From NCBI GenBank assembly GCA_950295325.1, contig OX485803.1, positions 44,531,554 to 44,595,553 on the forward strand: 64,000 bases of DNA. Direction: 5' to 3'. The number at the start of each line of letters is the position of its first letter. The first letter of the stretch is position 1. Positions 1 to 64,000 of the stretch are shown one piece after another. A program made the translations under genes and the position numbers. This DNA is from Polytrichum commune (Eukaryota > Streptophyta > Polytrichopsida > Polytrichales > Polytrichaceae). The notes under the pieces were generated by a model, which saw only the letters and a program-made list of their open reading frames with translations, was not told the DNA's origin and did no database searches.

Positions 1-407
1 GCAAAAATCAAGAACTTCCTAAGTTTTTTCATGTAGTAAAATAGGATGTGACCAGGTCCGAGATGACCCTAAACTACTGCATGATGGTGGAGAGATACCC
101 ATATCTCCAGGAAGAGGTTGGCGATTTGATTCCCAGCTATGAAATCTCCTCTCTACTCGACAATGTTGAAGTCACAACACTACCAAGAGAAGAAGACAAC
201 AATTTCAAAGAGAAGGAAGTGCCCAACGGCACTTAATCACCAAGCATGCAAGAGCAAGGAAGGATTCACGGAGAAGAAGAAGAAGAAGAACGCCGAAGAG
301 GAGTTCGGAGCTCAACCACGGTATTGGGCTCCCTTTCCACGGAGATACAAGGAAGTCGCGCGGTTATAGGGTCCCTTACCCACGGCAATGGGTCCCCATC
401 GGCTTAG
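1..407. other. No recognisable gene
   Basis: Short open frames on the plus strand (48-236 and 139-369) overlap each other and match no family I can name. The stretch GGCGATTTGATTCCC near 120-134 is loosely like a tRNA B box, so a tRNA-derived SINE is possible, but I see no convincing A box. Unassigned. Confidence 0.3.
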
Positions 408-1600
408 TGTAGGAAAACTTAGAATTTAGAGATAGGGACTATTATATAAGTATGAAAGGGCTTATATGAGGAGTATATAAGGGTATATAGGGATATTATG
501 AAGTATGTAGGACTTGAATTACATTCCATTAGTATAAGTATATGGGATTTTGTCAAAGACAATTATGAAGGAAGAATATTAAGCAATTACGAGAAATATA
601 AGGGCATTAAGGAGTATATAGGAATATGGTACATTCTACTAGTATGATCATTGAAATCTAAATCAATCAATATGAAGATTTGATGGATTCTCAAAAAGGA
701 TTTGGAATGTAGCCACGACAAAGATATAGTGGAATTTTAGAAGGACGAACATTAGAGTGGTAAAACGGTTATAACCGTTTATGATAGATATCATCTACCT
801 ATGTCGGAGATAGTTAGTTATCTAGGGAAGTGGAGTTAACAACCACTTTAAATATGGATTTTGGGTTAGAAAGAAAAGACTATATAAGGGAAGCAATTTA
901 GGAGACTTACACCTCATTTTCTACACAACGAAGTTATCACAAATTTGAGTGTAAAAAACGCTTGAGTTACTTTTGTATCTCTCCTCTCGGAGCCCTTTTG
1001 CAATATATTATCTTTTCCACAAATATGTGTGTGACCTTTCTCTTTCTCTTTCTCAAATTGAACTACGAGTTGTCAATTGGTACTTGTGACTTAAGTGATT
1101 AATAAACGAGAGGAGAGTAGGTGCTTTTGAGAAAGAACTCAAAGGATTAGTGTGAGGGTGAGAACAAAGCGCTCAAAAATAGTTGGAGGATCAATGGAAC
1201 TTTGAGAGAAATTGATATGAGGAAGTAACGTCAATTTATACAATTTAAATATTGGAAACAAGATTGTCTCTCAAAAGTGGAAGTTATCATTGAACTCCTC
1301 AAAGGGGAATTATAAATACACATGTGATTGAATGATTGAAGAATTATATGCATGTTATGAATGATTAAAGTGAAACCTCTTAACGATTACAAACTCCTTC
1401 AAAAGAGGAGAAACTTATTATTATAAACTATATAATTGACTTATAAGTATTATACATATTATATTATATAACATATGTTTAAGTGTTGAACTTATAATTA
1501 ACAAGAATGATGAAGACATTAATTCACATCAAAGTTTGAATCTATATGAATGAAGTAATATTGATATGTAATGATCTACTCACCACAATTGTTATTGGAA

Positions 1601-1890
1601 CTTCTTTCTTTAAGTTTCTTTGTGAGTTGTTGGATATCATTACAATTTGAAGGATTATCTATTCAAGAGAAGATCTCTCTCTCTCTCGAGCAAAACTCAA
1701 GAGAGATAGGTTTACTTCTCGTCATCAAGAAACACTTTGTAGTAAAAGTATTTCTTCTCTTAAGATACTTTGTGAGTTGTTGGATGTCATTACAAGTGAA
1801 GGATCAACTATCAAAGAGAAGAGTTCTCTCTCTTGAGCAAAATTCAAGACAGTTATAATTACTATCGTCATCAAGAAACACTTTGAAGTA
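1601..1890. repeat. Tandem duplication, ~150 bp period
   Basis: Two diverged copies share TACTTTGTGAGTTGTTGGAT-like text, a CT-rich patch with CTCGAGCAAAACTCAAGA or a close variant, and CATCAAGAAACACTTTG. The open frame at 1571-1858 runs through both copies and is not protein-like. Confidence 0.6.
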
Positions 1891-2233
1891 AAGACGTGAC
1901 ATTACAAAACAATCGATGGTGTTTTGAATATAAGATTATAACTACTATAACAAAATTACAATACTATAAGTAGTAACACTTGAGCTTAAAAAAGAAGATT
2001 CGAGAATACAACATTTTTCTTATTATTATAAGTTATGGAGTAATAATTACTCTCATCATCAAGAAACACTTTGAAGTAAAAACGTGACATTGCAAAACAA
2101 TCAATGGTGTTTTGGATATAAGGTTATAACTACTATATGTTACACATATCAAAGTTACAATACGTAATAACACTTGAGCTTAAAAAGGAAGATTCAAGAA
2201 CACAATATCTTTCTTATTATTATTATAAGTTAT
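1864..2233. repeat. Tandem duplication, 188 bp period, second copy split by a MITE
   Basis: CAAGAAACACTTTGAAGTAAA occurs at about 1872 and again 188 bases later, followed in both by ACGTGACATT, GTTATAACTACTATA-like text and AACACTTGAGCTTAAAAA. The second copy is interrupted after TTAT at 2233. Its continuation (GGAGTAAT) resumes at 3049, matching the uninterrupted first copy at 2033-2044. Confidence 0.75.
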
Positions 2234-3044
2234 GGGGGCATTCATGGTTGGGGTACTACTTTTGGGTGTCTAACGGAAAAATGACTTTTTTAGATAACTT
2301 CACATGCTTGGTATGCTTAGATTTGTATTGTGAAGCATATTTTGGATCATACCTACAATTCATACTTCATATTGACTACACCGACAAAGTTAATTTAGAA
2401 GGAATAAGGTCATCTAAGATACCATTTTGATTCCTTAAAGAACATTTAGGAGTGTTGTCTTAATTGTTCACCTTAGGATCAAGGAATGAAAAGGACAACA
2501 AGAATTAATCGAAACGATCCCAATTTTTTTCCTCACAATCATCGTTCAAGTGTGGACCAACAGAACCAAAAATGTATTGAATACCAATTGCCCAACTTTA
2601 CATGTGGCACCAACACATGGCCAAAAATACATATAATCACGGCCACACCTAAAAGGAACGTCTAGTATTAGAATTGGACAAAAAAACTTATATGAATGGA
2701 CACATGACACTTATACCAAGGTACGAAGATGCAAAACATGAAATAATTGACCACTAATGCACACCTAAATAGCAAAAAGTGCCATTGATGTGGCCCAAAC
2801 AAGTCATTTGATCCCTTTTGAAGTTTTATGACTTATCTACTTATTTCATAGGGAATTTCTCTATTATTGGTGATTATTTAATAAGAAATAATATATTTCT
2901 TAATATAGCCTATGAACTATCTACTTATTTATTTAAAATATATTGATCAAATAATAGTAAATCATGATAAACGCCAAAATCCACTAGTCCTTAAGTCCTT
3001 AAGTCCTTTGTCCCAAAAGTAGTATCTCAACCGTGAATGCCCCC
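2234..3044. mobile_element. 811-bp MITE with terminal inverted repeats and TTAT duplication
   Basis: The left end begins GGGGGCATTCATGGTTG and the right end is its near-perfect reverse complement, ending CAACCGTGAATGCCCCC. The TIRs extend to about 33 bp, through TACTACTTTTGGG. TTAT flanks both ends (2230-2233 and 3045-3048). The empty site is preserved in the neighbouring tandem copy near 2033-2044, which reads straight from TTAT into GGAGTAAT. No transposase is encoded, so it is non-autonomous. The superfamily is not clear from a 4- to 6-bp duplication. Confidence 0.8.
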
Positions 3045-3402
3045 TTATGGAGTAATATTATAAAGTATGTAATTGATGTTATGAACTACGAACTTAACTC
3101 ATTGAACCTATTACAAATAATATTGTTATCAACGATATTGTTATACCGCTTGAAACCTTCTCTAATCTAATTGTTCTTATTATCAATGATGCCTTACATT
3201 GAGAGTGAGAATATACGATAATGAGATTATGTTCACTCCAATAATTATATTCATATCACAAGGAGAAGAGAGAGATTACTAATTCGAGACCGAGCATATT
3301 AATGAGACACGGTAGTTCTCAAGCGAATATAAATTTACATGATGTCTCATCGTGAGTCTTCTTAGTTAATTACAAAGGAACGACCCACGGCGTCCATCAT
3401 TT

Positions 3403-3420
3403 TGGCGACCATGCTGGGGA
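3403..3420 (+). promoter_or_regulatory. Primer-binding-like site of a Gypsy retrotransposon
   Basis: TGGCGACCATGCTGGGGA resembles the TGGCGCCGTTGCCGGGGA primer-binding block common in plant Ty3/Gypsy elements, with several substitutions. It lies just after a CA dinucleotide that could end an LTR and about 1.8 kb before gag, as expected for a Tat/Ogre-type layout with an extra frame in between. Confidence 0.45.
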
Positions 3421-3635
3421 TTCTTGCCATTAATATGTTTCGGTAATTTAAATATGAAAGGGTGATTTAATGTGTCTCGGTGATTTTAAGTGTGAAAGGG
3501 ACGAAAATGGAGGTTCTTGGCGAATGCATTAACTAAGCACGTGGAGAATTACGCCAAGAAGAGCGGACAACCGCAACGTCATATCTACCAAATGGAACTA
3601 ACACGATTCGGAGATAATGCACCTTACTAGTAAGA

Positions 3636-4867
3636 ATGTCAAATGAGAAGAGACATACGGAAGACGACCGGGAGATATGTGATACGTTGAATGAATTAAA
3701 CTTCATCACTTTTTGCGAAGCGATACTCAAGGAGACCGAAACTCAAGAGAAATTCTATCAAGTGGAGATTGAGGAATCCCTACTTTACAAATTGTGGCAC
3801 ACAACGGGAGAAATTTCCAATGAACAACAAGCAAAATTGGAACGTTAAATCAAAGGAGAAGATAGTGAACGACCAAAAGGAACTAATATCAAGTTGGCTG
3901 TGGGAATATCCCGATTACATCAAAGAATCTAACAAAGCGGGAGAATGGATTAGCACCAAATGATTTCTTGACTTAATGGTATGTATGAACCGAGTATACA
4001 TCGATCAAGCGTGGAGAAGTTTTGAAGAAAGGCGGATTAGTTTCACGTACCGATCGGAGTTTGAGAGAAGAATCAAAGACTTACCCGAAGAATTACAAGC
4101 CATCATCTTTTCTAAAGTATGGAACAAAGGCAAGGATACATTGTGGGAGTGCATGCCGGGAACAACAAATCAAAGTGGGTACCATTATAATCTAGAAGGG
4201 TTCCTTTACGACCTATACTACACACGAGTAATGGTACCGGCTACGATCAATGATTCCTTGGTTTGAGAACGTCCATTGCCGCCATAACTTACGAGAAAGA
4301 TTAGAAGAAGGATCCGAAGAAAAACAATTAATCGGACCACTTGAAGCCTCACATGTCGAAAGAGCAATTTTGAGGAAAATTGAGAAATCAAACGTGAAAG
4401 GAGTATACATGATCGATGATCTTATAGAAGACATAGACACTAAAGGAATTGTGAGTCATTGGCCTTGGGAGTACCCGGAGTTTAGTTGGGACAAAAAGGT
4501 ACTAACTCAATATGAAGGGGTAAAGAGGTTCCATGACTTGATGTGGAACATGCACAAAGTTTATAAGACAAGAGCAACCAAGAACTTTATCAAGAAACAA
4601 ATCGGATTTACTTATCGATCGGAGTTTGAGAGGACAATCTACGAACTACCGGAAGAACTACAAGCAAAGATATTCTCAAAGATGTGGAATCACGGGAGAA
4701 TTGGAATCGGGAAGTGGGCAAAAGGTGCCACAAGTCATAGAGGGTACCACTACCCGCAAGAGGGATTATTATACAACTTGTACTTCGAAAGGGTGATGAT
4801 AAAACTTTACAACGGACTAGAGAGATTGAAGAATAGTGAGCGAGGGATGACCAAGTTAGAAGATTGA
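3636..4867 (+). pseudogene. Decayed extra retrotransposon frame with a duplicated domain
   Basis: Three frames must be joined to read this: 3636-3848, about 3844-4266 with a stop near 3961, and 4250-4867. The block RSEFERRIKDLPEELQA, followed by IFSK.WN, GYHY..EG.LY.LY and RVM, occurs twice: about 4027-4236 and 4597-4800. A weaker match (WEYP, then FLDLM or FHDLMW) precedes each copy, so a domain of roughly 140 residues is tandemly duplicated. I do not recognise the domain. Its place between a primer-binding-like site and gag resembles the extra ORF1 of Tat/Ogre Gypsy elements, but that is inference from order, not sequence. It is clearly non-functional here. Confidence 0.5.
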
Positions 4868-4919
4868 AAGAGTGTATCAAAAGAGAATCCATTGGGGGAG
4901 AAAGAGAAAATTTATGAAG

Positions 4920-5217
4920 GGATAGTTTGTACTAAGAGTCGTACTAACGAAAGGATGAATATAGATGTACATAGTTGAAGCCGGGAGGGCCAACTAGGGT
5001 GGTCTAAGATCATGCTAAGTAGTGTTAATGTACGACGAAGAGGAAGAGAAAACTAATTGAGTCAAGAAGAATAGTGTGTCCTAAAAACCGTACTAGCGAA
5101 AGGGTGAATACAGAATGCACATAGTTGAAACCGGGAGGGCCAACTAGGGTGGTCTAAGATCATGCTAAGTAGTGTTAATGTACGACGAAGAGGAAGACAC
5201 TAGGGAGCGAAGTCGTT
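4920..5217 (+). repeat. Tandem duplication, 150 bp period, across the gag start
   Basis: CCGGGAGGGCCAACTAGGG occurs at 4981 and 5131. The following GTGGTCTAAGATCATGCTAA and GTGTTAATGTACGACGAAGA are identical in both copies. The duplication repeats the 5' end of gag, so only the second copy leads into a long reading frame. Confidence 0.8.
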
Positions 5218-6893
5218 CGCCACCATCTAGGAGAGAGGCCGAGGACGAACGTAAGCACATTAACCGTATGCAACATGGAGTAAACCCCAATAGCGAGGAA
5301 GGAAGAACCGAGAGGCAAAGAAGAAAGAGAGCGGAACGATACGAGAGACGGGCAAGACAAAGAGCCGAAGGTCTTGATGTATCTAGATCACCATCCCCAC
5401 CACTAACTAGCGACAACCTAGATCGACCATTACCCTACGAGTATGGAAGTAACGAGTTAAATAGAGAAGAACAAAACGAGCAAAGAGACACAGTCACTCC
5501 ATTAGGAACATTCGAAACATATACTAAAGAGGGGACACCTCGGAATATTAATTTCGATCAAGACACACAACAAAGCCTAGTAGAAGATGAAAATTTAACA
5601 ACAACTCAAAGTGAAGAAACAACATCAAGACAAGTCAATCGAACATTTGAAGAATTTTTACAACAAAGGGCTAGTGAACAAAGATTTGACTTTAGAGTAC
5701 CAATTATTAGTAGCACAACAAGATCCGGAACAACGTCATTAGGGCCGAATCTCGGAGGAAATTACTTTGGAAATTCCGGAGGAGGAGGAGGAAGTAGAAA
5801 TATAGCAATGTCGGGGGGAGCGCCACCCCCGCCTAGAAGAGGGAAGATACCTCTTCCTACATACAAAGGAAAAGAAGATCCGGACACTCACATACAAGAA
5901 TATGTCAATATATGTCATGCCAACCAAGAAGGGACCGATGCGGAGAAACTAAGATTGTTTCCGGTGACTCTTAAAAAGAAGGCACTAGAATGGTACACTC
6001 AATTTCCCGCGAATCACTTTGTGAATTGGTCCGATTTAAAGACGACTTTTATCCAACCATCAACAACTTGTCACATGTAAAGCAAAAGAAAGATGAATCG
6101 GTGGAAGAATTTTATGAACGAGTAATGATAGCGGCCGCAAAGATTCAACCCGCACCGGGAGAACAAATTAGAAAAACTTGGTTCATAAATGGACTAAGGA
6201 AAGAATACGAGAAATATGTAAACATTTTACCAAGTGATACCTTGGAGGAAGCACTAGCTTCGGCACGAAAGATTGAGATGAGCAAAACAAAAAAGGAAAG
6301 AATGAGAGAAGACGAATCAAGTGGAGATTCAAGTAGCGATTCCGACGGAGATGTACGGAGGAAGAAGAAAAAGGGAAAGGCTAAGAAAGCCGATATCACT
6401 AAAGATGATCTAAAAGCTCTTAAAGATAGAGGAACTAGCCATTGGTACTCGGAAGTTTAGGACGGGAGTCACTTGCCGAAGATGCCGCAACGAAGGCCAT
6501 TACTCAAATGAGTGCCAATTAAAGAGTTGCTCAAATTGCAATAACACTACCCACAATACAAATGAATGTGTTTATGATGGAAGAAGGCGAGAAAGGAGAT
6601 ATGGAGTGAATCAAGTACAACCACAATTGAACAACAACCGGAGAAGGGCGGAGGCCGTACCTCCGAGATTTAGAGATGAAGAGTAACCGCGGTTCGGGGA
6701 GAATCGGCGAGATATGAGATACCCCTATCAAGGGAGGGATAAGCAAAGGGATGAAGGATACCCCTATAACGGGCAGGAATACCGAAGAGGAAATCGGTAC
6801 CCGTACGACAATTACCGGAGGGAAGCAACATACCCCTACCGAAGCCAATACTACCCAAGGCAGGAATGCTACGATGTGAGCGGTGAGCGATGA
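5172..6893 (+). pseudogene. Ty3/Gypsy gag polyprotein, frameshifted
   Basis: Gag packages the retrotransposon RNA into virus-like particles. The N-terminal ~70 residues are rich in Arg and Ser, followed by an acidic, Gln/Thr-rich stretch. A retrotransposon gag domain starts near 5850 (PLPTYKGKEDPDTHIQEY, LEWYTQFP, NWSDLKTTF). Around 6040-6060 a one-base shift moves the coding frame to the one open to 6460 (SHVKQKKDESVEEFYERV, acidic/Lys-rich tail). A second shift near 6450 restores the first frame. Two CCHC zinc knuckles follow: CRRCRNEGHYSNEC at 6474-6515 and CSNCNNTTHNTNEC at 6528-6569. A TAA at 6684 interrupts a tail of RYPY-type repeats that then runs into the inverted repeat of the 15-kb transposon. 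No protease, reverse transcriptase, RNase H or integrase is present. The 15-kb element probably inserted at or near this point. Confidence 0.8.
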
Positions 6894-6950
6894 GCGGTGA
6901 GCGATGAGCGGTGAGCGATGAGTGGTGAGCAGATTTCGTGAGCAGAAAAT
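6876..6950 (+). repeat. Left terminal inverted repeat (minisatellite)
   Basis: Four near-identical units of GAGCGGTGAGCGAT are followed by GAGTGGTGAGCAGATTTC and GTGAGCAGAAAA. The array matches the reverse complement of 21936-21971 and forms the outer edge of the 15-kb transposon. Confidence 0.75.
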
Positions 6951-7286
6951 TATAATTTAAAAATCCATTTAACGAATGTTAGGCCCCTTATGACCGTGGA
7001 TTTTGCACATATTTCAAGTTTAATTTTGTAATTATAAGGCCTATATTTGTGGAGTGGCCAATTTCTAGAACCAAAAAGTTTCTTAAAATTACCAATGAGG
7101 CCCTATGACTGTGGGAAAATTCACTATGGTTGAGAAGATGGTGGACTAAATTCTCTTTGGAGTATGACGACCACCAAGTGTAATGTGATTTGAGAACAAC
7201 GAAAAGATGCATTCAATGAGATAATTGGAATATTGAAAACCACACCACACTTTATAAATCCAAATACCAATCAATCAAACCAAAAA

Positions 7287-7549
7287 TCAATCAAACATGA
7301 GGTTGTCACTACTAGATTCCCTATCTCCAAAGATACTCCCCTCATGGCCGCCCTCATTTGAAGTGGAATCTAAGCTATGGCACTCATTATCCACCTCTGC
7401 AAAAAGCTCGAATAAGTCTATGGCACGGGGGTCATAATGTGGAGACGGGGTACTAGCTTTGGTAGGAGAAGGTTGTGCCGCTAGCACCATCGCCATATCA
7501 TGGGCATAGATTGGCAAAGTGAATCCCATGGTGGGAGTACCAAACACAT
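7287..7549 (-). pseudogene. Last exon: acidic C-terminal tail
   Basis: It begins after GGAGCAG and encodes DVFGTPTMGF..., a Pro/Ser/Thr-rich stretch, and an Asp/Glu-rich tail ending at a TAA-type stop. There is no known domain. Assignment to the methyltransferase gene rests on strand, spacing and a plausible acceptor. The phase with the previous exon is off by one. Confidence 0.45.
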
Positions 7550-7663
7550 CTGCTCCAAGGCCAAGTCTGAAAAGAAGCATGAAAATTGTAAGAAAGAGGA
7601 TGGAAAGTGTAAAAGCTGAGTGGACAAGGAAAAGAAGCAAAGAAGGTCATCATACTCACTTAC

Positions 7664-7870
7664 TGCGAGGACTCTGGCCTCGATCGCTTCAAGGCCGGCG
7701 GCCTCTTCTGCGTGCCTTGTGAAGCCTACGTGGAAGCAACAACAATGGATGGAGCCTTCACCGGAGGCTTAACACTCTTAAGTGGCTTAAGGACACGGTT
7801 GAAGATGTCCTCGTCCTCCTCGAGAGCAATGATATGGCGCCCAAGCTGCCTGCATGCATGGACAGAAGTC
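7664..7870 (-). pseudogene. Methyltransferase motif following the SAM-binding loop
   Basis: ACRQLGRHIIALEED then IFNRVLKPL matches the segment after motif I in beta-class N4/N6 DNA methyltransferases (A..LGR..IG.E.D..), where the acidic residue contacts SAM ribose. The acceptor is AACAAG before GACTTC. A TAG lies in frame at 7726. The join to the preceding exon needs one extra base to keep this frame. Confidence 0.6.
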
Positions 7871-7960
7871 CTTGTTGCGAAGGAAAGGTTAACAAAGATA
7901 AATAAAAGCAAACGTAGAAAATGAAAACCAGGATATGATGGCAAGTGAAGTAGGACATAC

Positions 7961-9207
7961 CAACGCCTGCATTAACGTCAACCACGACGTGCCCAATGTC
8001 CGTAGTGCCCATGATCAATGAGGACATGAAAGAAATATCTTTCTCACGGGGACCACGCCAAGCTTTTGAGCCGTCCATGAGAGGAGTTGTGGTATAATTC
8101 ATAATGGCATCATCCATCTCGAGCTCAATGCCAAGAGCCTTGAGCTCATTGGCATCGCGAAGGCAAAATGACGAGTGTCGGGGCCGCTTATCAAGGTCGG
8201 ATCCGATTGTTTTCGTGGCACGAACAAGTAGTACAACTTGGAAGAGGTTGGTGGTCTTGTCCACATTCTTAGCTGAATGGAGGCGAAGACAGTTGACTCC
8301 CAGCCACTCCTTGAAGATGGTGAAGCCAAAAGCAGGGAAGTGGTCTTGAATGCTCTCCCTGAAGCCACCATTGTCAACTGGATGAAAGAGGAGGAGAGCT
8401 CCATCGTCATGGATGATCTCGTCCATGAAATCGAAGAGTTCACCAAGGAAATCAGGATCTAGTACATTCCAGGAAGGAACACTATCTGCCGGATCAGATA
8501 CATTGGGCACAGGCAGGTTCTCCGAGATGTCAGCAATGACAAGATCAGCCATGCCCACATCTAACCTCCTGACGCCTAGAGCTCTCCGCGTATGGGAGGG
8601 TGGAAGAGAAAGGATGAAGTCTGAAACCACCTGAAAATGACGACGCTGATGGAGAATGGAGGCATTCAAGATGCATTCTGAAACAACCGGAGGAGGCCTG
8701 GTAGATGAAAGAACGGGCTGTGGAGGCGGCCTCGACAGAGTAGGTACCTGACTAAGAGTTGCAGTGGATGCAACAACCGCTTCAGGTGAAGCAGGGGGGT
8801 CATCCTCCACAGTTTTGAGCTTCCTTGCGCGTTTCTTCAGTGATGACTCGTCTTGGGTTGCACGCTTCCTCCTCTTGGACTTCTGTGTGTTGGCCTCATC
8901 GAGAGTCGCAACAACCTCATCCGCCTCCGGAAGCTAACTGTCAAGGAAAACAACCTCATCGCTTTGAGTAGGAGGCAGTGGAGGCTCTCCACCGGAGAGT
9001 CGAATCTTCAACACCGCCTCCTCATCCGGTTGCCACGTCCTCTTACACTCCAAGTACCAGCAACACTCCCGGAGATGCGGGAGGGAGAAGTTGCGCTTTT
9101 GAGCCGGGGAAAATATGAAGGTGGGCGAAGAGGAATCTGACCATGCGTCAAGAAATGGAGGGAGCTTCTTGATAGCCTTCTTCTTGAAAAGCTCGTGCTT
9201 GATGTAC
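7961..9207 (-). pseudogene. Main methyltransferase exon
   Basis: The exon joins the previous one in frame (Trp codon split as TG|G). It encodes YIKHELFKKKAIKKLPPFLD, a basic linker (KRRKRA, KKRARK) and a Pro-rich stretch. Then comes a permuted methyltransferase fold: DLVIADISENLP at the place of catalytic motif IV, ALLLFHP, GFTIFKEW, and finally VVVDVNAGVG, a good SAM-binding motif I, at the 3' end. This order (IV before I) is typical of the beta class. The catalytic DPPY is replaced by DISE, so activity is doubtful. There is a TAG at 8934. Confidence 0.6.
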
Positions 9208-9289
9208 CTTCACAACCAAGGAGTGAGGCCAATCAGCAACTTAGAGAACAAATGGTTTGAAACAAATGAGGAGAACAAAAGAAGAAATT

Positions 9290-10770
9290 AAGCGCTTGAG
9301 ACTTCCTCACACCTCACTCAGACCTCGCTAACTAGGACCCCTAAATGATATGGCCAGAAATTTGAATACTTCAAACATCATTCAGACCACATTTCAGTCA
9401 ACCCCCCTAGTTGAGTTAGACACAACACAAACATTTCAGACCAAACTAAGACCAAATTTCAGTCAACCCCCTAGTTCAATTAGCCACAAATAAATACATT
9501 TCAGACCTCATTCAGACCACATTTTAGTCAAGTCCCTTACAGAGATAGCCACAAATAAAAACATTTCAGACCTCACACGTACCTCTCACAATCTTACCCC
9601 TAACATAGATAGCCAAAATTCTAAAATTTCAGAGGTTCTCGAGTTTGTTACAGATGCTCTGTCGGATCGGACAAGGGCCTTTAGGCCACACCTCAGACCT
9701 AGCAAACCAGGACCCCTAAATGAGTTAGCCACAAAATTTGATTCTTTCAGAACTCACTCATACCGCATTTCAGTCAACCCCCTAGTACAGTTAGCCAAAA
9801 TCCTAAAATTTCAGAGGTTATCAAGTTCAGTTAGCCACAAAACAAACATTTTAGACCTCATTCATACCACATTTCAGTGAAACCCCCCTAGTTGAGTTAG
9901 ACACAAAACAAACATTTCAGACCTAAGTAAGACCAAATGTCAGTCAACCCCCTAGTTCAGTTAGCCACAAATAAAAACATTTCAGACCTCATTCAGACCA
10001 CATTTTAGTCAAGTCCCTTAAAGAGATAGCCACAAATAAAAACATTTCAGACCTCACACGTACCTCTCACAGTCTTACCCCTAACATAGATAGCCAAAAT
10101 TCTAAAATTTCAGAGGTTCTAGAGTTCGTTACAGATGCTTTGTCGGATCCGACAAGGGCCTTTAGGCCACACCTGAAACCTAGCAAACCAGGACCCCTAA
10201 ATGAGTTAGCCACAAAATTTGATGCTTTCAGAACTCACTCATACCGCATTTCAGTCAACCCCCTAGTACAGTTAGCCAAAATCCTAAAATTTCAAAGGTT
10301 ATCAAGTTCAGTTAGCCACAAAACAAACAATTTAGACCTCATTCAGACCACATTTCAGTGAAATCCCCCTAGTTGAGTTAGACACAAAACAAACATTTCA
10401 GACCTAAGTAAGACCACATTTCAGTCAACCCCCTAGTTCAGTTAGCCACAAAGCAAATATTTCAGACCTCATTCAGACCACATTTTAGTCAACCCCCCTA
10501 GTTGAGTTAGACACAAATAAAAACATTTCAAACCTCAATCAGACCTCTCCCAATATTTTCCTTAAATGATTTAACCAAAAAGAAACATTTTAGAACTCAC
10601 TCAGACCTCGCTAACTAGGACCCCTAAATGATATGGCCAGAAATTTGAATATTTCAGACCTCACTCAGACCACATTTCAGTACAACCCCTAGTTTGATTA
10701 ACCAAAAAAAAACATGTGAGACCTCACGACGACCCCTTAAAGAGATAGCTTTAATGGTTTCAAATAAATG
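9290..10770. repeat. Satellite array 1 inside an intron
   Basis: Degenerate tandem units of about 65 bp recur throughout, built on CATTTCAGACCTCATTCAG, ACCACATTTCAGTCAACCCC, and CTAGTTCAGTTAGCCACAAA. A longer module with the palindrome TGTCGGATCCGACA (10141; variant at 9660) appears twice, about 480 bp apart. The array sits between the exon ending at 10802 and the exon beginning at 9207, so it fills the intron. Confidence 0.85.
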
Positions 10771-10801
10771 AGGAGAACAAAAGATGTCTCAACTAACGTA
10801 C

Positions 10802-11028
10802 CAAAAAATTAAGCGCTTGACAATGTTGTCGGCGCCTTTAACATCCTTCCACCACGTCCCCTTTCCGTAGATATCTGACCCTGAAAAGTGACCTATGAAC
10901 GCCTTATCCCAAAGGCAGATTCGCCACTTCTCCAAGTACTCCGGCAACGAATCAACTTCGACATCTCCGTCAAGCCCACCCAATGCATCAAGTATATCGG
11001 GTAACTCCTTGACCACAGCATCCTCTAG
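10802..11028 (-). pseudogene. Exon of the ParB-like/methyltransferase gene
   Basis: Bounded by an acceptor ATCCACAG and a donor GTACGT. It encodes DILDALGGLDGDVEV, WRICLWDKAF and GKGTWWKDVKGADNIV with no internal stop. Phase 0 at the start and phase 2 at the end both fit its neighbours. No known domain. Confidence 0.6.
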
Positions 11029-11112
11029 CTGTGGATAAATTCAAGGCCAACATAAGAGATGGCACAGAATGAAGAGTTGATAGGTAAGTAAGGATAAGGA
11101 GGATAGACGTAC

Positions 11113-11334
11113 CCCTGCCCAGAACGCTGCTTTATTGAGCCAAGGTTTCAAGTTGTCCTCTCTTGCAGGACTTTTGGGGAACCGGATAGCTTCACGATTG
11201 AAACTACCACTGTTCCATCACTTTAGCCAACGGACTTTATACTCTGGCTCCACAGCAGCTGTGGCAAAGAGTTGCAATTTCTCCAATGTCATCTCAATCT
11301 TCTTAGAATGATGGGCACTATAATGCCTAGTAAC
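11113..11334 (-). pseudogene. Exon of the ParB-like/methyltransferase gene with a TGA
   Basis: Bounded by TTTCAG and GTACGT, 222 bases, phase 0 on both sides. It encodes TRHYSAHHSKKIEMTLEKLQ, YKVRWLK, then TGA at 11218-11220, and PWLNKAAFWAG. The stop is one of at least four in this gene. Confidence 0.6.
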
Positions 11335-11456
11335 CTGAAACAAATGTCATCAAAATAGTAGGCGGAGTAAATTTGATCATGTATTCCGAGAAAGTGTTGC
11401 AATGAATGCGAGCAATACCGAAGGTATAATTCCGAAGGTGGTGACAAGAAAATTAC

Positions 11457-11645
11457 CTCCTCCAGGAACTGTTTTCCAAGGGCCGGGTTTGCGATTGATT
11501 GTTGCTTGTTAAACTTGTGCCCAAGTTCCTCAATCGTCTTCTTTACCACAGCGTCCAATATTTCACTCAACCCGTTCTATGACTGTTCCTCTGGAGGCAC
11601 TTCCTCCTTGTAAATCTGGGCTGCCTCATCTACCGCGTTGGCTAT
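11457..11645 (-). pseudogene. Exon of the ParB-like/methyltransferase gene with a TAG
   Basis: It encodes IANAVDEAAQIYKEEVPPEE, a TAG at 11577-11579, then SEILDAVVKKTIEELGHKF. Phase 0 at both borders. The helical, charged composition suggests a linker or DNA-binding helical region, but no family is recognised. Confidence 0.55.
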
Positions 11646-11734
11646 CTTTTACTGAACATATATTCCCAATTGTTAGATCATGACTAAAAGTAATGAATGC
11701 AAAGAAGATGGTTGGGGAATTTGGAGTGCCTTAC

Positions 11735-11917
11735 ATTGAAAATGAAGGACACCATAAGATCATAGGTCAGCGGGTACCAAGGGCTCTTGGGGCCTCTGCT
11801 CTTGCTCGCATGGTATTGCTCCTTGGTCAATAGCAGCTGGTAGTAGCTAAGATCATACAAACCGTATTTTTGAATGCAGTGTAGAGTGTCTACCAGGCTA
11901 GTTTTAACGTGGGCGGT
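11735..11917 (-). pseudogene. Exon of the ParB-like/methyltransferase gene
   Basis: It encodes TAHVKTSLVDTLHCIQKYGL, YYQLLLTKEQYHASK and YDLMVSFIFN, with acceptor CCAG and donor GTAAGG. It follows the ParB-like exon directly, but the join is one base out of phase. An ancestral AAG|GTAAGT donor that lost a G would explain it. Confidence 0.55.
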
Positions 11918-12007
11918 CTGGTTTGCCATATTGCAGTTGAGACAAATGTAATTAGGTGCAAATGAACAAATGAAGGAAAATATGATTTGAAAAAATATCA
12001 TACTTAC

Positions 12008-12744
12008 TTGTTGATGTCGTGCATTGCGTTAAGAACGTCCCCACGTCCACCCGTTGTGTCGAGGACGACACATTCTGGGCAACCATTCTTCTCGTACCAG
12101 AGTCTTTCGTCCTTGTGATCTGATTCAATACACTCTTTCCACGCAAACAAGCGGTGGTTCCCATCATACACGAATAACATACATCCACTGAGGCTCATCA
12201 AGTCCTTATCCGCGCGCAAAAGTGACTCAAACTTATCATTTTCTGCATTCCATAGCTCTCCCCATTCACGCCTGTCTTTCGCAAAAATGAATCGATTATC
12301 TCCAGACTCATTTGTAGTAGACACATACAAAGTGGCAGACCCAGCTCGGTATCCAAATTGAAATGCCGCCATGAGCTTTGTAACGTCGCTGCGGAGGGTT
12401 GGGCGAACCAATGGCATGTGAATCAACCTACAGAGGGGGATTCTCATAGAGGATTTTTCGACCGGTTGTATCCTCATACCCTCAACAATTGAGAAGCTAT
12501 CTTTCTTTAAATTGTGGCAAATCCGATACTCCATTGCACGAACACCCACATCCGACTCTTCAGGTGAGCCGCACAGTGTCATCCCAGGTGTCCGCGGCTC
12601 ACTACTACCTGGTGTAAGTCCAGTACGTTCAGCACATGACAACGGAGACCCTTGCTCCCTATGCTCCTCAACACTAAGGGATGATCCAACGCCAATACGA
12701 ACCCCAACATCCAGAGACTCTCCATCCGCATCCATCTCAACGAT
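12008..12744 (-). pseudogene. ParB/sulfiredoxin-like exon
   Basis: After an acidic, Gly/Ser-rich N-terminus, this open exon encodes PLCRLIHMPLVRPT, DVTKLMAAFQFGYRAG and FVYDGNHRLFAWKECI, then CPECVVLDTT and a C-terminal NAMHDIN. The spacing (helix, conserved turn with G.HR..A, then a hydrophobic strand) follows the ParB N-terminal/sulfiredoxin-like fold, where this motif binds nucleotide (CTP or ATP). No stop interrupts this exon. Motif-level recognition only. A profile search is needed to separate ParB, Srx and DUF262-like variants. Confidence 0.55.
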
Positions 12745-12789
12745 CTGATGAGAGGTAATTATTTGAAAAAATGAGAAGCATTCAAATGA

Positions 12790-15700
12790 AGAAAGCTAAC
12801 CAAAATCCTTCAGACCTAACTAAGACCACATTTCAATCAACCCCCTAGTTCAGTTAGCCGCAAATAAAAACATTTCAGACCTCATTCAGGCCACATTTCA
12901 GTCAGCCCCCTAGTTCAGATAGCCAAAATCCCAAAATTTCAGAGGCTCTCAAGTTCGTTTTTGATGCTATGTCGGATCCGACAAGGCCTTTTAGGCCTCA
13001 CCTCAGACCTCCCAAACCAGGACCCCGAAATGAGTTGGCCATAAACTTGAATACTTCAGACCTAACTAAGACCACATATCAGTCAACCCCCTTACAAAGT
13101 TAGCCACAAAATAAACATTTCAGTCCTCATTTAGACCTAACTAAGACCACATATCAGTCAACGCCCTTCCAGAGTTAGCCACAAAATAAACATTTCAGGC
13201 CACATTCATACCTAACTAAGACCACATATCAGTCAACCCCCTTACAGAGTTAGCCACAAACAAAAACATTTCAGACCTCATTCAGGCCACATTACAGTCA
13301 GCCCCCTAGTTCAGATAGCCAAAATTCCAAAATTACAGAGGCTCTCAAGTTCGTTTCTGATGCTATGTCGGATCCGACATACCTCTTTAGGGCTAATCTC
13401 AGACCTAGCAAACCAGTACCCCTAAATGATTTGGCCAGAAATTTGATTATTTCAGACCTAACTAAGGCCACATTTCAGTCGACCCCCTAGTTCACTTAGC
13501 CAAAATACTAAATTTTCAGAGGCTCTCAAGTTCGTTTCTGATGCTCTGTCGGATCCAACAAGGCCTTTTAGGCCTCACCTCAGACCTCGCAAACCAGTAC
13601 CCCTAAATGAGTTGGCCAGAAATTTGAATACTTCAGACCTAACTAAGACCACATATCAGTCAACCCCCTTACATAGTAGTTAGCCACAAAATAAACATTT
13701 CAGGCCACATTCATACCTAACTAAGACCACATATCAGTCAACCCCTTACAGAGTTAGCCACAAACTAAAACATTTCAGACCTCATTCAGGCCACATTACA
13801 GTCAACCCCCTAGTTGAGATAGCCAAAATCCTAAAATTTTAGAGGTTCTCAAGTTCGTTTCTGATGCTATGTCGGATCCGACATACCCCTTTAGGCCTAA
13901 CCTCAGACCTAGCAAACCAATACCCCTAAATGAGTTGGCCAGAAATTTGATTATTTCATACCTAACTAAGGCCACATTTCAGTCGACCCCCTAGTTCACT
14001 TAGCCACAAATAAATACATATCAGACCTCATTCAGGCCACATTACAGTCAGCCCCCTAGTTCACATAGCCAAAATCTTAAAATTACAGAGGCTCTCAAGT
14101 TCGTTTATGATGCTATGTCGGATCCGACATACCCCTTTAGGCCTAACCTCAAACATAGCAAACCAGTACCCCTAAATGAGTTGGCCAAAAATTTGATTAT
14201 TTCAGACCTAACTAAGGCCACATTTCAGTCGACCCCCTAGTTCACTTAGCCACAAATAAATACATATCAGACCTCATTCAGGCCACATTACAGTCAGCCC
14301 CCTAGTTCACATAGCCAAAATCTTAAAATTACAGAGGCTCTCAAGTTCGTTTCCGATGCTATGTCGGATCCGACAAGGCCTTTTAGGCCTCACCTCAGAC
14401 CTCCCAAACCAGGACCCCGAAATGAGTTGGCCATAAACTTGAATACTTCAGACCTAACTAAGACCACATTTCAGTCAACCCCCTAGTTCAGATAGCCAAA
14501 ATCCTAAAATTTTTGAGGTTCTCAAGTTCGTTTCTGATGTTATGTCGGATCCGACATACCCCTTTAGGCCTAACCTCAGACATAGCAAACCAGTACCCCT
14601 AAATGAGTTGGCCAGAAATTTGATTATTTCATACCTAACTAAGGCCACATTTCAGTCGACCCCTAGTTCACTTAGCCACAAATACTAAAATTTCAGAGGC
14701 TCTCAAGTTCGTTTCCGATGCTTTGTCGGATCCGACAAAGCCTTTTAGGCCTCACCTCAGACCTCGCAAACCAGTACCCCGAAATGAGTTGGCCACAAAA
14801 TTTGATTATTTCAGACCTAACTAAGACCACATTTCAGTCAACCCCCTTACAGAGTTAGCCACAAAATAAACATTTCAAACCTCATTCAGACCTAACTAAG
14901 ACCACATTTTAGTCAACCCCCTAGTTCAGCTAGCCACAAATAAATACATATCAGACCTCATTGAGGCCACATTTCAGTCAGCCCCCTAGTTCAGATAGCC
15001 AAAATCCCAAAATTTCAGACCTCATTCAGCCCACAGTTCAGTCAGCCCCCTAGTTCAGATAGCCAAAATACTAAAATTTCAGAGGCTCTCAAGTTCGTTT
15101 CTGATGCTCTGTCGGATCCAACAAGGCCTTTTAGGCCTCACCTCAGACCTCGCAAACCAATACCCTAAAATGAGTTGGCCACAAAATTTGATTATTTCAG
15201 ACCTAACTAAGACCACATTTCAGTCAACCCCCTAGTTCAGCTAGCCACAAATAAATACATATCAGACCTCATTCAGGCCACATTTCAGTCAGCCCCTTAG
15301 TTCAGATAGCCAAAATCCCAAAATTTCAGACCTCATTCAGCCCACAGTTCAGTCAGCCCCCTAGTTCAGATAGCCAAAATACTAAAATTTCAGAGGCTCT
15401 CAAGTTCGTTTCTGATGCTCTGTCGGATCCGACAAGGCCTTTTAGGCCTCACCTCAGACCTCGCAAACCAGTACCCCTAAATGAGTTGGCCAGAAATTTG
15501 AATCCTTCAGACCTAACTAAGACCACATTTCAGTCGACCCCCTTACAGAGTTAGCCACAAACAAAAACATTTCATACCTCATTCAGGCCACATTTCAGTC
15601 AACCCCCTAGTTTAGATAGCCACAACATAAACATTTCAGACCTCAACTGACCTCTCACAGTCTTGCCCCTTGCAGACATAGCCAAAATCCTAAAATGTCA

Positions 15701-16330
15701 GAGGTTCTCAAGTTGGACAAGCCCTTTAGGCCTCGGCTCGGACGTAGCAAATTAAGAACCCTAAATGAGTTAGCCACAAATTTGATCATTTCGGACCTCA
15801 CTAAGACCACATTTCAGTCAACCCCTTGATTGAGTTAGCCACAAAACAAACATTTCAGACCTCACATTCGACCTCTCACAGTCTTGCCCCTTACAGAGTT
15901 AGCCACAAATAAAAATATTTCCGAGGTTCTCAGTTTCGCTTCAAATCCTCTTTCGGATCCGACAGGCCCTTTCGCCCTCACCTCAGACCTAGCAAACTAG
16001 GACCCCTAAATGAGTTAGCCACAAAATTTAATTCTTTCAGACATCACTCAGACCACATTTCAGTACAACCCCGAAATGATTTAACCAAAAAAAAGCATTT
16101 CATACCTCACGCACACCACATTTCATTACAACTTATAGTTGAGTTAGCCACAAAATTAAACATTTCAGAACTCACTCTGACCTCTCACAATTGATTCCCT
16201 TAATGAGTTACCCACAAAATCAAACATTTTGTATCTCACTTCGGACCTCTCACGGTACAACCCCTAAATGAGCTAGCCATAAATCAAACCATTTGCGAGG
16301 TTCTTAATCTGGCTACCCAGGGTCTCTCAC
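12790..16330. repeat. Satellite array 2 inside the first intron
   Basis: About 3.5 kb of the same degenerate satellite as at 9290-10770. Units carry TTTCAGACCTAACTAAGACC and CATTTCAGTCAACCCC, with a spacer CTCTCAAGTTCGTTTCTGAT leading to TGTCGGATCCGACA and then AGGCCTTTTAGGCCTCA. A higher-order repeat of about 180-500 bp can be followed by the palindrome. The array occupies most of the intron between the exons ending at 16649 and beginning at 12744. Confidence 0.9.
12970..15964. repeat. Recurrent 14-bp palindrome TGTCGGATCCGACA
   Basis: Perfect copies begin at 12970, 13366, 13870, 14116, 14362, 14543, 14724 and 15421. One-base variants begin at 13547, 15110 and 15951. Outside this array, one perfect copy lies at 10141 and a variant at 9660. 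The core contains GGATCC and GATC. Most are followed within a few bases by a second palindrome, GGCCTTTTAGGCC or a variant. Function unknown. Confidence 0.85.
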
Positions 16331-16648
16331 CTTAGACCTCTCCACGGGGCGACCACTGCCCTTCCTTTGAGTCTCTCCCCCTCTCCAGATCGTGGCTGCA
16401 ACCCTGAGCGCTGAGTGAGATCCTCGTATGCGGAGGAAAATCCTATTTCATAGTTCCTTGTAATGAGGGGAACGATGGTAGGTTACTGCCGCGGCATTTT
16501 TGTTCCCTTCCACTTCCGACTGTCTCATTGTGACCACCCTTTGCATGGTGAGTGCTTCGTCGGGCCCACACTTGCTGCGTTCTCTAGCTCACGAAGACAA
16601 CCCCTAATTTCTAGTGCATATATGTTAACATCGACTTGAGGTTCATAC

Positions 16649-16954
16649 CTGGGTCTCGCAAATTCTTGATAGATCATGTGATATTTGGAACTCCACTTTT
16701 TTTATCGTACCCACTCCAGCTCCCTTGCTAGCAATATCTTCACCTCTGTAAGTTTGGCTTGTCTTAATACGAGACCTTGACCTTGTGCGGTCTGGGGTGC
16801 ATTCCAATGCCTTCACTGTGCTGTTTAAGCTATCATATCGTTGTTTCTCTTGTCTCATCCTAGATGCAACTATTTGCTTCCTGCTTGAGAAAACTGCCTT
16901 CCTCCTCCTCTTCGCCTTTGGTTTCACTAACTCTATCAGTGAAGACCCTGTCAT
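16649..16954 (-). pseudogene. First exon of the ParB-like/methyltransferase gene
   Basis: The ATG at 16954 starts MTGSSLIELVKPKAKRRRKA, a basic stretch likely to direct nuclear import, followed by further Lys/Arg-rich sequence. It ends ICETQ at a clear donor (CAG|GTATGA). Phase 0 matches the acceptor at 12744 across a 3.9-kb intron. An upstream stop in the same frame supports the start. Confidence 0.5.
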
Positions 16955-17725
16955 GTAACTGAACCGGCTTCGCAAATTCTACACCTCCCTCCTTTGTGAA
17001 CATCACTCTATCAATGTATGTGTTTCGTGTGGATTACATCCGCACTAATACTCCATCCCATAATCTCGTTATCATAATGTGGATATGTTTTGATTACAAT
17101 CAAGTTGCTATAAACATATAAAGAATCATAAAAAGAAACACTTATAGAATGAACAAGGATGATTAATAACATTTATCGAAATAATCCAAAAAATATATAA
17201 ACATGAAGAACATCATGTTTTCTAAAAATAAAAATAAAAGTACAAATGATAATACATAAGTCAAACTAAACTAATTGTAAAAAATAATGTATATAGCCAT
17301 AACTTTATGAGACTCTTCCAACTAAACCAACCTATTCTAGCTTCTCCTTAAACGTGTATGCTCTGCCCTTGCCCATTTCAATCCTCCACTAAAAAAGAAA
17401 CACTTTACTTTAGGGTGTCCCTTATATCCAGTAAATGGTTCACGTGGTCTCTGGTTTATTTATTAGAACGTCACTCGGCATCCAACCTCATGTTTGTTAT
17501 TAATATATCTAATTTGGATTGGCATATGATCATGACTAACTTAAGTAATTGCTCCAATGCATTTTCAATTTTAATTCAAATTGCTCCGCCGTCTTTCATA
17601 GATTCCATTTTGCCATGGCCTTCTAATCACAACACTATATACACCGCCCCACTTTCAACTCACTTTAAGTCCATTGCCCATTTGGCCACTATCTTCTGTG
17701 AACTCGCATTTACAATCCTTCTACA
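16955..17725. promoter_or_regulatory. Divergent intergenic region of the transposon
   Basis: This ~770-bp gap separates two head-to-head genes and must hold both promoters. The part 17110-17340 matches the inner end of the pogo-type element at 27930-28090 (AACACTTATAGAAT, GATTAATAACATTTAT, AAAGTACAAATGATA, CTTCCAACTAAAC), so the promoter region has absorbed a decayed pogo copy or shares ancestry with it. No TATA box is assigned. Confidence 0.5.
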
Positions 17726-20700
17726 ATGGCCACCATCCGAGCACTGCACCATTCCATCCCGCTTATGATCCCTCTAGGAGATGATGGTCTAGCCAAAGTC
17801 GCAGAGTCGTTCCTTAGTTTGAGGTTTAGATTCCACCCAGACTCAATTCATGTCGAGGAAGAAGTCTTTAATGCTAATGGTGACTTGAGTCACACTGTCC
17901 TTCAGATATCATTTCGCAATGACGATGGTAGAGTTTGGTTCTTGCTCCCTGGAACGTACAAGGCCATAGGCGTCACCGAGTCGGATATGGCCACCACAAC
18001 TGTGTTGCTAACACCAGGTGTGTCCCTTACGTCCACCACGCAGGTTCTTCTTCTCGCGACGGTCAAGAAGGAGCCCGGCATCGAAGAGGTTACCTTGCTC
18101 AGTGACTCTGATGATGATCTGCCACCTGCCTCTGACGTTGCCTCACTTACCCCACCTCCATCGCAAGATCAGCCCTTCATCAATTCTCTAAGGATTCCAC
18201 AGTCGCCTACTGTAAGTCAACCATCTACTTCCAGACCCCCAGTTCACCCAGGTGTTTCTAAAGATCGTCCGAGTGTTGTCCACCACTTGAAGTTGTTTGC
18301 AACCCGACCAGGGTCCAAGAACATACTCAAGAAGATTGATTATGAATATGTTAGGCATGAGAAGGTTGACTACCTCCCATCTGTTTTTGACGGCGACGTC
18401 ATCTTTGAATTCCCTCCTCTCGGAGCTGATGCTCCCCATTCCCATGCTAGACTCATGTTCGGAATGGACAAGCGTTTCGACGGTCATGCTTGGTGTAGGA
18501 CAAAGACGTCTAATATTACCAATGATCTCGGCTTGACCTTCCGGTCCTCATGTTGTGTTGGCCATCTCCGTTGTGATAACAAGGGATGTGATTATCTCAA
18601 CCGCCCCAATCGAGCCACTGACGTCAACGAGACCGAATGGGAAGGCTGTACCGCCTCACCCTACTCCGTAGGAGTTGATCCCCCATCTGGGTCATCTCTC
18701 GTTTGTAAGGTCTGTAAGACACCACCCTATTGTCTTGATACTTGCCAAGCTAAGATGTACTATGTTTTTGGCAAAGGTGACATGACCCGTGCATGCATCC
18801 ATATGGGTCATCACCATCACCCCGTTTCGCAAGGTGTATGTAGAGAGTCTAAGGTCGAAAATCATGATCTCATTGGTAGAGAGGTTGAGAGGACTCCCAC
18901 CGCCACCAACTCTGCGATTGCTTTGGCTGCAAGTAAAGAGTTCCTTGCCAAGTATCTTCTACGCACGGGTGATGATCCCAATAAAGTTATGGACCTTGAG
19001 TCCATGAAGTTTGTCATGGACAGGTACCAACACCTCAGCACCCCTAGTATTCGAAACACAGTCACTTCCTTCAAGCGCATTGGGCGAGGGGGGATCATTG
19101 ACAGCATCACCGGACTCAGAGGTCATAGCAGTTGGCCCTATGTGCAAGAAAACAAATTCCCAGGCCAAGGAAAACTGTTGGAAAAAGTCTATGTATTCAA
19201 GATGTCCGAGGTGGGCCCTGGGTCTGGAGTTGACCTTGTCAGGAGAATGCAACCACACGGTGATTTGCAGGATGCTTGGGTCATGTTTGACCATGTCAAA
19301 CGTGTCAAGGGGTGGACAACCATGGCTTGCCATGTCTATGACTCGGCCTACTGCCGGGTTATGACTATTGCAATATGTGATATGCAGTATGAGGATGTCA
19401 CAGCGCAGAGCCTTCTTTGACATGGGCTCAATGAAGTTATGCACAGACATGGCATTGCTAAAGTTAACTTCAAAGGGTTCATGGCGGACAGTGCACAAGC
19501 CAATTGGAATGCAGTTAGGATTATCTATGGCAATGGTGATCCCAAGGTTCCTATGGAGTCTTGCGAGAGGACATGTCTATTGCATTGGACAGTGTCTATG
19601 GAGCGCCACACCGCCACCCACATCAAGCCCGACCTCCAACAACAACACAAGTTGTTATGCAAGCAGTACAAGGATGCCAAGACTCCCGAGCAGTCTGAGT
19701 CCCGTTATCTTGCCATCCGGGCTTGGTGGCTTTCCTCTGGAGCTGCATCCGAGGAAGGAATCAAGGACCTTGATACATGGCTTGCATTTTGGCACTTTCG
19801 TTACCGTCAATGGGGTGGTTTCATGCAACTAGTGAGTGTACCATCCACTTTCTATTTCGCTTTTTGGTGTCAATTTGTTTTTTGCCTATTAAGCCTCTTT
19901 TGTCATATGTTGTACATCTCCATAATACCAATATCAGTTTAGGCTTTTAGCCAGATTTTGTGCAAAGCGTACTCACTACATTTTATTGATTTCTCTCATA
20001 ATTTCACAGATTCCGAGTTGGCGGAGATGCCATCTTGCAACCTCTCTGAGATGGTCCACAACAAATGGCTTCAGCAGTCTCGAAACCGTGGCTCTAATCT
20101 ATATGTTGCCACCGTGGATGATTTCGTGAGGGCGTTCATGCAATGTACTAACTACTACGCCTACTTGAAGGTGATCGCTCTGGTATTGGCCCAGGAAAAG
20201 AAGAACTCCGCCTTCGTGCTGCACAACGATCCGGTGACGCCAAGAGAATTGTTGCAGCCCTCGAGCACATGCCTAGAGCAGAGCATTGGTGCACCCGCAA
20301 ACCCCAACTCGAAGGAGAGGAGGTCTTTGGCACCACCTAGCGCAAACTTGATATGCCCTTTGGTTTTGATAAGGATTCACATAGACCTGACAAGGTCAGT
20401 TTCTCTCATTCATGAGTGAGCACTAGGTCAACCAAAGCCCGTACTAATTCCGCCACACCATCAACCCTGCCCCTAACACAATCACCCAAGAAAGCGATTC
20501 CACAATGGGTCACCCACGTCAATAACATTCAGGAGACCCACTGCGATATCTCCAAGTGGCACATTTCTAGACTGCCCAAGATTTCCGCCAAGGCCTGCTT
20601 CGCCATGCAAGCTCGCACAAAGACCATGTGCACCCAGAAGATCGTTCAGCATGGTAAAAGTACTCCAGCTCCTACGTACACTGGCTACATGCGCGACTAC

Positions 20701-21406
20701 AAGAAGAACAAGGAATTCTTGACACAGTTCTTCTTCTGCAACGACGACATTGAGAGATGTGTCAAAGGCACTAGGAGGAAGTGGGTGCAGCACCGTCCGG
20801 ATGTCCCGGATGTCTGGCTTGTCCTCACTGGGACAAACCTCACTCTCCAGGAGGTTTTGGCCCTTGAAGACGGGGGATTCCAACTCCAGCAGCGTCAAGA
20901 TGTGTCACCCAGAAGGCTCTTCAGCGACTCCTCCAATGTTGCCTCGTCCATGGCCGAACTCCCTACCCCGGCCCAAGCCGATCAATACCCTACGCTCAAG
21001 TTTGGAAAGAAGATTCGGCGCAGTAACAACGGACCATGCGTCCAACAACGCAACAAGTGGGAGTCCGCCCTCAACGTCGAAGGACAAATCACCTCCGTCA
21101 CAATGATACCTCACCCAGGGATCGGGTGCATCATTCTCTTCCAGTCCCGAAAGAAGGCTAAGGTTGAGGAGTACCGTATCACTATCAGCACCTTCCCGTC
21201 GTGCACATGCCCGGATTTCGTGGAGATGTCAGCAAGAGCACTTGGGAAGCGGCAGTTGGGTAAACTGCAAGCACTTGTACTTCATCTTCCGTGTGACCTG
21301 CAACTTGGATCAATACCAAGAAACTTTCATTCATGCTCCGAGCCTTAGTTTCAATGAAGTGAAGCACCTCCTCGAAAGTGGCATCATGAAGCATGTGGGA
21401 CCTTAG
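17726..21406 (+). pseudogene. MULE-type transposase with SWIM zinc finger, disabled
   Basis: It cuts and joins transposon ends. Order: acidic/Pro-rich N-terminus; Cys/His-rich region (CCVGHLRCDNKGC, CKVC, GHHHHP); DDE core; SWIM finger. Proposed catalytic residues: Asp at 19340 (VYDSAY), Asp at 19487 (FMADSAQANWNAV) and Glu at 20048 (NLSEMVHNKW). The MULE-typical C..H is at 19574-19585. An intron of about 175 bases ends at 20009; using the donor at 19836 keeps frame. A second short intron probably lies at about 20394-20430. SWIM: CTC at 21202-21210 and CKH at 21266-21274, separated by a one-base insertion near 21258. Disabling changes: TGA at 19418 (likely from TGG), frame change near 20170, TAG at 20338, and the SWIM frameshift. 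It faces away from the ParB-like/methyltransferase gene. MULE assignment rests on the motif pattern, not a search. Confidence 0.75.
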
Positions 21407-21935
21407 CGTGGATACCTATAGGAGCTAGGCTGCCCCCCCCCCCTTATTTATAAGTTCACGCTAAGTATTTCCTATTGCGTTGAGTATACCATAGTATGAG
21501 TTCGCTCCGAAAATATCGCTGATATATCAGACCTATCATTATCTACATGATTTGAATTGTATTCGTTTCTAAATATTTATGGGTCTCTTCTTCCAACGGT
21601 AGTTTTAGATGTTATTGAATGGTACGAGTTTTGCTACTTTGCTTGAATGCTTGAATTTTATGACTTAGAATTTTCTCTTACGTTGTGACCTTAGCCTATG
21701 ATTAAGCGGCTCTCACCATAATATGGACAGTCAAAAGTTCCCTGGTTTAATTAGATCATGTCAACTAGTCTCTCTGAAAGGTACCCTAAAACAAAGTCTC
21801 TGTCCTTAAAGCCCTCAAAATTTGCACGGTAATAGGTCCATCGTTTTTACTAAAAAAATAGGTCCCACAATTTTCTATTTATATTTTCTAAATTTAGAAA
21901 TTTTATTACTATAATTGGAAAGTGTTGACTTTTTT

Positions 21936-21971
21936 CTGCTCACCGCTCACCGCTCGCGTCCCACCGCTCAC
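21936..21971 (-). repeat. Right terminal inverted repeat
   Basis: CTGCTCACCGCTCACCGCTC followed by a slightly diverged CCACCGCTCAC is the inverse of the left terminus at 6876-6950. It marks the right edge of the 15-kb transposon. The left end carries more minisatellite units than the right. Confidence 0.75.
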
Positions 21972-22015
21972 ACGGTAGCGTCGTTGGGGCATCGACTCCA
22001 TTTGGTGGGGGTGAG

Positions 22016-22545
22016 TGTCGCGCACCTCTCCATGAGGAGTGCCCAAAACACCATGGGCACAAGGGGGACCCTAAAGTGACACATGGGACTTGTGGCGTTG
22101 TTGGTGAGAGGGCCCAAGTGATCCTAGTGTGGGTGAGGGCCCCGGGCATTGGGAACGCCTCCCACCCACAGAGAGTAGGAGGCACAAGGGTAAGGCCATT
22201 AGCTATGCGTAGCTTATGGCGTGTTGATTCTAGAATGCTCAAAAAAACCTCAATCGGAGGTGTGATCTAAGAGATATGGCAGTTTGACTAGGGCGCTCTC
22301 TCGGGACAGAGCCCTGGTACATCAATGGCCTGGGAGTGGCTCCCGAGACTGCCAAGGTTTGATCAGGCATAACTTCCTTGATATTTGCCCAAATGGGGCA
22401 AGTGAGTAGTCCATTGGCATCTACGTGAAACGTAAATAACGATAGAATGGTCTAATTTTAGCATCAAAGATCATATGAAGAAGTTATGGTATTCTGAAGA
22501 TGTTGGGGCTTCGAGCCCCAGCTGCTAAGGCCTTAAGAGGCCCCG
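22016..22545 (+). repeat. 5' part of an LTR, plus orientation
   Basis: About 525 bases match the first half of the LTR at 22876-23858 in inverse orientation. Shared text includes GAGTGCCCAAAACACCATGG, GAACGCCTCCCACCCAC and ATTAGCTATGCGTAGCT. It starts TGTCGCGCACC only 45 bases beyond the right TIR of the large transposon, and homology stops near 22545. Confidence 0.75.
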
Positions 22546-22587
22546 GGTGCCTCATTTGTACCAAGTTCATTCCGACATTATCACCTT

Positions 22588-22824
22588 TCAAGCTTTTAGG
22601 CGCATTCGATATTCTAACCCCTGAATATTTTTCGACATTTGTGGGAGCATTTTCAAAGGGTTTCCTCCATTTTCCTCACTGAATCCACCATCATCTCCAC
22701 CATTGTTATCATAATTAATGGTGTGGTCAAAATCCACTTGTACATGATCATTGTTCCAATTTGAGCGTCACAACCTTTCAGAAACTTCATGCTCACCATC
22801 ATCACCCGCACGTTTAATAGCCAT
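22588..22824 (-). pseudogene. Start of a retrotransposon gag frame
   Basis: The ATG at 22824 lies about 40 bases from the primer-binding site on the same strand. It encodes MAIKRAGDDGEHEVSERL, a TGA at 22768, then an Asn/Asp/Gly-rich stretch and MLPQMSKNIQGLEYRMRL. The position fits a gag N-terminus. It is cut off by the inverted LTR fragment. Confidence 0.5.
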
Positions 22825-22861
22825 CTCTTCCTCCAAGTTTTAGCTCAAAGATTGGACCCAT

Positions 22862-22873
22862 GCTTTGATACCA
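22862..22873 (-). promoter_or_regulatory. Primer-binding site (initiator tRNA-Met type)
   Basis: On the minus strand this reads TGGTATCAAAGC, one mismatch from the standard plant PBS TGGTATCAGAGC that pairs with the 3' end of initiator tRNA-Met. It sits two bases beyond the LTR end, which fixes the LTR boundary and orientation. Confidence 0.75.
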
Positions 22874-22875
22874 CA

Positions 22876-23858
22876 TGTCGCAACCCTCACTAGCTCCCCT
22901 TAACTAGCTTGGTCATCTTTTTTTCAATTTTAACAAGGATCATAAGTGCTAACCCTTCGCATCCCGCCATGCTAATCATTAGCTCCCCATACCGCAGACC
23001 TTATAGTTCATAGGAGGGGAACCAAACCCTCCTACTTTGATTTCAGGATTCACCCCTTAATCGATAACCAATTCATAGATGTGGACTTCCATGGATGGAA
23101 GTCCAATCTTATATTGACCATCGCGTTGCCGGAGCAACACTACAACAACCCGAACCATACTAGGCAATTATGCCCTCACATTGGGCCAATGCCCATGAAG
23201 GCCGTGCCGTTCGGCCTCAAGTGGGTTCGGCTATACCACCTCACCCATATAAATCTCTAGGACTTTTGGCAAGGCCCCTACTCCACCATCAAGAAACCTT
23301 TTGTCTCTCTCCCAAGAGTTGGGACCAAGTATACATTTTCCCTTAGCAGTTGGAGCTGGAAGCCCCCAGCAGCTTCAGGCCACCATAACTTCCTTGTATG
23401 CTATCTAATGCTTAGAAACAACCACTCCACTATCATCTACGCTTCATGTAGATACCGATGAACTCCTCATTTGTTCCATTCGGGCAAATAGTGAAGAAGT
23501 TATGCATGTTAAAACCTTGGCAGTCTTGGGAGTCACTCCCAGGCCACTTCTATACCAGGACGTTGTCACAGGACAGCGCCCCACTCAAATTGCCATATCT
23601 CCTAGCTCACACTCCGATTGAGGTGTTCTTGAGCATTCTAGAATCAACACGACATGAGCTACGCATAGCTAATGGCCTTGCCCTCGTGACTCCTAATCTC
23701 CGTGGGTGGGAGGCGTTCCTAACGCCCAGGGCCCTCACCCACACTAGAATCACTTGGGCCCTCTCACCAATGGCACCACAAGTCTCAAGTGTCACTCCAG
23801 GGTCCCCCTTGTGCCCATGGTGTTTTGGGCACTCTTCATGAAGAGGTGCGCAATAACA
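22876..23858 (-). repeat. 5' LTR of a retrotransposon, minus orientation (983 bp)
   Basis: Read on the minus strand it begins TGTTATTGCGCACC and ends GGTTGCGACA (TGT...ACA), followed by the primer-binding site and a gag start. It is the complete reference copy for the fragment at 22016-22545. No polymerase domain follows, because the internal region is truncated. Confidence 0.7.
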
Positions 23859-24019
23859 ATGTTGTCACTAATTTCTAATATATGTTGGATTCATGAAAGA
23901 AGGAGTCCATTTGAGGAGGACCAAGATCTAAACCTTGATATAGAGATCATTTGCATCATTTAATGACTTCACATGGGAAAGTATCAAGGATGCATAGAAT
24001 GAATGGAAAGGCCTATACA

Positions 24020-24575
24020 AATAAGACCTAGGAATGCAAATGTTATTTAAAGTGAAATTATGAAGGACATATGACCTAGAAATGATATTGCAGTTGTGAT
24101 TATAGTCCTTTAAAGGTGGAATGTAGGACCAAGAACTAGGGAGTCCATTGTAGAAGACATGTAGGATCAAGGAGTCCATCACAAAATGGCATTTAGGACT
24201 TGAGAATATCTAGGGGCTTCATTTTCAAAAGGCATCTAGGACATGGAAATGACTAAGGGGTCCATTAAAAATGGTATCTAGGACTTGAGAATAACTAGGG
24301 AGTCCATTACATAAGGCATGTGGGACACAGAAATGACTAGGGAGTCCATTACAAATGGTAACTATGGCTTGGGAATACCTAGGAAGTCCATGACACATGG
24401 CAAGTAGGACAACTAAGGAGTGCATTACAAATGACATGTAGGACCTAGGAATGATTAGGTAGAGAGTTCCAAATAATATTTAGGACCCAGAAACATCCAA
24501 GGACTCCACCACACATGGTAAGTAACACCTAAAAATGATTGAGGCTCCAAATCTTTTACATTTAGGACCTCCGAA
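24020..24575. repeat. Degenerate ~44-bp tandem repeat
   Basis: Units resemble TAGGACTTGAGAATAACTAG followed by GGAGTCCATTACAAATGGCA, repeated about a dozen times with drift. The array has no coding frame. Confidence 0.7.
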
Positions 24576-24582
24576 TGACAAA

Positions 24583-24960
24583 GACAAATTCAACTTGTAA
24601 GTCACAAAAATTATAACCTCAGTGCTACTGAGGGTTTTGTAATATTTTTGACTTCCAAGTCAATTACATGGTTTATTGACGGTATCACTTTGATAATGAA
24701 ATCCCAATCAAGTTTTTATTTACTCAATGGAAGTGAACATATATATTGGATTTTACACCTTGAAGGTGAAGTGCACTCAATATGGATTTGTAGTCAAGCG
24801 GTCTTCAAAAACGCAAGGGCAATGTTTTTTTTTCGAAGTTGGGTGAGGTGGGCAACAATTTTCGGTCGGGTTCAAAATTTTCCCGGGAGGGTTGCTCCCG
24901 CCCGGATCTGACACCCTTGAAAGTTCGTAGGGGAGTGTTTAATGTCTGACACTATCCGGC
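24583..24960. repeat. Right-half copy of the TIR element at 25172-25852
   Basis: This stretch matches 25465-25850 in direct orientation: TTATAACCTCRGTGCTA, GTAATATTTTTGACTTCCAA, TTACTCAATGGAAGTGAACA, GAAGTGCACTCAATATG. It ends AAGTTCGTAGGGGAGTG, like the right terminus of that element. The left half is missing. Confidence 0.65.
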
Positions 24961-25009
24961 GAGAACTGACAACTAGTTACAGATGAACCGGTTGACTTCA
25001 AGAGAATTA

Positions 25010-25130
25010 CCGATCATTTTAGAAGAATCTATAAAAAAAAAATCTCGAATGAAAGAAAGGAAAATTGAAAATTGTCAACATGTAACCGGTTGGATTTAGA
25101 ATCACTAGGATCTTGACCGACTATGCCCAA
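25010..25130. repeat. Dispersed repeat shared with 47811-47945
   Basis: Both copies carry CAACATGTAACCGGTTGGA, then GGATYTTGACCGA or GGATTTCGACCGA, then TTATGCCCAA or TATGCCCAA. The second copy lies in intron 2 of the transporter gene. Confidence 0.6.
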
Positions 25131-25171
25131 AAACTTCCCGGGCGCTGTTTGGAGTCATTCTTCTTTTTTAC

Positions 25172-25852
25172 GGGGGATGTTAAATACCCCCCCACAAACT
25201 TTTCAGGGGGGAATATCCTGTCAAGGGCAGTAAATATAATTTATGATTAATTAGGCTTAATTAATTTGGTAAGCATATTTTCTGATTTAATTCGGCTTAA
25301 TTAGGATTAATCAGAATATATTAGACTTAGTTGCATTTAATCTTACTTAACTAGTTTAAATGCATATGAAAACTTTGTGATAGTAGAAGGTATTAACTAT
25401 ATTATATATTATATTAAACTATTCAAAAATAAAAACATATCATTAATTTTAGTTTCATTTTAGAATGACAAAGTCCCTTTCAATTGTAAGTGACAAAAAT
25501 TATAACCTCGGTGCTAATGAGGATTTTGTAATATTTTTGACTTCCAAGTTAATTACATGCTTTATTGGCGGTTTCACGTTGAAAATGAAAACTAGTCAAT
25601 TGCTTATTTACTCAATGGAAGTGAACATATATATATTGGATTTGAGACCTTGAAAATGAAGTGCACTCAATATGGGATTTGTGGACAAGTAGCCTTAAAA
25701 AATGCAAGTACAATAGTTTTTTCGAAGTCGGGCGGGCGGGCAGCAGTTTTCGGTCGGGTGCAGAAAAATGGACGGACGACTGCCCCTGACAGAATATGCC
25801 CCCCCCCCCCCCCCCCCCCCAAAAGTTCGTGGGGGGGTATTTAACGTCCCCC
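25172..25852. mobile_element. ~680-bp non-autonomous TIR element
   Basis: The left end GGGGGATGTTAAATACCCCC and following CACAAACTTTTCAGG are repeated in inverse at the right end (AAAAGTTCGTGGGGGGGTAT then TTAACGTCCCCC). The arms are about 60-70 bp and also share CTGTCAAGGGCAGT versus ACTGCCCCTGACAG. The flanks (TTCTTTTTT and TTCTTTTCT) may be an imperfect 9-bp duplication. A run of about 22 C lies inside the right arm and may be mis-sized. Confidence 0.6.
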
Positions 25853-25893
25853 TTCTTTTCTCTTCTCCTCTTCAATAAACAGATGCTGGCAGC

Positions 25894-25915
25894 CATATAT
25901 ATATATATATATATA
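25894..25915. repeat. (AT)n microsatellite
   Basis: About eleven AT dinucleotides immediately follow the TIR element and precede the next duplication. Confidence 0.9.
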
Positions 25916-25977
25916 CACAGGATAAGACGAGCTTCCCTCCTCCAAGACTTGTCAGGATCAGTGGCCATGCTCCCGAC

Positions 25978-26440
25978 GTGCAAAGGCCAAGTACTCAAGT
26001 GCGGATGTGATGTGGCCCGAAAGGGTGTAAATCAACGTATGATTTTGTCCTTGGCTTTTGGCAATGAAATAAAATGATTTCATTCGATTCAATAAATAAA
26101 ATAAAATAGAATATGAAATTGTGTCCTTGATTTGCTTTTTAGTAAGGTGAATAACCATCATGATAGGAAATTGACAGAAGGAAGTTTGCGTAGATGAATA
26201 GATGGAGAGACATGCAAGGACAATGTACTCACGTGGAGATGAGATGTGGCCCAAAAGGGATGTAACCAATGTATGATTGTCCTTGGCTTTTGGCAATGGA
26301 ATGGAATATTTCATTTGTCTCAATCAATAATATATATGCAATTTTGTCCTTGATTTGCTTTCTAGTAAGGTGAATAAGCATCATGGTAGGAGATCAATCG
26401 AAGGAAGTTTGAGTGGATGAAGAGGTGTGTTACATTCTAG
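25978..26440. repeat. Tandem duplication, 234 bp period
   Basis: TGTGGCCCGAAAGG recurs 234 bases later as TGTGGCCCAAAAGG. Shared text includes CCTTGGCTTTTGGCAATG, TTTGTCCTTGATTTGCTTT and TAGTAAGGTGAATAA. A diverged single copy of part of the unit appears near 54790-54850. Confidence 0.75.
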
Positions 26441-27239
26441 AAGATATTGACCCCTTTAGAACATTCCGGTGCATAGGATAGGTGCCTCTACTATGATGGA
26501 GACAATGGTACTTGTGATGATCCATGTTTTCAATCGTACTAGGCTCCAAAATAAATACGGTTTGTTTTTCTTTGTTTTTCTTCTACTTTTTGCATAGTTT
26601 GTCATACGCATCTTATACCTTACTATAAAGTATGGACTAAGTGATTCTAAGATCTTGGAAGCTTGAACGGGTTGCTGCATAAAACCTTTTGGATGCCCTC
26701 CCCTTTGGACCGTTTGATCTTGGGGATCAACAACCTAGATCGAGGGCAAGAAAACACGAGGATTATGCTTTATGGATTACAAGAACACAAAGCCTCTCCT
26801 CCTACAAAGCTCGGGGCCTCAATCCTAATGGGCCATCCCCCTCCCCTTCAACCTTTTATCTCACTTTTGAGAAATGCCCAAGTTTGTTTCTCATGACTTT
26901 GAGTGTGAGCTCAGGCTCCTCACAAGGTAAATTTTTGACTAATAAAATTTACTTAAGTATCGTTTTTTGTTTGAAGATGGCAAGAAAACGCATACAAATT
27001 GTTTGCATATAAGGTAGACCAATCTTAAATGATTTTTTCTTTCATGTTTGTTATGAAATACAACTTAGATTCACGAACGTCAAATTATGGTTGATCCACA
27101 AATGTGGATGGAGAAGTAATGCTCAATTGCAAAGAGTTTTGGATATTCAAAGTGATATGAAATTTCAAAGGTGACAGCCATGGAGCCATGGGGTTGCCAT
27201 GACACAGTCCCATTTGTGTTGAGTACTTATCGAGTCCAA

Positions 27240-27400
27240 AATGTTTGAGAAACGTTAAGCACCTAATCCAATCTTTTTTTTAAAGTTTAAACACATGACT
27301 TTTTTAAGGCCATTCTTAGATCCACACCCAACCGTGCACTATTCAAATTCATGTGTCCTTTTTAGAGATAAGTAACCAAATTAGAGTCCCAGTTACCTTC
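27240..27400 (-). repeat. Copy of a ~180-bp dispersed repeat family
   Basis: On the minus strand it reads GGGTGTGGATCTAAGAATGG, ATGTGTTTAAA and AGATTGGATTAGGTGCTTAA. The same order of blocks occurs at six other places in this window (36185, 45705, 46570, 55575, 57655, 58060). No coding capacity. Confidence 0.6.
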
Positions 27401-27872
27401 CAAAAAAATAAATCAAATTACTCAAACACTACATTCATGTGTTTAAGAGCTCAATTTTTACATCTTATAATGCAAGGAAACCATGTATTGAGTTTCACTC
27501 ATATAAACTCCATACCAAGATATTATACAACAAAATCATGTCCCAAGGCTCAGAACTAACTTCTTCTCAATGCACTTATTGTAATTTGCATGCTATAATT
27601 GCATCAAACTTGCATGCCAAAAAGAGGTCCGAAATTTGCTTAGCCTAATTTACATGCATGACTATACAATTCGGTCAAATATAGCATGCATTGAATGCAG
27701 TGAAATCTCTTGAGCATAAGTTAAATCTCAGCGTTGGGAAGCGATTTCATTTTATAATACTTAGGTCAATCTGTGATAAGCTGTACCACTGCGGAGAGCA
27801 TGTGGGCGAAGAGGTACTTCATTCATACTTGCTCCATATGGAGGGGGCCATTTATATGTGTCTATCTAGCTA

Positions 27873-28744
27873 CAGTCAGGACTCTATAAATGTTGCACGT
27901 CGGGAGTAGCAAACAATAACATATATAGAATGATAACAAGTAACACTTATAGAATTCATACCCATGATTAATAACATTTATAGAAATAAATAATGAAAGT
28001 ACAAATGATATTACATAATTCAACTAAACTAATTGAAAGAAATAATCTATATAGTACTAACTTGACGTGATTCTTCCAACTAAACTAACTGAAAGAAAGA
28101 GTCTACAGTAGTATGACGAGAAGCTTCCAAATGATGAGATGAAACTTCCTTATGGAGCCTTTGAATGCTCCTAATGTGTGATAGGGCATCATTTGGTCTT
28201 TGTTCAAAGTAATTCTTCAAAGTCTCTAGAGAACACTCAACAACACTAAATCCTACAACTTCTTCTACCACATCAACCATCACCTCATCAACATCAATTT
28301 CTTGATATCCTGAGGAATACATATCCAAAAACTCCTCATCGGTAGGTTCATAGGGGTTTGTTTAAATCAAACTCCATCTCATAATTGAGGTATTCATGAG
28401 CATTCATCACGTCACCCACCTCACTATCAGATGACAACAACGTCAATCAATGAAGTAGAGTAGCAACTTCATCAACCTCTACCAAGCGCCTAGCTTCCTC
28501 TATCTCCCACTCAATAGAGATCGAAAGAACACCTGTGTGCCTCCAACAATTTTGAATTGTTCGCAAAGAATATGGGATAAATGTGAATACATGTTTAAAA
28601 TGTATGTTCTCATATATTATTACCTTGATTTTCTCAAAATTAACATTTATAGATGTGCAATTAACAAAGAAGGGGGAGTAAAATTTTCTTAACATAAATG
28701 AAATTATAACGCTTATAGGGGTAACACTTATAGAGTCTTGACTG
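27873..28744 (-). mobile_element. 872-bp pogo/Tigger-type element, internally deleted
   Basis: The left end CAGTCAGGACTCTATAAATG and the right end, read inverted, CAGTCAAGACTCTATAAGTG form terminal inverted repeats. The element is flanked by TA on both sides (27871-27872, 28745-28746), as expected for Tc1/mariner-pogo insertion. It keeps the C-terminal part of a transposase gene on the minus strand and lacks the catalytic core. Confidence 0.75.
28080..28445 (-). pseudogene. C-terminus of a pogo/Tigger (CENP-B-like) transposase
   Basis: The minus strand encodes SSDSEVGDVMNAHEYLNYEM, then after a frame change near 28350 DEEFLDMYSSGYQEIDVDEV, an acidic stretch, LKNYFEQRPNDALSHI and HTTVDSFFQ before a TAG at 28080. 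The acidic tail plus a T(T/I)DSFF end is typical of Tigger/jerky-like transposases. The DDE core is missing, so it is an inert fragment of the surrounding pogo element. Confidence 0.55.
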
Positions 28745-28758
28745 TACCACTAAAGACT

Positions 28759-28937
28759 AATGAACATAACATTATTCACATCCATGACAATGTTTTGTGG
28801 GACTGACAATATTCCACATAATATTCTTGGATATTTCCCACATTCAGTTTGAATGTGGGAAATATTCGGGAGTATATTGTGGAGTATTGTCAGTGCCACA
28901 GAAGACTGTTATGAATCTGAATAATGTTATGAAGAGG
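28759..28937. repeat. ~180-bp near-perfect hairpin
   Basis: Arms of about 88 bases flank a 3-base loop centred at 28848. The inner 50 bases pair almost fully (ATATTTCCCACATTCA with TGAATGTGGGAAATAT, and GACAATATTCCACA with TGTGGAGTATTGTC). The outer arm pairs CATAACATTATTCA with TGAATAATGTTATG. It lies 14 bases from the pogo element. It could be a foldback MITE or a hairpin RNA source. No TSD is evident. Confidence 0.75.
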
Positions 28938-29164
28938 ATACACTCATATTTGAGGCAATATTTAAGATTGAGAATATTAACCTTCAATCAATGTGATTAC
29001 CATTTCTTTTTTGATAATTGTGTTATTTCATGATTACGACCTCTGCGAAGTTGAAAAATCAAAGTCTGATACTTACTCAATAAGTTTCAAGGATTGTGAA
29101 AAAAGGGTGATGCATGACACAATTTTGGTGGACCTTATCATAGTTGGAGTCTCGACCCATCTTG

Positions 29165-29205
29165 GTATAGGTTTTTCTTTTAAAATATATATATATATAT
29201 ATAAG
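29165..29205. repeat. AT-rich microsatellite
   Basis: ATATATATATATATATATA lies within otherwise ordinary AT-rich sequence. No other signal. Confidence 0.7.
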
Positions 29206-29484
29206 ATAGTTTCTTGGCATGCAAAAAAGTAAAATTTGGGTATCAAACACATAATCCTCAAGTAATTTGCACGTTTTTTGGAAATGTGAAAACAAGTTTG
29301 TGTGATTTTCTGCTATCTTAACAAGAAAAATGATATTCAAGTATTTATGTATTTATGTATTTATTTTAAGCATCACATTGTAAAGAGCATGAGCTCACAT
29401 GCAAGGTCAAAAAAAAAAACCTTGGTCACTTCTCAAAAATGAGATGAAAGGATGGAGGGGAAGAAGGAGGGCCCATCATGAAGA

Positions 29485-29578
29485 GTTGGGTGAACCAACC
29501 CATATACTCGTTCCTTGTTGGATGCCTAAACCCTGGCCTCCAAGGCACCAGTGTACGGGTTGGTTCACCCTAGCCCAT
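29485..29578. repeat. Dispersed repeat, copy 1 (second at 30905-31035)
   Basis: Both copies carry CTYGTTCCTTGTTGGATGCC, TAAACCCT and GTACGGGTTGGTT. The ends GTGAACCAACCC and GGGTTGGTTCAC are inverted repeats of each other. The second copy has an internal duplication of CCCTTGCTTCC around a poly-A run. Confidence 0.6.
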
Positions 29579-29606
29579 TGGGAATGAGGTCCCAAGCGCA
29601 GAGGGA

Positions 29607-29696
29607 GGGAAAGCTTTTTGGGGTGATGATGGAATTCTCATATCTTTGGGTGGGAAAGCTTCTTGGGGTGATGATGGAATTCTCATATCTTTGGGT
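29607..29696. repeat. Exact-type tandem duplication, 45 bp period
   Basis: Two copies of GGGAAAGCTTYTTGGGGTGA followed by TGATGGAATTCTCATATCTT differ by a single base, so the duplication is recent. Confidence 0.85.
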
Positions 29697-30904
29697 GGGT
29701 CCACACTCAAAAGAATGTGAGCACTATTAGGATTTGTTTATTGATGTCTATCACTACAATCTAACGACACTCGATAATACGACAACCTCGATATATTGAC
29801 ACAAATGTTGTAAACCACACTGTCTAGTTGAGATCTACCTCTGTAATATGATCCTATTGAACCCCCAAAATGTCACATTATAGAGGTAATAAATGCACAT
29901 ATGGTGGGTCCACCCAAGCATTAGTACAAAGTTATTAATAAATTAAAGAACTTTCACATATGAAATGTGGATTAAATTTTATTTTTAATGTATAATGATG
30001 TTAGAACATGGGAACAAATGGAACTAGGTTCTCTATCTCAAAAGCTAATCAAGAGACTTATTAATTTTTGTGTCTCTTTCGCAACAATTTTTCACCTAAA
30101 CCCTTAACCATGGTGCACAATCTACTTTTAAGACTTTTCAACTCAATATTTATCATATTGCTTTAGTATGCATATCGTTGGAAAGCTCTTGAAATCTCGC
30201 TTCTTTTGATGTTGTGTTTGTCCGGTTGTGAGTTGTATTGACAAGGTTATGAGCATTTGAAGGTATGTTAAGTTTCTGCAATTGATTTCTAAAGAACGGT
30301 CTACTTTTATAGATCTTCCTCATCTGCACATTGTTGGAATAAATGTTCATCTACCATAAATTTCAAGAAAATTAGTGCATGCTCTAAGGTGTTTGTAGAG
30401 TGATTCAAAACTATATGCAAACACATGCTTGTCAACATGACATTACTCAACCCTATGGTTGAGTTCTGTTCTTATATTTAGCATCTAACATGGACCTCCA
30501 TTGTCTTGCCTTTATGGGAAGAAACTAACGCTCGTATGAATAACATGAATAAGTTGAAACTTTCAATGAATAATGCTACTATGAATATAGTTTTAGCAAA
30601 TAATGTCGAGATGAACAATGCTTCCAAGATCTTTTGGTGGCACTAATTTTGTAGCGTAAAAAATATAGTATCACCTTCACTAATTTCCCACAAGCAGTCT
30701 TAGCCCTCCATCACTAATTGGGATGATCAATGTAGTGGGAGTTCCATGAACAAATCAATCCCATGCTACTTTCCAAGACTCATCTCATTTAAATGGAAGG
30801 AAACATGATCCCAAGTTGCCACTAGTCGTGTAATCCATGTGATTTGACATGTTATCCTACTCAATACTACATGTGACACTAAGTCCATGTCTGAATCTTT
30901 CTCT

Positions 30905-31035
30905 AGAAGTTAGGCAAACCATCCCATACACTTGTTCCTTGTTGGATGCCTAAACCCTTGCTTCCGTGTCTCAAAAAAAAAAAAAAAACCCTTGCTTCCG
31001 AGGAACCAATGTACGGGTTGGTTTGCTTTAGCCCT
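30905..31035. repeat. Dispersed repeat, copy 2
   Basis: See 29485-29578. A run of about 16 A splits two copies of ACCCTTGCTTCC, which looks like a small insertion or retro-insertion scar. Confidence 0.55.
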
Positions 31036-31799
31036 TTCTCTACATACCATACAACCAAAGTTAAAATGTTATGAACTTTAAGTGAAGGTGAAGTGAAGGT
31101 ACTTGCCAATATGTACTGTTGTGTGTTTGGGGTGTGATTGGCAGTGAATGTAACATGGAATCTGTACAGTTGTAGACCGAGAATCTAATGTACAATGTTT
31201 CCGATCCCCACTATGTTTTCAGATCTTGTCTCCAACTTTAGAATGAATCTCTCAATGGATTCTTAAACCCATTGGCATAGGGGGATCCCAATGTGAGAGG
31301 CTTTCAAAAATATCAGGGAGTCATGAAAAGCGTAAAAAATAATAATATTCTATCAGCTACTTGGTCGTCGAACTATGCGAACCACGGTGAGGAAGCACCA
31401 CTTGCATGTGAACTTGAACCAATTCTTGAATAGTTGCCTATAGTGAGTAGGAGAAATTATTCTTAAGTAGAATAGTCATTAACTTACGGCAACATTTAGG
31501 ACACATTTTCTTGGGAAAGCAAAGTTGAAATAATTATGTTGTCATTAAGAATCTATAACACAAGTTACAATATCTTAATGAAACATAGCAATTCATGATA
31601 TCCAAGACATTGAAGGTGAGCTCTAAAAGTACACTACACCCATTCATGATATTTTGTGTCACATGCATAATAGTGTCACTTACTCTATTTTGAGGCGTAT
31701 CCTAGGTTACACTAATGATCAACAACTTCACTATTACGGTCGTTTCATGACACTTGGCATTCATGTGTGCTTACTAATACAATTTTCCTTCTGTGTCTC

Positions 31800-32758
31800 T
31801 GTGGGCCCTAAACCTCCACCCTTATGCGTCTGAGTCCGGGTGAAGGCTTGCGACCCACATGTAACTCTTACTACCCGCTACTTCTCTAGCTTTGGTCATA
31901 CCCTTGCTTTATGTCACATTCATCACACCGGTTTGTCTTACAGTGGGGCCACAAGAAGTAATAGGTGTAATTGCTTTCCTTATTTCCACCCTTCTTCACA
32001 TTCACAAATCACCCTTCTCCATTGTCCTTCAACTTCTAGGAGTAAGCCTTGTACATCGCGGCTCACTATTCACTATCCCCTTCTAATTCCTAGTTTAAAC
32101 CCCTCCTATCACCACATTGATGGCATTAGCCTAAGGGGACCCCCTATCAGTCTCTACCGAAACCCCTCAAATAAGTCTGGGCTCGGCACCCTGGCCGATA
32201 AACTACGTTGTCCACCTAAACTCCTACCCGTCAACGCCCGTCAGACGGCATCCTGGTCCTCCGGCCACCCTCGCGATCACTACTCCCTACTGCGGCTGCT
32301 GTCTAATTCCCCTTCGCTGCTCTGGCATTTTGGTGAATCCTTGGCCGCCGCTCAGAGAGCTCGCCTCCTCTGTAAAACCCCACACACCCCTCCTCTGATC
32401 CGAGGTTCAAGCACCTGATCTCTCTCGAGGAGGGAGACCCCCTGCCCCCTTACCAGGAGCCCTTCCCGTTGTATTCCGACAACCTCCAAGCCTAAAACGA
32501 ACATTAACTGGGCTAAGCCTTAAACCTACTTTAATCCCACAACACACGAGGTAACTCATTGCCCTAGTTACCTCTACCATCCCACTTCCTACACATGAAT
32601 CCTAATGAATCATTTTTTTTTTTACGTAAACTAGTCTAGGCCTTAACACCAACGTCTCACTCTTTTTATCTTTTTGAAGGATTGCACCACATTAAAATCC
32701 AAGTACTAATACTCCCTTTAGGTTAAGGCCACATGTGGGCACTGTTTTTGGGCTCACA
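31800..32758 (+). mobile_element. Solo LTR (959 bp) with GTCTC target-site duplication
   Basis: It begins TGTGGGCCCTAAACCTCCAC and ends TTTTTGGGCTCACA (TG...CA). GTCTC lies on both sides (31795-31799 and 32759-32763). The same LTR family recurs at 35083-36139. No internal region is attached, so it results from LTR-LTR recombination. The open frame at 31840-32418 lies within it and shows no known domain. Confidence 0.8.
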
Positions 32759-32789
32759 GTCTCTTAACAATGAAGAGTGAGATTTTTCT

Positions 32790-33480
32790 TAACACATATA
32801 GAATGTTAACTCTTTATAAAATACCGAGTTCAACGAACAAGAAAATAACACTTATAAATGTAATGCATGTAAAATACTATCATAACATTGAATGAAGTTT
32901 CAAAATGATTGCTCTTGGATTCAATTGAAAGACAATTGCTAAATGAATCCTACACCACAAGTGCACAAAGTCTATCCACAAAAATTAAAACATCACCCTC
33001 TAAATTCCAGAGACAAAGGCACTGCAAGTGACTTAGAAGGCAATTTTTGACAAGCATAAGTCACTTGTTAGATGTCGGGATTCAATGAACTACTACCACT
33101 GGAATCATCTTCTTTTTAATGGTATGTGCATTGACATACAAATTTAAACTTAGAAGCAATGTTCTCAAGGATTTGAGCATTGGTACATTGTGGTTCAAGC
33201 AACTAGGGAAAACAAAGTCGACGAGACTTGAGAGGGACTTGCAATTAATATCTTGGATTTCATCATTTCTAATTGGGGGATTGTTCGAAGTTCTATAGGA
33301 TATGTTATATTGTATGGTATCATATAGTATAATAGTAAGTTAACAAATTAGAGGGCACATCTACAAAGAGGGGAGTAGACATTCAGGTAACACGTATAAC
33401 TGAACATCTTTTTAGTCTCCCCAAAGTAGGGAGTAGACAAAATGTTAACACATATGGAAATTTAACACTTATAAAGGTTA
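32790..33480. repeat. AT-rich stretch with pogo-like end fragments
   Basis: TAACACTTATAAA-type motifs near 32860 and 33460 echo the pogo element termini at 27873-28744. No TIR pair could be closed, and no coding frame is credible. Confidence 0.35.
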
Positions 33481-33579
33481 TGTATATAAAGGGCAAAATG
33501 TATTTTGGCATGAGTGTGTTCAATAGTGTTATGAGGTGCATGCCTATCTTGCACAATGATCTACAAGTTGATTAACAGT

Positions 33580-33710
33580 GTACACAAATGACACTTGCTA
33601 TTAGTATGCTCAAAAATAGCTTCCTCTTGCATACTAAATTATAAACACATGACACTTGCCATTAGTATGCTCAATAATATCTTCCTTGGCATACTAAAAC
33701 GCACATCTAT
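33580..33710. repeat. Tandem duplication, ~65 bp period
   Basis: GACACTTGCTATTAGTATGC and GACACTTGCCATTAGTATGC, each followed by TCAA.AATA.CTTCCT and GCATACTAAA, lie next to each other. Confidence 0.75.
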
Positions 33711-33719
33711 CATCTCAAG

Positions 33720-35082
33720 TATCCCAATGTGCTACACTAAACGTCATAATGTAAATGAATTTTATTTTTGAGAAATTGCTTATGTTGACAAATAGTATCA
33801 TATTGGCAATTAGTGGACGTGACATTTTGAGACCTCTAGGCATCTAGTTGAGGCCCTTCGCAAAAAGTGTATGTCAGATTGAATACCATAAATGGTGTAC
33901 TACTTGGAGAATGTGATACCAAGGTGCAATCAATGGTCCGCTTCCAATTTTCTATGGAGACGCCTCCTTAACCATTTAACGTCTTGATACATTTGACATG
34001 TTCTTGTAAATGTGGTGATGTATGTGTATACAAGACGGATATTTGGACCTATCGGTGATAGCCATGTGGATAATAGTTGTATGAGTGGTAGGTTTCTAGC
34101 AAGGTGTGCCTAATCTATAGGTAGTTGGTCCATTTAGGAATGTCATATGACATCCAAATACTTGGGAGCCAACTCAACCCTCCCAAAGAATGACCCCTTT
34201 GCACACAATTTACACATAAATTCTGCAATCATTTAATTTTTTTTAAATAATTTTTTTACGTTTGTTAGGGAGGGCTTTCATGGAGATAAAAAAAAACTTC
34301 CTCCCCACCATTTTACAAAAAAATGCCTTGCATTGGGTGATGCTCACAAAAGTGTCAAACTGGCTATTACTCAAAACATTGCAAGTATTTTATACATTGT
34401 CTATGTTCATTGGAAGTGCGTACATATTTGAAGTACAAGTCTCTTAATCCTATGTTGTTTCCCCTTACTGTACTATGAGCCTTTTACTTTGTGTACTTTT
34501 GTTTAAAGTAGGTGGGAAGGGGAAAGGGCACAAACATGCAACTCCACGTCTATGTAGTCTACCACCAATGGGGGCATCCTGGTAGGGAAATGAAATGCTT
34601 TAGCCTTATGATGCAGAGAGCTAGGGTCAAAGTATGGCATTTCAAAGGTTTGATTCCCAACCGACACATACATGCATTTGAAGATAGGGTTGCCAATACC
34701 AATGGAGAAGTCCGGTGCGGGCAAACAAGGCATGGCACTTGGCATAGAGCATAAATCTCTAAACCCATCACATGCATTGAAGGGAGTAGATTGGCCATCA
34801 CATTTCAAATTGTGCAATCGGGGAATTTTTGTGAGTGGGGATGCATGCATATGAAGCAGGGGGAGGTTGGACAAAACCATACCTCATAGTGTGGAGGTGC
34901 AAACATTGTCGTCACCCCCAATCCCATTTCCATTGTCAACTTCATCCATGCTTGGGATGGAGAGCAGGAAGTTAGGAACATGGTGTTGAGACGACATACC
35001 TCAATCCGTGAGGCAACCTAGTGGTAGATCCCGAACTCCTCATTTCCGCTTGCCAAATGGAGCTCTACTAGTTGTTGCCCCT
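33720..35082. other. No gene recognised
   Basis: AT-rich sequence. Overlapping open frames near 34503-34880 on both strands are mutually contradictory and resemble no family. I see nothing else to support a feature here. Confidence 0.4.
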
Positions 35083-36139
35083 TGTGAGGCCTAAACCCCC
35101 ACCAGTAATTGTGTCTGTAGTCCAGGTGGAGGCCCTAAACTCACATGTGTCTGATCAACTTCCAACCCATGGGTTACAACCATGTGTGTACACAATGTGC
35201 AAATGCAAAACTCCTTCTTTATTCAAAATACATGAGGTACAAAGTATTTAGAAATACCTTGGTCCTTAATGCACCACCCTAATCACAAGTTTTCCATCTA
35301 ACCTACCACTATTAATCCAATCTCATTCCTGGTCCTACACTAATGGTCCCACACGTGTACTTAGCAACCAAACAGTGTTGGTTCGGCCTTGACCCCTTCC
35401 AGCTAGTCCCTAGCTCACTGGCCTAAGCCTTGGTCTTCCTTCGCCAACCCAACCCTCGACTGCAGCAGTTCCCAACTGACTCCGCTTCTGGTACAGTGCC
35501 CAAAGTCCCAGCCCCAGCAAGGCTCCCTCAGTCCAACCACCAGCCAGCTGATGTTCTCCCTCTGACTGCCCTCAAGGCAAAGCCATTCATCGTGTTTTCC
35601 AACAATGCTGCACCTGCTTGCACTCCAGGCTGCAGGTGATGGCAGCGCCGGGTCACATTGGCTGAACCCGCATCCCTTTTTTAGCAACCTCCTCTGATTC
35701 ACGCGGTGATGCTTTCTTCGCCTTCCTCTGTTTTTCTGCCAGCTCCCCCGTTTCTCGAGCATCCTCGGTTGGTCCTCACAGACCTCTCGCACTGCCGCAA
35801 TTCCAGTGCCCAATCCTTTCTAAAGGACCCCCCCCTTCAAAAGGGCTAACCCCCGATCCTTGAACAAACACTTAGTTCTGGCCTAACCCACCATTCTAAC
35901 CCGTCACGCCTAACCACAAATTCCACTAATCACCACTTGAACCATTACTTAGCTAGTTCCTCACTTGTTAATTCAGGCCTGAACCCGAAGTAACTCCATA
36001 CTAATATTCTAATTCATCCTAATGCTAGTCTAGGAATCCTCACTCTTTTTATATTTTTGAATATTCAATGTCACTCAAAATTTAGCTGTCCTAATGATTT
36101 TAAGATAAAAACACCCATGGGCACAGTATTGGGCTCACA
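35083..36139 (+). mobile_element. Solo LTR (1057 bp) with CCCCT target-site duplication
   Basis: It begins TGTGAGGCCTAAACCCCCAC and ends TATTGGGCTCACA. CCCCT lies on both sides (35078-35082 and 36140-36144). It is a diverged relative of the LTR at 31800-32758; shared inner blocks include CTCACTCTTTTTATMTTTTT. Its separate duplication shows it is an independent insertion, not the partner LTR of the first. Confidence 0.8.
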
Positions 36140-36184
36140 CCCCTTCTCCTTTCTAAGTTAATTTTCTTAATATTTTGAGTGGTG

Positions 36185-36310
36185 TATGTGTAGGTGTGGA
36201 TCTAAAAACGGACACCAAAAAAACATGTGTTTGAAAGATATGCAAATACTTGCTCAAAGTTTATGAATTATCCTAGGTTTAATAATCAACATAAGTGGGG
36301 GGACTTGCAA
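36185..36310 (+). repeat. Copy of the ~180-bp dispersed repeat family
   Basis: GTAGGTGTGGATCTAAAAAC, GGACACCAAAA and ACATGTGTTTGAAA match the family consensus described at 27240-27400. Confidence 0.55.
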
Positions 36311-37664
36311 CACATTAATGAGCTCAAGAATCTTTGCTTTGATAATGAAAGGATGTTCATTGGGGCTCCAAAAATTATGAGGAAATGGCTATGGATATGA
36401 TTTAGGAATTGAGAATCATCTCACACTAATCATGTGTTTTGCATCTTATGAGATGTGGGTGTAGAGTTTAAAGTCTTTATTTAAGGTATAAATGCCTTAA
36501 GAAGAGGCCTACAATCCCAAATTATTGGTTTGAGGTTTACATGTTTGGGAGGCGGGCTCAGATTTGAATGGTTGTATAAGGGGCATTGGAAATAAGGTGT
36601 ATGCTCGGGGGGGGGGGGGGCAGTGTGTTAAAAAGTTAAGGATATAGGTGCGAACGACCACTATTTTATAGGGGGGTATTACTTTCAATTCTCTTCTTTT
36701 TTTCACATGCTATCATTATGTAAATTTCTACTTTGGGTTAATAGAAAAATGGCTTGCATTACTTATAATTCCAAATTACCTATTATTCCATACCCTATAG
36801 TACTTTAAAGATGTCCAATGCCATTTTTGATACCCTATATTACTCTTAAGTCCATTTATAATTTTTAGCCCTCATGTTTTTAAAATACCCTATCATTTGT
36901 TCGCACGTATATTGCTACTCCAACCAATGACTACCCCCCCCGAGGGTGTATGTGCCTAAAGCAACACCAACCTTAATGCAATACCTATTTTTCATCTTGA
37001 AATTGTCCACAAGTGAGTGTGATGGTGCATTAAGTAAGTCAAAGTTGAGGAACACTAATTCTATGCAACATTGAGTACAAAATAACACAAGTTGATCAAT
37101 CATGGTGGTGGTGTAATAAGGGTATAAGTAGAGTACTAGCTTTGACCAATCACAATCATGACTAGTCTAGCTCCTTGCTAAATGAGGTGGTGTAAGAAGT
37201 GTTCAACAAATTGAATGAAACTTGCATTCAATACATTACTGTTACATGTTACATGTTTATTTTTGCTTATTCATACTCCAAATTTTCACTTTTAGGCTTA
37301 CCTTGAGAGACAATTTCTAGTATTGAGGAGCGGCTTGAGAGGAGTGCATTATGGCATTTAAGGGCATTGCTAGAGGGTAGAACCCAATCTTTTTTTAAAT
37401 GCATGACTTGAAGGGCATTCCTCTGTGTAAAAGATTCTACTTTTATTTTATTTTCTTTCCATTTTTTCAAAGAACATGCTTTGGATTAATTTGGTGCACT
37501 TAATTTTCTTGTATACCAATAATGGGAGCATATTGTTTTCGTTGATCTTTGTAGCCATTTCCTAATTTCCTAGTTTCAGCGTTGTTTGAGCTAGGTTTTG
37601 CAAGGAAGTAGCATGGATGGAGATTGCAATAGAAGAACCTTATGGTTCACAACCAACACTCTAG

Positions 37665-38093
37665 TTGGGAATTACTCTTCAATTTGATGATGTAGATAAG
37701 TTTCCTACAATCTTTAGTGAAATGCATCCATGCAAAACTGCCATGATTGATGCAATTGAGACATGTGAAGCTACTAACAATGCTACATCTAAACCATGCA
37801 AAGTTGTGAAGAATGTTGTAGCCAAGCCATGTCAAGATGGTGGGAATTCATTTGTGCTTCCTACAAACCTTGACAACATGGATGCGGTGAAACCTCTTGT
37901 CACTAGGATGCATCACAAGGAAGGCGTGCAAAAACTATTAGAAAGCAAGGATTACCTAGAGGTTTGGGCAATTATTTTAGATGATCATGAAGACAATGAA
38001 TCCAATATAGAAGGCAATGATGGCTTTTGGAAGCGGCAACATGATGAAATAGTTCAAGTAGAGCTTGGTGTCATCAATGACGGAGGAAACTAA
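37665..38093 (+). CDS. Unrecognised open frame, possibly transposon-derived
   Basis: This 142-codon frame includes MGITLQFDDVDKFPT, a Thr/Ala/Lys-rich middle and an acidic C-terminus (LDDHEDNESNIEGNDGFW). It has no signal peptide or membrane segment. It lies about 1.6 kb inside the CACTA terminus at 39713, so it may be a fragment of an internal gene of that element, but I cannot match it to a TNPA or TNPD protein. Expression and reality are uncertain. Confidence 0.25.
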   Translation: MGITLQFDDVDKFPTIFSEMHPCKTAMIDAIETCEATNNATSKPCKVVKNVVAKPCQDGGNSFVLPTNLDNMDAVKPLVTRMHHKEGVQKLLESKDYLEVWAIILDDHEDNESNIEGNDGFWKRQHDEIVQVELGVINDGGN

Positions 38094-38859
38094 GATAATA
38101 AGGTTAGTGAAGAGTGGTTTATGAACATATTTGATGATTGGCAATTAGAGAATCATATGGACTATTCAAAGTTTGTGGTTGAGTTGTCTGTTGTAAAGGA
38201 CCCATGACCTTCTGTGAACATGTTTGTGTCATCTTTCTTGACTGTCAGAAAGTAGAATGGGAGTATATATCCACTGGGAAGTACACAATCACTCTTGAGA
38301 GGTGGAGGTTGTGTAATTAGAAAGAAAAGACAATGTTGCTATTGCTATCAACAAGGAATTTAAGAGGTTCAATATAACCATTGATGTGCCCTATCACCAT
38401 GTGAAGTTAACATGGGACCAAGGGATGTTCGAAGCATAAAAACATGGCTCAATAAAAGTGTGTTGCAATCTGATGTGCTTGTTGTTGAGGAGGAATGTTT
38501 TGTATTGATACAACCAGTGGTGCTAAAAAATTACTCATGATTTCAACAATCGTTTCTGCTAGTTTGCTACCAAATATTTTTTTCATTTGTGTTGCTAAAG
38601 ATATGTTTGCCTATAACAAAGATGAGTTTGAGTATGCAGACATTGCTAGGTCATGTACTCTGATATTTTTGAGTTCTTAGTAGAACTAAAAGGTTGATGT
38701 CCTACATTGCGATTTTAATAATCTCAAGAAGGTTGTTGATTGCCCAATTACAGATGTGATCAACAACTACCAAAAGATAATAGCTCATTGTCCATAATGG
38801 ATAGCCTTTGACAAAAAGCCTCACCTTCTATTCTTGACTCCACTATTGAAGTGGAATCA

Positions 38860-39713
38860 GGGTGAAGCCATAGTCATAGTAAAGTGTTTGAAGATATTGA
38901 CTATGTTTTGCCATCTATTGTAGTAAAATATTTCAACATATGGACTATATGAATTCATCTCTTGAAGTCCACTGTTTGAATATGATGACTACGCTCAGTC
39001 ATATGTTGTTGTAAGTTGTATAAATATGATGACTATATTTAATCATATCATGGAGTAAAATGTGTGAAGATGATGACTATGCTTAGTCATCTTGTTCATA
39101 TAGATAATGTAATCGTCATGAATGTAACCTTTGATGTTTTTTTGAAATGATACTATTTATAATCATATCAAATGACTACATTTAGTTATCAAAATTGAAA
39201 CGCCTACAACTGGACCAAAATAATGACTAGCCCCTCAGAATGCAAAGCACCAAAGATGACTCATTTTAGCAAACAATCATGTATCATATGATTATTTCTA
39301 GTCATAATATGACTAATAGTAATCGTTAATGGATGAATGTACTTGTCATATGACTAATGAGACTACATGTAGTGAAGATCATGTAGTCATGTAACTATAA
39401 AATATGACTAATTCTAGTCACATAGTCATGACTAATTCTTGTCAAAGGACATGACTACAGATGACCAAATATAGTCACATAGGTATGACTAAATATAGTG
39501 AGAAATGACGAAGGGTCAAGGGGTAGCCCAAAATGAGGTCCCAAAATCCCATGGAGAACGAAAGTTGTCCGATATGACCGTAGTCATTTTGTTTGGAGCG
39601 ACTGGTCTTAAATGACCAGACTGAGGATTAAAAATGATGTTAATCATTAGTGCGCTTTTTTATCTATATTAGTCATAAACCCCAATCATTTCTTTTGTGC
39701 TTTCCTTGTAGTG
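38860..39713. mobile_element. Right terminus of a CACTA element with subterminal repeats
   Basis: The terminus TTCCTTGTAGTG at 39702-39713 is the reverse complement of CACTACAAGGAA, the hallmark of CACTA transposons. It is followed by TAT. The preceding ~850 bases are packed with ATGACTA and its complement TAGTCAT, often as palindromes such as GATGACTATGCTTAGTCAT. Such subterminal arrays are binding sites for the element's TNPA-like protein in known CACTA elements. The opposite terminus was not found with confidence. Confidence 0.7.
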
Positions 39714-39941
39714 TATGATATTCCAATGGTTATGTGGCAATAAATACGCTTGCAACAATAACCAAATAAAATGTGCAACATAATGCCAGGTTTAGACAAG
39801 AAGAGATTAACGAACAAAATTTGCTCTACATAAATTACACAAATGTAAGAAGCACTTGTGCCAACTCGTTGTGGCATGGAGCTCACCATCCATATAGACA
39901 TCAAGAGTTATAAAGAAAATAGTTGAATAGAGAAGAAAATT

Positions 39942-40271
39942 GTGGATTGTGCTCCACAACAAATGATTGTTGATGAACGCCACCATGATGGAAAGCTCTA
40001 TGTGTATGTAGAGGTTTATGAAGAAGAAAAACACAATTGTGCGCTTGCTAAAAATTCTAAGTTGGCTACATGCCTTCTTGTACCGCGTGAGGTTCTTGGA
40101 GAAGTTTTTTTGAATGCAATAATTCCATCTCCCAATGGTGAGGGTAGTAATGAGATAGTCACATCATTTGAGAAAGAAAACTTTGCAGCAAATTTTACGG
40201 TTTTTCAAGATGCTCTCACTTTGTTAAATGTTATTGAACTGAGACCTTCAAGCCATGGAGTTAGAACTTGA
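39942..40271 (+). CDS. Unrecognised open frame
   Basis: 109 codons: IVDERHHDGKLYVYVEVYEE, then a mixed hydrophobic segment (CLLVPREVLGEVFLNAII). It starts about 230 bases outside the CACTA terminus. There is no known motif, no intron pattern and no downstream continuation. It may be a gene fragment. Low confidence. Confidence 0.2.
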   Translation: MDCAPQQMIVDERHHDGKLYVYVEVYEEEKHNCALAKNSKLATCLLVPREVLGEVFLNAIIPSPNGEGSNEIVTSFEKENFAANFTVFQDALTLLNVIELRPSSHGVRT

Positions 40272-40279
40272 ACAACCTT

Positions 40280-41270
40280 CACACTTGTCAAATTGTCACA
40301 ATCAACATTTTTGATGCTCGTGAGGTTGTATTGCTTTTGCAAACATCACTAAACGGAAAGGACAACATGTAGGTTCAATGAATTGTGTTGAGAGTTTTTA
40401 AAGCATTGATGAGGGTCTGATTTGCATTTGTATCTGTTCATGCTCCTAGAGATTGAGTGCACTCTACATGGCTTAGGTGGTGAAGGTTGTTAGGGTGAAT
40501 TGCTTCCTACTCCTTGTAAATGTACTTGCACTAATTAAAGTGGTGATTACATTGACGTTGATTGCGACAAAGTGGTGGTTGAAATGGAAAAGTTGTAGAA
40601 GAATCGGGAGTCTCCTACACATGGAGTTTTGTTGGTTCCTAAAGAGACAAATGTAGATTCTATCATGAAGGGGTTAACCATTAAAAGTCAAGAGATAATT
40701 GGTTGTAAGTCAAGAGGTGTAGGATTGACTGTAGTTGTAGATTTCTGCAAGCAGAATCACTATAGAATTTTTGTAGCCCTAGTTGCCCTCATTCTTGTGC
40801 CATAGTCGCAAAGTTCTTTGTCACAACAACTTTTGTACCTTTCCATCTTGAATAAAAAAGATTTTATAAAGAAAAAGATGCATGTCTTTCTTGTGGAAAA
40901 AATAAACATGTGGATGAGGGCATTATGTCAAGAATTTGGGACACATTTTTAATGGGGGCATTACGGGGTGCCAAAATGCCTTTTGTTTGAAACTTCAACC
41001 TATTTCAAGATAGAATTTCTTTATGACTAAATATTGGTGGGTTCAAGCGGATTAACATATTCGTTAATTGAAGTTCACTAGGTATACCATTGACCCCCTT
41101 AAAAAACTCATCGAGTGTTGTTGATTGCAAGATTTGGTCTATTGATAGCAAGTGACCACAAATTTAGATCTAGTTGAGTGCAACATATGGTGAATGGATA
41201 GTAGCCTATTTGGGCGGGGGGGGGGGGGATGTTTTTCCTTGAAATAATGTATAACTTGTGTGGGTAACTA
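40280..41270. other. No gene recognised
   Basis: AT-rich sequence with short frames only. A run of about 16 G at 41216-41229 marks a likely sequencing or assembly weak point. Confidence 0.4.
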
Positions 41271-41273
41271 TGA

Positions 41274-41530
41274 AATCAAACCCCATAAAACGCAAGGAAA
41301 TTATGGAGAAAAACAAGAGTACATATGCATCAACAACACAATGGATAGGAGACTCATGTATTTATGCTAAGGTTTCCAAACTAATGTGATGATTGTCTCA
41401 ACTTTGTCATATAAAAAATAAAATTAAGTAACAATATAAGTTTGGTTATATGTATAGTTCACTTTCACTTTCCAATGAGAAAGTTGTTATAGACTTTTGC
41501 ATTCATAAGATGTAACCCATAATAAATTTG
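41274..41530 (+). repeat. Dispersed repeat, direct copy of 62780-63030
   Basis: Shared blocks in the same order: CCCATGTATTTATRTTAAG or similar, CAAAYTAATGTGAT, and TTCACTTTCACTTTCCAATG followed by AGAAA. The copies are about 21.5 kb apart and diverged, with no visible coding capacity. Confidence 0.6.
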
Positions 41531-41539
41531 ACCATGTAA

Positions 41540-44500
41540 GCTACATCATTGAAGCTAGGACCTTGATAGCAACCAAAACTACCAAATTATGTGATCATTG
41601 AAGTCAAATATGGTTCAAACTTGATATGAACAACATCAACCTTCAATTTCATGATGTCCTATTGCTTCTTTAACATGACTCTACCTCATGCGGGGTAATT
41701 TATCATGAACTACTGGGGTTGATTCATTGTCGTTGGTGTTCGATCTTACAACATTGTAAGTAGCCCCAACATAAGATATTGAGCCAAGTCTTCTTTGTTG
41801 TTCATCACCATCAACAAACATGACTTTGACCTTGATCTTGTCCACCATGAAGCACCTCTACTAAACATCCCACTAACCAATGACGGGTGATGACAAGGGA
41901 TGACGACCAAATGAAAAAAAACGATGGAAATGGAAATCGGATGAAACTGACATTGTCAAATTGTTTTCGTTAAAGTTTAAAACATCTTCTTAACATCTAC
42001 CTTTTGGTAAAACATGAAAAGAATACAAATAAAGAAACCGCCCCTTTAAATTTAGTTGACTACTAGATATGCATTGTTGAAAGTAGTTTATTGCTATTTT
42101 TTAATTTTGATTTTCCTTTTCCAATCAACTATTAATTCAATTCAACTAGGAGGGTAGAAGAAGACTTGACCCAGATCTAGTTACTGTCTAGTTTATTTTG
42201 ATTTTTCAAATGGTTAGTAGGCTCTAAATTGGCTCTCCAACCTTTTTCAAATATATGTATTCGTCATGATTCTCGAAGATAGAAATATCCCTTAAATAAT
42301 GTAGTAAACCAAATTTTAGAAGCTCAAGGAAGGGCTCCAAATATTTAGTATATAGAAGAAACATTAAGAACTTTTAGATTTAATTATTTTTAGTAACTTT
42401 GTAAACCTCAAAGGACGTTGTACACAATTTATACGAGCCTCACCAAGTTTAGAAATCATGTTTTTCATATTTATGCTTTTGAAACTTTATTGAATAGACA
42501 TTATACATGGTCTTATGTCCATAACAAAAGTATGCTCAAACTTGACATTGATGATCAAAATACAACGTATGTATTTTGCATCCAAGGGCACCCAATATTC
42601 AATAAAAAAATCAAGGTATTTATTCGATTCAAAAAGTGCACTTGAAAAATAAGTTAGTTTAGATAGGATCATTTTTTGACATAATTAGCTGAAATTGAAA
42701 GTATGTAACTCAATTACATGTTTTTTGTGCTTGAAGAGACCCAATCTGGGCCTCTTGGATGGTTAAGCCTAGTTAATGTCTAGATTGTGTGTGTGACTAC
42801 TTGCTTGGTCTCCATTACCATGCTTACACCCATTGGAAATGCATATCAAGTCAAACAATGTATGGAGATTCCAACTTATGCAAACTTGCTGCAACTTGTG
42901 TTTATAAACAATGTGGCGTTTCATGTGAGGATGGTCTTCAAGTCATTCACATACTACACTTTTGTTCATTAGGTCTTCGGAGCCATAGAATTGGCGAACG
43001 CAAGAACAAAATTGGTTGATTGTGAGGCGGCCGTTCTAACAAGTATTATGAAAAGAAAGTTTTGAGATGAAAATCATGTTTCATGTTTACAAGGTTCAAT
43101 GAACTGCAGGACTGAGATTTTCACAATAAACTATCATTATATATCACAGTAAGATTGGTGAGAACCCAACTCAAACAACAAGATTTTTCGAAACTCGTTC
43201 ATTGAGTGCCGTTCACTATTTGGAGTTCCATTTTTCCCAAATAAAGTACACGTAAGTCATGTTATGAGCATTGTACAACATGCTAATATCATGCTTCGAG
43301 TGTGGTGATGAATATTTGTTTTTTACAAAAATTAAATATTTCAAACAACTTCAAACAGTAAGTGAGTGCACTACTAAATACCATATGGTCAGGGCATGGA
43401 TGAGCTTGCCCTGACAACAATCTTTTCTGCTCTGGAGAATTGACCACCACCTTATCCTCGTGGCCGCAAGTTGTGTCCTAGTCTGCAGCAATGGTCTCCT
43501 AAGGGCCCAATCACACACAAGACTGAGAGCCCATGACCAGTACACTTCAAGCACTCCCATTGGTGGAATAGGCGGAGCCGGTCCAAGTTCGCTTCACACT
43601 ACGCTTGAGGGACGAACGGAGTATGTGAATGCAAGATGGATGTAAAGTCTACATGGATTCCTACATGGCATCAAATGGATCATGTTTCATGGTCACTTGG
43701 ACTATTTTCAAAAACCACCTGTCGAAGGTAGGCCTAACATAAAACCGGGAGACCATGGCATTCTAAACGCTCACAACCGTTGGTTTATTCTATTTTATCA
43801 TGTGTGAGGACCCGCATGAGTAGAGATTCATTGTAATAGCATTTGGTTGAGGGCCTGGTCACATATGACTTCACACTACACTTGAGGATCCGCGACCACA
43901 CTACATGATTATGGAGGTGTGTTGGAACGGCCTTTGGACACTTTCATTTGGGCTCCCACATGTTCACGGTCACGGCTCTTGGCTGGTGTGTGAAGTGGCC
44001 CTTTGATGACAGCCACCCAAGAGCCCACCACCTGAGTCAAATGGCACGAATTCACAGGCTGCTTCTGGAACTGGTACGAACTTCGGAGCTCCCAGCCACA
44101 CCTGGAATTAGAACATGGAATAGCTTAGGAGGTACTTGGAACATGTATTTTTTGGCAGCAGCACCAACAACCATAGCTTTGGATATCTTGGAGGTCACTA
44201 GAGACAGCTGTAGATCTTTGCCGAACATACATTGGAAGGCGGCATAAATAGTTCTCAGATAATGTGATCCCCATTCGAGACTCTGCACATTCTGTGCTGA
44301 TACTGAGTCAATCAACACACTGTAGGTTAAGTACTTCAAAGGGGAAGAAGGTCTTGGACATGTGTATTACATGTCATGGCAGGCATGACAATGTGATCGA
44401 TTAGAGACACCAACATCCACCGATTATCCGGTTGACATTACGGATCATCTCATCACAGGGCGACGTTCTTCCTTCGCTCGCAAAGGCCTGCATGCCTGTT

Positions 44501-44880
44501 GGGCAGCTATAGTATAGTCGACAAGTGGTAACGTGTTAGGCAGCAGCTTGTTTGTCTGTCGATCGAGGTTTGATAGTCTGAGTGAAGGTCGTGTAGGAGA
44601 AACTTGTCGGGGAAAGTTGAGGCAACCTCGATCGAGGACGTGGCCTCGGTCAGGACTCCCAAGGATCTGGAATCTTGAACGAAAGGCGGCAAGGAGATCA
44701 AAGACAGCAGAATTAGAGCTAATAAATTAGGAGCTTTTGGATCAGTACAGACTAAAGTATAATCATAAGGCTAGGGAGCAGAGGGAGATTCATGTAGGCA
44801 TATTGCATCCGTCATACTAAAATTCGCCCTCCTCTTGGATGCACGGAGAACTCTTTTAGGAAAACAAGGAAAGGTGAAGG
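41540..44880. other. No gene recognised
   Basis: About 3.3 kb without a credible gene. Between 43350 and 44340 the GC content rises and several open frames overlap on both strands, including a minus-strand frame at 44052-44339. None shows a known domain, start context or matching splice site. Two loosely similar stretches (CTTCACACTACGCTTGAGG at 43592, CTTCACACTACACTTGAGG at 43872) suggest an old local duplication. Confidence 0.35.
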
Positions 44881-44881
44881 C

Positions 44882-45255
44882 TTAGCAGCAGCTTGATCAA
44901 TCTATTTGTGCAATTCTTGAGTCCGTAGGATCTCTCTGTTCACCCAACATCCGAAGCAGCTGCACCCAAGGAGCAGAGGCTGAGAACTAGAGTATTGATC
45001 CGTGGAGTACTATTTAGCTCAGAAATTAGAAGATTGAATTAGGACAGTAACAGAGAGTCACAAGCGAGCAGAAGTGCTGCTTCAATCTTATAAATTTTGT
45101 CCTCTTAATGTTTTTTAAAAACAAAAACAAAAAAAACAAAAAAAAACTTAAGAGCAGCTTGTGCAAGATTTATTAAGTAGTCTTTACGATCTGTCTGTTC
45201 CCCCAAAATCTTTATAAGCAGAGGCTGAGAAGTAGTAGTAGAGGAATATTCATCG
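44882..45255 (+). promoter_or_regulatory. Promoter/5' leader of the transporter gene with an internal duplication
   Basis: Two diverged blocks, about 44885-45000 and 45150-45255, share AGCAGCTTG, TCTCTGTTCACCCA versus TCTGTCTGTTCCCCCA, and GCAGAGGCTGAGAA(C/G)TAG. The second block runs to the ATG. An A-rich stretch (45115-45146) separates them. Transcription start and TATA box are not assigned. Confidence 0.45.
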
Positions 45256-45520
45256 ATGGGCACTGCAAGTTGTTTGCGAGGAGGCTTGGGTGAGGCGGGC
45301 AGAGTGCAGGAGGCGCCTGCAGATGTAGAGGGAGATGCTGGAGGTGGTGATGGTGGCTGGGTGATGGAGAAGCTGTCTGTGGATGAGATGCTGCAGAAAT
45401 GGGTAGGGGAGATGGGACGCGCCCAGCTGTGGCACTTCACTATGGTTAGCTTCGCCTGGACCATCCATGGCCTCCAGAACTTTGTCATGATCTTTGCGGA
45501 CCGAGATCCTGCCTGGCAAT
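45256..45520 (+). CDS. Transporter exon 1
   Basis: It encodes the Gly/Glu-rich N-terminus, the amphipathic segment LSVDEMLQKWVGEMGRAQ and helix 1 (FTMVSFAWTIHGLQNFVMIF), ending at AWQ plus the first base of a Cys codon. A stronger-looking donor (GTAAGT) at 45648 would leave the frame out of phase and add non-OCT sequence, so the GTGTCA donor at 45521 is preferred. Confidence 0.75.
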
Positions 45521-48500
45521 GTGTCAATCCTGCACCCTTCCCATCAAATTATACTATAACAGGCAAGAATCGTATCTTTCCCTGGACCTCTTATTCCCAC
45601 TACAACGTGATTCATGTTCCATTTGGTCCCCATTCGGTTTTTTTGATGTAAGTAGGGTCAGTAAGATAGTATGCGAGTGTTATTCAGTCACTTTGCTTAA
45701 TGATCTGGGGTAGGTGCAGATCTAAGAACAAACACCATAAAGACACATTTTTAATGAGATTGGATTACATCTTCAATTTCTATAAATTACTCTACACTCA
45801 ATAGTGATTCGTGAACACAATTGGGGGATTTATGCATTTATTTAAAGACTCAACACACATGTACTTTTGACACCCATAACTAAATAAGGGGAGATATGAT
45901 TTTCAATCCAAATTTTGTTGATGTTTCATCATAGATTTGGTAATGCAACATGATTTCAAGACCTGAATTTGATGAATAGCAGGTGCAGAACAAGAAAAAC
46001 GTACTGAATAACACCCTCATACCTTAGTAGCTAGGCCCTCGACGCACAGTTACTATTTGATAGAAAATATAAACGATTAGATCTTTGCATGTTCTATCAC
46101 CTGCTTTGTATATTACAATTTCTGCCCCCTAACTGACCATCTCCAGCTTCAAGACCTTGCAACGCCAGGTGAAACAAAATATATATAAGAGTAAACTGCA
46201 AGCAACTTGGGCTGAGAAAAGTGCCCGTAAAATTCAGCTCTAGATCGGTGACATTCTAGTTTGTCAAATTTGTCAATCTTCAAGAACGCCAGCTGGTTCG
46301 CATCAAAAGAATTACTCAGGGGGATAAAGATGGTCTCAACAATCATTTACATCACTAATTCCTAAGTAGATCTTAACTGAAGGTTGCATGATCCCCACAC
46401 ACACAAACCACATACATATAAGGTTTGTGGGTGTCATTCGGTCTGTTATTGATGTCCTCCAATTTCTGAAGATAGGGTTTACACAACTAAACTTGTGTTG
46501 CATTAGGAAATCCACAACCAAGCATCAGCGATAATCAGATTGAAAGTCAACCTCCCTTGATTTAGTTATGGTTTTCGGATGTGTATGTTGGTTCTTCAAT
46601 TAAATACCAAGGTCCTCCCAATTGTTTCCACGATTGAGTGTGGACTGGTTATTAAAAATTCGAAGTTGGAGTGCAACCTCTTATCAAAAAAAAATTTGTC
46701 TTTATGGTGTTTATTCCTATGATCCTCACCTAACCACACACCATTCAAATATAGGTGTCCTATCAAGAAAAGTGATTGAATATCACCCGCAGCATAATTG
46801 CGATTACATTGTCAGAGATTTCTGTGATACATGATCCAGTGTATGTGATCTCTGCTGTGTTTTCACCTTATGTATCCCCGCATGAAGTACTAATTCTGAT
46901 GAGATCGGAATTACAGGTTCTTCGACTGCATGCACACCTTCCTCGTCGATTTGTGCGATGGAGCGTTCTTCCTGGGAGTGGGTAGGGGGGAAAGGGGTGA
47001 CCACAGTGGCCGAATGGGACCTCATTTGCGGCGACCAGTACAAGAAAGGATTGGCTCAGACGGTCTTCTTCATCGGCCTCTTGTTCGGTAAGCATTGTCC
47101 GTGTAATTTAGTGTGTGGTTTTCGGATGGGTTCTAGATTCAGAACCCAAAACCTCGGGTTCGAAACTCTCAGTCCCTTTAGATCAGCTGTTTCTGATGCT
47201 TCTAGTTAATTAATGATTTGTTACAACACAAAGAGGACCAGCAACACGCTTGGTGAGAAAGAGGGCATTGGAGGGAATCTATTCACACCATTTGTGTCTG
47301 AATTAGGAAAGGTAATTTTACACCAATCTCAGGGGAGATTTGAGTACAGTCGGTCTAGATACAAGTGTTTCCAAGTTCTATTAAGTGACATGCAAGTTGA
47401 TATATTCTGTTTCTTTCATTAATTTAAGGCATATTCCACACATTTCTCTAATACATTAGTCCATTTGTATCAAGTCTTTAACTTAAACTGATCATTTCTC
47501 AAACTCAACCGACCCATTCTGTAACTAGCAGTTGGATCTCTCCATTCCGAAACATTACTCAGCTGATGAGCTGTGTTCATGGTCCCCAGTAGATTCAAGA
47601 AAAAGCCTCCGGAATACCAGTGCTTCAGACTGAATTTCAACCAGGCCAGCTGAACACAGTTCATCAGCTGAGTAATGCTATGTCTTCGTTGACACTTTCA
47701 GATATTGTTTTTAGATCTAATTGGAAGCAAGTTTCCTACAGCAGGGGCAACGAATGGGGATAATCGACCTCAAGTTACAGAGTTCGAGAAATAACCGGTG
47801 GAAGTTCGAGACCTTGGGAAAATAACCTATCATTTAGAGGAACCTGTAGAATATACCTCAAATTGATAAAGAAAAACCGGAAGATCACAACATGTAACCG
47901 GTTGGACTTGGAAACATTGGGATTTCGACCGATTATGCCCAACATGCATATTGCGTGTGTGTAGCACCTGGACTGTTGGTGTAAAAAGAAAAATGTTCGG
48001 TACATTCTGTTTTAGCATGTGGTGTGGGGTGAATCTAGATTCAAAACCTGAGACCCAAATCCCCAGCTTTTAAGATTCATCTCTGAATGTCAAACCCTAA
48101 GGGCATGCCCAGGAGAGATAGTAAGCAACCCGCCAAAAATAATGTATTATATGGTGTTTAGGGTGTTTGGGGAGCCCTCCATCTTGGGCGGGGCAGCTCA
48201 TCTTGAGTCAGAGCCCACCAAAGCCTAGGCATACCCCCGGTATAATTAGGAAGCAATCAATAAGACAACGACACCTATTATCTGACATGGGATAAAGTAG
48301 GATATCGGAGTATATGATATTAAAGTAATCTCTTGGCGGGCCGGAGGAGGGTCGCCATATGAACCATTTATGGCGTTGGAAGGCCTTTACTATACCCGGG
48401 CCGGTTCTAAATTATGCCAGACCGGACATTGGTGGGGCTCAATTTATGCCGGTACCGCCACCTAAGAACCCGGGATGCCCCATTTTTGGCGTTGGCATGC

Positions 48501-51500
48501 CCCATGGCGAGGCTGCTGGGGACGCCCTAAGTATGTCAATGGAAACCGTAACTACGCTACCAGAGCAGGGGTTTCAAAACATCAAACATTTACGGTGGAT
48601 AGTTCGTGTACTCATGTAGATATATACAAATCTCATTGTGGCAATGATTTCCACAAGCGAGATTCAAGTTATCTGCAAAGTATCTCAAAAAGGGATCAAA
48701 ATAGGAGTTTCATGCCTCTTTGAGTCACTTTTCCATCAAGAGCTCCTTAGAGCATTTTGTGTTGGAGCTTCATTTTGAAAGTTGGGTGAAACTTCTTGGA
48801 CCTTGAGTTCCAGTCCAAAAGAAATTAGAATTTAAAATAAGGTGTGGTCCTTGGGTAACTGTCATCCTAAATCCCAAGTTGGATTTGCAAGGTTAGCTTG
48901 GTCAACTGATCCTAGTATGACAAGTTTAAAGCCGGTTCTTTCATAGCCTAAGTTCATTAATTTAGCATGTTAAATTAAACCTTAAGAAAAATTGGATGAA
49001 TCTATGCATAAACTCTTAAATTTACCTTCTAGTCAAACTCACCCAAAGTTTGTAACATTGTCAAGCTCCACTTGTGATTTTAACCTAGGGATGGCGATAA
49101 TGCAACCAAGGGTTGAGAACAATCATCTTGTGATTCTCAAAAAACGTTGGCGTCAATATCGGTGTCATGCCAAGGTTCCCATGGAATATGCCATCTCTTT
49201 TATTTAGAATGGGTGATGAGGGAGCACAAGGTGATGGATGATGGCACAATAATATTATATTTGATCTGATGACGTTATGGATAACTCTATTGTGTAATGT
49301 GTGCAACACCGCCGGATTAAATTCATGCAGGAGCAGGATTGTTTGGCAACCTTTCAGACGCAAAACTAGGGCGAAAGAGGGCATTGTGTTTGGCTTGTTC
49401 CTTAACAGCCATTTTAGGAATGAGCACCGCAGCCGCACCGAATTATTGGGTATACTTAACCATGAAATCATTAATTGGGATTGCAACGGGAGGAGTGGGG
49501 CTCACATCCTTTGTGCTCGCCACAGAGCCCATCGGTCCATCGCGGAGGGGCCAAGCGGGCATGTCAGCCTTCTACTTCTTCTCATTTGGCATCATGGCCG
49601 TCCCTGTGTTCTCATCATGGACCAATTCATGGAGGGCCCTCTACATCCAAGCGTCCCTCCCTGCTGTGGTTTATTGTCTCCTAGTGTTGCCCTTCGTGTT
49701 CGAGTCACCCCGCTGGTACTTGGTCCATGGCCGGTTGGAGGAAGCCATGGTTGTGTTGCGTTCCTTCGCCACTCTCAATGGGAAGTTTGTGCCAGAGTGG
49801 GTGGGATTGAGGACTGATTTCATCACCATAGCCAACCAAGCTGGCAATGACAGTACTACACTACATCCACTTCTCTTGCATGAAGCAACTGCACCCATTG
49901 TAGATGAGAAGGTGACTATTCATGGTAATGATAACCAACTTCTTTTGTTTATTATGCTTCGTATTTTTTTTTCTTTCATGAACCCAACATTGTATAAAGT
50001 TGTTCGTGAATTGGTGGCAAAAGAGAGGGTTGAAACCATGAGTTTCCGGTGAACCTTCGTCAAATCCTGTTCTTAATATGTTTTGTAAAGACCTAAAGCA
50101 AATTCAAGGAAGACTATGCTATATGTCAAGAAAAGAAGATTCACGAGTTTAGGTCATATCTTGAGTTTGAATGATTGAAACACCCTTAAAATAGACCACA
50201 CCCTCTTCCATGTGGGCCGGGGTGACATACATCCTCCTCCTTTGTCAGGCCGAATTTGATGTCAACCTCTTGTTATTTGAGTCTATAAGAAAAGTCCATG
50301 ACTCATAATGTAACTTCATAATTAAGGTCCATAAACTGCCTTTTCTTTCTAGGTGAGCCCATTATCACCTTTAATACCCTCTTGGAGGTTTAGATCCCTT
50401 CAACTACATGATAACACAAGGAATGATTGTAATGATATTACCATATCATCCTTAAGCCTGTGTAAGCTTGACTCTTTCTACTTAAAATGGCACACCCCCT
50501 ACTAGTCCTCACCTCATTATGAGCCTCGTTTAAGAGGTGTAGCTTCACACATTCTCAATTTGAGGTTTAAAATCCCACAATTATCTCTCACATGCTTGCA
50601 TCAAAGACCCTTTTATTATTTTTTCCACATAATTTACACTTTTACAAAGTTCAATAATTGTTATGGTATTATTCAATCCATAACATGTATGACAAGGTTT
50701 TTAATTTTGAAAAGACAATCTCATCATGAATTGTAAACAAATTTTGAGTCAGACATGAATTGTTTTTAGAATCTCCTTGACTTATGTTGGATATGAGAAT
50801 GTGGGAACATGTGTTAGGGTTTGTAGTCCTAAAGTGGTCTCTACTCTTAGATGGTTTCTAGCATATAAGTACATGTTCAAGTCTGAAATGTACATATATG
50901 AAAGAAAACTATTTAAGAAAATCTATGGGCACCACTTCAAGAATTCATCAGATATTCAATTTCATTCCCAAATAGCAATACTAACTCTCATGTTCCTCAT
51001 TTGGATTTGCTAATGTCTTCATGTAAGTTCCTTGGATCGTCAAACCCCTACATATGTTGGAATGCTCGAAGTATCCACGTTAGGTACACTTGACTCATTT
51101 GTAAAGATGAAGTATTGAAATGGAAAAACATTGAAGGAGTATCTAGATCATGTTTGTATAATATATGTATGTCTACCATCTTCATTGATGTTAGGCAAGT
51201 GGGATGACCACAAAACAACTACTTTGCCATCATTTAATGCTCGATTTATGTTAACCAAAAAAGGGGGGTCTCCTTACAAAGAGCTCAAATAATGAATGAT
51301 AGGACTCTAAAAAGGAAAATCTTAATGCATGCATTTGATCACAGGATATAATAAGAAAATTTCAACACCATACTATACCAACTATTCAATCTAACATTTG
51401 GTGATAATTGTCTTAGTACGTCCAGGTTCCAACTCCATGCTTCAATGTGAGCTTATAAATAATAAGTTGCTAGCGCCTTATTGTGCTGATGCCCCCACGT

Positions 51501-53521
51501 CGTTGTTTTTTTTTTAATACAGGAGTTGCCCCTCATCCGGTGCCATGTGGCGGCACCCTAGTGGACGTCATCCGGTGGCCCACGACGAGGTGGCGCCTCG
51601 TCATCATGTCGGTGATCTGGTTTTGCACCAACGTCGTGTACTATGGGATCAACCTCAACATTGTCAACATGGGATTCAACATCTACATGGGCGTCTTCAT
51701 TAACGGAGCGATCGAAATCCCCGCCTACTTCATCACCGCGCTACTCCTTGAGAGAGTGGGAAGGAGGAGGCTCTTGAGCTCGGCTCTCGTGCTCACCGGC
51801 GTTGCATGTCTTGTGGCGTCCCTCCTCTTCGACGCCACCACCACCACATCCATGACAAGTGCTTTTGCTACACCCACCACCATTGATAGTCCGAGCTTCA
51901 CAAACCCTAATTCGGGCATCTCGGGTAAGAGTAGTGCAACATCTCTCTCCCTTGTTGTTTACACCAAGTTGTTTACTTCATGTTAGGTATCTATATCCGA
52001 AATCGAAGATGAACCTAAAACCGGTGTAACCGTCTGGGCTTGGGGTTGTGGCGTCCTTGGAAACTCATCCATCGTGGCTGAAGGGGTCCTGGTGACAAGA
52101 AGTCATGAAGAGTTTGAAGGCCGAGTCATTTCCGTTGAATGCCCATTGAGTCCTGTGTTGGATTAATTTTGGGGTTTTTGATGTTGACTTCAAAGTCGAA
52201 CGTGGTTTAGACATAATAGTTTTTAGGCTATAGAGTGGTTCGTTACATTTTCACTATCCAACCTAGTTCTTGACCTATGAGTTGACCTAGACAGTTCTAA
52301 CTATGAATCCCTAGCCCCATGTTGTGTACTAGACTCATGCATTCGAAGGCCTCAAATGTATGATTTTAGTACACGGTGTTGATTTCATGTTTGGTAAAAC
52401 TTGATTTTTGGATATGCATACCTATTAAATGCTTCTAATGAATTGATGCTTTGACATTTTGCAAAGAGAATCAAGAAGCTTGGAAAGTGGGCATTGAGAC
52501 AAGAATTCATTATTCCCATTTGTCTGGGAACCGAGAAAAAGTTTATATTTTTAGATTTTATTGTTTCAAGAACTTCAAATTTTACCAATTCAAATCTAAC
52601 AAGAATTCAAATAACGTTACTATCTAGGACCGCCCACCTAGGTGTTTATTTCACATCCAAGAAAGTTTATAATATTCCGTAGGAAATGCTTGGAAATGCT
52701 TCCAATACAAAACCACATAACATAACTCATAATTCTATGTGCTAGACTTAAGTAGACCCTTGGCAGTGGCAATGCTTTGTGATTTATGCCCGCAAAGTTT
52801 TCCGTAGATCATATCACTGAGGAATATCATGTACTTAGGAATCAGCAGGGTAGTCATACCAAAGTTAAGTTATTACACCAGATTCCATCATAACTCTTAA
52901 GCTAAGAGCCTCTGAAACATGTAAATCTATCACTATGGTAGATTTACGGATTCTCAAGTGACGCAAGACCATTGTCAAGCCTAGTTCATATGCTTGTAGT
53001 GAATAACACTAGGATGGGTGACTTCTTCACAACTTTGCATCCAATCGTCCCGTCCCCATCACAAGAAAAGTCTTTGAACATTATTGTAAAAACGGGCTTG
53101 CAATCACGTTAGTGAAAACACTAATTTAAGATTTTCTTTTTCTTTTTCTTACTCAGGAACCATGATTTGGAGGCTAGTGTGTGGGGCGGTGGGCGTCTTT
53201 GGCATTGCTGGGGCATATAATTTGATTTACATATACACGCTCGAGCTCTTCCCCACCGTGGTTCGCAATGTGGCGCTTGCGTTCACTACACAAGCGGCTG
53301 GGGTGGGTGCCATCCTCGCCCCAACAGTCGTCTCCCTTGCCCATATCCACCCTTCTATCCCATTCGCAATTTTTGCATCGGTTGCGCTTTCCAATGCATG
53401 CCTAGGTGCCTGGCTACCCGAGACGGTGGACCAACCGCTTTGGGAGACAATTGAAGAGCTAGAACGTCAAGAATTGGGGGCCAAGGCTACTACCCCTGTA
53501 ATTATTAATCCTCAACCATGA
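45256..53521 (+). CDS. Organic cation/carnitine transporter, MFS family (598 aa, 5 exons)
   Basis: Exons 45256-45520, 46917-47087, 49331-49924, 51523-51924 and 53157-53521. All introns are GT-AG and all junctions are phase 1, giving one continuous frame of 1,797 bases. Plant OCTs are 12-helix carriers of the plasma membrane or tonoplast that move carnitine, polyamines and other cations. Visible hallmarks: a Cys-rich extracellular loop and TVAEWDLICGD after helix 1; MFS motif A GNLSDAKLGRKRAL at residues 151-164; ESPRWYLVHGRLEEA from residue 270; the matching loop ERVGRRRLL near 420; and LELFPTVVRN near 506. The length is slightly above the usual ~520 because of longer termini. The start ATG has G at +4 and lies before an acidic, Gly-rich N-terminus. 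Exons are much richer in GC than introns. It is the only intact gene in the window. The exact substrate cannot be told from sequence. Confidence 0.9.
45705..45870 (+). repeat. Copy of the ~180-bp dispersed repeat family (intron 1)
   Basis: GGTAGGTGCAGATCTAAGAA, CAAACACCATAAAGACACA and AATGAGATTGGATTACAT match the family. CACAATTGGGGG marks its distal end. Confidence 0.6.
46570..46770 (-). repeat. Copy of the ~180-bp dispersed repeat family (intron 1)
   Basis: On the minus strand: GACACCTATATTTGAATGGT, GTGTGGTTAGGTGAGGATC and CACCATAAAGACAAA. It ends AACAATTGGGAGGACC. Two family members in opposite orientation thus sit in the same intron. Confidence 0.6.
46917..47087 (+). CDS. Transporter exon 2
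   Basis: It follows the acceptor ATTACAG, encodes SSICAMERSSWEWVGG, TTVAEWDLICGDQYKKGLAQ and the start of helix 2 (VFFIGLLFG), and ends at G|GTAAGC. The Trp-Glu-Trp and ICGD segments are characteristic of plant OCTs. Confidence 0.85.
47553..47677. repeat. 27-bp inverted repeat in intron 2
   Basis: CATTACTCAGCTGATGAGCT plus GTGTTCA at 47553 is mirrored at 47651-47677 with one mismatch, around a 71-base spacer. It may be the ends of a very short foldback element. Confidence 0.75.
47811..47945. repeat. Dispersed repeat shared with 25010-25130
   Basis: CAACATGTAACCGGTTGGAC and GGATTTCGACCGATTATGCC match the first copy. It lies in intron 2 of the transporter. Confidence 0.6.
48108..48515. mobile_element. 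Possible GC-rich MITE in intron 2
   Basis: The region is bounded by GGGCATGCCCAGG and, inverted, GGGGCATGCCAACG. Both ends carry CGCCAAAAAT a short way inside. The GC content is far above the surrounding intron. The duplication at the insertion site is not clear, so this is tentative. Confidence 0.35.
49331..49924 (+). CDS. Transporter exon 3
   Basis: The largest exon. It carries MFS motif A, helices 3-6 (for example TMKSLIGIATGGVGLTSFVL and FYFFSFGIMAVPVFSS), the ESPRW loop and the start of the central cytoplasmic loop (TLNGKFVPEW). Acceptor CATGCAG, donor G|GTAATG. Confidence 0.9.
51523..51924 (+). CDS. Transporter exon 4
   Basis: It follows AATACAG, encodes TRWRLVIMSVIWFCTNVVYY (helix 7), helix 8 (GVFINGAIEIPAYFITALLL), the ERVGRRRLL loop and helix 9, then a Thr/Ser-rich loop unusual for the family. 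Donor G|GTAAGA. Confidence 0.9.
53157..53521 (+). CDS. Transporter exon 5
   Basis: It follows ACTCAG. It encodes helices 10-12, with IYTLELFPTVVRNVALAF and FAIFASVALSNACLGAWLPE, then a cytoplasmic tail with DQPLWETIEELERQE typical of plant OCT C-termini. TGA stop at 53519-53521. Confidence 0.9.
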
Positions 53522-53567
53522 TCCAAGTAATTTTGGTTGGACGTCATTGAGCTCATTTCAGAGCTTG

Positions 53568-53573
53568 AATAAA
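53568..53573 (+). terminator. Polyadenylation signal of the transporter gene
   Basis: AATAAA lies 47 bases after the stop codon, a normal distance for a near-upstream element in plants. Confidence 0.5.
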
Positions 53574-53599
53574 GGCAAACACTTGTTAATGCAACACAT

Positions 53600-55560
53600 G
53601 AAACATGTGAGCACCTACTTCTTGGTGGTTTTGCAACCAACAACTTCATAAAAAGTGACACAAACCTTCCATGTCCACGATCAACTGAGAATGATGCTTC
53701 ATTTCGAGAGACTCGGCTACGACTTCCATGAAGGAGGCACCCAATAAGTTGAAGAAATTTGTTACCCCATCTACCACCCAAGACCCTTGATCCAATTTTG
53801 ATGTTGCTATTATAGAGTTTGAATGCCCAATTTTTATGTTTCTTAAATGACTAATTGAGGACATGTGTGAGTGCCCATATTGTGAAACATGGGAGTGGTG
53901 GGGAATCGTAGTTCGGAAATGTTGCCAATTAATGTGAGGGCATTTCATGGTTGTTAAATGAGCAAGAAAATCTTGTGCTTGGAAATCATAGACTTATCCC
54001 ACAAACCCAAGTTTGTCACTATTTCTCCATATACATTTGCAAGCATCTAAAAAATGAGAGTGCTTGACATTGGCCACAAGACCCACATCTTTTTGAAAAA
54101 AAATGCCAATACAACTTAGTTTTCCTATCTGCTTGCCTGTCCAATTATAAGGTGTAAACTTGTTATTGTTGGGTTTTTTAAGTGCCACATGTTATCATGT
54201 GATTGAATGGAACCTTTTCAAAGATGGTGTGGAAGCAAAAATGAGTTTTGGCAGAGACATGCCCATTCACACATGAACATACAATGTGACTATCCACAAC
54301 CTCAAATTGCCTTTGATTGCCACCATGATAGCTTTGGAAAGAGATTTACCTTGTCACTTAGCAAATATACTAGAATTTGGCTTCTCCTTATATGCATCAC
54401 TTTATGGACAATTTATGTTGAAAGGACTGACCTTACCTTCGACAAAACTAGGCTAAAATGAAACGGGATGAGAAGAAAGTTAATCAAACCATTTAGCAAG
54501 GGATCCTCAAGGGATCCTTGTTGATGCATGCATTGCATGCAAGAAGACCTTAAAAGAAATGAAAAAGACCACATCAACAACAAAGCCCTTGACAACTTCG
54601 ACATGACATGAGGGGCTAATAAATTCCGCAACCATAAGTCGAATGCTAAGAACATGTTGTGGAATATTAGGATGCCTAATGTGTGCTCTATTGATTATGC
54701 TTAGAAACCTCTTCTTCTTAGGGTTGTGCATAGTGTGTTCAAATGGGTGTACTTGAAAGAGTTTTCCTCACTCTTTTTTGGGCACCAATGATCAAGTATG
54801 TTTTTTGGCAATGGAATGAACTTGTTTGATTGTTCTCAATAAATAATAAACAAATTGGATATATGTCTATATTAGCTTTAAGGGTTGTCACATGTGATGG
54901 CATGACTATCACAAGTGGTGGGACGAGGATAACAAAGAATTTTCATTTTTTTTAAATAGTTGATTAGCTGACATTGGTTGATTCTTTGACCTAGAAATTC
55001 AAGACGACTCAACAAGTTAATTTTTTGGGTTTTTTTTTTTTTTTTGTGGGACAAGATAACTACACTAATTATCTCAATTAGTGTGTGTTAATATTCAAAG
55101 TTACGCAATGCAATAATGTCTTACTCAAGATTTCAGTTTTTACTAATGAAAGTTCAATAAGTTCTTCGGACATTATAGAACATACATGACTTTGCTTGGT
55201 AAAGTATTATAGTTACAAACAATAATACTTTAAATAAATAGTTACAAACACCATGTAACTCTGAATAGTAACATGCATTAATGGGGATAATTAGTGTAGT
55301 TGAAGTGATGTGGAGTAATAAGATTGGAAGGTTAACTAGTCAACTCAAAAGTGAAGGTTGACTTGCATTTTAATTAATCAACTAGACTAATCATGTCAAT
55401 TGGACCAGTCAAATTCAAAATTTTCCAATTTTTTTGTGGGTAGACCAACATGTTGATTGGTCTGCTAACATGACACTCATTGATTGGTCAAATTTTCCCT
55501 ATACGGGTTTTTGAAAATGTTTTAAACCTTGTCGAATATTTGCATGGTATATGGCAAGCC
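53600..55560. other. No gene recognised
   Basis: AT-rich sequence. Two perfect 16-base inverted arms (AACTACACTAATTATC at 55058-55073 and its complement at 55286-55301) may bound a small MITE. Near 54480-54535 there are short palindromes (AAGGGATCCTCAAGGGATCC, GATGCATGCATTGCATGC). A poly-T run lies at 55030-55045. Confidence 0.4.
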
Positions 55561-55574
55561 TTATAGGTAAGAAA

Positions 55575-55700
55575 ATACATTTAAAAAAAACAAACATGTG
55601 TCATAATGAGATTGGACTATGAGCTCAATATATAGACACCATTCTAAGTTCAATAATGAACACAATTGAAATGTCCTATGCAGTTTTCTATAAAGAAAGA
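55575..55700 (+). repeat. Copy of the ~180-bp dispersed repeat family
   Basis: ACAAACATGTGTCATAATGA, GATTGGACTATGAGCTCAA and TATAGACACCATTCTAAGTT match the family. The copy at 57655 is the closest relative. Confidence 0.6.
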
Positions 55701-55759
55701 ATCCGCAATTTGGCCTCTTAGAATTTTTGCATCTTAACTCCAAGTATGAAGCTTTATAA

Positions 55760-57640
55760 TGACAATCTTTATGGTTTACGATTTCTCACTAGATATGATG
55801 ATTCTTAATCTGATCCAAAGGCCCAAAATTGTCTAAGAAATTGGAAGTATCCACAATTGGGCCACATACCATAGAGATTCAAATCTTCATGCCATCAAGG
55901 TCTGTCCATATCTTTTGGTGACAATAGACATATCTCATGTGATAATTTCGCTTGTACCAATTTGAATTCAAGTCATGGTACACCCATAATTGAATGCAAT
56001 GCCCCATCATAAATGAAAGTATTGCCATATTATTTGAATGCACATAATTCATCATAATATTACTCAACGATGTGGACCCTCAAAATATAACAATGGGATG
56101 TTGGGAGTTCAATTTGAATCTAAATCTCCGTGAACTTATTTTATTATGATGGTTGAGCTGTTGAAATAACAGTGTATAAAAACATGCTCAGGAACATCTT
56201 GCTAAGCTCGAATTATATATTAATGCAACGAAGAGGAGGCTTTGGGCTTGCTACCTGCTGCCATGGTTGTGGTCACTGGAATTTCTCAACCATGACCCAA
56301 GTAATTCGGGTTGAAAACTTGAACTAGTATTTGTCACCCTCAGACACGTAGTAGACAAGGATTTAGATGTTGTGAAGTTGGCGTGAAGTATATAGCTTCC
56401 AAATGGAAGTTCTAAACTTCATGACATCAAGGTCTCTGTATATGTTCTGGCGACAGGAGACACAGTGAATGTACTTACAAATTTCGCTCCAACCTCTGGT
56501 AACTTTACAGTGGTGGACATTTGAAATACATGTGAATCAAATTTAATGCCCGGCATGAGGAATTATGTCCCACAATGTCTGAAGAGAATATGAAGGTGTC
56601 CATCATGAAACCACATACTTAAAACATCAGCACTTCACTTAATTTCTGGTGGAATTGGCTAATGTGGATTTTTTCTGCATTTCATAAGTGCAAAAGCCAA
56701 CGGCAAACCCCCCTTCCCCCCCCCCCCCCCCCCCAAAAAAAAGAAAAAAGCATTTCAAGTGACATTGACCTCTGTAAAGATTTTCTTGCCTTCTACTTTA
56801 CAGTGTGCTGTCTCAAATTTTCCAGCCATACCCCTTGATAGGGGATAGAGTGAACAAAACTGTGACCCAGAACTTGTGACACATGATTGCAATTCCTGCC
56901 AAGTGACAACTTTGGCTTTGGATTTATTTTATTTTATTTTATTTTTTGTTTGAGACAAATGAAACTTGGCTTTTGAATTTTGAGCTAACATATTGAGCTT
57001 AAGCAGGATTACATGTAGGTTTAATGAAGCTTACCAAACAAGCACGATCAAGACAGTTGACATATATATCATCTATATTCTGGGGGACTATTGTGCAATT
57101 CGAGGGATCCCTCAGCACAGGCTTAGAGTGTCAGCTCTATTTTAAATAAAATTGCTACAGCACAAGTATGTCTATGATGTACGTATGTTTCCAAGATGTC
57201 TGACATTTTGAAAATCCCAAGATTTTCTGCAACCATTATCTTAGAGCAGGCCTAACATCTGCCTGACCATCGACCTTTGATTTCCTACCTTTTGTGTCTT
57301 GCATGAATGTGTTCATATCGTATTTGGCCTCATGGATGATTGGATTTTGCAGCTCAAGCATTTCAGTCACCAGCTATATCTAGTATTAAATATTGTGAAT
57401 CTGAGACCTCCTAAATTTAAATGTCATAAGTACAGTCTAGACACTCCATGAATTTGCTCATACATGCTCCATGCTACTCCCCATAGCAGGTTTCATCACA
57501 ACAAACGCCTAGGACCTGAAGATTTTACATAAGCAACATGGGTAACCACACCAAGCATTGAAGCAACTCTTGTGATATGCAGTCAACCTGGATGCTCGTT
57601 AATGTATTTAAGCCTTACGTGGTCACTCTTCTTACCAGAT
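55760..57640. other. No gene recognised
   Basis: AT-rich sequence with no credible coding frame or splice pattern. A run of about 20 C (56713-56734) followed by poly-A is a likely assembly weak point. Confidence 0.4.
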
Positions 57641-57654
57641 ACCTACTATACTAT

Positions 57655-57790
57655 ATAGCCAGGGTTGTAGTTAAGAACAGACACTAAAACAATAGATGTT
57701 ACAATGAGATTGGACTACGTGCTCAAAATATAGACACCATTGTAAGTTCCATAATTGGGAGAGTTCCATAATTGTGATCACTTAAGGAGG
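57655..57790 (+). repeat. Copy of the ~180-bp dispersed repeat family
   Basis: GTTAAGAACAGACACTAAAA, CAATGAGATTGGACTACGTG and TATAGACACCATTGTAAGTT match the copy at 55575-55700. Confidence 0.6.
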
Positions 57791-58059
57791 AAGAGAAGTC
57801 TTCACTATGACCACAAACCTTACATCTCGCTTCACTTGGCAATTAGCATAAATGTCTGGGCTAACCCTGGCACCATGCAGTTTGTCAAATCAACCTTCCA
57901 GTAGCTATCATAAGGTAATTGGATCTTAAACCAACACTTTTAGCTCACTTCTCATAGGATACGAAACACACAAATTGTGCAAGATGATTACCAATTCCAA
58001 ATTATGCCTACAGCCATTCTCCTCATAACTTCTGGAGCTCATTGTCAAAGTGAAGATCT

Positions 58060-58250
58060 TCTTTTTCATCAACAATCAATTCTGTCCCCCCAATTAAGTC
58101 GACTATTAAACCTAGAAAGGGCACATGTTGAGCACTTAGTCCAATCTCTTTTAAGAACACATGTATTTTTAGTGTCCATTCTAAGATCCACACCTAGCGA
58201 CACACCACTCAAATATAGGTGTCTGTTTAAGATGAGTACCGAATTAGGCC
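58060..58250 (-). repeat. Copy of the ~180-bp dispersed repeat family
   Basis: On the minus strand this is the best-preserved member: CAGACACCTATATTTGAGTG, GCTAGGTGTGGATCTTAGAA, GGACACTAAAAATACATGTG, GAGATTGGACTAAGTGCTCA and TTAATTGGGGGGACAG. An open frame (57977-58492) crosses it and is therefore unlikely to be a real gene. Confidence 0.7.
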
Positions 58251-58499
58251 GAATCACTCGAGTCCTTGATCAACAATATGGTCGCAGCTCAATTAGGCCT
58301 TGGAGTTTTGCAGAGGCCTACAATCCAACCAGACCGAATGACACAAATGCATGTTGCCGCCTTTGCCTTGCCATTGCTAGCTTTCAGTCTGCTTGGATTG
58401 CAGGCGTCTGCCAAACTCTCGGCAACGTCCCTCGTCTGTTTGCACTGTCACAAATTAGGTCTGCTCCCTTTCGCTACCTCCAAGTATCATAACATCTTG

Positions 58500-59640
58500 G
58501 TCGATACTCATCTTGCTTTGACATGAAGAAGTCCTCTCACTCATGCACAGGCAGGCTGCCTGCCCCACCTGTAGCCACACAAACAGTTTGCACAGACGCC
58601 CACCAGTAGAATCTCAAATTACCACCTGTAGCCTGAAAACACAAGTCCATTAGTGGGAGGACATCAACTTCACACCGCCTATCATCCCTTCTTCCTCGAC
58701 CCACCCAAAAATCATAGAACGAGGTGAGTTAGTTCCACTACACGACAACTCACCAACCACCAGGACTTTGTATGGGATCTCTAGAGATGTTTTTTCCATG
58801 CTCATTCACCTGTGATTTTCCCTGTGGGAAACGAACCACTAGCGAATTCATAGACTGGCTTATTAATTGAGGACCACTCACATGGAATTTTGAGAGGAAC
58901 TCCACATAGGGATAATAGCGCAAAGCCATCAACAGAACCCACATAAAATCCTCAGCGTGATGAATATTGATCCAGTGACTGCCACTCCGATAGATTATCA
59001 AAGATGCAGGGGGCCCACAATTAATGAAGCCCCCTTTTCACTAAGAGCTCGAGTTCAGGGCTCAAACTTGTAACTTTCAGGAGTTTGATACGTGGAGATG
59101 GGAAGCTCTCGTCCGAACTCAAAGTATTGAGAGCTTGACCAATCCTCAAGCTCTCAATAAGTTTGAGCAAGACTTGTAAAGTGACGTTGCTCAAAGAATG
59201 CCTGAAAGCCCCATTGGCTTGGGCCTCACAAACCTAGAGCTCAAGCTCTCAACATTCCTAAGCTACCTCATGGAAGTCGCTTAGGGCCTCGTTAACTGAA
59301 GCCTTGCCGCAGTCGTTCCACATGGGATTCACCAAGACAGGCTCCATCTAAGCATTGCAACCCCAGTAAAAAGGCTGAAGCTCTTGAGTTAATGAAAAGC
59401 TCAAGTGTAAAGTGGAGTTGAGTTTACAAGCCTCACAAAGAGGCCCCCTTTCCGCCCGCCAATGAGAAGGCTCCAGCTTTCTTCAAACTCTTCGACCTCG
59501 CTAGTGCAAAGAGGACCTAATATCATATCCACAGCAACTGACTGACTCGATGAATCTACCGCGGATTCACCTACGAGTAGATCCAATCACAATGCCCAAA
59601 GACGAAACATCTCTTCATGCCAACCCTCCCAAACCGGGGC
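58500..59640. other. No gene recognised
   Basis: Between 59040 and 59430 the sequence repeats AAGCTCTCAA, GAGCTTGA and CTCAAGCTC many times in both orientations, a low-complexity region without a reading frame. Confidence 0.4.
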
Positions 59641-59686
59641 TCTCTCTCTCTCTCTCCCTCCCTCTCCCTCTCCCTCTCTCTCTCTC
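59641..59686. repeat. (CT)n microsatellite
   Basis: A pure CT/CCT run. Long pyrimidine tracts occur in plant 5' leaders, but no following gene is recognisable. Confidence 0.85.
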
Positions 59687-60295
59687 GCACCCTCATCCTC
59701 TACCTCAAATCATCAACCTCCCCAGTATTCACAGACCACTTCATCACAAGGCATGTAACTCCTGCACAATCAAAGCAGAACAGTTTAAACAAAACACATG
59801 ATGAATGCAGTGCAGTAAGTGAGTGAGACACTGGCAGGTTGAGATGGGCCAGGCGTCTTTATATAAACACAGAGCACCTCCCTCAGGCCTGCAGGACTGG
59901 TGGCACAATGGGCACGGCACAGGCAGGAAAGAGGTCTACCTTTTGGGGGTTGTTGACAAAGAGGCACAGAGAGAGAATCTAGTGCAAATTGAGGGAAAAG
60001 TCATGACCCCTTGTAGTAAGTACTTTGTGTTTGACTTGGAGCCATGATGATGGTGTTGGGCTAGCTAGGGACTGCATGTGCGCGTGTCTGAATTACTTAC
60101 TCTCAACTTGCTAAAGTGCCCTTGGCCCACCACACCATCATCTTCCGACTCCCTCCCGACTCCCGAGTCAGTATCCAATTTATTGCAGGACCAGAGTTGC
60201 TGGTCACCTTCGACTGTGAATTCCTCAACCACGACTCGCGGATAACGTTGCAACTCATCTCCTCATGTATGGGTGGTGGGCAAAAGTCATTCGAA

Positions 60296-60342
60296 TGAGG
60301 AGAGGAGCGTGAGAGGAGAGGAGAGGAGAGGAGAAGAGGAGG
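60296..60342. repeat. (GGAGA)n microsatellite
   Basis: GAGAGGAGAGGAGAGGAGA repeats without a coding role. Confidence 0.85.
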
Positions 60343-60649
60343 TTCAGCTTGCGTGCTGTGTTGTGGAGGAATGCCAAGCTCGTAGATGTCGTGTGGTGCT
60401 TTTCTTCCACGTATGTACATTTCAGACTTGACTCCCCTTTGGTACGCAACTCCCCATGTTATTCATAGGTGGCAGCAGCGTTAACACAACCACCTCGATG
60501 TTGGGTTCACGCATAATAAAAGGCAGCAATTCTTTTTTGAATAGATATGGAAGAAAATGGTGGGTCTCGATTTCATAAATGGACATAAAACCAGGAGTTT
60601 TATTGCACTTCTCTACTTGCAATGAAACATGTGTGCACCTTCCCCCCCT

Positions 60650-62210
60650 CCCCCCTCGTGGAAAAAAATGACGTACTTACCAGGAAATCCAACTAAAATC
60701 AAATCTCATAGATCTCTAGAAAACAAGGTATTAAGAATTCAAATACAAAACTCCAATTTATTCTTTGCGACTTGCCCTCACCCCCTATATTAGAATTTTC
60801 TTTGAATCTTTATTTTAAATACATTATTCTCTTAATACAAATGTTCGTGATGTTCATCGAGTTTCATTGTTGAATTCCTCTTTCTGATGGCTATAAGAGT
60901 TTCCTGCACTAAATTGTAATATAAGACTTCTGATATTTTGTATTAGATTGCATTATATGTAATTAAAACCTAGCTTGATAATCAAAGGAGTTGTGTACCT
61001 AGCACTTGACTTTCACCCAACTATCATGTACACGTACGTGGACATGTGAGAACTCATGTAAGCTCAATCTTTGTTTAAGGACTATCCCACCCACCTCAAG
61101 TTCCAAAAGGCCATCCTAGAAAGGCCTTACACAATGGCACCAACAATAAAATGTGATTTCTCTTTTCCAATTGTTGGGTTGCTTATGGTTTCATAGCATT
61201 GCTCAATAGCAAGCCCCTTCCATTGCAGGGCCGGAAAACTTGAGAGCATAATGCCCTTTTATGTTGGATCATCCTTCCCAAATGCACATCATTATATCTA
61301 AGTATGTCATTTTGCAATAGTAAATCGAGAGTTTCCCAACACCCAGGCTTGGTTTACCGGCATATTATTTCAAATTGAATCTATAAAAAAAAAATTATAT
61401 CAAGCACTTGCATGAGCCAACTACCTACTTGTTGGGGCCCCACATGCAGCTCAACTCCAAATGCCCATGTTAATGTTGGCACAAGCTCCGTTGGACCAGG
61501 GATCAAGACTTGGAATACTACCCCTTAATTTCATCGCAGACCCTACTCCTCCCCCTTCAAAAGGGTGCATTGGGAATATGCTTAGTAATGTTATGTTTTA
61601 CCGATATGCTCGTGAAGATGACGTTCCTATGTGTTGCCCATGTGTTGCAAAGGGGAAAATTCCAAAATGAGGAGCATGAGAGTTGACCTAGTTGTTTCTA
61701 AGGGTGTTGTTCATAAATACAATGAATGATTTTCTTCCAAATATGTACGTTTCATACTTGACTATGTACCTCAGGGACACCAACGGTAAGGTCATTGTGT
61801 ATTCAAGGACCACCTACCTTAGCCGCTCTTTCGGCCAAAATGAAGAAGGCGCCGCCAAGTGCCGAAGCACTAGCAAGCTCCTATTGCATAGCGAGATGAA
61901 AGCAAAACTGGGACGGAGAGAACAGTCAAAAACAAATAAAGAGTTTAGGCGCAAAGCGGAAACATTTGCGAAACACGAAAAAAAACACATTTTTTCATAA
62001 ATATGAAAGAATCGAGAAAAAAAAATAGAAATTCCAGCTCTATTCCCATGGTTCCTACAACTCAAAAGACCAAACAAAGCTTAAAGCGCTTAGGCCCAAA
62101 GCCTCAAGCCCACACTTAGAAAACGAGACCGCCCTACCGAGACCTTACATGGCATCAACAATACAATGCGACATCCACCATTTGCTTCAAGTTGTTGGTT
62201 TTCTTACTTC
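60650..62210. other. No gene recognised
   Basis: AT-rich sequence. A slightly GC-richer segment at 61800-61960 has short frames on both strands without known motifs. Confidence 0.4.
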
Positions 62211-62217
62211 CACCCAT

Positions 62218-62547
62218 CACTAGTAGAAAATTATGCCAAAAAGAACCGCACCTGAAATCAACCGTGGTTCTTTTGACCAGCCTGATCTATAGGCACTAAA
62301 CGACTACAGTTTTTTTTTTGGTTTAGCGACTTAAATTGTAGGAATTTGGGGGCGTGTAACACACCATTGGTAAGGTCTTGGAAATACCTTTCCAACGGTA
62401 TACTACACGCCCCACAATTTTAAAAATTGCAGTCACAAAAAGAAAAAGAAAAATCTGTAGTCATCTAGCGACTGCAGATCAGGCTGGTCAAAAAAACTGC
62501 AACCGCTTTCGGTTGCGGTTCTGTTTGGGCATAGATCTCTACTAGTG
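62218..62547. mobile_element. CACTA-type MITE (330 bp), CAT duplication
   Basis: Ends CACTAGTAGAAAATTATGCC and, inverted, CACTAGTAGAGATCTATGCC. The 3-bp duplication CAT (62215-62217 and 62548-62550) is exact, as in CACTA/EnSpm insertions. Long inner arms (AGAACCGCA.C, TTTTGACCAGCCTGATCTRY, GACTACAG) make the whole element a hairpin. No coding capacity. Confidence 0.85.
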
Positions 62548-62779
62548 CATCCGCTCATGAAGATGATGTTCCTTGTGTGTGTTGCTGCCATATCCAATTG
62601 TCAAGAAGCATGAAAGATGAAGAAAATTGAACTTGCTTGTGGTAGTGCCGCCCATAGGTTTCCTTCAGTTGTTCTTGTTCAAGTTTGTACATTTGAGAGT
62701 TGGATAAGGTATACGGATGTGACCCAAGGGAGTGGACTCCTCATTGGAACCTAAATGACATGCGTGGGTCATTATGAAT

Positions 62780-63030
62780 TTAAACCCCATATATACGAGA
62801 CGTTTATAGAGAAAACAAAATGTATATGTACTAATTGCATGCTAGAAAATGGACCCATGTATTTATATTAAGTTTTTCAAATTAATGTGATAAATGCTTG
62901 CACTACGTATACAAAATATAAATCATAGATCAAATAGACCTTTATTACATACGATATCCACTTTCACTTTCCAATGAGAAAATCATTGAACATTTTTTCA
63001 TTCATAGCATGTAATTCAACCATTGCATGA
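62780..63030 (+). repeat. Dispersed repeat, direct copy of 41274-41530
   Basis: See 41274-41530. The end is the conserved TTTCACTTTCCAATGAGAAA. Confidence 0.6.
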
Positions 63031-63185
63031 AACAACCAAAGACAAATGCACAATAACTTAGCCACAATATGGAGAGAAAAACTCAAGGGAACCCATGAGC
63101 ACTCCCAATTTGTAAGAACCTAAACCCAAAATGCAAAACCTAACAAGTATGGAGAAGGTAGTCGTTGAGGATTGCTATCATATGA

Positions 63186-63494
63186 CAGTAGGGAAGAAAT
63201 CATGAAATCCGTTGCGGTTCTTTTGACTAGCCTGATCTGCAGTCACTAAATGACTATAGATTTTTCTTTTTCATTTTGAGACTGAAATTTTTAAATTTTG
63301 GGGCGTGTAGTATACCATTCGAAAGGTATTTCCAAGACCTTTCCAAAGGTATATTACATGCCCCCAATTTCCTACAATTTAAGTTGCTAAACCCAAAAAA
63401 CAAATTTACAGACGTTTAGCATTTGCAGATCAAGCTGGTCAAGAGAACCGCAGACGATTTTGGTTGCGGTTCTTGGCATATTTTCCTACTAGTG
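63186..63494. mobile_element. Second CACTA-type MITE, opposite orientation
   Basis: The right end CCTACTAGTG is intact. The left end is eroded (CAGTAGGGAAGAAAT, apparently missing CTA). The interior matches the reverse complement of 62218-62547, including GGGGCGTGTAGTATACC and GAAAGGTATTTCCAAGACC. Confidence 0.75.
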
Positions 63495-63977
63495 AATGGA
63501 CGAGGATGAGGAACCTCCTCGGAAGGTCGCATGAAAATCTCATTTGGCCTCGAATATTTTCACTATTTGAAACATATGTAAGTGCTTCAATTGTAATCAT
63601 TTTTCAATGTAATAAAAACATTTGTACACAATGTTGGCAAGATGATGGATTTGGTGGCATCCCCTCCCCATAACTTGGTACTTCATGTCTATGCAGAGCA
63701 TGTTTCTATTGCACAAGTTGCAGCATCAACACTTGCACCTCACACAAAGTCCTGCAAGTTCAATCCAAATGTAAAGATGTTGTTCCAAATAATTGCATTA
63801 GAGGACAAGGGGGGCAATTAGATAGTTGACAATACCATCTACCATAAGTTTGATTGGATTGGATTGGATATGGTTGGTATGAAACATGCAAGGCATAAGA
63901 TTCGTCATTGTAATCAAACATAAAGTCTAACCCCATCACTTAAATTTGTGTGACTTAGTTTCTTTCTCTTCATTCAT

Positions 63978-64000
63978 TTTTCAGACCTAACTAAGAACTA
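63978..64000. repeat. Start of another satellite array at the window edge
   Basis: TTTTTCAGACCTAACTAAGA is nearly the unit of the satellite at 12790-16330 (TTTCAGACCTAACTAAGACC). The rest lies outside the window. Confidence 0.5.

Follow-up and report, generated by a model that had tools for sequence, protein, structure and literature searches.

The window analysed here, a 64,000-nucleotide stretch of Polytrichum commune DNA (positions 44531554-44595553 in the 407.8-Mb assembly), carries a copy of a two-gene MULE-like transposon, in which a transposase gene and a ParB-methylase gene diverge from a region of tandem repeats. The window copy is decayed, with frames broken in several exons. Judging from sequence comparisons, we consider it somewhat probable that the ParB-methylase binds, and perhaps methylates, arrays of the element's own inverted word TCGG-NN-CCGA, shielding the element from silencing.

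Extent and ends of the element

The transposase exon has 758 candidate copies in the 407.8-Mb assembly; 40 of them, among these the window's own, were scored (93-100% identity). Twenty of the 39 others were read, chosen by place and identity: ten (c1-c10) over 19.2 kb each and ten (L031-L040) over the 7 kb upstream of the transposase. An earlier note on this DNA had drawn an element at 6876..21971 bounded by inverted minisatellite termini. A ~15-kb element with inverted termini is indeed present, but the other copies place its true ends further out, at 6861 and 21986, and the GTGAGCG minisatellite sits inside the left end rather than forming it.

6861..21986, no strand: whole element, 15,126 bp; limits set by the termini of other copies
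6861..6881, + strand: left terminal inverted repeat CAGGAATGCTACGATGTGAGC; identical left end in c1, c3, c5 and c6
6876..6930, no strand: GTGAGCG minisatellite, directly interior to the left end, from the window sequence
21966..21986, - strand: right terminal inverted repeat CAACGACGCTACCGTGTGAGC; identical in c3, c4, c5, c6 and c8

The terminal repeats at both ends are 21 bp long and imperfect, with ~15 kb between them in the window, and the right end at 21986 closes with ...ACGGTAGCGTCGTTG, an imperfect inverse of CAGGAATGCTACGATGTGAGC. The left repeat of c2 shows two changes relative to CAGGAATGCTACGATGTGAGC, and the right repeats of c2 and c9 one change each relative to CAACGACGCTACCGTGTGAGC. 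Mutator-like elements generate target-site duplications of ~8-11 bp. Such duplications, sought from other copies as the earlier note had proposed, are perfect and 10 bp long in c3, c5 and c6, three of the four other copies whose two ends were read; none was found at the two ends of c2 or at 6861/21986 in the window, giving three of five copies when the window is counted. This lack may mean that the window holds a rearranged insertion. Rfam gave no match at gathering scores on the window, which also holds a transporter gene that we take to be plant-like.

The two genes

Both components named in the earlier note, a plus-strand SWIM transposase and a divergent multi-exon minus-strand gene, were found in the window.

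17726..19832, + strand: transposase exon 1 (3' limit approximate); in-frame stop at 19418, open in database relatives
20010..21406, + strand: transposase exon 2 (limits and reading by eye); SWIM motif CTCPDF...CKHLYF, frame broken
12007 to 12735 or 12795, - strand: ParB/sulfiredoxin-like exon with DGNHR motif, open; 53 homologues, model fits ParB and Srx folds
11744..11937, - strand: exon after the ParB exon (limits approximate); open frame, tblastn matches in copies
11460..11650, - strand: further exon (limits approximate); in-frame stop near 11578, open in c5
11044..11346, - strand: further exon (limits approximate), from the window frame and c5
10792..11040, - strand: further exon (limits approximate), from tblastn matches in copies
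7961..9209, - strand: exon carrying a linker and the region of methylase motif IV (LVIADISENLP); it ends at motif I, DVNAGVG, and has an in-frame stop near 8934
7729..7873, - strand: exon after motif I (HACRQLGRHIIALEEDEDIF), from PF01555 matches of the joined domain

The stops near 8934, near 11578 and at 19418 fall at positions that are open in c5 or in database relatives. Among the matches listed, the ParB, methylase-side and transposase exons have 53, 37 and 100 database homologues, respectively.

SWIM fingers are common in MULEs, if not universal. The finger (CxC...CxH) was recognized by eye in the window, in a broken frame, and in L001, a 4.1-kb relative in which both transposase exons are open through a terminal CSCPGF...CKHVYY motif. 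Pfam returned no SWIM match in L001 and no transposase match in the window exons; PF00872 appeared in L001 at E 0.038, weak and under its cut-off. Since the similarity to the Mutator family is weak, the earlier assignment to MULEs is kept as 'MULE-like', a label based on the SWIM motif in combination with the inverted ends, the duplications of 10 bp and the PF00872 hint. L001 lies on a contig in a cyanobacterial bin and is the sole match of the transposase in prokaryote genome contigs; we took it as a contaminant.

On the minus strand, the predicted model of the ParB exon fits the ParB and Srx folds, which supports a ParB/sulfiredoxin fold. Foldseek with this model gave no match as good as E 0.001. 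Among six Pfam families listed for 29 members, CB_ParB_C alone was a ParB profile (E 0.12, in two members), and it stayed under its cut-off. For the methylase side, Pfam found nothing above cut-off on single exons (PF01555 at E 0.16 in one of 23 members), and PHROGs on single exons pointed to DNA methyltransferases (best E 8.4e-4). The match to PF01555, the N6/N4 DNA methylase family, rose above the curated cut-off of 26.7 bits after the exons were joined (27.4 and 31.9 bits); a third joined domain stayed under it at 22.4 bits. The catalytic motif of N6/N4 methylases is [DNS]PP[YFW]. Motif IV reads D[IL]PE[NG], not DPPY, in most lineage A members and in the lineage B and C copies read (lineages as defined below), so the methylase may be inactive, and we speak of a methylase-type domain with putative activity. 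Thus the ParB-methyltransferase gene of the earlier note stands as to the ParB fold and the PF01555 match, but with a DIPE-like motif IV. ParB-like and methylase domains lie in one gene opposite the transposase within one element, in the window and in other copies, and their exons probably form one transcript. An AlphaFold model of the methylase was set aside (mean pLDDT 36). Neither the ParB nor the methylase alignment, run as a profile against solved structures, gave a relevant match. Relatives of the ParB exon or transposase were not found in viral contigs, and the best tblastn match in phages was no better than E 2.

Stable pairing with the transposase

Copies with the same two-gene order, for which the earlier note had suggested a search, occur in the same genome. 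A divergent upstream ParB exon is present in 16 of the 20 other copies read (c1, c2, c3, c5, c6, c7, c9 and c10; L031, L032, L033, L034, L036, L037, L038 and L039), in pieces in c10 and, by listed coordinates, 8.2 kb upstream in L037. It was not found in 12.5 kb in c8 or in 7 kb each in L035 and L040, and c4 lacks it, with an inverted lineage B methylase adjoining. By coordinates alone, a listed ParB exon lies divergent and upstream, no more than 15 kb away, in at least 20 of the 40 transposases scored; this is a lower bound because the exon list was made with a lineage A query and comprises the best 150 of its 1115 candidates. The gene therefore behaves as the stable divergent partner that had been proposed, and the opposite pattern, transposase copies never accompanied by the methyltransferase gene, did not occur.

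MULEs capture genes, and a Pack-MULE-like random capture, with the gene not a partner, would be one way to place it here. We regard this as extremely improbable, since divergent ParB lineages keep the same place and orientation, the ParB exon has dN/dS values of 0.18-0.60 (11 of 28 pairs yielding a ratio), and similar genes are described in other, algal, transposons in the available text of PMC12477816. Random capture is thus disfavoured by conserved placement, lineages and dN/dS, and the same-order copies, exon homologues and dN/dS make the pairing more than a chance observation.

Exchange of gene lineages between elements

The ParB exons fall into lineages A, B and C, with identities within groups of 81-96%, 97-100% and 88-95%, respectively; A shares 35-45% with B or C, and B shares 77-82% with C. 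By contrast, the transposase exons of 11 copies are 92.6-99.0% identical. Such divergent ParB lineages beside near-identical transposases imply that the cassettes have been swapped. In the transposase tree, c5 and c6 (cassette A) group with 100% support with c7 (B), c9 (C), c8 (none found) and c10, apart from the window, c1, c2 and c3, which likewise carry A. The similarity of c5 to c7 and c9 sets in ~325 bp before the transposase exon, and a B element in c4 matches the window at its left end over only ~120-160 bp. As ends and transposase are common to the lineages, it is the inside of the element that is exchanged: gene lineages have moved between elements with nearly identical transposases.

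Arrays of a shared inverted word

Tandem-repeat arrays occur between the genes, in introns and, in c5 and c6, close to the left end. The arrays and word sites of the window are as follows.

9370..10545, no strand: intronic tandem-repeat array with one TCGGATCCGA at 10143; array missing from that intron in c1, c2, c3, c5 and c6
12972..16294, no strand: tandem-repeat arrays between the divergent genes, from the window sequence
12972, 13368, 13872, 14118, 14364, 14545, 14726, 15423 and 15953, no strand: TCGGATCCGA in the intergenic arrays
8197..8206, no strand: TCGGATCCGA within the methylase-side exon

Array units differ in length between copies (window 64-481 bp; c1 171; c5 128 and 139; c7 ~234; c9 85 and larger), and units that are unrelated hold a common inverted repeat, TCGG-NN-CCGA (TCGGNNCCGA). 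Every ParB-bearing copy read holds this word, mostly in otherwise unrelated non-coding arrays, with counts of 11 in the window, 5 in c1, 2 in c2, 3 in c3, 11 in c5, 14 in c6, 23 in c7, 16 in c9 and 3 in c10, and of 5 in L031, 11 in L032, 15 in L033, 5 in L034, 9 in L036, 13 in L037, 15 in L038 and 13 in L039. Among copies without the ParB exon, the counts are 11 in c4, 0 in c8 (scanned over 12.4 kb upstream of the transposase), 0 in L035 and 1 in L040 (7 kb each). The 186 sites fall into eight context clusters.

The word was noticed first in lineage A and then sought in B and C, and the three lineages were compared. The two-base spacer differs by lineage, being AT in 70 of 71 sites in A, GG in 39 of 43 in B and TC in 38 of 44 in C, which gives the lineage words TCGGATCCGA, TCGGGGCCGA and TCGGTCCCGA, respectively. 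L037, assigned to lineage A only via its listed ParB exon, has five AT and eight GT spacers and was left out of the A count. The outer arms are CTG...CAG in most of A, GGTGTG...GACACC (imperfect) in B and GGGT...ACCC in C, and in the left-end array of c5 and c6 the core is embedded in a 26-bp palindrome.

Genome-wide, the A form TGTCGGATCCGACA occurs at 658 places (reversed control, 0), the B form TGTCGGGGCCGAGACA at 83 (reversed control, 0) and the C form GGTTCGGTCCCGAACC at 130 (reversed control, 1). Among the matches listed, 45 of 50 A sites have a ParB exon no more than 10 kb away; likewise among the matches listed, 46 of 83 B sites have a ParB exon within 12 kb, 64 have a ParB exon or transposase within that distance, and 19 have neither nearby. 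No TCGG-NN-CCGA site was found in 71.2 kb of flanks (window and four copies). Within the copies read, the inverted word is confined to the ParB-methylase half of the element.

When all 256 four-base arms were ranked at spacer 2 (c4 left out), TCGG came first or second in 17 of the 17 ParB-bearing loci ranked, with ties in c3 and c10; in copies without the ParB exon it ranked 49 (c8), 23 (L035) and 3 with 26 ties (L040). Another arm at spacer 2 outnumbers TCGG in eight of the 17 (c5, c9, c10, L031, L032, L036, L038 and L039), and with spacers 0-6 pooled the rank of TCGG at spacer 2 varies between 1 and 10; the claim is weakened by this, above all for lineage C.

These arrays could be neutral minisatellites, in which the word spread by tandem duplication and shared descent. 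The arrays do vary between copies, site counts within one array are interdependent rather than independent observations, and some other inverted words are equally frequent; against this, one core recurs in several unrelated context clusters with differing outer arms, and its rank in all 17 ParB-bearing loci is high, which leaves neutrality improbable. Alternatively, the inverted repeats may serve the transposase or a host factor as promoter or subterminal sites, and the ParB-methylase may be a passenger that does something else. In favour of this, the divergent promoter region that the two genes share contains many of the arrays, but no motif occurs on the transposase side in 11 copies, none occurs in c8 or L035, where the transposase is present and ParB was not found, and the spacer varies by cassette although the transposases are 93-99% identical. 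We consider such sites unlikely.

The reading that we prefer is that the word is the predicted site of the element's own ParB protein. Three observations suggest it: the core stays constant while array units and outer arms change, the word is missing from c8 and L035, and the spacer tracks the cassette, not the transposase. The last agreement can reflect shared descent, as spacer and ParB lineage sit on the same DNA. Moreover, c7 (B) and c9 (C) are 96% identical at the methylase end and 83% in the ParB part and differ in the main spacer, which points to the ParB half as the putative reader. Against this reading stand c4, with 11 motifs and no ParB exon, L040, with one motif and no ParB in 7 kb, and the 19 B sites that have no listed ParB exon or transposase nearby.

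A further alternative is that the ParB domain nicks or clamps DNA for transposition, copy control or target immunity, that methylation separates the element's own DNA from foreign DNA, or old DNA from new, and that silencing is uninvolved. Bce_0392, a bacterial fusion of ParB and methylase, reportedly nicks DNA (available text of PMC5512222). In the copies read, however, the sites lie mostly between genes and in introns, the left array of c5 and c6 being the only one near an end, and this role seems quite unlikely.

Possible function of the arrays

If the TCGG-NN-CCGA repeats are binding sites of the element's own protein, as predicted, their reader would be a dimer of the ParB-containing protein. 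The bound protein would modify array DNA (6mA or 4mC) or merely occupy it, and the occupancy or mark may keep the promoter region of both genes accessible in the face of host silencing. The help would then be restricted to the element's own kind by the expansion of arrays and by words specific to each lineage, as with VANC in VANDAL elements. The self-marking or anti-silencing idea of the earlier note gains a concrete footing in the arrays.

In the ParB-parS partition system, a ParB fold is paired with clustered palindromic sites in cis, and the present element pairs the same two features. We tentatively put forward a wider picture, a swappable ParB-parS-like address system in which each lineage's arrays are read, a base mark is written or guarded and the element is kept active, so that the VANC strategy would have evolved independently from bacterial-type parts. 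Because each lineage brings a predicted DNA address, binding, specificity and base modification are testable. If this is true, sequence-specific anti-silencing by transposons would have arisen a second time, independently and out of bacterial-type parts, and the element might be one source of 6mA or 4mC in a complex eukaryote.

Comparison with known systems

The earlier note expected a DNA transposon with its own ParB-methyltransferase to be a notable system; such a gene is present, but the kind is already published for algal transposons. According to the available text of PMC12477816, Sola1-1_Ec32 of Ectocarpus is a large DNA transposon with a gene opposite its transposase that joins a ParB-like domain to an N4/N6 DNA methyltransferase, green and red algal transposons with ParB-methyltransferase genes are mentioned, and the authors suggest that proteins of this type might bind the element that encodes them and modify it. 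Sola1-1_Ec32 belongs to the Sola1 superfamily, whereas the present element is MULE-like, with a SWIM motif and 10-bp duplications; the available description of Sola1-1_Ec32 includes neither cognate motif arrays nor cassette swapping, whereas the present family has swapped cassettes and arrays that are predicted to be cognate.

VANDAL21 and VANDAL6 with VANC offer a second parallel, that of a transposon with its own regulator and a short motif in tandem repeats, which lie in introns, intergenic or terminal DNA, with motif and protein changing together (available text of PMC5735166). VANC was shown to bind its motif, causing loss of DNA methylation (Hosaka 2017, PMC5735166); motif arrays are likewise present in our MULE-like family and are predicted to be protein-bound. 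In the available text of PMC5735166, VANC motifs are not inverted repeats and a ParB or methylase domain is unmentioned, whereas the present word is an inverted repeat and the present protein has both domains.

A literature search to which most subscription papers were closed found no motif arrays for a transposon ParB-methyltransferase. As far as the literature searched extends, it is new that the carrier is MULE-like, that three gene lineages are exchanged and that inverted-repeat arrays match these lineages. Bacterial and phage ParB-methylase fusions such as Bce_0392 join the same two folds, whereas the present gene is split by introns, lies in a eukaryotic-type transposon and has DIPE as motif IV (compared with the available text of PMC5512222).

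Exchange within the cassette and related sequences

The methylase ends of the cassettes in two other copies of the transposon, c7 (lineage B) and c9 (lineage C), are 96% identical and their ParB parts 83%, and because of this disparity the sequences indicate exchange inside the cassette. One word with the GG spacer is retained in c9. Two spacer types lie side by side in a further copy, L037 (AT in 5 words, GT in 8), whose word is perhaps in transition.

Among the best 150 of 1115 candidates in the same genome are more ParB-like exons at 63%, 51–56% and 39–45% identity; across this 39–63% range many have an open frame, and by sequence they appear to form a larger superfamily. The transposase relative L001 contains open frames, on a contig assigned to a cyanobacterial genome, where it is probably contamination.

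DNA adjoining the element

Directly beside the transposon's right end lies the following feature:

22004–23860: separate inverted-repeat element, arms of ~490 bp

Parts of it recur at 81–89% identity in the stretches read around copies c1, c2, c5, c6, c9 and c10. The left end is adjoined by what we take to be a Ty3-like gag remnant (5169–6840), no continuation of which was noticed in the right flank. Elsewhere in the window, exons at 49242–51986 presumably resemble a plant organic-cation transporter.
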